Below, one piece after another: positions 1 through 64,000 of a stretch of 64,000 bases of DNA; position 1 is the first letter of the stretch; every line of letters begins with the position of its first letter. Position numbers and translations under genes: made by a program. Source of the stretch: Astrocystis sublimbata (Eukaryota; Ascomycota; Sordariomycetes; Xylariales; Xylariaceae); NCBI GenBank assembly GCA_022453515.1, contig JAJNNY010000041.1, positions 1-64,000 on the forward strand. The letters run 5' to 3'. The notes under the pieces were generated by a model. It had not been told where the DNA came from and did no database searches. It saw only the letters and a list, made by a program, of their open reading frames with translations.

Positions 1-1136
1 CTGTGGAGACACTAGCTCTTTCTTCGTCTTCTTTCTCTCTTGTGTTTGGGGTGGACGTGGAAGACGTGGAGTGCGTGGGCGAGGCTGTGGGGCCGCTTTC
101 GTCAGGCTGGGATGTTCGTGGTCGTTGTCATCCACACCGATGTAGAGGTTGGCGTCAAGGTCAGGACCGACATCGAGACCATGGTCAGAAGCGTCATAGC
201 CGTCCTCCTCGTCGCTGTGATCGTCGTCGCTTCCATCGTCCTCCTCGTCCTTGCCATCATCCTCGTCATCCTCGTCGACATCGTTTTCTATAGAGGGCAG
301 TACGATTCTAGGTACTGGTACGGCAGAGACAACACCGGCGGTAATGCTGGAAGTAGCTGCAAGAGTAGCAACAATAGCGGCAGGTGCAGTAGCGTCGAAA
401 GCGGAGGGCGCATTCTGTATAGGGAGGCGATATTCCTACATGACCAGAAGTCAGAATTAGTATATTGGTTCTCGGCCTCCCTCGCCGTGAATTGTTCATC
501 GTATTAGCAGACAGGGACGCGTACATGACTAGCAGAGAGCTCAATGACGAGCCTGTGGACGCCAGCCGCTATAATCAACTCTCTCGACGACGACAGGCGC
601 CCGTTGCCTTGGTGGAAATGATGCTCGAAGTCCTTGTCGACGATCTGCCTGATGACCCTGGCTCCGAGTTTGTCGAGGTCATAGATGCCGGGCGAAAGCT
701 GCGCAGTGGCACGCTCTATATGTGGGAAGACCTGGTCTTCTAGGCAACGGCCCAAGGTGGCGGCGACCTCCTCGGGCGATGGCGGTGGCGGCAGCGGCTC
801 CTCCTCAGCCGTGCGCTGTCGTTTTCTAGGCCTGGTCGACCCGTCTCCTCCGGCCAGTCCCTGTACGACCAAAGGTGAAAAGCCATTGTGATTGCGAGTG
901 GACGCGCCGTCGGCTGGTTGGGATCGTGTTGGAGCGGGACGTGTGGTGATGTCTGGCGGGGCCACTGGGGCTGGGACAGCAACTGGAGGGAGGCTCGGGA
1001 GAGGGTAGTCGATGCGCGGCAGGTGTAGGAGCGGGAAGTTGTAGCCAGTACGGTGCTGTGATGTGCTGTCAGCGGAAGAACGTACTACTTCATCTTCAAC
1101 GACGGATGATGTAGCGAGCCTCGAGGAGGTTGCCAT
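1..1136 (-). pseudogene. Partial 5' copy of the WD40 gene in the left palindrome arm
   Basis: This is the mirror copy of the first part of the gene starting at 1524. Its ATG is at 1136, exon 1 runs to 525, the intron is 436-524, and exon 2 runs from 435 off the left edge. It carries one extra base near 335-341 compared with the right arm. With that base the reading frame passes without interruption from the alanine-rich segment into the acidic Asp/Glu-rich segment, so this copy keeps the correct frame while the copy joined to the full gene does not. No WD40 repeats lie within the visible part. If the palindrome is an artefact, this is not a separate locus. Confidence 0.7.
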
Positions 1137-2658
1137 TTTCACATCGTGACTTTTGTTAGTAAGTAGCACGTTAGTGGTAGGTAGGACGCGTTAAGAGTTA
1201 GGTGTAGTGCTAAGCTAAAGGCTTAAGATTTAGTGGGGGGGGGCTTTTAAAAAAATTAATAAAAGCTATTAATAAGCTTAAACTAAAACCTTTAAATCTT
1301 TAAGCTTATATATTATATTTTATAAATGATTTTATAAAAAATATTAAATAATATAAAGCTTAAAGATTTAAAGGTTTTAGTTTAAGCTTATTAATAGCTT
1401 TTATTAATTTTTTAAAAGCCCCCCCACTAAATCTTAAGCCTTTAGCTTAGCACTACACCTAACTCTTAACGCGTCCTACCTACCACTAACGTGCTACTTA
1501 CTAACAAAAGTCACGATGTGAAAATGGCAACCTCCTCGAGGCTCGCTACATCATCCGTCGTTGAAGATGAAGTAGTACGTTCTTCCGCTGACAGCACATC
1601 ACAGCACCGTACTGGCTACAACTTCCCGCTCCTACACCTGCCGCGCATCGACTACCCTCTCCCGAGCCTCCCTCCAGTTGCTGTCCCAGCCCCAGTGGCC
1701 CCGCCAGACATCACCACACGTCCCGCTCCAACACGATCCCAACCAGCCGACGGCGCGTCCACTCGCAATCACAATGGCTTTTCACCTTTGGTCGTACAGG
1801 GACTGGCCGGAGGAGACGGGTCGACCAGGCCTAGAAAACGACAGCGCACGGCTGAGGAGGAGCCGCTGCCGCCACCGCCATCGCCCGAGGAGGTCGCCGC
1901 CACCTTGGGCCGTTGCCTAGAAGACCAGGTCTTCCCACATATAGAGCGTGCCACTGCGCAGCTTTCGCCCGGCATCTATGACCTCGACAAACTCGGAGCC
2001 AGGGTCATCAGGCAGATCGTCGACAAGGACTTCGAGCATCATTTCCACCAAGGCAACGGGCGCCTGTCGTCGTCGAGAGAGTTGATTATAGCGGCTGGCG
2101 TCCACAGGCTCGTCATTGAGCTCTCTGCTAGTCATGTACGCGTCCCTGTCTGCTAATACGATGAACAATTCACGGCGAGGGAGGCCGAGAACCAATATAC
2201 TAATTCTGACTTCTGGTCATGTAGGAATATCGCCTCCCTATACAGAATGCGCCCTCCGCTTTCGACGCTACTGCACCTGCCGCTATTGTTGCTACTCTTG
2301 CAGCTACTTCCAGCATTACCGCGGTGTTGTCTCTGCCGTACCAGTACCTAGAATCGTACTGCCCTCTATAGAAAACGATGTCGACGAGGATGACGAGGAT
2401 GATGGCAAGGACGAGGAGGACGATGGAAGCGACGACGATCACAGCGACGAGGAGGACGGCTATGACGCTTCTGACCATGGTCTCGATGTCGGTCCTGACC
2501 TTGACGCCAACCTCTACATCGGTGTGGATGACAACGACCACGAACATCCCAGCCTGACGAAAGCGGCCCCACAGCCTCGCCCACGCACTCCACGTCTTCC
2601 ACGTCCACCCCAAACACAAGAGAGAAAGAAGACGAAGAAAGAGCTAGTGTCTCCACAG
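1..2658. repeat. 1.33-kb near-perfect inverted repeat (palindrome)
   Basis: Bases 1 to about 1316 are the reverse complement of about 1347 to 2658, with a short AT-rich loop centred near 1330. I found no substitutions between the arms in the stretches compared. The differences seen are short length changes: G9 (1235-1243) against C7 (1419-1425), A7 (1249-1255) against T6 (1408-1413), CCGGCGG (335-341) against CCGCGG (2319-2324), and a probable one-base shift next to the loop. The right arm runs into the rest of a WD40 gene. The left arm is still paired at base 1, so the repeat may continue outside the window. Run-length-only differences suggest a fold-back read or assembly artefact, but a very recent real inverted duplication is possible. 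Confidence 0.95.
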
Positions 2659-5366
2659 CAACTGCGTGCTAGAGCCAAAGCAAACCAGTGGCAATCGGGA
2701 AAACCATACCCTTTAGAAGCTTCCAAGCGGCAATTTCGCTTGTCTGAATTGCTTCAACGTCCTTACAGGCCGGCACTTGAGCGACAACAGATTGCCGCAG
2801 GTGTGGCGAGAGCTCTCTTGCCGTTCAGATCCAGCGACCACCTTCCTGATCAAGTCATTCATGTCGATTTCTGTGAGTCGGAAATCGATTATCTCCAATA
2901 CGTAGCCAGAGCTTTATACGGCAAGCCAGTGATCGAGGGCGCACGATCAAGCACTCGAGACCTCCGCAATGTTCTTAAGAAAGTACCCACCATCAGGCCT
3001 CGACTCGCCGAAATCCATGCCCAGGGATACAACGATTATCGAGCTCCTCCAGTCTCGCTCACCAAACGATCCTCCACCGACATTGCCAACTTCTTGGATG
3101 ATCTGTATAGCAAGCAGCTGAATGAATTTCCAGGCTTCATGTCCTTGTCCTGTGAATATGTCAATTCTATAGCCCAAAGCGAAGCAAAACGAGCTTCTCA
3201 GATACCCGCCCTTCTCTTGTCACGAGAGATAACTGGAAACCGACTGGGAGCCGCAGAACGTATTTCAATTTCCAAACAACGGCCAAGAGCAACAGAGAAG
3301 ATTATCTGGAGCCACAAGTCGAGTGGACGAACTGTGCCGGCGACATTATGACTGTTAGCTGGCTATCCAACACGGACTTCATCTGCGGGACCACAACCCA
3401 TTCCGACTCACACAACCAACAGTATAACAAGCCCGGAAATCTATTGTTGGGCTCGGCGGCCACGAATATACTACGTGCGTATCCCGATCACCGAATCATC
3501 CGCCCCGTCGTGTCTAGTGGCGATAACGCCCTCGAGTCGATGATAGCGAGTCAAGACCCATGGCTTTTCACCTCCGTCGTATCATCCGATTATAGTCCCT
3601 CATGTGGTCTAGCATTTACATCCAGCTTTGACAAGACTGTGAAGGTCTGGAGGCCAGACGGCAATGGATCGATGGTAGCCTATGGAACATGGGCGCACAA
3701 CGGCCACGTGAACTTCGTTGTTGCAGCGAAAAATTCCACGGGTAAGACTTTCATGGATAAGGTAGCCACGGCCGCCGACGTCCCCACAGAGGCAGTGCGA
3801 GTTTACCATCTTGATCAGTCGGATATATCAGCCAGCCCGTACGACTCCTACTCATGTACGAGAGTGCACGATGAAGATTATGTGCCCTCTGACAAGTGGG
3901 CTTACTACCCGGCTGCTATTCGATGGGGCCTTGCACCTAGCGTGCAGCATTGTTTACTTATCGGCTACTCGCCCAGAAGTCCGACTGGCGAAGACCATGA
4001 AATTCCTGAAGACAAGCGTAACACCGGTGAGCTCTGTCTCTGGGATACCATGACCGGAAAGCAACAGAGCATCACTAGTGCCAAAACCCAGAACGTTTTC
4101 GAGGTGGCCTGGCACCCTTCTCGTGCTAGCTTCGCCGCCGCAACGTCGGCATCTAAGGCTCTAGAACGGACCGATCACCTGTGCCGGACGCAGATTCGCA
4201 TCTTCGAATACAACCGCGAATCGTGCATATACAGTGCGATGAAAACGCTTGACTGCGCTGCTATCGACATTAACGAGCTATCAGTCATGCCTAATTGCCA
4301 CCTTTATTCGTACGTGGCAGCGAGTTGTACCGATGGCAACGTTTACGTTTGGGATACAGCGGGGAGTGACCTGCCAATGTGTATCCTTGAGCATGGAGGT
4401 GAGTTTAAGTGGCCTTTGGGGAAAGGACAGCACTAACGAGTCTATAGATCCTGTCGAAGAACTTCTTGGGGAACGAGAAATCGAGGATGTCGGTGTCAAA
4501 TTTACGGCTTGGGCTACCACGGCTGATCGTCTTTATACTGGATCATCCGATGGCGTCGTCAAAGTCTGGAACATACGCCACGGCAAAGGTGTCCTTGTTA
4601 AAGATCTTATCGAAGTCGCCGCCCCATTACCTACGGCGCGTTCTCGCCTGACTTCACCAGATTGGCCATCGGAGATGGAAGCGGGAGAGTCTATCTGCTA
4701 GCATTAGAAGATACCGAAGACGAAGATGCAGCAAACCCAGCTGGCAACTCGGCAGGTTTCTTGAACGTTGAGACAAGCAACGGCAATCAGCGAGCCGTTC
4801 GCCGACCTCGACCGTATCTACCTCATCCCGAAGTGCCACCTCCCGATGCGTCTCCCTCAGGTGGTAACAAGCTTATGGAGGGACAGGAGAGGGCCAGGGC
4901 ATACCTCAATACTGGTCAACTCGTCCGCCATCCAGACCCTACGATAGGGGTTATGCAAGGTCCTATTTATACGTCGACAGGTTTGTTCCGAGCAGAGGCA
5001 CACGTAGAAGAAGACCCAACCAAGCCTTTACAAGCTACTTTTCGAAGCCAACAACAAGACCGCAAACCACCCACTCGTCCAGCGAGCTTTTTCCCTTCGC
5101 GAAGCGGCATAAGCAACGCTACTAGTCCTGATAGTAGCGAGCGCACCCATGAGCTGATAAAGAAACCCGACGACGACGACGACGACGACAACCATTTTCA
5201 CGAGCAGCAACCTGATCTTAAAGATATCCTCGATCCCGGTACTCTCCTAGATCTTCGTAAAGAGAGAGCTGAGCTAGACGATCGCTTGATCGACCTAGAC
5301 TACGAAACTAGCATACTAGATAGTGAAGAAGACGAAGATGATCATGAACGACATGTTGAGAACTAG
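1524..5366 (+). CDS. WD40-repeat protein, candidate Raf1/DIM-9-like factor; reading frame broken
   Basis: ATG at 1524; an upstream in-frame GTG is not a likely start. Exon 1 is 1524-2135, the intron is 2136-2224 (GTACGC to TAG, phase 0), and exon 2 starts at 2225. A second intron is probably 3152-3201 (50 nt), and a clear one is 4399-4447 with a CACTAAC branch site. The product has a low-complexity N-terminus, a basic RPRKRQR patch, a long acidic stretch, a conserved helical region, then WD-type repeats ending in motifs such as VKVWRPDG, CLWDTMTG, VYVWDTAG and VKVWNIRHG, and an acidic tail. Two one-base losses break the frame: near 2319-2324 (the left palindrome arm has the base) and in the C-run 4622-4625. 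The acidic N-terminus plus WD40 layout recalls Raf1/DIM-9 of the H3K9 methyltransferase CUL4 complex, but that name is inference. It may be intact in the organism if these are sequence errors. Confidence 0.75.
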
Positions 5367-6285
5367 GAACAGGAAGCAGGCATGTGAGCAGGCGGTTTTA
5401 TATAGCACAGCCCCGGCCTTATATATATTAAGAGGGTGATGCTTCGTTTTAAACGTCCAGTTACACAAATACCACATGAGATTTCTATGCTTAAAACCAT
5501 GTGCAACAATTTGAGGAGAGTGATAGTATGTTAACAAGTAAGTACAAAGTGAAAAGGAGATTCAAAACGCAAAGCATATGCTTTATTGTTATGGAAATAT
5601 AGTGGTTTAATCTTTGTCAAGACGTCTGGCGCGAGACGCTTCAAGGTTGCTTGCCCTTTCCTTGCACACAGTTATATACGCACACTAGAATCAGTAATGT
5701 ATTATTTTTATGGAAATAATAATGTATCTATTATTTGAAACTTAAAAACTATAGGGCAAGCAAGTGCCTGGGTCACTAGATCAAGTCTAATAATCGTAGC
5801 TGTAGATAGACAAGCAGCACAGGCACATAATGACATAGAATATGTTCGACTAGAAAGTTGAAGTTGTTGAAGTGAATTCGTAGGCCATACTATCTACTAA
5901 TCTGTTCGGCCTCCCGACGAACGAACCATGGAGACGAAACGCATATTCTAGACGCTCCCCTAGGTATGTCCCCGTACAACAACGGGACAGGCTGTGTTAA
6001 CGGACTATGTAACAGTAGCATAGACACCACCCTCACTCCTCCTCAAAAGTACTAGGTAAGAATGGACTTCCACTGTTATTAAGTACACGAAATGTCAGCC
6101 CACCAGGTGACCAATACGCCTCTTCCCTCACCAACGCCGACAAATGCAAGCCCGCAAGAATCCTTGAGGCGAGATGTGCACCAAGTCAACCTATTTCTTC
6201 TTGTTCTCCATTTTTGAAGCTTGTTCTGGTCTGGCATGCCTTGCTTTTCAAAGGCGACAGCCTGTGAACCCTGGCCAGCTCAGTC
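5367..6285. other. Intergenic region between convergent 3' ends
   Basis: AT-rich sequence between the WD40 gene (+) and the Nrd1-like gene (-). It should contain both 3' UTRs. I see no conserved coding frame, repeat or RNA gene. Confidence 0.6.
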
Positions 6286-8830
6286 CTATTGATCCGGGGG
6301 TGGGAAGGAAAATCCAGGTGGAAAGATGGGCATTCCGTTAGCACCGGTTCCGATGCCGAAAGGGAACTGGGCAAATTCGGCGGGCTGACCTTGAGATTGG
6401 TCGTTCGCGGGGCCGTTGTCCTGCTGACTGTCTCTCTTGCCTCGCCAACGTCCGAAGTCGTCGTCGTCCCCGCCGCGACTAGATTTGGGGCCGTGTCTGC
6501 CACCTTTGTCCGTTTGCATGCGTCTGCTAATTGCCTTGGAGGACACGCCAGCTCCAATCTCAATATCGGGCTCCTCTACAACCAGACCGGTCTCTATCGG
6601 TTGGCCACCGCTACCACCAAACTCCGCACTGAGCATCCACTTTCGGTCGGCTTCGGTCAATTTGGAGATAGGGATGACGCTGATGCCAGTCTGGTAATCA
6701 CTGCAGTCTCGCGGGCCGAAACCAACTCCCCAGCGAGTCTGTAAATTGTGAGTTCAAAGTCATCCAAGCAACGGCCGGGAGCATATACTTACTCGGAAGC
6801 TGCCATTCTCCATGGCTTCTTTGGCATGAACAGCGTCCCTTCGGTTGACCATCTTCACGAAGGCATGGCGCTTATCTTTGTTCACGATACAGGTCTGTAC
6901 TTGTCCATGGCGGCCGAAAACTGACCGGAGCTCCGCCTCGGAACATCTGCATTGAAAGAGTAAGCGGCTTGGCCCAAAAGGTTACAGAACGGGTCACTTA
7001 CGTCACACCTCCAACAAAGAGTGTCCTGCTCAACACTGCATGGTTGTTAGCACTGGGGTCGCTTTCAAGCATTTACGTTTACGCGCAGAACACGTACCTT
7101 TGATATGACCTTGCGGCAAAGTCCTGTCTATCTCGACCCATTTTGCACCGGGCCGGGGAGGGCTCGGGCTACGACCGCGACGGCCTGGTGGACTACGTTG
7201 TCGATAATCTGAGCCTCTTCCTCGTCGGTCGCGGTCGCCGCCGGGTGAGTTGGACCCCAACCCACCGTAATCACGCCCCCGTTGGTCCCAGCGGCGTGCT
7301 GGGGAACGAGATCTGGACCGATCATGATATCTAGGGGGCGATCTCACTTGATTGAAGCTACGATCACGTGACTCGTCGGCTCGGAAGCTCTCTTGACCCC
7401 AAGAACTGCCATAGGGCTGTTGGCCAGGTTGAGGTTGTGGCATGAAGGGCTGGTTGTGGTGTGGGGCGGCAGCACCAGGAGCGCCAGTGGCACTATTTTG
7501 TATTCCTGCTATAATTAAAGGTATCTTATCCGCAGACACGCCCTGATCAGCCAACAGCTTGATAAGCATGACTTGCTGCTGAACAGTAGGGTCTACGCCT
7601 CCAATTGCGGCTGCCGGCGGAACACCAGAAGCAACGCCAGGGAATCCGGGAGTTGGGTTACTAGCAGTCACCGGCGCCACGAAGGGCTGGTTCTGTATAG
7701 GAGTCTGGTTTTGTACCTGGTACGGGTACGACATAGCAGGAGCATTTACAGGGGCCGCCACTGGAAACGGAGCCTGGGCCTGCGTCGGAGGATGGCTCTG
7801 TGTCGCTGTCGGTGGTACATTGAACGGGTTGGCCGCGGCAAGAACAGATGCACTTGTCGGCGGAGCTGTGATGTTCTGACGCGCAATATTTGCGAGTGCC
7901 TCCATGATTGCATTTGGGGCCTCAACGCTAGACGGCTTAGGTTCGGTCAAGCCCGTGAGACCGGCACCGGGTGGGGGGGTCCCCACGGGGGTGGTAGACT
8001 CATCTATAAAATGACACCAAGATCAGATATACGGACTGGCGGCAATGTACGGGATACTCTAAGTTTGGAAGGTGTCCACTGGAGATCAAAGACCTACTTT
8101 GAGAAGATGATTGAGCACTAAGCTTCTGCTTGAACGACTCTATCATGGCTGTGTGGAATGTCTGGCCTTTCTCCCAGATATCAACAAGTTTCTTTATTTT
8201 CTCCTACTCACAAAAGTTAGGCAAGGGCATATCTATGGTCATTAACGGCACATATTGCAAGTCCCCGACATCATAGAATCAAACTTCTATGGAGTCCAGG
8301 TGAGCCGGTAACTTGGTTATTAGTCGGTTGGCGATGCCAGCTCGTGGCAATACAATGCATGGGATGTGAGTTTGTGAGTTAGATAGAGCGTACCTTTTGT
8401 TCGCCGGGTGCGTTTTGAATTATGTCATTCATCAAGACTGGAAGCAGCTCCGTCACTCTGTGAACGCCAGCAGCGTAGGTTCCATCTTGCGCAGAACTAT
8501 TGATAGGCTGTCCATGCTGCTTGGCCTGATCGACCCATTTGCGAGTTACGGAATCTACGACATAGAGCACGCCCAGTTTGTGAGTTGCCGGGGCCTTTTT
8601 GAAGTGAGTGTAGATTTTTTGAATGAGTATAGACTCGGACTACAGCAGGAGGGTCGGGTTAGCATCGACCAAAATAGTGCTGTAAGCAGGACATGATGAT
8701 CGCATCTTACCTGGACGTTGTTCACGCAGAGGGCGGTTAGTGTATTAATACGCGATCCGGAGACTCCAGGAGGTTTCAAATTCAGCATGCCATTGAGGCC
8801 AGCCTCTAGTTCTGCTACTGCCGTCGACAT
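6286..8830 (-). CDS. Nrd1/Seb1-like RNA-binding protein with CID and RRM
   Basis: Seven exons: 8830-8711, 8639-8394, 8203-8098, 8003-7098, 7035-7002, 6946-6793 and 6738-6286, giving 672 residues with all phases consistent. Residues 1 to about 155 form a CTD-interacting domain (motifs KAPATHKLGVLYVVDSVTRKW and KLVDIWEKGQTF), which in this family binds phosphorylated RNA polymerase II tails. Next comes a Pro/Gln/Ala-rich stretch, then an SR-like segment (SRSRSPARR), then one RRM from about residue 460 with RNP2 TLFVGGV and RNP1-like KRHAFVKM. The family-typical block TRWGVGFGPRDC and a Pro/Gly-rich tail follow. Nrd1/Seb1 proteins act in nucleus in termination and 3'-end selection of RNA polymerase II transcripts. 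The start at 8830 is the first ATG; a TTG at 8842 in frame is ignored. Confidence 0.93.
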
Positions 8831-11316
8831 GACGTCCTTCAAGCTATTTCCTGACTACTGGCGACGGAACTTATACGCAGCTAGACGAGAGTAGTAGTAT
8901 CGCGATGGCAGGGTAACAGGCCTTGCTCTAGCAATTGTTGGTTATCACCGGGACGAGCAGAAAAGGTCTTCTAGCACGCTGGCGACGACTACAAATGAGA
9001 TGTACGAGGACACTTCGTAGCGAGCGGTTACGGCCTGCAAAGTCAGAGCTATCGGGAAAAGTTGTTTCCGCAAAGGAGACAACGCAAATGCCAGGTGCTT
9101 CGATTTTATAGCCCCACGGTGAATGGCGACTAGACGCAATACCTCGATAGGTGACGCGGGCGGGAAAGCTCAGGACCAGACGGACCACAAAGCTTCAATG
9201 CCGACGGTGATGGACAGATGACAGACTACCGGACCCGCTGGCCAAGCCTAAGCGGAGACTTGCCGCGGGGGGTTCTGCTTATAGAGGCCGCTGGGGAACG
9301 CGACAGGATAGAACGCGATGAGACGGGAGGTAACACGAAGCACTGCCGCACCGGGGTGGGTGATGCGGTGAGTTGAAAAGGTACAGTTGAGGGTGGGAGG
9401 GTGCGGAGCCAACAAGCAGTGCTGTATTGTGCGCTCGTGTCGGACAGGCCAAGTTGCGTCGCGGTGTGTAGGTGGCGCGCTGGATGGATATGGATGAAGA
9501 CGCAAATCGGTGGAATCGATGCCGATTAATGGGAGGCACGTAACAATGGCGATCGTGGACGGACTTGTCGCTCGGGGGCGAGCGTCGCAGCGTAATGATA
9601 GCGGTTGCGTGTTGATGTCGGAAGGAGGTGGATGGCAATGGCGATGGAGAGATGGAGCTGGGTTTGAGGTAGATGGGAGGAGGGAGGAGGGAGGAGGAGG
9701 GATGAGGGGACGGGATGCGCTCAGCTTCTGCTTATGCAGAGAATATCAAGCCCGCGGAGAGTGCAACCTAGCCTCTAGGGAGGTACCTAGGAAGGTAGGA
9801 ATAGTGGTTGGTTGTATGTAGCGACCAATTAAAATCCTTCCCGGTCGAGACTCGGCCTTAGCATGCGGTGGAAGAATTCAAAGACTAGGGGGGTCCCCCC
9901 CACCAGCCACCTAGGCACTTCTAACCTTTGTAATCTCGAGAAAGCTACCTTCGTTACCATATTATAATACAACAAATAAACGTTTTATTAATTACTTAAA
10001 TATAATAACATATAGCTTAATAGTATAGAAAACTACAGATTAATTTTCAGTATTCAAATCTTATAGAATACTTTATAATTATAATTATAATGTTGCAGAG
10101 GATGCGCACCTTAAATGCTTCCACCGCGGGCTTAGGTACCTTCCTTTCCTATCTATATGTATGCCACTGTTCTAGGCAGTGTTCTAGGCAGCAGGTACAC
10201 GTGTATGTGACAGCGAAACCCACTAGCCGACTAGCCCTAGCACCCGTGCTCTCGATGTAGGTACCTAGGTTAGGTACCTACCTAGGTACCCCTTGCGGGA
10301 GCCTCCTTTGCGTCATCAAGGTTTCTTGGCCGACCTACCCAACTGCAGCTGCAAGCATCACCAGTTCGTCCCAGTTCGAGGTACCAAGCTGCTCGGCTCG
10401 CTACGAGTACTACGTACTCCAGTTGCTTAGCTCCAGAACTCACTTGGCATTCGTGACGTTCCATTTATCCAGAAAGGTTAATTGAGGTTCGGGTAAAGGA
10501 CTATTTACGCAACATACTAGGTACCGTCGTGATAGACAATCATTTCTATTGGTTCAGGCGGCGCTGAACTGCTCCCTCCCCCCTTCACCCCGGAGAACAT
10601 CAGGAAGGGAAGATTGTATCTCCATATGTGTAGCGAGCAGAGCTTCAGTTTTGTGTGTTGTGATAGTTCAAGCTCAGGCTCAAGAGCCAAAGCAGCAGCA
10701 GCAGCACCGCAGCTTTGACGTCAACAATGGACCAACAAGTTACAACCGAGAAGCTCGGCCTTAGAAAAATGTACCGAATCAGGCGATGGCATGAAACTTT
10801 GGCGCCGGTGCTTGGGTACAGGTGGGCGGTCTTATAGCCATGGTGTCTATGGGTTATAACGTTTGCAAGAGGAGCTGCAGGCCGAATCCAGGCCCCCAGG
10901 GTGGCATCCTCCAGCCCGAACGAGGCGTCGCATTCCTATTGGCCCGTTGACCGACTGCGTTCCACGGCCGGCCATGGCACACGCATGGATGGGTTCCCCC
11001 ATCTCGCCCATCCGCGCCGACAGGTCACAGTGCGCGAGACCGTATGTGCGTCGAATGCACACCTTGCCCAGCTGCACCCATACCGGCACCCTATACGGTA
11101 CAACCCACTCCACCGCCGAGTACCTACCTAGTCGTATCCTACCGCGGGCCTAAAGTAATACCACCTTTGCTAGATCATCCGTGAGCTATTTCCACCATAT
11201 CTTTTTTTCCCTCCCTCTCACCCTGTGTTCCTCGTGAGCCTCATCTGCCAATCATTCCCCCGCAGTCTTGTTAGATCCTCCAGCCTTGCATCTGATCTCC
11301 CTGCAACTTTCACACA
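8831..11316. other. Divergent promoter region, Nrd1-like gene and citrate synthase
   Basis: About 2.5 kb without a recognisable gene. It holds the MITE-like element 9856-10136, a run of the CCTAGGTA-type palindromic motif at about 10255-10292, a short CAG/AGC tract near 10691-10706, and a pyrimidine-rich stretch at about 11200-11300 that is probably the citrate synthase leader. Confidence 0.55.
9856..10136. mobile_element. MITE-like element with terminal inverted repeats
   Basis: The 19-base ends at 9856-9874 and 10118-10136 are inverted copies matching at 16 of 19 positions, sharing the block GCGGTGGAAG. The interior (about 9955-10095) is strongly AT-rich, unlike its flanks, and has no coding frame. 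The 281-bp size fits a non-autonomous DNA transposon relic. I cannot identify a transposase family or a clear target-site duplication. Confidence 0.5.
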
Positions 11317-12949
11317 ATGGCGTCTACACTCCGTCTGGGCTCGTCTGCCCTGCGCTCCTCGCTCAGGGCTCCCGTGACGTCGCGGACCACCGCCTTCAAC
11401 GCTGCCCGATGCTACTCGGCCAAGACTCAGGTATGCCGCAGCTGGACTTGACTCCCAGCCGTGAATTGCATCTCCCACCCGCGAGCCAGCGTGACTGACA
11501 GCCTTGTGCTTGTGCCTACGCAGACCCTCAAGGAGCGCTTCGCCGAGCTGCTCCCGGAGAAGATTGAAGAGATCAAGGCTCTGCGAAAGTAGGCTCTCCA
11601 TATGCGCCCCGTTCTCGAGTTGCTGACCGAATGCTTACCGTCCGCCGCAGAGAGCATGGCTCCAAGGTCGTCGACAAGGTCACCCTCGACCAGGTCTACG
11701 GCGGTGCCCGAGGCATCAAGGCCCTGGTCTGGGAGGGTTCCGTCCTCGACGCCGAGGAGGGTATCCGCTTCCGTGGCAAGACCATCCCCGAGTGCCAGGA
11801 GGTTCTTCCCAAGGCCCCCGGTGGCAGCGAGCCTCTGCCCGAAGGTGCGTTGCGTCCGAGTGCTGCCGATCCGGCTTGTGGGGGTCCCCAAGCTAAACAT
11901 CTACAGGTCTCTTCTGGCTTCTCCTGACCGGCGAGGTCCCCAGTGAGCAACAGGTTCGCGCCCTGTCTGCCGAGTGGGCTGCCCGATCCGACATCCCCAA
12001 GTTCGTCGAGGAGCTCATCGACCGCTGCCCTACCGACCTCCACCCCATGGCGCAGTTCTCCCTGGCCGTCACTGCTCTCGAGCAGACCTCGTCCTTCTCC
12101 AAGGCCTATGCCAAGGGTATCAACAAGAAGGAGTACTGGGGCTACACCTTTGAGGACTCGATGGACCTCATTGCCAAGCTCCCGACCATTGCCGCTCGCA
12201 TCTACCAGAACGTCTTCAAGGGTGGCAAGGTCGCCCCTGTCCAGAAGGACAAGGACTACAGTTTCAACTTCGCCAACCAGCTCGGCTTCGGCGAGAACAA
12301 GGACTTCATTGAGCTCATGCGCCTGTACCTCACCATCCACACCGATCACGAGGGTGGCAACGTCAGCGCCCACACCACCCACCTCGTCGGCAGTGCTCTG
12401 AGCTCTCCTTTCCTGTCCCTGGCCGCTGGCCTCAACGGTCTGGCCGGTCCTCTGCACGGCCTCGCCAACCAGGAGGTGCTGAACTGGCTTACCGAGATGA
12501 AGAAGGCCATCGGTGACGACCTCAGCGACGAGAACATCAAGAACTACCTCTGGTCCACCCTCAACAGCGGACGTGTCGTGCCCGGCTACGGCCACGCCGT
12601 CCTGCGCAAGACCGACCCCCGTTACATGGCCCAGCGCACCTTCGCCCAGGAGAAGATGCCCAAGGACCCCATGTTCCAGCTCGTCAGCCAGGTGTACAAG
12701 ATCGCCCCCGGTGTCCTGACGGAGCACGGCAAGACCAAGAACCCTTACCCCAACGTCGACGCCCACTCGGGCGTTCTGCTCCAGTACTACGGTCTGACCG
12801 AGGCCAACTACTACACGGTGCTGTTCGGTGTGTCGCGTGCCATCGGTGTGCTGCCCCAGCTCATCATCGACCGTGCCGTCGGTGCCCCCATCGAGCGTCC
12901 CAAGAGTTTCTCGACCGCCAAGTGGGTCGAGATCTGCAAGAAGCTGTAA
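11317..12949 (+). CDS. cit1: Citrate synthase, mitochondrial
   Basis: Four exons: 11317-11430, 11524-11588, 11651-11844 and 11907-12949, giving 471 residues. The enzyme condenses acetyl-CoA with oxaloacetate to citrate in the mitochondrial matrix. The first ~35 residues are rich in Arg, Ser and Ala without acidic residues ([19 protein letters not shown]), as in a mitochondrial presequence, followed by CYSAKTQ near the likely cleavage site. Active-site regions are present: the histidine in [14 protein letters not shown], the histidine in [17 protein letters not shown], and the aspartate in [11 protein letters not shown]. Length and ending (WVEICKKL) fit the eukaryotic mitochondrial form; 2-methylcitrate synthase is related but less likely from these motifs. 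The next gene downstream encodes a citrate/2-oxoglutarate carrier. The long open frame on the opposite strand is a codon-bias shadow. Confidence 0.96.
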
Positions 12950-15003
12950 ATATTCCCGAACATACAATGGAGTTATAAAATTTTCAATATCGGGGCACAG
13001 GTTATGCATTATAGACGGTCTGAGGGTGGCTCCGTGTATCTGACGGGGGGCGTTGTGTTAGAGACTGTCCCACTACGATACCAAAAGCTGCGCTTGTACA
13101 TTATAATATCACGATTGTGCTTTTACGACGAGAAAGATGGCCAACATGCCTCATGCCCGGATGCACCGCTACGCGATATGCCCCTTAAATTCAAAATGAA
13201 GTTTATTGTATCAATTGGAGTTAGGTAGACAAACGCCCCTCAGTCAGTAGATTGGAGTCGACAGGATTTCATCTCAACACAAATTCAATATACTACTTAC
13301 CTCATGGGTATTATGAGACAAATGTTCCATTCTGCACAGCCGTACCCCCAAATATAACACAGGTGGTTGGCAATTAAAGCGCATTCTGCAGCCGATGACA
13401 ATGTCTCACGGTTTACCGTGACGGACTTGATGGTGCGTGGCAACGTGGGCGCAATTATGGGCGCAGTTGTGTGTGCTGTGATACCAATTAATTGAGTTGG
13501 CACGTACCTTGGCGACATGAGTTCACGTCAGGGATTGCGGAATGCGGATTGCTGATTGCTGGGGGAGGGGGGGGGATGTTTTGGGGAAAGGCCGAAATGT
13601 TGAGGGCCGATTGCGCAGCGAATGAGACGAAGTGGGATGTGAGCAGAGACAGGGCTTACTGTACTGTGCGGCCTATCGGGCTTATTATTTCCTTGGGTCT
13701 AAGTACTATCAGCAAAACAATTCGCAATTGTTGAGGAGGAGGAATTCAGCACCAGGTGATGAATGGAGAACATTTTATTGATTTTTTTTTCATTAATACT
13801 ACGACTATAACTAAGCCTAGCATCCTAGTCCTGGCATGCCTGGAATACCTAGTACGTGTAGACCGCTCGACGGCGGTCTGCCTATTAGATCAAGACCAGG
13901 CTTGGCACGAGGATGTTCATGATTTGACATTTTGACCCGTCGGCATCATCCGCATACCTTATTGTGTCTAGGTTGTACTTAGGCACTTGGGGGTATTTAG
14001 TGTAGGCATTGATTGACATTGGCATGTGTTCGGCTCATGGCCACACCCGGGGTAGGACCTCGGGACTCGGGACTGGGGCAGGTAAGATCCCCTAGAGAAA
14101 GGCACATGTTCCGAGATGGGACGAGGTTCTCTATCTCATTAGGTAGTTCTGCGTGTGCCGGTGGCTCTCTCGGTCAGGGTCGGTTTGGTGCCAGTGATCG
14201 GCCTGCGAGAATCGGGGTGCCGAGACACCAATCAGCTTCTGGACATACTGCCTCAGAGCCCGCCTGGCTCGCCTGGCAGGAGCTGGCGCAGGCATCATAA
14301 TCATACAATTGCCCATTCCGAGATAGCCCGACCCCAGCCCGTTTGGGAAATATTTCCAAGTTACTGTAATATGCAAAAAGTTACTGTAAAGAAGCTGTTG
14401 ACATGCAGACGGAAACAGCCCCAGCCGCCAGCCTAGAAAAAGACTTCTGGGGCAGATACTATGTAGGTACCCCAGGACCCTCAGCACACGGGCCTCGGGC
14501 GCTCAGCGTTTATCAAAGTCAACCGGGTTTAGCAGCCAGGGCCCGCCCACAGGTATGTACTTCCCTCCACCCAGGGTTCGCTCCACTAAGCGTGTACCTA
14601 TCCCTACTTTCCTCCGCTTTCCCTGCCCAATCTCCTGCCAGTAGTACCTAGGCCACTTAGTGTCCACCGGTACCGCGCTAGTGAAGCTCGTCTGCCGGCG
14701 ATACCCTAGCACCTGGAAGCTTGCAGGTGGGAGCTTACACCGGCTGACAGCCTATCCTACCTATCCTAGTACCTACCTACCCTACATACCCTTCAAGGTT
14801 CCATCTCAGTGAGCCTCACAATAACTTACTTAGTACAAAACAGATACCTCCTCTCTTCTGCTTACAACTCTCCCATCGCAACCAACTCCGTACCCTTCTC
14901 TCTCCGCAACGCCCCGTACAACCCTCCCCCCTCCCCTCCCCGCGACGAAGCACCCGATTGCCTTGGTCAGGCCCCCCTTCCCCAGTAAACGACGACACGA
15001 GAC
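12950..15003. other. Intergenic region, cit1 3' side and carrier promoter
   Basis: About 2 kb with no supported gene. The first part should hold the cit1 3' UTR. A cluster of CCTACCTA-type motifs lies at about 14745-14790 and a C/T-rich leader precedes the next ATG (about 14850-15000). Confidence 0.5.
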
Positions 15004-16143
15004 ATGTCCGGTGCCACCGCCAGCATGCCGCCTCCTCTGACGGAGAAGAAGCTCGAGAAGAAGCCCATCAAGTTCTCCAACTTGTTGCTCGGCGCGGGTC
15101 TCAACCTCTTCGAGGTCACCACCCTTGGCCAGCCTCTCGAGGTCGTCAAGACCACCATGGCCGCGAACCGAGGCGACGGCTTCGGTTCTGCCCTCGGTCG
15201 CGTCTGGGGTCGTGGCGGTCCTCTTGGATGTAAGCTTTGTCACCAAACACCTGACATCAGATACTTGACGCCCTCCGTTCCACCGTCGCTCGATCCATTT
15301 CCGACGCTGACCAAGCTCGCGCTCCGTAGTCTACCAGGGCCTCATTCCCTGGGCCTGGATCGAAGCGTCGACCAAGGGCGCCGTGTTGCTGTTCGTCGCC
15401 TCCGAGGCCGAGTACTATGCCCGGTCGTTCGGTGCCTCTGAGTTCTTCGGCGGCATCACTGGTGGTGTCGTGGGTGGTGTGGCCCAGGCCTACGCCACCA
15501 TGGGCTTCTGTACCTGCATGAAGACTGTCGAGATCACCCAGCACAAGATCGCGGCCGCCGGTGTCAAGCCCCCGAGCACCTTTGCCACCTTCATGGACAT
15601 CTACAAGAAGGAGGGTATTCGCGGCATCAACAAGGGTGTCAACGCCGTGGCCATCCGCCAGATGACCAACTGGGGCTCGCGCTTCGGTCTGTCGCGACTC
15701 GCCGAGCAGGGCATCCGCAAGGTCAACGGCAAGCAGAACGGCGAGCCGCTCGGCGTCGCCGAGAAGATCCTCTCTTCCGCCATCGGCGGTGGTCTCTCTG
15801 CCTGGAACCAGCCCATCGAGGTCATCCGCGTGGAAATGCAGAGCAAGAAGGAGGACCCCAACCGTCCCAAGAAGATGACGGTTGGAAACACGTTCAAGTA
15901 CATTTACCAGTCCAACGGTATCAAGGGCCTGTACCGCGGTGTTACCCCGCGTATCGGTCTTAGTGTTTGGCAAACGGTTTGCATGGTAGCCATGGGCGAT
16001 ATGTGAGTTCCTCTGCCCCATCCGCGTTCAGACTGGGCCTACTTCGTCCGTGTACTCAGGAAACTTGCTGACACATATCCTTGAACAGTGCCAAGGAGTA
16101 TGTGGAGAAGCTGACTGGGGACAAGGTCACAGCTAAGCATTAG
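15004..16143 (+). CDS. YHM2: Mitochondrial citrate/2-oxoglutarate carrier (Yhm2 type)
   Basis: Three exons: 15004-15229, 15330-16002 and 16089-16143, giving 317 residues. This mitochondrial carrier family (SLC25-like) protein resides in the inner membrane. Yeast Yhm2 exchanges citrate for 2-oxoglutarate and was first found as a mitochondrial DNA-associated protein. Recognisable family blocks are [75 protein letters not shown] and [20 protein letters not shown]. The PLEVVK and PIEVIRVE segments sit where carriers have the PxD/E signature. The C-terminus ends AKH. It lies 2.05 kb downstream of citrate synthase on the same strand, so the citrate producer and its exporter are neighbours. Confidence 0.95.
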
Positions 16144-19100
16144 ACGGCGTTTAGACGGGATCTACTTGGGCTTTTTATGAGAAGAAGGCAGACAATTTCC
16201 TTCCAGGGTATGGAGACTTTGGAATGGGTGGCTCAGCTTTGCCGATATAGAATTGCCCCCTCTTTTTAGTTACTGATTGGGACTGTTTCTTTTCTGATTT
16301 TATATCCGATGTTGGATTGGTGCCATGTGCCTACGAGTCTGTTCAGTGAGCAGAGCCGGGCTTATTGGCCTCCTTCGATGGCGCGTTACTGAGAGCCTTG
16401 GACGATCTTGCTGTGCCGTAACAGCTTAAAAGTATTTACTGCTGCCTCAGATCCAGAAGGTGGTAGGTGGGCTGGTGTGTGGGCTGGTGTGTTTAACGAC
16501 AGGTTTTATTTATAATTCATATTGAATGAAAAAAAGACATGATCTGCTTTTGGGCCAGAGCGAAACCTTCCAGCAATCCCTTGCCACTTCATACAGTGTG
16601 GTTCGAAGTAGCCACCTCCTATGCGACATGGCATTGCAGAGCCTTAAGTTTAGTAGCATGGCGTGAACATTGATCATCGGCCAGAGACAAGTAAATCCGT
16701 GGCTCCTATCCTCAATATCTACAAGGCTGTCCGACATTTGTCGACGTCCAATCTAATTCAACTTCGACGTCAGTGTTGCAGAAAGCTGTGGGTGAAAGTG
16801 ATTCGGACAATGTATGATATACCCCTCGTTATGATGCAATGAAAGTTGGGGTACGCCGCCAGGGTTATATGCCCACCACTTGGGTAATTTCTCAGAACAG
16901 AATTCATTGTTTTGTGTTTAGCGGATGTATTGTCATCGTTCTATAAGAGTGATAATATAAACCTATGTGCCGAGATGTAAACATATCCGGCTCGGGGCAT
17001 TGGGGCCCTATCTGCCGGCCCGCAGCTGTGAGTAACTGCATGCATGCATAATTCAGGTAATTCAATGTACCTAGGTGGAAGAAGCACGTAGCACTGCACA
17101 TCGTCGGATAGATTGATCGAAGTACTTGGCAGCTACTAGTGACCAGAGGTATCGAGTTACTTGCTTTCTTTGGACCCAGGCTCATTTTAAATCGATAAAG
17201 GTATAGTCATTACATGCCCAGGTAATCTTCATTAAGTTCCCAGTCTATTCGTCACATGTGGAAAGGGTATCCATGGTTGTTGTAAGTGCGGGCCGAACGC
17301 TTCCGTGACCGAGTCAATATTCAGCAAACAAGTACGAGGAGCCGACTTCATTTCTGTTTCACCTTTGTTTGTTTCCTCAACAAATACGTAACGTCGTGCT
17401 GTGGAGTTGCATCGTGGCCAGTCGGTAATACGAGTGAGCTGTTTAAGCATCTTACGACGGAAACAATAACTAAGTTTTCGCATATTGTCTTGTTGGTTAT
17501 ATATGTTGTAAAATCATAGTTACGAAGCTTGCCTTAGTTAGCTACCCCCCTTCTTACCTTGCTCTCGTGAAGCGCTACGCTGTCTCTCTCGTTGCTTGAT
17601 GTTATATGTAAATGTTGAAGTGTTGATATGAAAGCCTCCGGGACTAGAGGTTTTAGTATCGAAAATGGAATTCCCCCTATTGCCGAGTAGTGCCTAAGGC
17701 TTGCGAATGTAGAATTAAGCTAGCTCATGCTCTACTTGTGTATCCGTCGTTATTCATGTAACACTCTCGGGTCACTAACTATTCATTCATAATGATAAGA
17801 CAGCTTGTGAACAGACCTCCTGGTTGACTTAATGATGTCTGTTTTTTTTTAGCTAGTCTTAGCCACAGTAGAGTTCATGTGATATAAGCCTATAACTAAT
17901 TGGGTGAGTTACTGGCAACCCTTAATTCATTTTATAATACATTAGATACAGGAAATGGCAGGTACTAGCCTCGGAAACTTTATACGATAGAACACTTGGT
18001 CTCCTTGCTTTTGCTTTTCAAAATAACGATAACATGGGTACTCGAGTTGTACTACACTGATTTACGTTAAGATACATTGCCAAGGTATGATATCTCATAC
18101 AAGGAGACGGGTAACCGGGCTGGACCGACCTGCTTAAACTCGTATTTAACATTCGTGGCCACCCGAAATAGCAACCAAGACGGCTGTAGTTAATGCCGAC
18201 TAACCGCTTCAATTCAACCATATCCATGAAGTGCAAATTCTGCCTTGCTCCCTGTAATAGCGCAAGTTTGCGTAATTTATACGCGCCATTGGCAATCACA
18301 AAGCGTATCTACCTACATGCGGCTGTTGTTCGACAATATGAGTGCCATTCGCTACGTACTTAACAACGAAAAAACACCAACGCCTGCCGACAAAGCAGGA
18401 TATTCGGTCATATAACGCCAGCGAGCGGCCATCTTACACCCGGCCATGGATCTAACAGAGATAGAGGCGCCGAGCTACCCGAAAGGTTCAGCTATCTAGC
18501 CTATAGGAGAACCCAGGTTTTATAGAAATTAGACAGCAAGGGATATCCGTAACTAGGAGTTCTGGCTAACAGAACGAGAAGTAGTGATCCACTCAGGCAG
18601 ATCGAAGCAGAATGATTAGGTAACAGGCTACGACTACCTGATCGACCAAAACATGGCACGCCATTCGGCCGGTCGCGTTATCCTGGTAAACTGGTCTGCG
18701 GTCTGAATTCTCTGAAGTAGAGACGACCTGGGGTGTCAGGCGTTAAAGATCATAGGTCACCGAGAGGAAGGGCTCACGTACTAGGTGAGCCTACCTAGGT
18801 AAGCAACACAACAGCCATCTTGGGGCCCGACGACCTTGCAGTGGGCCTTTCGAGAGTTCCACATAACGATAAAAACAATGCAACATACGTGTTAAATGAT
18901 GCCCTAGCTACGCAGGCATCCTTAGAGACGAAGCTGCAGACTCGCAGGCGAAGAAAGGGGGAAACGCGGGCAGAGACCAGAAACCATCCCCTACCACCGC
19001 AGCAATCAAAATGAACTACAAGTCTTCCGAAGGTAGCACTAGAAATAGCTCGAGAAAGGCCTATCGACACGTTGTAGGCGATAGAGCTGGACCTCAACGT

Positions 19101-19486
19101 GACTGACCAGGGGAGCTTGTTCTCAGGCGGGAAAGATTGTATTACTATTTAGCGATTCGATCGGGCCACAGCGATTCGGCGCAGCATTATAGGAATCTCA
19201 ACTATGATAATACAGACATCCGCTGTACCGATAAACGTAAAGGCTTAGTTAGCGCAGATTATAATTACTACCTTATAATTAAATAGATGGAATTTCCTCT
19301 TGTAGATTATAAAAGAGACTGGTATAGGTGAACCAATGTTCCGGGCAATGGGAACCCACTACCCCTATCGCCTTAACGTGAAAGATGGCTGTTCTGCCGT
19401 CGCTTGTTAGCAGTTGGTTCTTATGAGCCAAATTGTTGCTAAAGCCGAGATCGAGGACTCTTGGGTATGCCATTTTTCCTTGCGTC
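16144..19486. other. Gene-poor intergenic stretch
   Basis: About 3.3 kb with only short, low-quality open frames on both strands. The base composition is more AT-rich than the genes to its left. I recognise no protein motif, RNA gene or terminal-repeat pair here. Confidence 0.45.
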
Positions 19487-20085
19487 TCACCTCATGTAGC
19501 TACGTGGCAAGCCGCCTTCCACGGGCTCAGGGTCATAGAAGCCGAATTTCTTGTACACGGACCTCCCATCTTCCGTCGACTCAAGCCACACTGAAATGAA
19601 AAGCAAATCCGCCATGTCACAGCCCCATTGCAGGATCATTCTGAGCAGACCGCGCCGTCGATAATCAGGGTCGGTGATACCGATATGCGCATCTAGGAAG
19701 GTGTTAGTCTCTAACTCCCTCCAGCCGCATTCCCCGACCCAGACGCTGTTCTACCTCTTTTCAGACTTGTCTTATAACGACAGGAAGACACACTGTCAAA
19801 AAAAGTCATCATTATCTGCAATCCTACAGGATGGATGCAGCGGTCTCAATCCTAAAAAAACAAGTAAGGTCATGTCGCCTTGTTATGGTGTGTGACCTGC
19901 GAATTGCAGGGTAATAAAAATCACTTGCAGTTATCTGCCCGGCTGGACATACCTATGGGTATATCATCATCATCTTCGCCAGGACCCGGGAAGAGGCGAC
20001 AGCTTGATATCCACTCGTTGCTATGTATGGCAGTGTGTCTATGCATGCCGCGAGGATATTTAGGCTCGTAGAGCATGTAGCGAAC
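19487..20085 (-). pseudogene. GNAT-family N-acetyltransferase fragment, possibly decayed
   Basis: Two coding blocks on the minus strand. Block A (20085-19953) reads VRYMLYEPKYPRG...HSNEWISSCRLFPG. Block B (19750-19487) reads VWVGECGWRELET, then GITDPDYRRRGLLRMIL with the RRRGLL acetyl-CoA-binding loop, then WLESTEDGRSVYKKFGF, and ends SYMR-stop. This is the layout of fungal GNAT acetyltransferases, which transfer an acetyl group from acetyl-CoA to an amine. In the same frames TAG or TAA triplets lie just upstream of block A and inside the extension of block B. They could be intron acceptors or nonsense changes. The phases I can find for one intron between A and B do not fit well, and no convincing first exon is visible. 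Either the model is incomplete or the gene is broken. Confidence 0.55.
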
Positions 20086-21027
20086 CTATTCTGCATCATT
20101 TGAGAAGTAGAAGAAGTCACTTTGCAGGTTCTTGATTTGCAGTTAACAATAAGCGAAACAAGATGTCGTTAGATAGATTCGAGGAGGCTCCCACCACAGG
20201 GGGGTAGAAGTTCACTCTATAATTAGTTGTTACACATGTTTACATTAAGTACTTGCAGATAGGAAGCCGACGCGCCGAAAAATAGACAATTGGTTCTCGT
20301 CTTCAGTTCGTGAGGGGCCATAAGGCCTCACTTATGCAGGTAGGACCAACAAGCATAAGGTGTTCCTATGGTCTCACCCAACGTGCCGAGGGAGCCGAAG
20401 GGGCCCTTCTAGCAAGGTCAATAAATAGAGTCACATCTCCCGGCCCTCGTCGAATGAATAATGAGTCATGGACTAGAGCTCAAGCGATTCCCGTTTTTCC
20501 AAGCTCTATCAGAGTAACAGCCTCGTCGCAGTAGTCGGCTCATTACGGTAGGGGCCAATGAATTTGTAAGAAATTGATAGCTGAGGAACTAAAGAAAAAG
20601 AGCGACGAGAACAGGAGGCTCTCTTTTTATATATACCTAGGTCGACATCGAAATTAGGAAGCCGATTGAAGGTGAGGGTTTTGTGATATGGTTTTGTTTG
20701 TCGATCCAACTTATATTTCCACTCTGGGGCTTTTCTTTTTGGGTCACACTGGGTGGGCTTCGGATACGTAACATAGCGCTTTAAAGCTATAGTAATTTTG
20801 TCTATGCACTTGCCCGCCGTTCTTGTGGGGGCGGTCTGATGCCATATATTTTTCTTTGTATATCTACCTACCTATGGCGGTCGGTAACCCAAGGCCTTCT
20901 ATAAATTCCGGGCAAGGTCCCTCTCGGTCTTGGGTTACAATCCCAGTAATCTCCTTGTTCTACAACATCCCAGATATCTTGCAAAATATCGACAGATAAC
21001 GTTACTGACTATCCCGCTTTGGTCACA
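20086..21027. other. Intergenic region upstream of the NTF2-like gene
   Basis: About 0.9 kb. Any missing first exon of the GNAT fragment would lie at the left side. A TATA-like TATAAATT sits at about 20900, some 130 bases upstream of the next ATG. Confidence 0.4.
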
Positions 21028-21531
21028 ATGCCCACGTCAATCGGAACACTCCCTGCTGATCTCTCCCCTCCGCTCAGCCCAAGGGAGGCTATTGCCGATG
21101 CACTATATCGATGTTTTGCTGGGCTAGATACACCTGACCAGGATCTTTGGGAGTCTGCCTTTACACAAGACGCTTGCTGCATAATGGATGATCACGAGAT
21201 CGAGGGCATCGAAGAGATCAATGTCAAAGTCTACGAGCCGACTTCTAAGCTTGATACCACCCACTTCGTCACTAACCTACGTATCCACATTGAAGGAAAC
21301 GGTACTGAAGCGAGAATGTCGGCCTCGACTCTCGCACAACATTATCGCCCAGGTACCGGACGTCAACCTAACGCACCGCGATTGTTGGCCGGTGGACCTT
21401 ACATGATTCACCTCGTCAAAGACGCAGAAGGCAGCCTATGGAGAATCAAAAGGTTTCATATGAGGCCTAAATGGGCCGAGGGTGACATCACAGTGATCAC
21501 CGGACAAGGAAGCACTCAAGACACTGCCTGA
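21028..21531 (+). CDS. NTF2/SnoaL-like fold protein, function unknown
   Basis: A single-exon frame of 167 residues starting at the first ATG after a TATA-like box. Visible features are an N-terminal helix (PREAIADALYRCFAGLD), a WESAFTQDACCIMDDHEI segment, THFVTNLRIHIEG, an LAQHYRPGTG strand-like segment and WRIKRFHMRPKWAEGD near the end. This order of helix, acidic pocket and W-x-I-x-x-x-x strand is typical of SnoaL-like/NTF2-like small enzymes or ligand-binding proteins of fungi. The particular substrate cannot be read from sequence. It stands alone, with no secondary-metabolite genes next to it. Confidence 0.75.
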   Translation: MPTSIGTLPADLSPPLSPREAIADALYRCFAGLDTPDQDLWESAFTQDACCIMDDHEIEGIEEINVKVYEPTSKLDTTHFVTNLRIHIEGNGTEARMSASTLAQHYRPGTGRQPNAPRLLAGGPYMIHLVKDAEGSLWRIKRFHMRPKWAEGDITVITGQGSTQDTA

Positions 21532-22768
21532 TAAACCATGATGAGTTAGGTTTCTTGTCTGTGGCATGTCGAGTGGCGGACTCGATAGGGATAGTCATTC
21601 GAATACTTATTCAGGTCTGCTCAAAATAGTGCGGTCTGCTCATTGATCATAGGAAGATTATAACAGCATCTAATCGCATGCTGCATTGTCTACCTGCTAC
21701 AAAACTTATTTCACAGTATACGACGACCAAGGCGTGTGATACTGTGATAATACTGTCAGTCGAGAAGGGAGAGCCTAATTTCGTGGAGTGTATGAATAGC
21801 TATTTATGTTGATGTGGTTTTTATACGGAGTGAGTCAATAATTTATCACGTAATAAGGCGTAAGGCGAAGACACTTAACCAATACCAGCAGCATGATCAG
21901 TGACATCCCACTGACGCTGGCTATCTGTTTTTCAGTGACTTGGCGCACTTTTATGCCTTGCTGGGAATAATGACAGCGTGACACCGTACTTTTGCATATA
22001 TATCAACGGCCAGTCAACCATATCGTTATTGGGTTGGCCCAGTGACAATAGATGGCTAATTCATGTCAGTAGTTGGTTGTAAAAGAGTTCAAATCCGGTC
22101 ACGTATCTTTCCGGAGTTTATTGAAGATACTAGACCAAATCGAAACATCTAATAACCCGTTACCTTGTGTGCGTACCAAAGCAGCTCGTGTGATCTATTG
22201 CGTGTGTGGTATACATGTATTAGGGTGTATGGAGTATAACATATCTTGGAAGGTTTTTCTTCCTATGTCAACAAGGGGGAAAACACTGGTGGAAGCTTGC
22301 GTAAGCTAATAGCAATCTTGATATAAAATTCCCATATTTTAATAATGTTCTTGCAGCTTATGTGGCCGCGGGGATAATGTTTGGTCCACATGACTTCCTT
22401 GTGGCCTGAAAAGATCAAAGTCTTAACTATACATTTAGGGTTGGGTTTAAACGAAGGTTCACAATAAATCATTTGATTAGACTTTCCACACAATTATGAG
22501 GAACTTTCTAATGTAATTATATAAACTATTGTATTCACGAACACAACAAACCAATCTTAGTTATTATAAGAAGAACCTACTGTGAATGCAAATACTTCAA
22601 CATATAAGGAATACACTATTGAACAGCAGTGTAATTCAATAATTAGTATTATATGGGCTTTCCCATTGCCAGCTAATTATTTAGGGGAATCTAACATCTA
22701 ACTACCTGATCACGAGGTGGCATCCACTTACAAAAGAAACAGGACAAACGAGTCTCGAATCAAGTTAT
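21532..22768. other. Intergenic AT-rich region
   Basis: About 1.2 kb between the NTF2-like gene and the convergent orphan gene. AT-rich, no supported gene. A GTTCAAATCC string at about 22086 resembles a tRNA B box, but no cloverleaf forms around it. Confidence 0.45.
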
Positions 22769-23646
22769 CTAAACACCGAAAACATATTCACACATGACTC
22801 CTTCTAGTAGCTCTTGGATCGGCAGCTTCAATTTTTCCGCCGGCGCGTCTAATGAATTCGACTTGGTTCGAGGAATAGCGCGAGTGTGTTCTTGGAATTT
22901 GAGCAGACAAAGTACCTTCTGCTCAAATTCACGGCATATGGCGTCGAGGTTCTTTCGATTTCCATCACGAACATCATGCGCACTCTCTAACCTGGAAAGG
23001 TCTCGTTGTAAGTTGTAGATTTTGTCAACAAATAACGCCAAAGCAAGCTGGACTGTGATAAGATTCGTCGTGTCCTCGCTCTCCAGCATCAAGTTCTTAT
23101 CGTCAATAACGGATGCGGCTATGTCGTCAAACTATTTATCACTCTAGAGTCAACAATTGCCTTTTATAGTAAAGAAATCGGTTCTAGAACATGGGTCTGC
23201 AGATGCCTCGGGGGCACAGTTACCTGTTAGGGTAATTCATGCCTCCAAGCCTTGCTAGAAGAGGGAATAAAAGACTCTAATGGACTGACCTCGTTGCTGT
23301 ACTGCTCGATGTCGCGGTGCATCGTGCTTAATACTTCATAATCGTCCATGCATAGCCGATAGTTCTTTGGTTGAAGCTTAGGCATGAAGGAAGCGTTGTT
23401 CCTCTTAGTACATTTCTTACAGGGCATATTGAGATTCCGTGAAAAGCTGTTCGGGAGCAAGATATTTTCCAATGCCTTGAAATGGTTGTCTGCAAAGGCG
23501 CCAAGCTCGTGATATGTGTCGAGAAAATACCAATGGACCACGAGGAGTATCAGACTTATACACACTTCATATACTAATGACCATGGGATAACCTTTTGCC
23601 AAACAATGCCTTTTTGATTGATGCTTTGACAAATAATTTTGGACAT
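22769..23646 (-). CDS. Orphan membrane-anchored, helix-rich protein
   Basis: ATG at 23646. Exon 1 is 23646-23290, the intron is 23132-23289, and exon 2 is 23131-22769 (phase 0), giving 239 residues. One hydrophobic segment around residues 23-46 (LVYEVCISLILLVVHWYFL) looks like a signal anchor or single membrane span. A CxxC pair (PCKKCTKRN) follows, and the C-terminal half is predicted helical with heptad-like spacing (KIYNLQRDLSRLESAHDV, then LDAICREFEQKVLCLL). I do not recognise the family. The intron belongs to the introner-like family described separately, which is the best reason to believe the splice. The gene sits in a gene-poor area and may be lineage-restricted. Confidence 0.6.
23132..23289 (-). 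mobile_element. Introner-like element copy A, intron of the orphan gene
   Basis: A 158-nt intron, GTCAGT to ATAG, homologous along its length to introns at 35936-36090 and 41700-41856. Shared blocks in order on the sense strand are TTATTCCCT..TTCTAGCAAG, GGAGGCATGAATTACCCTAA, GGTAACTGTGCCCCCGAG and GGCAATTGTTGACTC near the branch site. The arms 23250-23238 and 23219-23205 can pair into a hairpin. Confidence 0.85.
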
Positions 23647-25112
23647 TGCTTTAACGGCATCGAGTTGGCTTATAGGTTGTTGTTGTAGTTGATTATCTAT
23701 TGCTTTGCTTGTCCTGTCTTTGCCATTGTATCATTGTATCAATAATATTACCATTCAGGAGTATCAGTGGTACCGCTTAGTCTGCGCCGATGGCCGATGA
23801 AGAAGGCTGAAAATACTTGATTCTTTCAATTCACACGCCAATTGTCATGCAACCTGTCCAGTTGGCTGGCTTCACCAAAGAAATTCCATGGATGCGGGTG
23901 TCGCAGGGCTGGTGTAAGCCAACATATCACTTCCTCAGGCAAAAAGAATACTGTTCATGCCTAAGACTTGGACGAGAAGCAGGGCAGATCTCATGCACCA
24001 AAAAGACCACCCTCATTATGTCGTGGCCGCCTCTATACGTTTATAATCTGGCATTCGTGTACTTGTAGTGTGATTGGCATGAAGCTTGTATGCAATGCAA
24101 TGATAGCTTGTCAAAGATTTTGCTAACCGTAGAGTTCAGCTGAAAAATAAAATAAAAATTGCATGTCACTTAATGATACTACCCATTTTCATCCCTTGCA
24201 TTATCTATCGTGGAATGGAGCCAGTGCTGCATTGTATGCCTTTATTCTCACGTCGAAGAAGCGAGGCAAATGGAGTTGCCCGACTTGCAGTATAGACTCG
24301 AACGAGATCAAGAACATCACAAGCACTACTCAACGCACGCAGACCAGGTTCGGGTTCGGGGGCAGGATGCGAACTGTGTAAGCTTCATTCGGGATAACCA
24401 CCGAGAACAGGCCGTGATGCCAAGACTCTAGTCTTTTAGTGATACTGTTCGTCTCCTGTAGCAAGACCGTTCGGGCGACACACACGTTGGCAGATGGCAA
24501 CAAAACCGTTTCAGAAAATTTAAGTTTGTTCAAACGAAGTGCCTCATAGGGAAGTCCAATTTCGCCACGACAGCGTGGGATTTTGCGACGTTAGCCCTTC
24601 TGTTGCGATTGTTTCCCGTTTCAAATACATTTCGCCGGGGCCAAGACGGATGTTTCATACAGGGAAGAAAAAAACTGGCTGGCAGCGATTCTCACCGATG
24701 ATCCCAGCCACTCATGTCACCAAGCCTTTCCTGCCCTCCATCAAAAGAAGCCTGGGGATTATCCGGGATGAGTCCCGGCGCTCAGGATCTACCCGGGCAA
24801 GCAGCCGGGCTAAAACGCACGTCTGGAAGACCCTGCAGCAATCAAGCAAATGTTCGAAGGCGATTCTTTGTTACTTGGACAGACATATGTGCCTCTTCTT
24901 TCGCAGGGACCGTCTAAACCGCCGTACAAGCGAGCGAGGATGACGGTGGCCCAGACAGCCAAGAACGCGGTCTTCGTAAGCCGTAACCATCAGTGAAATG
25001 CCAAGAAGTCTCGCAAATTGCTACGACAATCGACGAGTGGCGCGTACGAGTACAACGCCCGCCGCCTCTTGTCCGTTCGAGCGTTTCGCCGACCATATCG
25101 CCTTGTCTTGGT

Positions 25113-25134
25113 TGTATGTATGTATGTATGTATG
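25113..25134. repeat. GTAT microsatellite
   Basis: About five and a half perfect tandem copies of the tetranucleotide GTAT. A similar GTAG tract lies about 190 bases downstream, at 25303-25322. Confidence 0.85.
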
Positions 25135-28100
25135 CCTGCTTACTGCGATGTTTAAAACGCGTACGTGCTGAGAGTCACAAGCATTGGCTGATCTGCGCCA
25201 AGCCATGGCACAACCTCTTCGCACTCGTTCGCGATCCCAGGCTGGGCAAACTGGGCTCGGCTCGGAGAGCGGTGGACGTTGCGCTTCATCTGGAAGGTAA
25301 GTAAGTAGGTAGGTAGGTAGGTACTTGCGTAGATGGAAACGTAGGATGTAATTTACAACGAGCAGCGTACGGAAAAGGAGGCAATCAAAACAATCAAGTC
25401 CTTGTCCGTCACTTCTCCCCAGATCACACACTTACTTCTTTCTGCCTTCCATATGTCCTGCTGCATATGGCACCTGGTGTAGCGTGTTGCGAATGATCTG
25501 TACTTGCCTGCCGAGGTGGATAGCTGTCCAATCCATGCAGGCAAATGCCGATCGCCCAATAATGGCGACCCATTAATTGACAAATGGAGGTTACGGTAGC
25601 ATCTCACGTAGGCACGCATATGTACAATTTTGCGTCGTGTCTATCCATCTGCGGTCGGTCTGCGTACTACGTCTATCTCGGGTGGTTGAAGCACCAGCCA
25701 AGAAATCGCTTCCGAACCAGAAAGCCAAATCATGATAACCGTAGAGCGGTGTGCTATTATTACACCTGGATTGCTTGCCTCACTTCCTAGGAAAGCCATG
25801 TGCTGCAGTACAGACACTACCCAGCTCGCCAGGTACGTGTAATTGGCAACGATGATTAGGCCTATAGCACGTAGATGTTATGGCCAGATTTCCAGGGAGC
25901 GTCCCATAAAAGACGCTTCCGACCCCGGGCAGCTGGGTGAATCCCTCGAGTATCCCTCGATAGCAGTATTGAAACTCGAATTGCACAATACATAATATCA
26001 TGTGCTAACACGGGATAACAAGGAACGCACAGCAACCTAGCATACGGGATTCGTGTCCCGTAGCTAGCCAGGTGGGTGCGTGCGTACCAAGACTGAGGTA
26101 ATTCAGTGAACTGATCCTGATGCCCATATTAACGCACCCCAAAAAGAAGGGTCTCGAGAAACAGCGGCCAGAAGGGTAGGGGAAAAAAGCCTCAAGACCC
26201 TTTCTTCTTAGGCTCCCTGCTCCCAATGCCCAATTAATGAATGCATTGGTGCGGCATATGTGTGGGTGGAGAGTGAGAAGGTGAAAGCTCGGCCTCCCCC
26301 AATCAGAAAACCCTCAATTAATCGTTTGCGTGTTCCATTTTTTTCCCTCCCTACTCCAGAACCCTTGCGCGAATAAGCCTTTTGCATCTCTCAGGGGAGT
26401 AAAATCCCGCCCCCGCGTAGAGATACCCCGAAGCTAAGCAATACGTCGCAGCTGCTATAACCGACCCCGGAGCAAAACCGGTCGGGTTCTGGTCGGCAAG
26501 GGGGGCCGCCGCGAATCCAACCAGCGCACGAGTCGTGCCCGCACCGCGCTGCGACCACTCCCGTCCCGTCCAGCAAACGCAGAACTGTCGCAGGGACGGG
26601 TCTGGAAGGGCTGAATTCGAACAGTGCCCCTGCCGATCGTCGGGAGGCGAGGACGGTGCCAGCCGTTGCGAATGCCGAAGACTACTTACCAAGAACCGCT
26701 CAGGCATTGCACATGTGGTGGAATCGAACGCTGATGCTGCTGTATTACCCTTTGGCGCCTATCTCTGTAAACATAGCCTGATCGACAATTGATCATTTCG
26801 CAGAGTGGGCGTTCTATATGACCGCTTGTGATGCCCACAGCACGGCTGCGATCCCTACTGTGTCTGTTCCTATCGCGCAGAAACTCGACGTGGTCATATC
26901 GCAAAGTGCTTGGATGCTCTCGGCGCGTGTACTATGTATGCCAAGTCGTCTTCAAATCAGCCGGTCAAACTCACAGGCTCCATTGCCACCAGGCGAGCCA
27001 GGCCCCCAGGAGCCCGTTGGCATTTGATGATCTACGTAGAAATGAAGAAGTGCTTGGCGGGAGATCATATATGGATGTATTAGGAGACGATGCCACATCA
27101 ATTATTAGTAACTGACAGGCGATGTGCAGCGGCTGGTCAGAAAGCATTGGTAGCCCCATTTGGATGGCCTACTTGCACACGTAGCTACACGATACCTTAG
27201 GCTTGTCATGTCGCCTGGGCTCATGCACAAACAGATATGACAAGACGTTACGTTACGCATACAGGTAAATTGAGGCATGACAGATTATCGTCTCTCTTGG
27301 CGTGACGACTCTCGATATCGCCCCAATGTTTCATGTCAGGGCTGTTCGACACTTCAGCATACGCGGCTCTTTGACCTTAGAGGTAAGGGCCGAGAGGCCG
27401 TAGCTGTTGATATCTGCTGCTGAACCAATATGGGACTACCTTCTCGAGCTCTCCCCAGCTCCCCTACGCCCTAACAGAAAACAACTCTGGGGTAAGAAAC
27501 GAATGCGGCGACGGTGACAGTTGATGGTCCACTCAGTCTTTGTTAGTAGGTAAGGTAGCCTGGCGGAGCTGGGAGCTGGCATGTCTGGGTTCGTGGTGTG
27601 ACTGTTCTGGTACTGAGGATCATACGAAAGAAGACTAAAGGAGATAGCGATTCAAAAACTAAAGCCTGATGATTGCCTGACAATGATGTACTTACTGAGG
27701 CAGATTTAGATGCAGAACCGAACTAATGAGGATCGTGGTTCCTACCACCTATGTATAGATGGGATACCATGAGATGACAGTGCCAATCCCGCCCACGAAG
27801 CGTATCCGCTGATACAGTAGCTATGTACTAGCAATGTACACCAACGCAGGCTAGATATTCTTGGCGTGACTTCAGCCAAGAGGCCAAATCTTGAAAGGGC
27901 GGATTTCCGAATGGGGAATGGGGATGCGTTGTTGATCCATGTCTACCCGCGCGTTGATGCTAGGGAAAGAGGCGAAGATCGGAACTGCAAGCCTCAATCG
28001 GCCGGCCTAAGTAATGTGTGTTAATTATAACAAAACAACGGACTCGGCGTATTCATTCAACTACCCGTCGAGCCCGTGTAGAGGGCGCCGTAACTAAGAC

Positions 28101-31100
28101 GGAAATCTATCTTGGCAATCGCATACTCCGGACAGACTCTTGTGTTCAATGGCAAGGATCATATAGACCCAAGCAGACAAGCTTTGCCAACGGGGTAGGC
28201 CCTTGTCATGTTACTCCAGTGGTAAGTGCGCAGGTAAGTGCGCGCGTCGTTGTACAGCTTTTATTTTGTGACAATGAGCCTCTGTTCCATTGGGCGGTGG
28301 CATTGAAGCCCGGTTATGCGACCCTTGGAATTCTAGAAGTTGTTAGTCAGGAACACGCTTGGGCTAAATCGTCGGGTTGACTAGCTTGGAGCCGATTTGT
28401 CGCATTGGCTCCAGGCTAAGTTTATAGGCGAAACCAGCTGTTGATGATTCGTACTTTACTTGGACGGTGCTTCTATCTTGTACATACGGCGCGGTGACGG
28501 CGAACTCGGCAACGATTGAGCGATGCTAGGCCGCCATCAACCGACCGAACCAAAGTTCCATATTCCATAGGATAATGTACTCAGTAGTCTGGTTCCCAAG
28601 TCCGTTCTTGCTGACTCGCGCCCCCCCACGGAGGAGTGGATAGATATCTGGCTCGGCTGGGATGCGTGTTGAAAGCGTGGACAACGGGCGGGTCGGCGTT
28701 GAGTACTCAATGACTACTCATTCGCCGAGAGACCTCTACTCGTACCGTAGGCGCATACAGTGAGAGAGATATGCTGGTACTATGTGATCACGAACGCTGC
28801 CACCAAACGAATGGACTTTGGCCTTATCTTCAGCCGTTTCAAGCTTCGACAACTATGTTTTGAGTTCGCTTACGTGCACTCGGGTTCGCGTGGGTTCGCT
28901 AGGGATCAAGTTTCATCTTGCGTGACCGTGCGTGACCTGCATCCTTGCCAACCGAGCAAGCAACCAACCGGTAGTTGATCAGATTTGTGTGTCCTGCATA
29001 TGAAGGCACGTGAGTCGAGACCGATCGACTTCTGTAGCATTGATATGCGGAAACACTGAACATGGGACGAGTCTCGCTTTGCCATAGCGAGGTAGGGACC
29101 GGATCGCTACGATATGTCAATTTGAGGTATATTTCGTCATATGGCCTGACGGTTGTTGGGGGATTCATCCTGCGCAAAAGGTGTCGTCGCCAGTGTCGCG
29201 TACGCCATACCATAATTTCCAGTCACCAAAGTCGCGGCAGGGAATGATGGTGCGAGTCGCCTTCCCGGAAATGCGAGAAACGCCGTGGGCATCACGAGCC
29301 AACTTGCCAACTGCAGCGGACCGAGATAATACATAGGGCCCAGTATAGACGCGCTTGTGACAGTAAAATTTGAAGATGGGTAATCTGCAAGATAGACAAG
29401 AGCCAAATGTCCGAATAAGAACCCATTGGCCAGTGGCAGGACTCGGCGTAGGGTGCTCGCAAGATAGTTGTAACGACTGTTGGTTAGCTTCTTTCCAAGG
29501 CCCCGTACTCCAGGACAGGAAAGCGGGTTGTCTCATCAGTCATCGAAGGTAAGTAACACAGGCGACAGGCAAATCTACCTAGGCGGAGGAGAGGAGAGGA
29601 GAGATAGCTAGCTAGCACTGTGTCTGGAATATAGCAGGCCAAGGTACTACGGGAGCATCTCCCAGCGGGCCAGTCTCGCCAGTCATTGGGCCAACGGGCT
29701 CTTCACTGACGAGACTGGCGGGACTGGCTCGACTGGGCTCGACTGGGGCCAGGTGCATCCCACCTGGGCAGCGAGCCAGCACTGTCCGAACTCCCCCAGT
29801 GCTGTCCCCGGTAATAACGCAATCACACTAGCCGACGCTACGAGCTGAACCCTTGCATGACGAATCCCAATCTGGCTATTGTTTTCCCGATGTGCTGGTG
29901 TGATTGGCCTGGAAGCAGATGAGCTATGGGGGATTTCGGCAGCATGGGGATCCCACGAGGAGTGGGCTACTGCAGTTTCTATTGCCTGTAATGCGACATT
30001 GTGTGCGTTGTTGCCACACCGTGTCTTGAAATCGTGCGCACGAGCAGCGGCAGGAGGAAGATGAGGCGGTTGAACTACCAGCTGAAGATGCTGGATGCTG
30101 GATGCTGGATGCTTCAGCGCTACGAGCGAGTCAAGCCGGAACATGAAGATCTACCGCTCCGCAACCCAACTAAATCTTCCCCCTGGGGTTCAATCAAACA
30201 CACTTGGTGGACACGGGACTTCTATGTTCATGTATGTATGAGCAGTACTCGGCCTGATTTGTCAATGGCAACGCGAAGGCAAGAGGGCAAGATTTGGGAG
30301 TGTGTGTCGGCCGAGTCGCGCGATAGCAGCCATGGCCGATCGCCCTAACACCCCGTCGTGGCAAACTTCTCACTGGTCTGTCTATGTTGAAGCGGGAGTC
30401 AAGACGGTGCCGCTTGAAACCGTATCACGGAAAATTGTCGTGGTGTATGGGCATCGCAATCCAGGAGCTAGAAAGAATTGCCGCAAGGCGCGAAGCTCTA
30501 CGAGTACATAGTACTACTATTATGTACGTCTGTACACCGAAAGGGTGGTGGGGCAACGGCCATACCGAGCGAATCCTCTGCTCTGTAGGAAACGGACAGT
30601 CGAAACAGATGGGCGAGACGCTATTCAAGTGTCTGTCTGTCTGTCCGTCGGTGAGCCCTAGCCTGATAGCACGTAGCGTGATGTTCGGGACACGATGGCA
30701 TTTCGGCAACATGTCTCCGCCCGGCGGCTGACAGAAAGGCGCACCAAGGTCGCAATGACGTAGTTTGCCAGCCACAGCTGGACAAAGACGATAAACGAGC
30801 TGGGCCTCCTGGGGTCCCGACTGGAGCTCTTCTACCATTATGATTGCAATGGATTCAACAGCGGGCTCTCACTTTGGGGCCCCTTTCAAGCAGATATATC
30901 CACGCCTTGTACCGTTTCGAGACGCTATCTCCGTATCTGCAATGTTAGCTGTGGAATACGGACAATTACACTACCTCGATCTTCCCCACGGCGAGACGAA
31001 TCATGAGTAAGCAGGACATGTGGGAATAGCTGGGGGGAACTCATACTACCCCATCACCTAGACATGTACAAGCTCGTTCCTCTGTGGAGGTGACGATGTT

Positions 31101-31570
31101 TAATTTCACTGTCAAGTATGCTCATATACATGTAGTAGGAGTTCTTGTGGTAGTACGCATAGGTACATGGTAAGGTAATAGGAGGGACCGGGCGGCATGA
31201 AAAATAGCTCAAGAGGCATTGAACGGGGCACGGTTGTTTGCGGGAGTGAATCTCGAAGATTTGACGCTGCAGCCATGTTCATTTTCGAAATGCAGCACGC
31301 GCCACAGAGAAGGGCTCGTTACTATCTTAAGCGATGCAGTTAAGACAATGGTTGCATGTGTGGCGGTTTTGAGCGTTAAATTGCTCATAGGAACAGAATC
31401 ATAACATGAGAAGACCAGAAACAGTGCTAACACGGTGTGAGGTGCTGCTACACATACGAGTACTCTTACTCCGTACCTAACGTGTATGTACTTACGAGTA
31501 GACTAGGTTTCGTGAGTCGTACCTCTCTCCTCTTGTCTGTCTGCCGCGCCCAGAAGACAGGTCCGAGAGA

Positions 31571-31592
31571 CAGCAGCAGCAGCAGCAGCAGC
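31571..31592. repeat. CAG microsatellite
   Basis: About seven perfect CAG units in non-coding sequence. Confidence 0.85.
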
Positions 31593-33439
31593 ACCTGGCG
31601 AGTGGCTCGCCTGGCTCCTGCACCATCGTATTACCACAGTTGCTTCGCACTACTCGTCGGAGGTACACATACAACCATCTCTTATCAGGCGCTGCCCTGA
31701 AGCAAAGCCGAGTTTGACCCTCGAGCTAGCCATGTACCCATTAGTGGGTAGTGCACGGTACAAGTGCAGGAGGAGCGACAACCTGAGGTGGACGGGGGCG
31801 CGCCTGGCAGGTCTGGGGATCTTTTGTGAGAACTGGGGGTTGCAGCTACCTGAATTATAAACCTAGGAGTAGTGGTATTGCGATATGGCTGGGAAGAGAG
31901 ATGATGGCCCGTGCTGCCCGCCCGTGTGCCATGTGGGCTCCACTGGCAATGTTGCTTGGGACGGGGCAGCAGACGGGGCATGGGGGCATGAGCACAGGAG
32001 CCAATGTTTTGATCGGAAAATTCTGATCAAAACAATCTCCCACCTGATCCCATCCTGACGGCGCAAGCATGCAGACGACAATTTTACTGCCGTTTCTGCA
32101 GTTGGGTCGGGGAGCCATGAGATCATGTGCGGACAAGTCAATTGAGCAGAGAGTGCTTTGTTGCAGCTCCCGAAGGCGAGTGTTGTCGCAGCCGAGCAGA
32201 GCCAATGGACAATTCGGTAGTGTTCGAGGCATATTTGACATGCGTTGCGGTCTGTCGTCATGGCAAATGAGGGAAAAGTTGAGTGAGTGATTTACGAACA
32301 TGTACTAGTACCACCACCCACCATGGCGAAGTGGGGCGCAGGAGACCTGACGCTGTATTTGGACCTGCTGCTACAGTGCGTTGGCTCCAGACATTCAACT
32401 GTGCAGGAGAGGCTCAAGCTCTTATCAATGGGTTGGGATATTGAATTGGGAAACCTTGCGCTCTCGTTGCCCGCCCTCTGCCTCGGTGATCGCAGCATGT
32501 CTGCATACCGTATCGTATTCCGTATGCACATGCACCTACAGTAGGTACTATGCGTACACACAACATTAACATGAACACACACACATTTGAATCTAGTTGG
32601 GTTGATGGGATTGCATATATGAACTGATACACTGGGATTTGTTGACTGGGTCTCGTAATCAGCATCACAAGACTTGGAATATTGTACTTGATGATTCAAT
32701 CCCTCCCGTAAACGTTGGTACCTACCTCGCCTACCCAGTCCCTCAGTGAGTGAGTGAGTGCAGGTTTAACAGTTCTGAATGGGTGAACAGCCTATGTATC
32801 TAGACAACGTGCGAGTCAACCGCTGCATTCACGCTCCTAAGGAAGGGTTGTGCAAAAGCTTCCATTGAGTTAATAGCACAAGGTTACCTAAGGTAGGTAC
32901 CTAGGGTACCCAATGTAGATAGCTAAGGGAAGTGAAAGTGAACCTTGAATACGGTTGCTCTGTTTCTGCTCTGCCGAGCTCTGCTCCAGGGCAGGTACCT
33001 ACAATGACTAGCCTGCAACAGGCCAGACGAACTGGCTCCTTATTCATCGTGGCTCTGATAGGCCGCATGCGAGAACGGAGTGGTGGGCCCGCACTGTAGC
33101 GCGAGGTCGCGAGACACCGAGCGCGATGGCCCCGGCGGTCGTGGGCTAAGACCCAACGCGGCGAGTACATGGGCAGAAGATGGGCTAAGGCCAGGCTACC
33201 TGGGCGACCTGGGCCAACGGGGCCAACATGGTCTTGATGGCCCTCTTGGTCCTGAGCATGGTCAACCTGGCTAAGGTTGCTAACCCGCCCATCCTGGTCC
33301 ATCCTGGCTGACCCTTCCCTACCTACCCTGCCAACCTGCACCCGTTTGGGAGAAGAGCTTCTTCGGCGGACCCATCCCAGCATCTTGCTTGCCCTCCGTC
33401 CTTAGTCTCTTATCCTTTAAAAAACCGCGCTGCCCGTCG

Positions 33440-33868
33440 CAATTCACGATTTTGTTTTCTCTTTTTTCTCTTACCGCGTTGAGACTTGTTCATTCGGCTC
33501 GTCAACTAATCAATAGGCTCTCGACGCTGGTGCCTTCCACCATACGCTCCCTCTCCCCCCATCCCCCACCCTCTCTAATACGTTTTCTGTTGTTCTCATG
33601 TAGGTGCAAACTCTGTCACGATCATCCCCTCCAGGTGCCCTCGGCTGCGGCTTTTAAATGAGCTGTCTTGCCCCAACAGCTGCCATTCCAGCACTGCCTG
33701 TGAATTCCCCCCCACACCTGTTATTGTCTCACCCAGCTCAAGTGTCACCTTTCGCACCTCGCACCTCCAACCCTACAGATCGCATTCAGCATCCTAACAT
33801 CTACTTTCATAGTACAAATACTGGGTTAGCGAGTAGATCTCGGCTATATCCATAGTCCCCTCGCCAAA
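33440..33868 (+). promoter_or_regulatory. Pyrimidine-rich pma1 leader/promoter
   Basis: Strong C/T bias with CTCTTTTTTCTCTTACCG and CTCCCTCTCCCCCCATCC tracts ahead of the pma1 ATG at 33869. CT-rich leaders are common upstream of highly expressed filamentous-fungal genes. The transcription start cannot be placed from sequence alone. Confidence 0.35.
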
Positions 33869-36800
33869 ATGGCTGAGTCTAATACCGCCGCTGCGCCGGC
33901 ACTCAACACGAACATCGAGTCGGGTAACTTCGACGAGAAGACAGGTCACCACCACGCTCCCGCCGCCAATGCACCGGCCAAGAAGCCCAAGGCTGAGGAC
34001 GATGATGAGGATATTGAGGATATCGATGCTTTAATCGAGGACCTTGAGTCCGAAGATGGAGGTGATGATGAGGAAGAGGAAGAGGGCGAGACGGCTGGCC
34101 AGGGCCGTACGATACCGGAGGAGATGCTGAACACCGACACCCGTTCCGGTTTGACCGACTGTAAGTAACGGCATCAAACGCCTCAACGACAGTCACTCGA
34201 CCCGACTAGCCGAAGTGACAATAGACGCTGGTAACGCAGCATCTCATTAGGCCTCCGACTAACATTGTCACAGCCCAGGTCACTGAGCGTCGTCGCAAGT
34301 ATGGTCTTAACCAAATGAAGGAGGAGAAAGAGAACCTGCTTCTCAAATTCTTCGTATGTTTGACCAATTGGCTACCCGGGACCCAACTAAATCTAACAAG
34401 GGTATGACAGGGTTTCTTCGTCGGTCCCATCCAATTCGTCATGGAGGCTGCTGCCGTCCTTGCCGCTGGTCTAGAGGATTGGGTCGATTTCGGTGTCATT
34501 ATCGGTTTGCTGCTCCTCAACGCCGCTGTTGGTTTCATTCAAGAATACCAAGCTGGTTCGATCGTCGATGAGCTGAAGAAGACTCTCGCTCTCAAGGCCG
34601 TCGTCCTACGTAACGGCAACCTGCAAGAGATTGAGGCTCCTGAAGTCGTCCCCGGTGATATCCTCCAGATCGAGGAGGGTACCATCATTCCCGCCGACGG
34701 TCGCATTGTAACTGAGGATGCTTTCCTCCAAGTTGACCAGTCTGCTCTTACCGGTGAATCCCTCGCTGTCGACAAGCACAAGAACGACAACTGCTTTGCT
34801 TCTTCTGCCGTCAAGCGTGGTGAGGCTTTCATGGTCATCACCGCCACTGGTGACAACACATTCGTCGGTCGAGCTGCTGCCCTAGTCAGCCAGGCTTCCG
34901 GCGGCAGTGGTCACTTCACTGAGGTGCTCAACGGTATCGGTACGATTCTGCTCGTCCTTGTCATCGCCACTCTCCTGGTTGTCTGGGTTTCATCTTTCTA
35001 TCGCTCCAACCCTATCGTCGAGATTTTGTCTTTCACTCTGGCCATCACCATTGTTGGTGTCCCCGTTGGTCTCCCCGCCGTCGTCACGACCACTATGGCT
35101 GTTGGTGCTGCCTACCTCGCCAAGAAGAAGGCCATTGTTCAGAAGCTGTCTGCTATTGAGTCTCTTGCTGGTGTCGAGATTCTGTGCTCCGACAAGACCG
35201 GTACACTGACCAAGAACAAGCTGTCGCTTGCTGAACCCTTCACTGTTGCTGGCGTTGAGCCTGATGACCTCATGCTTACTGCTTGCCTGGCTGCTTCCCG
35301 CAAGAAGAAGGGTATTGATGCCATTGACAAGGCTTTCCTGAAGGCCCTCAAGTACTACCCCCGTGCCAAGAGTGTTCTCTCCCGCTACATTGTCCGCGAA
35401 TTCTTCCCCTTTGATCCTGTCTCAAAGAAGGTCACTGCTATCGTCGAGTCCCCCCAAGGCGAGGTCATCACCTGTGTCAAGGGTGCCCCTCTTTTCGTTC
35501 TCAAGACTGTCGCTGAGGACCATCCCGTCCCCGAGGAGATTGATCAGGCCTACAAGAACAAGGTTGCTGAATTCGCCACCCGTGGTTTCCGTTCTCTTGG
35601 TGTTGCCCGCAAGCGTGGTGAGGGTGCTTGGGAGATTCTTGGTATCATGCCTTGCTCGGACCCCCCTCGTCACGATACTGCTCGCACTATCAACGAAGCC
35701 AAGCGCATGGGTCTCTCCATTAAGATGCTTACTGGTGATGCTGTCGGTATTGCTCGTGAAACCTCTCGTCAACTCGGTCTCGGTACCAATGTCTACAACG
35801 CTGAGCGCTTGGGACTCGGTGGTGGTGGTGCTGGCGACATGCCCGGCTCTGAGGTCTACGATTTCGTCGAGGCTGCTGATGGTTTCGCTGAGGTCTTCCC
35901 GCAGCATAAATATAACGTAGTGGAGATCTTACAACGTACGTGTTTCCTGGCGTCTCTTATTCCCTTCTGGCAAGTCTCGGAGGCATAAATTACCCTAACC
36001 GGTATCTATGCTCCGAGATACCTGCGAGTCCCTTTTTCACGATGAATTTCGTTATTTTATGCGGCAATTACTGACTCGAACGTGCTATAGAACGTGGTTA
36101 TCTGGTCGGTATGACTGGTGACGGTGTCAACGATGCTCCCTCGCTCAAGAAGGCCGATACTGGTATTGCTGTTGAGGGTGCTTCCGATGCTGCTCGCTCC
36201 GCTGCCGATATCGTCTTCTTGGCCCCTGGTCTTGGTGCTATTATTGATGCCCTCAAGACTTCGCGTCAAATCTTCCATCGCATGTACGCTTACGTTGTCT
36301 ACCGTATCGCCCTCTCGCTCCACTTGGAGATCTTCCTCGGTCTGTGGATCGCCATCCTCAACCGCTCCCTTAACATCGAACTGGTCGTCTTCATTGCCAT
36401 CTTCGCCGATGTTGCTACCCTGGCCATTGCCTACGATAATGCTCCTTACTCCATGACTCCCGTCAAGTGGAACCTGCCCAAGCTCTGGGGTCTCTCTGTC
36501 GTTCTTGGAGTCATTCTTGCTGTAGGGACGTGGATAACGCTCTCGACTCTCCTCGTCGCGGGTGAGAACGGCGGTATTGTTCAGAATAACGGTAATCTGG
36601 ACGAAGTCTTGTTCCTTGAAATCTCGCTCACCGAGAACTGGCTCATCTTCATCACCCGTGCCAACGGCCCCTTCTGGTCCTCCCTCCCGTCATGGCAGCT
36701 TACTGGTGCTATTCTGGTCGTCGATATTCTCGCCACCTTCTTCTGTCTCTTCGGTTTCTTCATCGGCCCTTACACCCACATTGTCGCCGTTGTCCGTATT

Positions 36801-36983
36801 TGGATTTTCTCCTTCGGTGTCTTCAGCGTCATGGGTGGTGTCTACTACCTTCTTTCTGACAGCGCTGGCTTCGACAACCTCATGCACGGCAAGTCTCCCA
36901 AGGGCAGCCAAAAGCAGCGCTCTCTGGAGGATTTCGTCGTTTCCCTGCAGCGTGTGTCTACCCAGCACGAGAAGTCATCGTAA
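33869..36983 (+). CDS. pma1: Plasma-membrane H+-transporting P-type ATPase
   Basis: Exons 33869-34160, 34274-34353, 34411-35935 and 36091-36983 give 929 residues, the usual length. This P3A ATPase pumps protons out of the cell and energises nutrient uptake. Seen: an acidic cytosolic N-terminus ([22 protein letters not shown]), the TGES motif in [11 protein letters not shown], membrane segments around [15 protein letters not shown] and [20 protein letters not shown], the phosphorylation motif [11 protein letters not shown] with its aspartate near residue 385, the KGAP nucleotide-binding motif, MLTGDAV and the hinge [11 protein letters not shown]. The C-terminal tail ([18 protein letters not shown]) resembles the phosphorylation-regulated autoinhibitory tail of the family. 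The last intron, 35936-36090, interrupts ILQQRGYLVG just upstream of the hinge motif and is an introner-like element; splicing it keeps phase 1. Confidence 0.97.
35936..36090 (+). mobile_element. Introner-like element copy P, last intron of pma1
   Basis: A 155-nt GTACGT to CTATAG intron homologous to the introns at 23132-23289 and 41700-41856. The core GGAGGCATAAATTACCCTAA is followed by GGTATCTATGCTCCGAG. Arms 35975-35987 and 36007-36018 pair as a hairpin with one bulged base, and inner TACC/GGTA can extend it. The branch-site block GGCAATTACTGACTC lies 15 bases before the acceptor. Confidence 0.9.
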
Positions 36984-38227
36984 GCGGTCGACCCGTGACT
37001 CGGAGCGGCATTTCCCGCCATGTCGCGCCACTCGGCCCCCTTCTCTATTGCGTTATAAATACCTTTTGCGTTTCGGTGTGTAGATAGATCACCGTTCGGC
37101 TTGGGGGTCGAACAATCACTCATTATAATTTCATTTTTGTAAACTGAACGATGCGGCGGGCGGACTTCGGTCATATACCCTACCTATACGTCTTTTAGAC
37201 TTAATAAATAAGAAGAAAGTAAAAATTACTCTTATGCTTCTCGCCTTTTGTGAGTCGATTGTGACTGTTTCGACCTGATCTTATTTTCCATTTATTGTTG
37301 CTGTGACTTTGCCACCCTATTACATTACTGCCGCTATCTTAATTTTGCCTTTTGCCTCGTGAACAGGATTTGCACATGGCCAGTCATATGAAAAAGGTTG
37401 TCTCCATGTTGAACTTAGTTTCATGTGCTCACACAACATGCATGTTGTATCATAATCAGAAACTGAAGAATCACAATTAGGCAATGAGCTTGACTCTATT
37501 AACTTAAGTCTAAAGAATGTCTACTTAGAATGGCATAGCCGATGGACAAAGCCTCAAGGCAGCAGCACTCTATTAGCAATAAAGTAGTTAGGTAGTTATG
37601 TTAAACTTTGCGTTTCTCAAATTCTATGAGTGGCTAGCCAGGCAGGTAAAAGAGAACTGCTTTTGAATACGCTGACTGCATGGGGGTAGAAAGGGGGAAC
37701 TCGCCTCGAGAGCGGCTCCCGTACAACTACCATGCGGGAACAGGATTTAATGACTAATTATTCTAGGCGGGCGATTGTATGGAAGAAAAGCCGCTACCCT
37801 ACCTGGTAAGGTATAGGTACCTACCTACCTATGTATGAGAGAGCCAACTAACAGATGATCCAAGAGTGCTGTTAGGAATCGTACCCAACTCACCATTTGT
37901 GTGTGGCTCGTCTTATTGTATGTACACAACTTTGAAGGCAAGCTATAAGTGATATGTACCTAGGTACCTCGGAGCGTGGCGAGGATGCCAGGTGACTCAA
38001 ATCTGCCCGTCTAAGGTAGGCACACCTCAGCCCACACAAACAGTACCTTAGGTACCTATGTAGGTAAAGGTACCTAGATGCCTAGCTCCAGGAGCCAGAA
38101 TGCATTCCATATCATCCCACTTCACAACTCTGACCTTTTTCTCTCGGTACCTAATAAATCGTGAGGTGCATATATCACGATGGGCAGGCGTCGATTCTGA
38201 CTTGGAACTGACACTAGGTAGTCTAGA
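36984..38227. other. Intergenic region, pma1 3' side and DCAF4-like promoter
   Basis: Contains the pma1 3' UTR and several dense runs of the TAGGTACCTA-type motif (37800-37835, 37955-37973, 38043-38078). No gene is supported. Confidence 0.5.
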
Positions 38228-40417
38228 ATGGAGATTCCGGGGTACTATTACGGTTCGTCATCAACCAAGCCATCCATATCACTGTCGCATGCTCTGCAGT
38301 CCAAACACTAACAGCCCTCCCAAGACGCCGAAAGGAAACGCTATTTCAAGATCGAAAATAGCAAGACTGCACCCTCCAGCGCAGCATGGTCCTCTGGCAA
38401 TGTGAGAAGGCGAAAACTTGGCGACGAGGAGGCTGCATCTGCCCAGCGGCACTTGAACCTCGCCAAGAGCCGCATCAGCCGCTCGAAGCTGCTCTGCGAC
38501 CCTCCGACGGGCGGCTTCTTCGCCCGCGAGTATGGCGCCCACAAGCATGACATGCAAACTTCTTGCTTCGTTGACGGCTTGAGGAACAAGGGCCGTATAC
38601 CCATCTATCACGATCAGACATCGCAGGTCCAGCACATGTGTGTCGCCAGCTCTGATAACGAAACCGGGCTGTGTGTCCTGTATGCGGGTATGTTACCTCG
38701 ACGTCTCTCAGCGTCATGTCCCCGTCTGTTGCTGGTGTCCCTCGCCATACGCGTGTGCTGAGGGCGTGTGTGCTGAGGCATGACTTGCAGTAACTGTCGA
38801 CAACAGTGTCATGTACTCGACCTATCTTGCTCGAGACAAAAATAAGCGGTATGTTTGTTAGCCAAACTCCCAGGCCCACTGCAACTCGATCAATGACCGC
38901 TTGTATACCACTCAGTTCTTTTGAAGTACATTGGCTGACACTGACATCGTTACCTTGTATCCTGATACAGCATTGGCCAGCACCTCTTAGCCAACTACCA
39001 CTTACCACCATTCTTCCCACCCCCACCCCACGAGGACACAAGAATACCACAAGTCTCCGATATCCAGTACGACGCCGACCGTGAGGCTCTACTGGTCACA
39101 TCACGGAAGTCCGGGTACAATTATTCTAGCTCTCTAAAGGTCATATACCCTTATATCAGCAAGCTACATGATCGCGACGACCCTTTGTTCCCGCGTTGGG
39201 AACTGCCAACTGGTGTGCCTATTCTTTCCGATACAGTTTCTGTCTTCCTACATGCTGCCCCTCTTGTTTATTGTATGGGCCGAGCTGCTATTCCAGCGTT
39301 ATACTCTGCTGCCCGAGTATTAACTTCCTCACGCGAGTACTAAGACCCAATGCTTACCATATCTTTAGACGATGAATGGTATGTTCCAATAGAGGGGATG
39401 GGCCGACGTGACGAGGCGCACTGCGTTACACCTGCCCCGAAATCTTCATCACTTCAATGCCTCGTTGGCACGAACAAGGGAATTGTCCAAGGATATCAAC
39501 CCTCAGGCGGACCGGGCCGGCTAAGCGAGACGAGCTGGCTGACGCCGCCTAACCTTACCCACCCCCACGCAAAGCTACAGTATCCGCTCGAGTTATTCCG
39601 CGATATCTTTACCATCGGTTTTCATCCGAGTCAGACAGATGTCTTCAGGTTCGGCGGACGGCCAGGAGCACTGTTCACAGCTGATAAGCGTGTACCACAC
39701 GCATCGTGGTCGCATATCAGGCTCTCATCCTCCATTACACATCTACGATGTTTGGAAGGCGGAAATCAAGTCCTCGCCTCTGGGTTACAGAATCAGCTCG
39801 GAGTCTACGACCTTCGGTTCGTCCGATCTCATCGCGGCGCCGAGGGCGACAGTAGCGGTAGAGTAGATACACAACATACTGGAGACGGAGAGAAGCGGGG
39901 CACATATTCTCACAGAACGTCTTATGGACCCCAACTTGATGAACCTCAACGCCGCAATAGCAATTGGAACGGACGAGAAGGACGGGGTAGTAAGTACAGG
40001 GGAAAACGCGGCAACGACTCTCGTCCCAACAGTGCCGTGGCCCAGCCCGTCATCCATTTCGAACAATACCGGAACGCGGCCCATATCGATATTGGCTTCG
40101 CCTACGACGCAGAGACAGGAGTGGTGGCAGCCGCCCACGACACACCAGGCACAGTTGCGCTGTACTCGGTGCGTACGGGCTCGCGGCTGCGGGTCATCGA
40201 CTTCGCGACGGAGGGGAAGAGGCCACCCAAGGGTGAGCGTAATCGCCCACAACCTCTTCTTGCCCCGGAACAGCAGGATGACCTGCCGGTTATACAAAGC
40301 CTACAGTTCCATACCTTTCCAGGGGACCATACCCCCACACTATTCATCGGCAGTGATAAGCGGGGCGGTATCACTGCGTTTACGTTCGGCGTAGACGGAT
40401 TTGAGGACGAGGGGTAA
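38228..40417 (+). CDS. WD40 protein, DCAF4-like
   Basis: Five exons: 38228-38252, 38325-38687, 38791-38848, 38971-39272 and 39369-40417, giving 598 residues with consistent phases. The short first exon fuses to give MEIPGYYYDAERKRYFKI, the N-terminal signature of DCAF4-type proteins (PG-Y-YD-E-x-x-RYF). DCAF4 proteins are WD40 substrate receptors of CUL4-DDB1 ubiquitin ligases. The WD-type segments are divergent: LCVLYAGVTVDN, SVFLHAAPLVYYDDEW, LQCLVGTNKG, HLRCLEGGNQVLASGLQNQLGVYDLR, VVAAAHDTPGTVALYSVRTGSRLRVI and LFIGSDKRGGITAFT. A basic low-complexity loop (about 39840-40030) splits the propeller. The first intron uses an AAG acceptor and the fourth a GTATGG donor; these two junctions are the least certain. 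Confidence 0.75.
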
Positions 40418-40420
40418 CAG

Positions 40421-40451
40421 GAGAGGGAGAGGGAGAGGGAGAGGGAGAAGG
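40421..40451. repeat. GAGAGG hexanucleotide repeat
   Basis: About five tandem copies of GAGAGG, ending imperfectly, beginning four bases after the DCAF4-like stop codon, so in its 3' UTR. Confidence 0.9.
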
Positions 40452-41370
40452 AGGCACGTCAGTTCGCGAAAAATGGGAGGGGAAAAAGATACGAACTCTA
40501 CCTTTTGGGTCGGGAACATTGAGGGCCTGCCTGCATCCAGCGATTGTGGGTAATATAATATTGATCCTGATACGTACAAGCAAGTAAACCTCATCGATGA
40601 TGCCTATCTAGCCTACTTTACTCATTAATGCTGTCTAAATCCCGATATCCACAATTGATATTGCTTTTCCATAATGGCTATGTCCACCTCTAACTCCAAC
40701 CTTGATGCCCCATGTTCACATATCCTAGGATCTGCACAAGCAAACCTAGCCTCAACCGCGCGTGGGAGGGAAGTGGGAGGATGACATCCTTAGCTACATA
40801 ATCAGAAGGCGACCAGACCATGAACGCCGTACTGACTATCGAACGAAAAAAAGAAACAGTGGGCGACAAGCAGTGTATAGCAATCATTCGGCACCTGTTT
40901 TACAGTTCATCTTAAATACCCGCCCGCCTTGAATGTATAACGGCACTGAATGGGCCTGTCTGCCAATGATGATGATGCATTCATACTACGTCCGCATACA
41001 CATGCGGCGACCCAGCCACCCATACGTGATACGGCATCAGGATGTTGTGCTTCGCAGAAAATCGAAACAGGTTATACACCATGAAGTGATTTGATACAAT
41101 TATATTTGTACAAGTTTCTATCATTCTAGATTTGTAAGCTATTGAAAGCGTGATGGATCTGTCGAGGTAAAAAAACCACCTACTGATTCCCTCTAAGATA
41201 CGTACTCTAGCGACACTACGAACAATTCTCTATAGCGTGTGTCTGTCTCATGCTCGTGAAATCGTTTTCACACACCCGTTATATAGTCTCAGATGTCAGT
41301 AAGATATCCATCAACCCATCTACCCAACAACAGCAGTAAAGCAATAAAACAATAACAAAACATTCTCAAA
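40452..41370. other. Intergenic region between convergent genes
   Basis: About 0.9 kb separating the DCAF4-like gene (+) and the bZIP gene (-). AT-rich toward the bZIP 3' end. No gene or repeat beyond the GAGAGG tract. Confidence 0.55.
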
Positions 41371-43788
41371 TCAACTCGACAGGTCACCTTCGCTCTGAAG
41401 CTTATACGTGCCCCTCAGGGCAGGAACCGCCTGATAGAACGCATCGCCGAGGGTCCAGTTCTCTGCCTTGCGGATATGTTCCTCGAAGACGGGGTTCATA
41501 ACGATCTCGCTCTCGCCGTCGCGATCGACGCGGGTCTCAATCAGCGCGTTCTTGACGTCATATGGCCAGTTGACGCGTATCGTCTGCGTGTAAGGGAGGA
41601 AGAAGTTGTCGAACTCGTATCCGGGCGAGTGATAGTGGCATACTAACTTCCTCCGCATCTCAGGAAAGGGGAAGTAGTCGACCCATACGGGATGAGGGAC
41701 TGCAACCGCTGGGGTCAGTAGTTGCCCTTTATAGCAAAATAATTGCTCATGGAACAGTGGTTTGTAGGTGTTTCGGGAGCATAGATACCTATTAGGGCAA
41801 TTTATGTTCCCGAGACATGCTAGAAGGGGCAATAATTGACTCCAGGGGTTGCGTACTGTTGTACTGCTCCTCTACCGGCCTCGAGTACGGAGGCAGCAGT
41901 TCGAAGTTCTCGGGTGTGGGGTCGAGAACCCACCGCACTGAATAATTCTATGTGAGCACTCGTATATCCTTGGATGAGCTCTTTTACATGGCCCTTGAGG
42001 TTCTGCAATAGGACCCTTATCGGGACAGGCTATCGTGCTCTTCATGGTGGGGAAACAGAACGGAATTGAACAGTACTCACTGACACGGACCATAACGTAG
42101 TACACCGCCGCCTTCTCTGGCATTACGCAGAGCCCGGAAAGCTTCGACATGATATCTAGGAAAACCTGGGATACTGGATGGGGACGCTACTGGTTCCTGG
42201 CGTCCACCAACGCAGTTAAACAGGGGTATAGGGGTCCCACTACTTCACTCACTGGCCTCCCTTCAGCTAAAAGTTGGCGACGTTCACGCATGAAGTGGTC
42301 GAGGATACGACCAACTGGATCTTGTGGTGAGATATGCTTCAGGGGTGAGTTGAAAACTCCTTTTAGTGTTTGAATAGGAGCAGAGTATCCCGATGGCTGA
42401 TCCACGTTTCGGCCTCGCTCTACCGGGGGCGCGATTGACGAGGTTCTGCTAGTCGCTAGGGGTGTCCGATCCGTTTTCGTGGGCAGGAGCTGATCAGCTG
42501 GCGAAATCTGGTTTCCGTTTGGTCTAGCTTGCTCATAGTTGGATTGTTGCGAAGGGCCCGGCGAGAAGACTATCTTTGGGAGGTGCTCGCCACCAATGAT
42601 TTGAGATCGGTAATTGCCTTGTTGCTGATCCGAGTTCTGACTTTGGAGGGAGATCGAGATGGAAGGGAGCAGTGCTGGGCTAGACCAGGATGAAGCTTCA
42701 ACAAACTGTGATGTATGTTCACCACTGCGTATTGGGCCACTGTTTGTAGGCTGTTGTTTCTGTTGAGTGGATTGAACAGTGTCATAGGCCGAGACTGGAG
42801 AGGCAGCATCACCTTCAGCTGCCAAAATCTAAGGTTAGCATTTTGAAAAGCTATGATTGAACAAGCCTGATTCGTATCCTCGTGTGTTCTCGCACCGACG
42901 TACCTGGGCCACCGGACAGGAAGGGCTGGATTCCCGCCACAATGGTCGCTAGGTGGGTTCTGAGGGCGGCATTGTTGGCTTCGACGGCCTCTTTCTGACG
43001 AAGTACTTCTTGCAACTCTTGGTAAGGCTTCTGCGCTTTTAGTTCGCGTATTTGAGCCTCAAGAGTCTCGATCTGATTCTTGGTCCGTTCGCGTATAGCT
43101 CGCTGCGCTTCTCGATCTACGCTGACATAGTCAGACACGCGCGTTTTTCCACAAAGCGTATTGGGTGAAAGCGTATCCCACCGCGTGATTCCTTGCGAGT
43201 CATCATCCATAGCAGCACACTGTTACATATCAGGAGCATCGATCGAAAAGTACAACAAAATTAACACGATGGGGATCACTTGTGCTTCAGGAAAGCGATG
43301 AGGTGGATCAAGGAGGCCTGAGACCTACCATTAGCTCGTTTTTTGATCAGTTGCTCGGGGGTCAGGTTAGCTACACCCCTATGACTGGGCCCAATACGCC
43401 GTTTTTTAGTGCGCTGGTCCTGGAGAATAGCAGAGGTAATGTCTGAGCCCCTGTCCGAGCCATTTTGTACAGATCCGGGAGAGTCTGGGGATTGGCCATC
43501 GAGGGACGGGGATGGGCAATGTTCTTGTTGACTCGGGCCGTGAGGTGTGTGCCCAGCTCCGACTTCAGCGGTACCGGTGGCGGAGCGGACGGTGCCAGTA
43601 CCGCGAATGGCAGCTTCTGTACCTGTGACAACAGATGCCCCTTGACGGCTGCCGAGCCCGGGCTGTGTGGAGGCGGCAGAGGCAGGGGCGGGTCTATTGG
43701 CAGAGGTAGAGGCAGGGACAAAAGCAGAAGCAGAAGCTGAAATAGAAGCAGAGGATGAAGATGGGGAGTTGGAGTTGGAGGGAAGCAT
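41371..43788 (-). CDS. bZIP transcription factor with DUF3425 domain; in-frame TAG
   Basis: Exons 43788-43329, 43116-42896, 42828-42081, 41937-41857 and 41699-41371. Exon 1 ends in LTPEQLIKKRAN and exon 2 begins DREAQRAIRERTK, restoring the basic region of this fungal bZIP class. A leucine-zipper-like helix follows (IETLEAQIRELKAQKPYQ), then a Gln/Ser/Pro-rich linker. The C-terminal DUF3425 domain includes LPEK-like MPEKAAVYYVMVRVMRW, DPTPENFELLPPYSRP, IPHPVWVDYFPFPEMRRKL and NWPYDVKNALIE. Such factors are nuclear DNA-binding regulators, often of stress or secondary metabolism, but the target is unknown. Exon 3 carries a TAG at 42187-42189 between DARNQ and RPHPVSQVFLDIM. Both sides are family-like, so this is a nonsense mutation, a base error or readthrough. 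The last intron is an introner-like element. Confidence 0.85.
41700..41856 (-). mobile_element. Introner-like element copy B, last intron of the bZIP gene
   Basis: A 157-nt GTACGC to TTGCAG intron homologous to those at 23132-23289 and 35936-36090. Sense-strand blocks are TTATTGCCCCTTCTAGCATG, GGGAACATAAATTGCCCTAA, GGTATCTATGCTCCCGA and GGGCAACTACTGACC. Hairpin arms are 41815-41803 and 41783-41771. Here the stem reads TCGGGA with TCCCGA, a compensated change relative to the pma1 copy (CTCGGA with TCCGAG). Confidence 0.9.
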
Positions 43789-44910
43789 TATTCGAATAGC
43801 GGCCAAAAGCAAGATTGCTGGGAAGTAAGCACAGCTAGCTGCATAACTGGTCAGGCACTCAGGTCACATCTGTCAGGCCGTATCACCATCGATGTCCATC
43901 TACTTACTTCACACCTTAAGGCTCTGTCTAACATGCTTAGGGTACCAGACGAGGTACCACCCGGATCCCAGCCGACCATACAATGGAACTCAGATGGTGA
44001 GCGGTGGACGGCCTTTAGCTGACTGACAGAGCTTGCGAGACTCTCGACTGGAGCTCAACACACAGCTCGTTGCAGCTGCAGACACCCAGACAGGCAGACA
44101 CCCAGTCAAACAGGAAACTTTGTTGCGTCTGCTGCTCGAAGCTGAGTTGCTAATGCTGCTTCCGTGTCAGCTTGGACAGATCAGTAGCATCCGGCAAGTG
44201 GCCCACTTTAGGACAGTCGCGACAGGGAGCTGGACGAACCGAGCAACGGAATGGCTCGTCTGGCTGAGGTAGGGCTGAATGAAGCTAACGGGCTTGGTCG
44301 TGGGCCTGGTCCAGCTGCTGATGGCGATTGGGTCCTGCAGGTTGTTCTTGAGCTGGAGATGGTGGATCGCCAATCCCGTTGCGCTTGGGGTGGGGCCCAC
44401 ATGAGTCGTTGTCGCCGGGAGCGACGACGGGAATGACTCGGGCTCTGATCAGTGTCGCTTTCTAGGTAACCCTACCCAGACCCCTAGGACAACCCAAGCA
44501 AGCCAAGTTGGGCCCATACGTTACAACATGGATGGAGTCGAGCCGTTCCATCTCATTACTATGTACATATTTCAAGATACATCCATCCTGCATACCCGAG
44601 GATCCCAACTGTAGGTAGAAAAGTTCCAATGTCCTGCTAGATTCTGACCCCGATTCTTCGATATAGGAGGACTTGTACCTCGGGACTACAAGCCCAAGTT
44701 AGGTACCTCACAAGAGCATCGTATCATTCGACCACGATAGCATATCTTAACTGCGGATTTTGATTGCACAAGAAGGCAACCGATACGATTCTATTACATC
44801 AGTGAGTCGTTGTCCAACACTCTCTGATATTTATTGCTACACGATCCTGGGGTCAAAATATACCGCATCCCTTCCCTGCCTTCACAACACACCACGTCTG
44901 TATATGCTAA
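43789..44910. other. Intergenic region, bZIP promoter and nic96 3' side
   Basis: About 1.1 kb, no supported gene. An imperfect GACACCCAGACAGGCAGACA direct repeat lies at about 44079-44106. Confidence 0.5.
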
Positions 44911-47900
44911 CTAATCCGCAGATGCCCTCGCAAGCGCCTCGAGCAGGTGTGGCGGGAATCTGTACCGCAATTGGCTCGTGTATGTAGTGAGATCAATGCT
45001 AATCTGTTTGAGGCCATCGCACATCATCCGGCGCGACCCCTCGTTGCCGCTGAACTGCCCGCCCATCAGCCGCTCGCGCTGTCGGACGCAGCACGTGATA
45101 GTCCACATGAGCAAGTTCGGCACGTTGGTCGCCACCGTCTGCGAGAGTCCCGAGAACTTGGATGCGTAGTGGCGGACCCTAGCCGCGTCACCGCTGGCAT
45201 CCAAGGGCAGGATCTCGAGCGATCGGATTTTCTGCCAAATCAATTAGTACATTGCGCCACAGTAATATGCGAGGGGGGCTAAAGAAATTTGAAGGAATTG
45301 AAGAGGAACAGGTAGTTACACGGAGACATACATCTAGTGATTCGGGCCATTGGCCTGCTTCCACCAACCCCTTGATCTCGCTCATCTGTAGTAGAAGGTG
45401 GCAGGCCACTCGGTTCTGGTTCTGAATCTTAGTGGAGAACATGGCGTCCTTCTCGTACATGGACATCATTGTATAGGCGAGCTGGATAGGATCATCCATC
45501 GATGCGAGACTGAGGCTGCTGCCTGGCTGCGCTTCAGGTGTCTTCCCGGTAGCGCGTGGCTTGACCGGCACTAGGCGCATGGGGTCTTCGCCAATCTCGA
45601 GTGAGATGGCCTCGCTTAGAGCACGGCTGACAATCGTGACAACGCTATCATAGTCTCCGGCAAGATGATACAACAGCACGGCATCAGTCGTCCGGCCATT
45701 GTCATCGGCAAATCGAGCTGCTTGGAGAGTGACCGTTTTGACGAAATCGTCCTCCTCTCGCAAGCCGATGAGCGGGCCGCGCTCCTCAATGAGCCCGGTG
45801 ACCCGGCGTCCGTCTGGTCTGATGTCGCCAATCAGTTTGCTAAACTCTCTCGTCTCTAGAACCAGCTCCCGCAGCGCCACATGGCAGAGCTCGGCCTGCT
45901 GGCGCCCTCCGTCGCCCTCCAAGTCAGCATTGAGACAGATGAGGGTGAGGTAGTCCACGGCAGAGTTGACGTCAGCGGCGCGGAAGTCTCTCGTGTAGTA
46001 CCCCAGCATCCGTCCGAAGCTCAGTTGCGGCTTTTGGCGGGTGTCGTGGGACAGAAGCGTGTCTGATGTGGTCCATGGATCCGCCGGCCGGATCAGACCG
46101 TAGAACTCTAGGCCGATGGCGAAGTGGATGGCATCCACATAAGAGAATGTGTAGAGGTATGATATAGCCTGCTCAAACATGCCGGCGAGGATTTGGAGGT
46201 AGAAAAACATGCCAAAGGTACCGTTAGTATCTTCGCTTGGATTCTTAGGGAAGTGCTTCAGTCCAATTTCCCGGATGCTCGCCCGGAGATCCTGTAGGCC
46301 GTACGATTCGGCGGCGACCTCGGTTGACTTCTCATTCTCGCGAGCCAGGTTAAATTGAAGCCAGATCCAGTCATCGATCTCCGTGTTCAAGTTCTCGAGG
46401 CTGCGGTTGCTGACATCACACCGCCCAATAATCTTGTAGCATGCCATGCGATAAGGGTCGATGGAGTTTTCGGGGGCGTTGCGCGCTCTCTGGTTGTATT
46501 CGTTGTTACACCGGTCCTGCATCTGACGTCTCAGCCGCCGCTCAGGGCTGGCCACATACTCCAGAAGGTAGGAAGCAAAGGTCCGGTCTATAGTACGGAA
46601 GAGTGTGGACTGTGACTTCACATAGTTTGCAGCCTCGTTGATATGGCCCGAACGCAGCAGGAAGAATACGATGGCCCAGACAAATTCACCCTGGGCATCC
46701 TGCTGAAGTTCGATCTTGTCGGGTACGAGATCTTTCCTACTATTCCGTAACCGCACGTAGGCTTGGATCTTGCTGACCACGTCGGGACGTCCTCCTAGGG
46801 CGGCTTCTCGAGGATGTTTGGCAATGACGCTCTCCACATCAGCAAAGAACTTTTTCTCCAGAAAACGATTCGCGCCGTCGAGAATCCTTTTCCTCATCTG
46901 CAACGAGCCGGCAGATCTGTCGTTCGGATCAAGATAGTGGTCTTTGAATTGTCGCTCTCTGGCTGTGGCGTCTGCGGCAAACGTCTCGGCATCTGGGTCT
47001 TCGCCTACGATAGACATGGCGGCATGATAGGCATCAACAAGCTGCTGGGCATGCCTATCGCCGGACCTGCTCTCGACCTCGGCAAGTTCGTGCAAGATGG
47101 GATATGGCGTCTGCTCAAGGCGAGCCAGGTTGAGATCCCTCACACGATCTGATAACTTGCTTTGCTTCTCCCTCACGAACCGGTCATCCAGCGATGCGCC
47201 ATTAGGACCTCCTGCCGCCGGGCTGCCCGCAGCGTCTTCCACGTCCGTGAACTCAGGCTGGTGAGACCCAATCTTGCTCGGTGTTCCGATAACCGACTTC
47301 TGCAAGATGGAGCGCCCTATAGTGCTGTTCTTGGCGGTGGGTGCTGCAGAGCGGGACGCCTTCGGGTTCCGCCTGGATCGGCCAAACCCTCCGGATGTTT
47401 CTCTGCCGGGCGTGGCCACACCGTGATCGCCAGATCCATCATCCTTGGACTTGATACCAAAGTGTTCGTATATCCGCTTTCTCTGCGCGTCCCACTCCAT
47501 TGTGACGTTGTCCTCGAGGAAGTCATCGAAATCCTTGGCCGATCTCTCGAGGCCATCGGCTATCATACTCAACGTGGTCTTCGATTGGAGATTGGCTAGA
47601 TACGCCTCAACATCGATCTCGGTGGTGGCGGCAGGAGCAGGGCGGTCAACGCGGCCGGCAGTGTGGGCGCTGAAGGATTTGAGGTCCTTCACGGCAGCGC
47701 CAGGGTCTACGCCAGAAGCGGCGAGCATGTACTGGGCTCTGCCATGCTGTAGAGGTTCTGTCTGAGGCCCGAGTTTCCGAAGACGCTGTCGCAGGTCGCC
47801 CAGCCCAAGTTGCAAACTGGGGAGACCGTCAAGTGCAGATTCACCCTGGGCCTGCTTCCTGCTCTTGGCGAGGAGACTGTCGAAGTAGCCGGTCGTGTTC

Positions 47901-48460
47901 CCCTGCGGCTGCGATTGCGCGGCTGCGTTGGTCGACGCAGCAGGTTGTTGAGTGGCTCCGAAAAGGCTTGCGCCTCTTGCGTTCTGTGAAGCCGCTGGGG
48001 CGCCGGATCCTAAGGCGAAGCCAGCAAGCCCTGCACCAGCAGCCGGTGCTTGTGCTTGTGCTTGTGCTTGTGGCTGGCTGAACAGCCCTCCAGCGGTTGG
48101 CGTAGCGGTTGATGCAGCGGGCGGGTTTCCAAACAGACCACCCGACGGGGCCTGGAGCTGCTGTGTCGCGGACGCGTTCGTGGCGGTGCCGAACAGGCTG
48201 GGCGTGGTGGACGGTTGGTTCTGGGTGGTCGGGTTCTGTGTAGTGCTGGCACCAAACAAGCTGGGCGCCTGGCCGGTGGCCGGCGGCTGCTGCTGTGGCG
48301 CGCCACCGAACAAGCTCTGCTGCGGTGTCGTCGACTGCTGCTGGGTGCTGTTGCCGAACAAGCTCGGGGTCTGGGCGGTGGTCTGCTGCTGGGGGGTCGT
48401 GTTTCCGAAGAGACTGGCGGGCGCGGCGGCGGGTTGCGCTGGTTTGCTGAAGAGCGACAT
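44911..48460 (-). CDS. nic96: Nucleoporin Nic96/Nup93 family with FG-type N-terminus
   Basis: Exon 1 is 48460-45332, the intron is 45232-45331 (GTATGT, TACTAAT branch), and exon 2 is 45231-44911, giving 1149 residues. Nic96/Nup93 is a structural linker of the nuclear pore inner ring and recruits the Nsp1 channel complex. The first ~190 residues are Gln/Thr/Ala-rich with repeated SLFGN, SLFGG, SLFGA, SLFGT and GGLFGN units. The rest is the all-helical Nic96 domain, including EFVWAIVFFLLRSGHINEAANY, DPYRMACYKIIGRCD, DWIWLQFNLARE, QILAGMFEQAISYL and the C-terminal RSLEILPLDASGD. The ATG giving MSLFSKP is chosen as start; the reading frame stays open upstream without another ATG nearby. The extra N-terminal FG-like region makes it longer than yeast Nic96. 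Confidence 0.92.
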
Positions 48461-49428
48461 GGCGGAACAATTGGTCAAACGATGAGCGATGGGCAACGAG
48501 TGTAGGTAGGTAGATTAGGACCAGTCAAATCGGATCGGCTCGATTTGGTCGGGGTGGGTGTGGTCAAGGACGCGTGTTGTTTGACGTTGTCTTCGTCTTC
48601 GCTCTCGCCGTAGCCGTAGCCGTAGCCGTCGCCCGGATCCTCGCCTTCAAGTGGGCGGGCGCGGCGTGGATGTAGATGAAGATCCAACAACAGCAACAAT
48701 TGCAATGATGCAGCGCAGTGTGGGACGCAAAAGGGCAAAACACGCTGTGTGGAGTGTGCAGGAAACGCTGACCCTATGCGTTGGTCCTGTTGTGTTGAGG
48801 TGAAGAATTTAGACCGGCAGCTACAAACACGGCAAGCTTGGTTGCACTAGAGCTGTCCAGTGTCCAGATTACCTACCTAGCGATAGCGAGTGGATACCTA
48901 CTTTCCTACTTGAGAAGGCTGAAAGAAAACAATCAACACGCGGGCAGGCTCGACAGGCTTCCCAGGGACAGGTCGACAGGCGAGACAGGGTAGCTCCGTT
49001 TCGGCCCATGCCGGACTCTCGTGCACGGACCAAGACTTGCGCGCTCTTTTAGGTACAGCCTACATTAGATACCTCGAGAAACCAGCAGAACACCAACCAT
49101 CACCATCACCTCCAGCCTGTTTACAATCGCTAATGATTTGCGTGTACTGCGATAGTATGGACGTGCACAAGGACCACCTAATTAGAACAGAAGATTGATT
49201 TCCGAGTTTTGATTATGAGATACCTGTAACCATGAATTCTAAGTTTAGTTGCTACCTACCGAGCTACCTACCTACATAAGGTATGTCCCCTACGCACACA
49301 TCAGGTCCAGGAGCAAGTAGTACGCAACCTTCGGTACGTGCTCCTCTTGAAATCGGTTGTCTCCAAGTCACGCTTGCTTGGCGACGCGGGAGTCCATCAC
49401 ACTCGGAATGGCACACCAATTCCCCTCT
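48461..49428. other. Intergenic region upstream of nic96
   Basis: Holds the nic96 promoter, a short GCCGTA repeat at about 48605-48628, and CTACCTA-type motif runs at about 49250-49285. No gene is supported. Confidence 0.5.
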
Positions 49429-51374
49429 CTAGACGCCATTTGACAAAGCCCCCTCTTTGGCAGGGTTTGTGCTGTTGTTCGGCTCCTCGAGCCAGCCGCT
49501 GGTCGCGCTGTCCACTTTCCGGCGATACTCCTGTTGTGTGCGGCACTGGTCGAGGAAGACGTCGTACTTTGTGTCCAGCAACTTCTTTTCGTTCTTGTTC
49601 TTGCCAGGCTTCACGAGCCGTCCGGGCTTGCTCATGCGGTCCATGATGCTCCAGAGGTTCTCCGTCACACCCTCGGTGTCCGCGCTGGCTGCCTTGGCCC
49701 CGAGCATCGCCGCACCGTGCACGACCGCCGCGTGAACATATCTAGGGATCAGCACCGGCATGTCACAGCATGTCGCGATGAGATCCATCAGCATGTCGTT
49801 TTGGCATTGGCTGCCCGACATGAATATTGTCTGGATGTTGTGGCCCTCCTTGTTCATCGATTCAACGATCTGTCGCGTCTGCAGCGCGATGAACTCCATC
49901 GTGGCGTAGTAGTACAGCGCCAGGCCATCTACGCTCGAGTCTGAGCTGAGACCGATCACCGCGCCCTTCATGTTCGGGTCCGCCACCGGGGATCGGTTAC
50001 CCCACAGATCACCGTAGAAGAAGAAGTGTCGGCTGAGGTACGACACCGTTGGTGCCTTGGCCTTCTCCGCCAGGTCGCGGAGGTGGAAGTTCATGTAGTC
50101 GTAGATGTTCAACTGCATAGCTTCGGCGAGGGCCGAGACATCCCTGTGCGCCGGGTGCGTCTCGATGACATGGCGGAGGAGCTCGCCTGTGGCTGACTGG
50201 CCTCCTTCGGCCAGCCAGAATCCAGGAAGGAGGACATCCCGGTACGGCCCCCAAACGCCGTTGACGAACACGGGCTTCTCGGATAGGGCCAAGTGACAGG
50301 TCGATGTGCCGGCTACAGCGGCAAGTCGCGTCGAAGCCTGGGCTAGATCGTTCGCCGGGTGGGTCTCGTCGGCGTGGCCGTACTGGGTGTCTACCTTGGC
50401 TCCGACCGTGCCAATCCACCCGGCATACGCGTCGATCACGCCACTGCCGACGGCGATACCGGCAGGTAGACCCAACTGGTTGGCGGCGTTCTCGGAGAGT
50501 GTACCCACCAGCTCTCCGGCGCTCATATACTTGCCGTTCTGCGTGTCAGGGTTAGCAACCAGCCCAGAAACAATTCCGATGTGTAAGAAAACAGGCTCAC
50601 CACCCCATCGACACCACCCATGCGCTTAAAGTCATCCTTTACCAAGTCGCTCAAGCCGATTGTGTGGTAGAAGTCCTCTTGCCAGCCCTTGACACTGCCG
50701 TCAACCCCAACGGGGACGTATCCCTGCTTACAGACGGTACTGCAGAAGCTGCGGATCTCGTTGCCCGTGGCGAGATGTGTGAGGGCATCTGCTAGGTCGT
50801 AGAACTTGCAGCGGTCGAAGAGTTCGGGGGGCATGTTGTTCTTGAGCCAGAGCACCTTGGGGATCTCCATCTCGATGCTCATCTTTCCGCCGACATAGCG
50901 CAGCAGGTTGTGGCCTGTGGCATTGATCTTCTCCGTCTCCTCGACAGGTCGGTGGTCTAGCCATAGGATGACGTTGCGGTCGTTGCCGTCATTTTCGAAG
51001 TTGGGGCCGGTAACAGGGACTGGCTCGTCGGTGTCGTGGGTGAAGACACACAGCGAACAAGTGGCATCGAAGCCTATACCCTTGATCAAGGAACTGTCGA
51101 CACCGGATTGGTGAACGACCCGCTGGACACAGTGGCAGATGCAGTGCCAAATATCGGTCGTCGATTGTTCCTGGCGCAGCGAGTCAGCAAAAAGGGGCGC
51201 CCGCGTGGGAGCTGGAGGGCCGTGGCGGGCGCTTACATAGTAGCCGGACTGAGGCTGCCAGAGCTTGATTGCCTCGGACGCAAGGGCCTTGATGTCGCCG
51301 GAAGAATCAATGAGACAGGCGCGAGCCGAGCCCGTGCCGACGTCAATGCCTATGTAGTGATCCTGAGAGGCCAT
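49429..51374 (-). CDS. FGGY-family carbohydrate kinase (ribulokinase-like)
   Basis: Exons 51374-51237, 51170-50601 and 50538-49429 give 605 residues. FGGY kinases phosphorylate sugars or polyols with ATP. The N-terminal phosphate-binding motif YIGIDVGTGSARACL is followed by KGIGFDATCSLCVF, LWLDHRP (substrate region), and PKVLWLKNNMP. The C-terminal domain has the ATP-binding FMSGSQCQNDMLMDLIA and VHAAVVHGAAMLGAKAA. The GFDATCS and WLDHRP motifs fit the D-ribulokinase/YDR109C-FGGY eukaryotic branch, likely acting on D-ribulose in the cytosol. The exact substrate is inference. A second possible first exon lies at 51524-51480 (MAFDSTRNIIHLENN) and could splice in phase to the DHYIGIDVG segment. 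Confidence 0.9.
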
Positions 51375-51910
51375 GGCGGGTCAATTGAGATTGCAAAGTG
51401 GAAGTACGTCGAGGCCAACACATTGAGCTCTGGGTGGGAGACAAAGGGACGGACAGGGCGGAGGCGGAGGGGTACGCACGTTGTTCTCCAGGTGAATGAT
51501 GTTGCGGGTACTGTCGAAGGCCATTGTCAATGCTCAAGGTTTCACAGCTCTTAGGTGACCATAGTTCTCTTCTCGGGGTTGGGATTATTCAATGGGAAGC
51601 ACGAGGCAGAGCCCGTCAGCCCGTGTAAGCGGCACTAGCATTTATACCAAACAAATAGCAGGACACACTTGCGAGTACCTAGGCACCTGGGTATGCACTG
51701 CGAGCACGCCGAGACAGTCCTGACAGCATCACTTACTCCATGATAGGCAATGGATCGCGCCCAACGCAGCACGGGCGTAAAACAAGTAAGCGAAAGTGGC
51801 GGCAAGGGATGCGAGCTGCACGGCGAGGGTTGCCGGCGTCCAATGGCGGTAGGGAGTGAGGTACTGTACGCGAATACGTGTGCGTGTTGCACAGTACCGG
51901 TTTGCGGCTT

Positions 51911-51938
51911 GCGGTATGCGGTATGCGGTATGCGGTAT
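51911..51938. repeat. GCGGTAT heptamer repeat
   Basis: Four tandem copies of GCGGTAT with a degenerate edge, in non-coding sequence. Confidence 0.85.
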
Positions 51939-53722
51939 GAGGTGAGCGATGACCCTGATCGAGCGCCTATTGGTAAGCTGTCGGATCGGTATGCTGCAGG
52001 GCTCGAGGTTTTCTTTTTTGTTTCCGGTGGCCGGAGGTCTGGTAGGTAGGTTGCACGAGGTGACGAGGTGTTTCGGACCTGGTAAGTTCCAAGGGTTCCA
52101 AGGGTTGGTTGGTAGGCTTCTCAAGGTTCAGACGAGGATGGGCGAGTGATCGGGAGGAGGGGTGATTCAAGTAACGGCAGGGGAGGTTCCCTTTTTACCA
52201 AGTGCCTGTGCTCTTTTTTATTTTTTTATAAAAAAAAAAAAAGAAAAAACCTTCCCACAATTTATCTATTTCTACTCTAAGTTACCTACATGACTTACTA
52301 CGCCCAGTAACATGAACCGGTTGCTGTCTTTTTATGGTCGCGAACAGCAAACAGAATGGGGCGGGAAAAGCTCTCGGAGGCCACCTAGGCATCTGGGCAT
52401 GTGGAGGCCATTGAAGGCCAGCTCCGGCCAAGCTACTACCTAGCAGGTACCTATGTAAATACCGGGTGTACACATGGGTTGGGAGCTTGGGAGGATCGTC
52501 AAGCTATAAGCTTGGAGGGGTAACGTACCATGTCGTCAGAGGTGGGGAGCTGGTGGGGGGCGAGGTGGATAGGCCCCTGCACCTACTGCAGCCCCGGCCC
52601 CCGGGGCCAAATAGCACAGTCGAGCACAATCGACACACCCTCGACACCCCATGCAGCACAGCTGCATGCTGCATACCGGAGGTCGTAGGTATTATAGGTA
52701 CATCCACGATGTACGTATTCAGGACGGCTAGGCGGTGTCGAGCTCTGCCTACCTTAAGTACTTAAGTACCTATCTATGCTAGCTCATGTCACTTTGGAGG
52801 TTCTGGCCCTCTGGGTGAGACTCGATCGTAACCCGGTTACCTGCCCAGAGCATCCCGTCTGAGGTAGCTTCGCAGGCGTCACGTTTCGTTGTAGCTATCT
52901 CGGCTATCTCGACGTCACACTACCTACCTACATCTCGGTAGCCCCTTTCGAACCCGATCTCCGACTTCCATTCAAGGCTGGCTCGCTCGGCTGGTAGCTG
53001 CAAAACGTACCTCAGCATTCCGAGTCAATATTCCCCCAGGTCTTTTCTGGTATGAATGAGTATCAACATCATTGGTGACATGCACGAGGGGAATCACTTG
53101 GTTCGTTAGAGCTCTGCAAGTGAACGCCGGGACACAATTTGAGATGATGTACATTGAATTTGGCGTGGAAAAGGTTTAGCTTGCGGTCTAAGCGACGCTA
53201 CTGTAGGTTGATGAAAGTGACGTCCGATGATCTGTGATAATCTGTGATGATATCTGTGTTCACACCCCGGATTCGAGACCGCTCTTATAAACCCCACCAT
53301 TTGACATCGATGATCGTTTTGCTATAGCCCCTCGCCCGTCGACAGTCCCTGTGCAGATTTGCTATGAGCCAGCCTCGCTAGCTATCGACTTTGTGGAAGG
53401 CTCCAGGGGACGCCAATCGTAATGCCTCTTTATTCTTGAAGGCGCCTGTTTCATTGCAGACGGCACTGCTATTTATTTTTGGTAAAGTTTTAGCAAAAGC
53501 GTATGCCTTGGACCACCGAGATAGCTGTCCGGGGCAGAGGGCATGATGCATCACAACTACATATGAGCGACACATAAGTTGCCCCATCTGGTTCCTTCAT
53601 CGACTTCAACGTCATACTATTTCTTGGACTTCCATGACCCACAGGGCTCGGCACCACTACTCTCGTATGCTTCTACAACCATTGGCGAACCTGAGTTTTC
53701 CATAAAATCATAAAGAAAAAGA

Positions 53723-53751
53723 GGAGAAAAGGAAAAGGAAAAGGAAAAGGG
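53723..53751. repeat. AAAAGG purine repeat
   Basis: Tandem AAAAGG units forming an all-purine tract on the + strand, in non-coding sequence. Confidence 0.8.
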
Positions 53752-54228
53752 GAAGAGCGCTGTACTTCAGAAGTACTATCCGCTAGAGCATGAGAATTAG
53801 GTACTACTACCTACCTAGGTACTTAAGGTTCATTTTATATCTAAACACCATACACAAGGTGAACCAAGATCAAGCAACGATATTAATTGTAGCCTAGGTA
53901 GGTATCTAACCAAGCCTGCGCAAGGTTGCTCTTGCCAGTGTTGTAGTGTCAAGTCAATTCAAGTCACGCCAAGTACGTCCGTCAGTTGGAGAATGGGTAT
54001 AAGCCTCAGGTACTAGGACCACGGTTGCAGGAAAAATTAACACCATCAACTCCTGCCCCCTGAATTCGTCCCTTTTCTCCCCGATGCGACGCCGCCTAAA
54101 GCAGTTATTTAACATCAGCATGATTCCCTCGTGTGTTGCATCCACGCCCCAAGCAGGCCCGCATGACAGCATACCATACTGCATCGGGTACGTACGTGTG
54201 TATGTGCCACATAACCTGTATATGTGTC

Positions 54229-56823
54229 TTAGTCCAAGCCGTCGGATAGGTCCTCGACGAGGATCACGACTGTCAAAGTCGCAGCGAAGGCTTCGCGAAT
54301 GGCACACGCCATGCTAATTCCCAGCCGAAGAAATCTCATCATTAGCCACAGGATCCCAAATACGATTTCCAATCTACCGGATATGCAGGTCTTCTGTTGG
54401 AGCTGACTGGCTAAAGAGAGGACCGACTTACCATGTCTTCCCAATATCCGCAACGACGGCATTCAGCCCCCAATGCGCACACCAAGCCCGAGCCAGAACC
54501 TCGTTATCCCTGACGCCGAACGCCTCCACGACCAGAACCCTCTCCGCATCGTCGTCATCATCTGGCGGCGGCGGCGGAGGAAATTGATGTTGCTGATGCT
54601 GGCCGTTACTCCCGCTTCCCCCCACGGGCGTGGATAAGCCGCCCCGAAGGTTCTGGAAGCTCCCGCTCCCATTCATGTTCCCATTCCCATTCAGCGGCGG
54701 CGGCGGCGTTGGGCGGGCCCAGTCCTTGATTTCCACCACCTCGTCGACCCGCACGGCCGTGTATACGTAGTCGAAGAACAGCGGGTGCGGGCCGTCCGAG
54801 CACGGCCACGCGTGGACGAAGCAGACATCGTAGTTGAGCCGCAGCGGCCAGCTGACGCCGTCGATGGCGAACTGGATGCTGGCGTCGAACCACCGGGGGC
54901 CCGCCGCGTCCGGGAACTGCGTCTGCGTCGGCGTCTGTACCTCAATCGCGAGCGGCTTCAGGTTGAGCATCTCGATGCGCACCGTGTCCACGACGTCATC
55001 GCTGTCTGGCGTCAACAGCTTGTACTCCTTCACGGGGTACACCTCGGCGGGAGGACCGAGGGGATCGCAGCGCTCGCTCATGGTGGCGACGTCCTCGGGC
55101 GTCATGCGCTGGCGCGGTTTGCGGGAGCGAATCCGCGCGATCTGAGAGCGCCCCAGGTCGGTCGTCGGACGGGCCGGTCCGATCCAACCAGCGACTTCAA
55201 GACATGTCGGCGCGAGGACTTTTCCTACAATACTCGTCGACGTCCAATATGTATAGCTATTACGGTATTGGAAGCCGCAGTTTGGATTGAGATGAGTCAA
55301 TAGCGCGAGGTGGTCTGTCGCTTTGTCTGGATCAATATCGATTAAGCTGTTCATCATGAGAAAAGGGAACGTCGGCTATGAAGGAGGTCAGCGTAGTATC
55401 GTCTCGCTACCACCACTACTGGAGTGGTGAGAAGCGTCATCTGCACGCACAGGGTTCTACTCACCCCTGGTAGCACCAATCCACTGAAAAACGCCATCGC
55501 ATGTGAACTGACTGTGTGCAAGCTCCCTTCAGCGTCGCGCTCTTTGAGTATATCCACCGTCTCGGCAAGGTTCGACCATTTCATCATCTGGGCAAACCGC
55601 TTGAGCATCTTGGTCTGGCGCTTCCTCAATTTGAACCGTAGCCGGATCTCATCCGGAGTAGCACCGTATTCCTCGATCCGTACGTTTTCCCGCCACCGCC
55701 GTGCCAACGCCAGGTTCCACTGGATCTTGGGCGGGATCTGTCCCATGAGACGCTCCTTAGCCCAGTCGTTGTGCAATCTGGAGTTGATGCGCAGGTCAAG
55801 CTCTAGACTCAGAAGTAACTGGTGGAAGAACTTGAGATATTGCCCTTGGTTTGCTGGGCTCGTATCGTATATGAATTTGGTGACGACCTGGTTCTTGGGG
55901 ATTGTCAAGTCGATCCAGCCGTCGCCGGACAGACACATGACCAGATCCTTAATTTGCTGTTCCATGCCCTTGTGCGGGTTGGTGGTCTTTTCCGGGTCGT
56001 GTAAGAACCGCTTATAGAGTTGTTGGTACATGAAGTCCTTGTCGTCGTCTTCAAGACCAGCCTCGAGATCTTTGAGTCGCTCGAAGACCAGGATAAGGTC
56101 GACCTCCCGAGGCGCAACGCCTGGATCCCGCAGGGCTATCGTCGGCGGCATCGCGCTCGAACGACTCACCCACGAATTAAGAGTAATGGTGCCAGGCCGT
56201 GCACCGACGCCGAGGGCGATGCTTGGCTGTTCGAGCGTCTCCCACGGGTAGTTTGGTGGCCCGGAACCCTGGAGGCGCAGACTCATCAGCTGCGTCATAG
56301 CGTTGTGCTGGTTCACAAAGTCGCCCTCATCACCATGGTTCCCAGCCGTTGTCGCATACAGTCCGTAGTAATGGTCTGACGCGTGCGTGATGGGCCGCTT
56401 GTGACCTCGGTGTTGCGGCACACCCCTCGCGGTGAGCTCCATGGCCCGGCCCTGGGTGAGCTCCTCGTCGGCAGCCATGCCCGAAGGCGGCCATTCCGTC
56501 AACGGTAGAGGATCGTAGACATGTCCGTTTGGCTGCTCTCGACCCTTGCCCTTGGAGTCACGTGGGTCCGGCCGTCGCGGTCGGCGCCGCGAGCCCAAGA
56601 GGTCGTCCGGCCTGCGTCGGCGCGAGAGCAGATCGCCCTCGCTAGCCCAGTTCTCATCCTCCTCTTGGTCCTACGAAGTTTCGGTGAGCCCTGTGCGTGA
56701 ACAAAGCATGGACGATGCCGCGGGAATAATACGTACCCCCGGCCTCCTTTCATTGGGCTGGGCGTTGCTGCGGCTGCGAAATAGGTTGCCCCAAAACCTT
56801 TTCTTCTTGAACTGCTCGGGCAT
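54229..56823 (-). CDS. Conserved fungal protein of unknown function
   Basis: Exons 56823-56737, 56670-55465, 55375-54432 and 54313-54229 give 773 residues, with all phases consistent and GTAAGT/GTACGT/GTGAGT donors. The N-terminus is basic and low-complexity (KKKRFWGNLFRSRS, SRRRRPDDLLGSRRRPRR). A helical domain follows with FERLKDLEAGLEDDDKDFMYQQLYKRFL, LTIPKNQVVTKFIYDT and ELDLRINSRLHNDWAKERL. Then come a beta-rich part (PRWFDASIQFAIDGVSWPLRLNYDVCFVHAWPC, with HPLFFDYVYTAVRVDE), a Pro/Gly/Asn linker, and a C-terminal block with GKTCMACAIREAF. I do not recognise the family by name. The Cys-x-x-Cys at the end and the Cys/His-containing FVHAWPC segment could bind metal, but this is a guess. 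No signal peptide or membrane segment is seen. Confidence 0.75.
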
Positions 56824-58284
56824 GCTTGCGTCCGCGACGATGCGATTCTCCGGGCATGAGTAGTTGGGTTTAAATACGGATCAGGTGTCAGATTCCGAGA
56901 TAGACGAGATGCGAGTGAGGTGTTTCGTATTCATTATCCAGCGGGGGGAGGCGAACGCGTGTCAGTTGTGGCTGGGCAGTGACAATCACCGCCCAAACAT
57001 CAGAGGTCGACGCTGTATGGTGGGCGTGTTTGTCTGTGGTAAGTGAGTGCTGCGCAAAAATGCCTACGAGGCGCAGGTAGATTGGAAGAAGCAGGTGACT
57101 ATCTTATATAAGTGTGCAGTTTTGCTGTTCTGTTGTTCCGACTGTTTAGGTCAGGTGGGTTTGTGGGTTTGGTTTGGTTTGGTATGGTTGAACACCTAGG
57201 GATGTTGAATGTTTTAGGCATGCGATTAATTGAAGGTATCGAGAATGGGGCTGGCGTCGATGATCCAGATGACCCAAACGATCCAGATTAGCCGAGCTGT
57301 GGTTCGACTACCTACTGTAAACGGGCGAGAGAGTTCAGCTACCTCTCGAGTATCTGCCACAACAATGTCAGATGCATGAGTAAACGAATGGCCCGTCGCA
57401 TGGCCTGGCATGGCATGGCATGTCTGAAGATAGCCTGGTAGAAGTGCATTGACGCACTTGGGCTTAGCAATGTACAGGTACGGTGCCGTTCACTGGCCAT
57501 GCAGCTTCTGCGGAAATATCAGAGCGCGGGTAGCCAATTGGTGGCCTCAACCACGCGTGCGCGCTACAAATCAAATACGTGTAATAGGGTACTTAGTCAC
57601 GGCTTGGTTAAGTACGAAATTACCTACCTACACTGACCTCAGTCTCTACCTAGAAGTACCTAACCTTAGGTAAGTACTTAACATGGTCAGGGAGCTGCAT
57701 GTTGCAAGTGTGTCATCTTCTGACGCCGCTAACCCAGACATTGGGGCCGACGCAGGCTGAAACATCCCTTGGTGTGTGCCATTCACCGCTACGCTCCTCG
57801 ACTATTTGCTCGCACAGCTCCAACTCGGGAGCGTCAAACCCAATCTGGTAGGCCTGGTAGGACACCACGACGACACATGCGCATCGCCGTCACCAGTACC
57901 AGCCACGAAACTTCCAAGGTTGAGACTCATCACTCTCATCTTCACTTGGGTAGCTATGTCTATCTCATAGAAAGCGCTATTAGAGCACGCATGCTACTAG
58001 GTACTTACCAAGTAGGTGATGTGTATAAGTGGCTCTGCATCGGCTTGGCCATGTTCACTCAAGTAAGTGTAGATACGAAGGCAGGTGAACTACTAGGTAC
58101 CGTAATATACTAGGTATCATTCGCAGTGGTGTGCAATTTGTACATTATTGGTCAGATGTCACCTATCAATCGGCACCCCATGATTCTCGGTTATTTTTAC
58201 TATTCCTTCTCTTCTTCCAGGCTGCCGTCGAGGCAGTGACTTGGTCGACCAGAGACGCCGTGTCCAATCAAAGACTTTCCAGAT
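56824..58284. other. Intergenic region
   Basis: About 1.5 kb between two minus-strand genes. Dense CCTACCTA/TTAGGTAAGT motif runs lie at about 57620-57680. No gene is supported. Confidence 0.5.
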
Positions 58285-60662
58285 TTACAGGAGCTCACCG
58301 ACGAATGTTGTTTCTGTCCCGTTGCTTACTGTAACTTCATATCCAGCAAATTTGCTACTTGCGTTTCGATACTGGGCCATCGTTAGTTACCTAGCTATTG
58401 GCATAACATGAGCGAAAAATGAAGATGACTTACCGCAAACATAAAGTTGAGTATCAGCGCCACCATCAGAGCTACACTGAGGGCTAGGGGTCCTACAACG
58501 TTGTCGAAATCTTTACCGCTGCGCTCCAGTATCATCGCCCGTCGCCGGTGAAGCATCAGATTGCCCCAGAGCCCAGCCAGAACCGCTATCGCGATGTATG
58601 CGATACCCATGCACTCTGCTACCAAGTTCTCGCCTGCCGCCGAGTACAGCCCGACGGCCAGTGTGCCGAGTAGCACGCAGATATGCTGCCACTTGAGGAA
58701 GGTCCGCTCGTTGGCGAGCCACACCTTGGGCTCGATCTGAAGCGGCCCTGCGTTCTTCAACCAAGTGTCGGGTTTGGTGACACCCTCTGGCAAATGCCCT
58801 CTTTGCCGCTTATTCCGAGCATAGCGAGATAACGAGAAGCCGGGGATGACTGACGACAGCGTGCCATAACCAAGACTAGGGCCCGAGGTTTCGCCATCGG
58901 CCCCTCTAGCATCCTCACGAGCCTCATGGATAGGATACGAGCGGGGGGTTGCGGCTTCCGAAGCAGCACGCTCGGAAAGGTAAGACTTCGCAATGGGCGA
59001 ACTAGCGGCCGGCTTGTAGGAACTACGCCTGGCACTGGTTCCCAGAAGGCTATCGACCGCCTGCGCGTCCTCGGCTTGCCGAACTCGTCTCTGCTCTTCC
59101 TCCTCATGGGCTTGCTGGGGATCCTTGCGGATCTCTTTCTCGAGATCGCTCAGCCAGAACGGTAAGTTGTTGACGTGATCCTCGAAAAGTGTCGCCACGC
59201 CGTGGACAAATTTGGAAAACCTCGGTGTTGCATAGACCAAATGAGATGCTATCAGATCGTCTATCCATCTAGGGCGCTTACGGCCCTCTTCCTCTTTCAG
59301 CTTCATCTCGAGCAAGGCATGGGGAAACCTGGAGATCTCGCTCTGGTTAATGTTTTTGAAAGGGTATGTCATATTGTTGTTATCTATGTCGGCTCGGTGC
59401 CATTGAGTAGGGTCTCGACACGGTCGGTCACGATCCAAGGTGTCCTCACGTATGAAAGCTATGTCAGTGTCAATGGAAATCCTCACTCGGTCGTCTGCAG
59501 GCTTTTGGAAGGCGGTGCGGGTGTAGTTAGCTCTCATAACCGGCTCGAGTTTGTTAGCGGCAAGGAAGCTCTGAAGCTCCTCGGCAGTTGCCTTGAATGA
59601 ATCAATTGAGCCGTCCTGCTGGCCCTGTCTCGCCATTTTCTGGAGGGACTTCTCCATCTTGTACTCCCCGTCGATATATTGCTTAACGTATTTGTCCTTG
59701 ATGTTGAATTTCCTTTCCTCGCTTGTCCCATCGTGGTAGATGATCTTTTGCTCCATCACAATCTCAGATTTGTCGCTCAGTTGACCGTACCAGCGAAGTC
59801 GCACCGAAGATGCATCGGACTGACGATCGAGCTTCTTGCCATAGAGATCGAATTTGGGATTGTCAAAGTAGAGCGAGGTGATTGTCGGATCCTGGTCACC
59901 GCCTACTTCCTTGGCGGCTTGCTGGCTGTATACCAAGGCCGGGAGATGTCGCAGGATGGCCGTCTTCACCTCGAGCAAGTTGTCGGGATGCACCCAGAAC
60001 TTGTGGGCGGTGTAGCGTTCTCCGTTATGAAATTCTTCCTGGCTGTTCAGGTCCAGTGGGTGCTGCTGCTTATCCTTGTCGATGGTCTGGTTGATGGCGT
60101 AGTACATGATGGAGAGCTTGTTCAGGAGGGGCGTAAACCTCTGCTCCGAGTTGAGGCCGTGCTCGGACAGGCTGACGCGCATCATGGGGCGGACCTTGTA
60201 GCGGTCGCCGCGCTTCCGGTCGTGCTTTTTCGCGATCTTGAGAAAACCGGTGTAGTTCAGGCCGCTGTACTTCTTCAGCTCCTTCACCTCGGTCACGATG
60301 GCGTCCAGCTCCGCTCGCAGCTCCTCCAAGCGCGCGGTCGTGATTTCGCTCCTGGCATCATTCTTGGTATCGCCCTTGGACTTGTCATCTTCCGAGGGTG
60401 CCAGGTCACGTAGGGTCTCGAAGGCGGCGTCGGCGCGCTGCTGTAAACTCGATGTCGTCTTGGCCTGGAACTGCGATACCTTGTCGAGCTGGACGTTGAA
60501 GATCTCGGCACAAAAACGGTTCTCGTCTTCTTCAGTCCACGGCACATCTTCGTCATCGTCGCTGGTGTTCTCCCGTAACATGCTCTTGAGCTTGGAGTAA
60601 TCCATGTATTCGTCCTTCCATGGTGGGTATATCGCCACCCGAAGCGTCTTGCCGAAACGCAT
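58285..60662 (-). CDS. Vacuolar transporter chaperone, VTC2/3-type SPX protein
   Basis: The main exon is 60662-58434. A GTAAGT donor there suggests a last exon, most simply 58371-58285 (phase 0, 771 residues total), but an acceptor giving a shorter tail also exists. The VTC complex makes inorganic polyphosphate and moves it into the vacuole. Seen: an N-terminal SPX domain (MRFGKTLRVAIYPPWKDEYMDY to about LKKYSGLNYTGFLKIAKKHDR, the inositol-pyrophosphate-sensing lysine cluster), a tunnel domain related to the polyphosphate polymerase (KFWVHPDN, SSVRLRWYG, MRANYTRTAFQ, LLEMKLKEEEG), and a C-terminal three-helix membrane domain (LLGTLAVGLYSAAG, IAYIAIAVLAGLWGNLML, LALSVALMVALILNFMF). The YPPWKDEYMDY start favours the accessory Vtc2/3 type over catalytic Vtc4, whose start differs. 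The ATG at 60662 opens the SPX domain. Confidence 0.88.
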
Positions 60663-61843
60663 CGCGACGAGCGGGAGAAATTTACTTGATACTCGTACTG
60701 GTATATGTATATGCAAGTAAAGAAAAATCAAAGAAAGAATATAATCAAGACAAGGTATGGATGGAGCAAGTAAGTAGTGACACGATACCTGGACAATGAT
60801 GTCGAGGACGAGGAAGGGGAAGGATGCCAAACAAGAAAATGATGAATGGTGAATACCTACCTGCCTAGGTAAGTAGGAGGTAGGTACTACTCACATAGCT
60901 GGGGGGGCCTGACACTCCTGGGGGGGGGGGTCTGTAAGCTACCTAGGCACACTAAGTAGAGAACATGGGCAAGTGGTGGGAAAAGAAGATAGCTCATGAC
61001 GACTGGCATTAGGCTTGTATACTGGTGCCACCTAATTTTCAACCTACCAGCATGCTAGGAGGGAGGTAGGTACCTAAGCTGTTAGCTCGCGTGCCCCAAG
61101 CTTTTTTGCCGAGTCCTGTCGCGTTTTTGTTTCGTCATTGCTTTGCGTTTCCTTTAGCTTACCTAGGTAGCTTAGAAGTTAGAACATCGAGGGCCCTCCC
61201 ACTAAGAGCATCTAGCTGTATATAGCTAGCCAAAATGCTTCCAATTGACCAATCACATAGCGCGCACATTACCACGTGCTGTCAAGGATCCCAGCACATG
61301 AGAAAGAACTTAGCGAATACCAGTACCTCCTAGGTAGTACATCCTAGAGGTGATAGGTGTACGCATACGATACGCATACATACTGGCGTGACTGGGTACG
61401 TATCATCATCCTACCCTAGATGAGGCTTCGAAGTATTAGCACCCTTATTCGAAATATTTAGTAACCTGATACGAAGCATAACTGAAAAGTTGAACCAACA
61501 CCACTTACGTTCATGTGCCTATCTGGTAAGGCTGGATATCTGACGGTGAATCAAGCAGCGACTGGTAATTGCAATTGCTCTAGAACAGGCTGCTTAGGTT
61601 AGGTAACATGAGCAGATCTACCGTCGACCCTTGTGGTTTAAGCCATCGCGGGTGACATATTCTTATGGTGGCAGCTTGATTTGAAGAAAAAAAAACGAAT
61701 GTTTCTCTAGCTAGTGGTATCATAATATCATTCGCACCTAATTATCATATACACATACACACATACCTACACACATCCCATTTTGAACCAGCATCAACAT
61801 TACTCTCAAACCCCCACAGAAGAGCTCCGTATCCAGACTTCCA
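60663..61843. other. Intergenic region, VTC promoter and glt1 3' side
   Basis: About 1.2 kb. Contains TAGGTA-type motif runs at 60851-60888, 61064-61076 and 61160-61174, and poly-G tracts (60901-60907, 60921-60930). No gene is supported. Confidence 0.5.
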
Positions 61844-64000
61844 TTACGCCTCGACGGGGATCTCATTGCCAAGAATCTCTTGGGCGGTCTGCTTGATGAT
61901 ACCACCAGTAACAGGGAGGTAGGTTGAGCCCTGGAGGTAAGCATCAACCTCGCGAGCGGATTGTCTTCCTTCGTTGATACCCCTAAGATATGGTTAGTGA
62001 GACACGTTGGACCGAAATTAGGGATATGGGCTCGACGTACCAGACGATCAAAGATTGGCCACGGCGGCAGTCACCAGCCGCAAAGATACCGTCGATGTTG
62101 GTGGCGTAAGAACCAGGCGCCGTCTTGACATTCTTGCGGGGGTCCTTCTCTATTTCATCTCCCAGAACACGAGCCTCGGGGCCAAGGAAACCCATGGAAA
62201 GAAGAACGAGGTCGGCAGGGAAGAATTGCTTGGAGTCCTCAAGCTTTTTCATGTCCCAGCCGCCAGAGGCAGACTTGGTCCATTCGACACGGATCGTGTT
62301 GATTCCCTTGACGTTTCCACTTCCGTCATCGACAAATTCCTCGGACATGATACAGTATTCGCGAGGGTCTTTGCCTAAATGCTGCGCGACTTCAGTGTGG
62401 CCGTAATCGACACGGTAAATGCGAGGCCACTGTGGCCAGGGGTTGTCGCGTCCACGCTGCGGCGGGGGCTGCGGCAGAAGCTCGAAGTTGATGACCGATT
62501 TGGCGCCGTGACGAACAGAGGTACCAATACAGTCGTTACCAGTGTCACCACCACCAATAACTACGACATGCTTGTCCTTGGCGGAGAGATAGGCGCCATC
62601 GCTGAGTTCGGAATCGAGCAGTGACTTGGTGTTCTTGTGTAGGAACTCCATGGCGAAGTGAATGCCGTTAAGGTTGCGGTTCTTGATCGGAAGATCTCTA
62701 GCTACCGTGGCACCAGTGGCGATGACAACGGCGTCATTTTGAGCCTTGAGATCCATCAGTGTGATATCCTCGCCCACTGCGACGCCAGTCTTGTACTGGA
62801 CGCCCTCGGCAGCCATGAAATCGGTTCGTCGCTTCACAATGCGCTTGTCGAGCTTCATGTTAGGAATACCGTACATGAGCAAGCCACCCACGCGGTCCGC
62901 TCGTTCATAGACCGTGACACTATGCCCGGCCCTGTTCAGCTGGTCAGCACAAGCAAGACCTGCAGGGCCAGATCCGATGATGGCCACGTTCTTGCCAGTT
63001 CGCACTTCAGGGATCTGGGGCACCATCCATCCCATCTCGAAACCCCGGTCGATGATGGCACACTCGATAGATTTAATTCCCACAGGCTCTTCATTGATAC
63101 CAAGAACGCAGGCGCCCTCACATGGTGCTGGACAGACACGACCCGTGAACTCAGGGAAGTTGTTGGTCATGAGAAGACGGTTGAGGGCATCTTGCCACTG
63201 ATTCTGGAATACCAGCTCATTCCACTTGGGGATGATGTTGGAGATGGGGCAGCCAGTTTCAGACTGACAGAACGGAACACCACAGTCCATACAACGGGCT
63301 GATTGGTACTTGATTTCGTCCTCGTCAAGACGCTGCGAGAGTTCGGCCCAGTCCTTCGTTCGTGTGCTGGGGTTGCGGTATTTCTCAGAGCGACGTGAGT
63401 ACTTCATGAAGCCCTTCGTCTTATCCAATACCAACGCTCGCTTCTTCTCAGCTGCATTGTCTCCAACAGTTTCCTCAATATCTTGGAGTTTGGTGGCCTT
63501 CTCTTCTTTCTTGGTGACACCGTGGATGATGGGAAGATTGTACTCGGCGCGCTTAGCCTCGGCGGCTTTTGCGGCCTCCTCTTCTAAAACACGTTTATAA
63601 TCCACGGGTAGGACCTTGATGAAGCGTTTCAGAGCTCGGTTGAAGTCGACAAGAATGCGAGCAGCTAGCTCAGATCCAGTGTAGTGATGGTGATCCTCAA
63701 TCAAGCCTCGCAGGAACGCGATCTCAGTCGGATCTTCGAGACGTGAAGCCTCAACCATCTCATCGTTGAGCTTGCTCAGGAAGTCGCCGTGGATATCGAG
63801 AACGTATGCAATACCACCAGACATACCTGCGGCAAAGTTACGACCCGTGCTGCCTAGGATGACGATACGACCACCCGTCATGTATTCACAGCCATGATCA
63901 CCTACGCCTTCGACAACGGCGGTGGCACCCGAGTTTCGTACTGCGAATCGCTCCGCAGCGATACCCCGGAAGAAACAAGTGCCCTGGGTTGCACCATACA
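61844..64000 (-). CDS. glt1: Glutamate synthase (NADH/NADPH-GOGAT), C-terminal part
   Basis: Partial: the gene continues beyond the right edge. Visible exons are 64000-62041 and 61982-61844, split by a 58-nt intron (phase 2), about 700 residues. GOGAT makes two glutamates from glutamine and 2-oxoglutarate. Seen in order: the end of the synthase beta-helix ([20 protein letters not shown]), a charged linker, then the small-subunit-like domain. This has Fe-S cysteines in [16 protein letters not shown] and CPAPCEGAC, the FAD motif [17 protein letters not shown], the NAD(P)H motif [13 protein letters not shown] and the C-terminal FAD contact [15 protein letters not shown]. This is the single-chain eukaryotic form. 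It ends [12 protein letters not shown]. It consumes 2-oxoglutarate, the exchange partner of the citrate carrier at 15004. Confidence 0.96.

What the first reader, a model, noticed from the sequence alone, without database searches (positions are those of the whole stretch)
23132..41856. Introner-like element family: three homologous introns in three unrelated genes
Introns 23132-23289 (orphan protein), 35936-36090 (pma1) and 41700-41856 (bZIP) align along nearly their full length, by eye at roughly two thirds identity, though the flanking exons encode unrelated proteins. Lengths are 158, 155 and 157 nt, while most other introns I modelled are about 50-120 nt. Shared blocks in the same order are TTATTCCCT/TTCT.GCA, CATAAATTACCCTAA, GGTATCTATGC and GGCAATTACTGAC. 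Each begins and ends exactly at splice sites. Introner-like elements are known from some fungi (Dothideomycetes) and algae. Three in 64 kb implies an active or recently active family here, and the consensus may be new.
Basis: partly seen in the sequence, partly recalled or inferred. Interest (0 to 1): 0.92.

Follow-up and report, generated by a model that had tools for sequence, protein, structure and literature searches.

The report
Self-multiplying introns in a Xylariaceae fungus
Three unrelated genes in this stretch of a fungal genome carry copies of one and the same intron, part of a family of well over a hundred copies that was still multiplying recently and sits cleanly inside genes, a fresh case for asking how new introns arise.

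Summary
The three introns have the stated coordinates and lengths (158, 155, 157 nt), are 68-70% identical (shuffled maximum 57%) and sit in unrelated exons. The genome holds many more: the conserved 3' end matches 194 places, the reversed control 1. Of 150 loci aligned, 130 score well and 120 have GT..AG at the projected ends. The host is, by protein match and contig length, Astrocystis sublimbata (Xylariaceae, Sordariomycetes), not a Dothideomycete. Copies form four groups (A-D; C is a grade). Two loci with unrelated flanks carry a 100% identical 157-nt intron, so copying was recent. The introns are TIR-like hairpins (CTGGAGTC...GACTCCAG); frames, and in four genes protein homologues, fit exact GT..AG removal. 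New here: exon edges are strongly biased and differ by group (A: T at +1, 51/55; D: GT, 12/13; B: AG before the donor, 20/25), unlike the unbiased sites reported for Xylariales stwintrons and the lack of TIRs reported for ascomycete introners. A new variant of a known kind. Splicing, orthologous empty sites and the copying mechanism are not shown.

The parts
23132..23289 (-). Introner copy I1, group B (GTCAGT...AAATAG), 158 nt; exon ends AG before the donor
   Evidence: DNA search with it returns copies genome-wide
35936..36090 (+). Introner copy I2, group C (GTACGT...CTATAG), 155 nt, in the plasma-membrane H+-ATPase gene
   Evidence: the split codon falls on residue 624 of Neurospora crassa PMA1 and the next exon starts at 625
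41700..41856 (-). Introner copy I3, group A (GTACGC...TTGCAG|T), 157 nt, in a DUF3425 (bZIP-type) gene
   Evidence: exons contiguous on PF11905
23263..23280 (-). 5' arm of the inverted repeat of I1
23144..23161 (+). 3' arm of the inverted repeat of I1 (reads as the same motif on the other strand)
35947..35964 (+). 5' arm of the inverted repeat of I2
36063..36080 (-). 3' arm of the inverted repeat of I2
41828..41845 (-). 5' arm of the inverted repeat of I3
41709..41726 (+). 3' arm of the inverted repeat of I3
34408..35935 (+). Open frame of the H+-ATPase gene upstream of I2 (true exon start not determined)
36091..36983 (+). Exon of the H+-ATPase gene downstream of I2
41374..41699 (-). Open frame downstream of I3 (DUF3425 profile positions 32-125)
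41857..41947 (-). Open frame upstream of I3 (DUF3425 profile positions 3-29; true 5' limit not determined)
   Evidence: L009:1665-1754:-
23290..23730 (-). Open frame upstream of I1 (orphan protein; limits not determined)
22769..23131 (-). Open frame downstream of I1, joined in frame when I1 is removed (801 nt open against 450 and 396 for the two shifted joins)
   Evidence: (L039)

Best explanation
What is shown: the three introns belong to one introner family in Astrocystis sublimbata, with 194 matches to its 3' end in the genome. The repeated unit is the intron itself, GT to AG, mostly 150-165 nt, with TIR-like ends that fold into a hairpin. In most loci tested it sits in the sense direction in coding sequence and its exact removal keeps the frame. 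What is inferred: a spliced-out intron, kept intact by its hairpin, is the mobile form. It is put back as a whole at a new exonic site through RNA (reverse splicing, or capture of the intron RNA at a DNA break followed by copying into DNA). The short exonic edges that differ between groups (A: before T; D: before GT; B: after AG; C: before A or T) mark 1-2 nt of site choice or microhomology at the join. Old copies lose the hairpin, some shrink by internal deletion to 59-78 nt, and they become ordinary introns. I hold the family identity at about 0.97; the RNA route is the weaker half and sets the confidence given here.
For: Copies: 194 against 1 in the control; 69 against 0. Recent copying: 157/157 identity of L010 and L011 with 32%/27% flank identity; 12 of 120 copies lie in pairs of at least 95%. 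Unit equals intron: 120 of 130 well-scoring copies have GT..AG at the projected ends. Frame: the exact join gives the longest open frame of three in 41 of 51 loci (17 expected by chance) and in 9 of 13 group D loci. Homologue coordinates are contiguous across I2 (C), I3 (A), L002 (C) and L056 (B). Sense: median spliced open length 657 nt against 207 nt antisense. No TSD in groups A and C. Hairpin: dinucleotide-shuffle z of -6.6 for a young A copy and -2.75 for a young B copy; copies closer to their group consensus fold better (rho -0.50, n=120). Empty site in paralogues: 12 of 12 other stretches that span the I2 codon run through it.
Against: The exonic edges are far from random and group-specific, which plain break capture does not predict. 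TIR-like ends, and in B and D edges that equal a 2-nt duplication of a splice dinucleotide, are what DNA transposition with splice-site co-option would give. No RNA intermediate or splicing was observed. In 10 of 51 loci the exact join is not the longest, and in 6 of 51 the antisense frame is longer than the spliced sense frame. Only 82 of 120 copies fold with z below -2, and the hairpin-age correlation would also arise if any structured source sequence decays. Covariation is mixed: 44 doubly changed cells against 27.5 shuffled, but pair types no higher than shuffled (53 against 52.7), and relatedness can inflate the first.
Confidence: 0.5

Rival explanations
1. A non-autonomous DNA transposon (MITE-like introner). 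The inverted repeats are bound by a transposase encoded elsewhere, and each group has its own 0-2 bp target rule. In B the AG of a 2-bp target duplication serves as acceptor; in D the GT of a duplication serves as donor.
For: Inverted repeats at both ends of all three window copies and in all four group consensuses; group-specific, nearly invariant exon edges: D GT 12/13 (background GT 5%), B AG 20/25 (background AG 6%), A T 51/55 (background T 23%); precise ends; most non-ascomycete introners show such signs (Gozashti 2022, section read).
Against: No target duplication of any tested form in A or C, which make up 82 of 120 copies. Most loci tested lie in sense in long open frames (44 of 51 at least 300 nt), although copies were found by sequence alone and a DNA element should also sit between genes; gene annotation was not available, so intergenic copies were not ruled out. 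No second arm lies in the 5.7 kb upstream of the one solitary 3' end that I followed (L185). No autonomous partner was seen, but no genome-wide search for one was made.
Confidence: 0.33
2. The exon edges are a by-product of selection on splicing, not of insertion: B needs AG before its weak GTCAGT donor to pair with U1, and other groups similarly keep only copies in sites that splice exactly. (This can hold together with either copying route.)
For: Fits B well: 22 of 25 copies have donor GTCAGT and 20 of 25 AG in front. U1 pairing is recalled knowledge.
Against: Does not readily explain T at +1 in A (51/55) or GT after TAG in D (12/13), where the donors are mostly GTATGC (34 of 55) and GTATGT (13 of 13).
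Confidence: 0.15
3. Members of the [D1,2] sister-stwintron family of Xylariales (Fekete et al. 2021, 2025), or cropped descendants of it.
For: Same order; the same kind of near-terminal inverted repeat bringing the terminal Gs together; seamless insertion (papers read in part).
Against: A [D1,2] stwintron must begin G|GT; the base before GT is G in 38 of 120 copies (A 11/55, B 21/25, C 6/27, D 0/13). Removing exactly GT..AG, not one base more, keeps the frame in 41 of 51 and 9 of 13 loci. The published 5' NTIRE-10 (0 of 120 within 1 mismatch), its 3' partners (3 and 2 of 120) and the 10-nt palindrome (2 of 120) are absent or nearly so.
Confidence: 0.05
4. Old shared introns or gene duplication: the three genes inherited the intron from a common ancestor or from segmental duplication.
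For: None beyond the sequence likeness.
Against: Flanking exons are no more alike than shuffled sequence. An identical intron occurs at two loci with unrelated flanks. Paralogues of the I2 host lack the intron.
Confidence: 0.01

Closest known systems
Introner-like elements (ILEs) of Dothideomycetes (van der Burgt 2012, recalled; Collemare 2015, PMC4457414, first of four parts read)
   Same: Near-identical introns in unrelated genes, several families per genome, hundreds of copies, some families young and some decayed, decay into ordinary introns
   Different: Other class (Sordariomycetes). I had no ILE sequences to compare. Inverted-repeat hairpins and biased exon edges are not in the part that I read
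[quoted passage not shown] 2025 PMC12403724; parts read)
   Same: Xylariales; terminal symmetry, stronger in young copies; no TSD (ours: none in A and C); seamless insertion in coding sequence
   Different: Ours is a single canonical intron of about 157 nt without the G|GT start, without the NTIRE-10 and palindrome sequences; 194 pattern matches in one genome; exon edges strongly biased where they report no bias
DNA-transposon introners with splice-site co-option (Huff 2016, recalled; Gozashti 2022 PMC9860276, section 8 and passages read)
   Same: TIR-like ends; in B and D one splice dinucleotide is repeated at the far junction as co-option predicts
   Different: No TSD in A and C, at most 2 nt in B and D. 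Gozashti et al. [quoted passage not shown]

Membership tests
Introner / introner-like element | Many introns similar over their full length in unrelated genes of one genome | tested here: met
   194 pattern matches against 1 control; 130 of 150 aligned loci score at least 100; unrelated flanks
Introner / introner-like element | Copy ends coincide with splice sites | tested here: met
   GT..AG at projected ends in 120 of 130; 3 more end AG one base later; 7 do not
Introner / introner-like element | Spliced in vivo | not testable with these tools
   no RNA data; frame and homologue evidence only
Introner / introner-like element | Recent gain: absent from orthologous sites in relatives | not testable with these tools
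   no fungal relatives held; paralogues lack the I2 site, 12 of 12 spanning stretches
[D1,2] sister stwintron | Starts G|GT, internal intron splits the external donor | tested here: not met
   G before GT in 38 of 120; exact GT..AG removal keeps the frame in 41 of 51 and 9 of 13 loci
[D1,2] sister stwintron | NTIRE-10 elements or TTTCTAGAAA palindrome | tested here: not met
   0 exact in 120; at most 3 of 120 within one mismatch for any of the four motifs
[D1,2] sister stwintron | Near-terminal inverted repeat bringing the terminal Gs together | tested here: met
   predicted folds only; a resemblance in working, not in sequence
DNA-transposon (MITE) introner | Terminal inverted repeats | tested here: met
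   imperfect and slightly inside the ends
DNA-transposon (MITE) introner | Target-site duplication | tested here: inconclusive
   none in A (55) and C (27); B AG 20/25 and D GT 12/13 could be 2-nt duplications or site preference
DNA-transposon (MITE) introner | Related transposase or autonomous copy | not tested
   only one solitary 3' end was followed, 5.7 kb upstream, no partner arm

The most novel reading that the evidence does not exclude
Each group of this hairpin intron family has its own 1-2 nt insertion rule at one side of the join (A before T, D before GT, C before A/T, B after AG), carried by its terminal dozen bases. Ascomycete introners would then not land at random breaks but be placed by a sequence-reading machine. 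Either this is a DNA transposition system with 0-2 nt duplication and splice-site co-option, which would remove the ascomycete exception, or it is an RNA element with targeted reverse splicing.
Probability: 0.4. Interest if true: 0.78.

Novelty: new variant of a known kind. Interest (0 to 1): 0.62.

Why it matters
How spliceosomal introns are gained is an open question, and ascomycete introners are described as the exception without TIRs or duplications. This family is large, includes copies identical at unrelated loci, has inverted-repeat hairpins, and shows biased exon edges that differ between sister groups. It therefore offers a direct test of RNA against DNA routes: empty sites in sister strains would show base by base what each insertion adds.

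Tried and rejected
Longer target duplications: an all-offset scan (2,601 combinations per group) gave no coherent signal beyond the junction dinucleotides; the top hits lie inside the element ends or are scattered with z up to about 3.6. A 2-nt GT duplication for group A was considered because its right edge reads ..GCAGT. It would remove one base too many on splicing, and the I3 exons are exactly contiguous on DUF3425, so I dropped it. The L013 host looks like an ABC ATPase whose split codon encodes the switch histidine; that residue is recalled, and only the left exon matched. Helitron-like A|T insertion was considered: the ends do not fit what I recall of Helitrons, and A precedes the donor in only 27 of 55 A copies. 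Stwintron structure: rejected. Rfam: no family at gathering score in 20000-45000. Viral and prokaryote collections: one exact 20-mer in a viral contig, inside a 1026-aa reading frame and without the rest of the element around it, so chance; none for the central block; none in prokaryote genomes. Junctions that did not help: Arginase (L030) profile ranges overlap, and L031, L036, L045, L004, L065, L054, L007, L049, L040 and L010 gave one-sided or loose profile matches. A paralogue search with an L002 exon found only two distant stretches and says nothing about the site. The covariance model R1 was built but could not be used on the genome. The glutamate synthase protein search did not name the organism.
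Full report
CHECK. The alignment holds the quoted blocks in order. One motif for the inverted ends, CTGGAGTCWNTWATTSCC, finds both ends of all three introns and nothing else in the window (6 matches; 0 of 100 shuffles reach 6).

ORGANISM. The window is contig C126 (332,434 bp) of a 42.6 Mb assembly. A protein translated from 39344-40417 has a 98% match named as Astrocystis sublimbata, on a contig of the same length, 332,434; Xylaria proteins follow at 65% and below. So the host is a Xylariaceae species. This is an inference from one protein and the contig length.

COPY NUMBER. DNA searches with each of the three introns returned 40-41 matches with only 40 candidates scored, many running nearly end to end and others covering part of the query. 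The 3' motif GGCAATTAYTGACTCCAGCG with up to 3 mismatches has 97 forward and 97 reverse matches, control 1 and 0. These 194 include a few duplicate contigs and partial copies, and miss more diverged ones. The central block has 33+36 matches, control 0. I fetched 168 loci. Merging by flank sequence left 150. Of the 18 set aside, 13 are, by their coordinates, the same place found twice or duplicate/palindromic contig copies. The other 5 (L077, L133, L137, L150, L160) are distinct neighbours wrongly merged; all five score 116-242 with GT..AG but are not in the counts below. Of the 150, 130 score at least 100, and 120 of those show GT..AG at the projected ends. Of the other 10, three (L050, L053, L106) end AG one base later; seven (L005, L020, L022, L046, L119, L139, L149) lack one dinucleotide there. 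The 20 low scorers include chance matches and what look like deletion derivatives: L079 (59 nt), L134 (63), L110 (76, 5' arm gone) and L100 (78). Group counts below use the 120.

GROUPS. A FastTree tree of the 120 gives B (25, support 0.95) and D (13, support 0.98) as clades. A is 55 of a 56-leaf clade with support 0.73. C (27) is a grade beside A. I1 is B, I2 is C, I3 is A. Median length is 157 nt, range 119-173, with 104 of 120 at 150-165. L010 and L011 (C102 and C104) are identical over 157 nt while their 60-nt flanks match at 32% and 27%. 12 of 120 copies lie in pairs of at least 95%; the best pair is 100% in A, 98.7% in B, 96.8% in D and 85.4% in C, so C looks oldest.

IN GENES, IN FRAME. 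For 51 of 57 loci with long flanks (6 dropped for unclear ends), removing exactly GT..AG gives the longest open frame of the three possible joins in 41, where 17 would be expected by chance; in 10 it does not. 44 have at least 300 nt open across the join, median 657 against 207 on the antisense strand; frame phases of the 41 are 14/19/8 for 0/1/2. In 6 of 51 (L006, L008, L014, L034, L044, L056) the antisense frame is longer; L056 is nevertheless sense by homology. For group D the exact join is longest in 9 of 13, with the antisense frame longer in 2. Homologues fix the join to the residue in four cases. For I2 the split codon C|AA (Gln) falls on Gln 624 of N. crassa PMA1 and the next exon starts at 625. 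The I3 exons match DUF3425 positions 3-29 (residue 29 of 30) and 32 onwards (residue 1), with one split codon between. L002 exons match AA_permease_2 up to 241 (residue 192 of 193) and from 246 (residue 3), again leaving one split codon. L056 exons align to 3uog up to residue 164 (query 144 of 146) and from 167 (query 1), in phase 0. Other junctions were inconclusive and are listed under Tried and rejected. One gene that looks P450-like to me (not tested) carries an A and a C copy 64 nt apart. Within this genome, 12 of 12 other stretches that span the I2 codon (29-62% identical or so, by homology P-type ATPases) run through it without a break, their lengths fitting to within two residues, so that intron is not general to the family.

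EDGES. Group-specific bases lie outside the intron: A has T at +1 in 51/55 and A at -1 in 27/55; D has GT at +1,+2 in 12/13; B has AG at -2,-1 in 20/25 and G at +1 in 13/25; C has A or T at +1 in 25/27. Background in the flanks: T 23%, GT 5%, AG 6%. In B and D the edge equals what a 2-nt duplication with splice-site co-option would leave, but also what simple insertion after AG or before GT would leave; these cannot be told apart without empty sites. In A and C no duplication fits. For I2 the edge base is part of the codon for the Gln that N. crassa PMA1 also has, so there it looks like host sequence rather than carried by the element.

STRUCTURE. Each group consensus folds with an outer stem CTGGAGTC/GACTCCAG. 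A slice over a young A copy (two bases off the intron ends) has z -6.6 and a young B copy z -2.75 against dinucleotide shuffles. With mononucleotide shuffles the median z is -3.9, -2.2, -1.6 and -2.5 for A-D, and z is below -2 in 49/55, 15/25, 10/27 and 8/13. Copies nearer their consensus fold better (rho -0.50, n=120; significant within A and B, not within C and D). Pair counting on 32 copies (A2, some rows a base off the ends) gives 86.3% paired cells against 83.9% shuffled, covariation score 0.178 against 0.148 and 44 doubly changed cells against 27.5, with slid controls at 35-43% paired; but doubly changed pairs (14 against 10.7; 46/500 shuffles) and pair types (53 against 52.7; 270/500) are not convincing. 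The hairpin is a property of young copies; selection on pairing is suggested, not shown.

LITERATURE. Fekete 2021 (PMC8469720: outline, two of three parts of the results and one of two parts of the figure legends read) and Fekete 2025 (PMC12403724: text parts 1, 3, 4 of 6, the discussion, and passages read) describe proliferating stwintrons in Xylariales with inverted ends, no TSD and no exon bias; the word Astrocystis does not occur in the 2025 main text. [quoted passage not shown] Collemare 2015 (PMC4457414): first of four parts read. My searches for introners with fungi, Sordariomycetes, Xylariales or this species (listings seen, those of 58 and 90 in part) showed no report of this family. 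Subscription papers, preprints and supplements were not searched.

VERDICT. The finding is real, and it is an introner family as proposed. It is a new variant of a known kind, with inverted-repeat hairpins and group-specific exon edges as the parts that do not fit the published picture of ascomycete introners. The route of copying is open: I lean to an RNA route at about one half, DNA transposition at about one third. The rival odds overlap because the splicing-selection account of the edges can hold together with either route.

Noticed in passing
window 1-2658: The contig start is a near-perfect inverted repeat (arms 1-337/2322-2658 at 100% and 338-1259/1401-2322 at 99%) around an AT-rich centre; possibly a fold-back assembly artefact (centre printed).
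   Followed up: partly
L037, L038 (C11); L047, L048 (C107, C95); L134, L135 (C77, C80); L158, L159 (C39, C146): The same flanks occur on two contigs, or twice in inverse order on one, so the assembly holds palindromic or duplicate small contigs; raw pattern counts are inflated by a few.
   Followed up: partly
L186:866-1023 and 1088-1226: Two introners of different groups (A and C) lie 64 nt apart in one gene that looks P450-like.
   Followed up: partly
L079, L100, L110, L134: Short versions of 59-78 nt keep the 3' end and, except L110, part of the 5' arm, and still look like introns; a possible path from introner to ordinary short intron.
   Followed up: no
C126:167304 and 167706; C67:431518 and 431896; C108:12265 and 12714; C122:102487 and 103248; C128:272354 and 273016: Five further pairs of copies within 0.8 kb of each other; whether they share a gene was not tested.
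   Followed up: no
elements, central block CCCTAAYAGGTATCTATGC: The hairpin loop is among the well conserved parts and contains CTAAYAG|GTATCT, which resembles an acceptor directly followed by a donor; not needed for the frame, function unknown.
   Followed up: no
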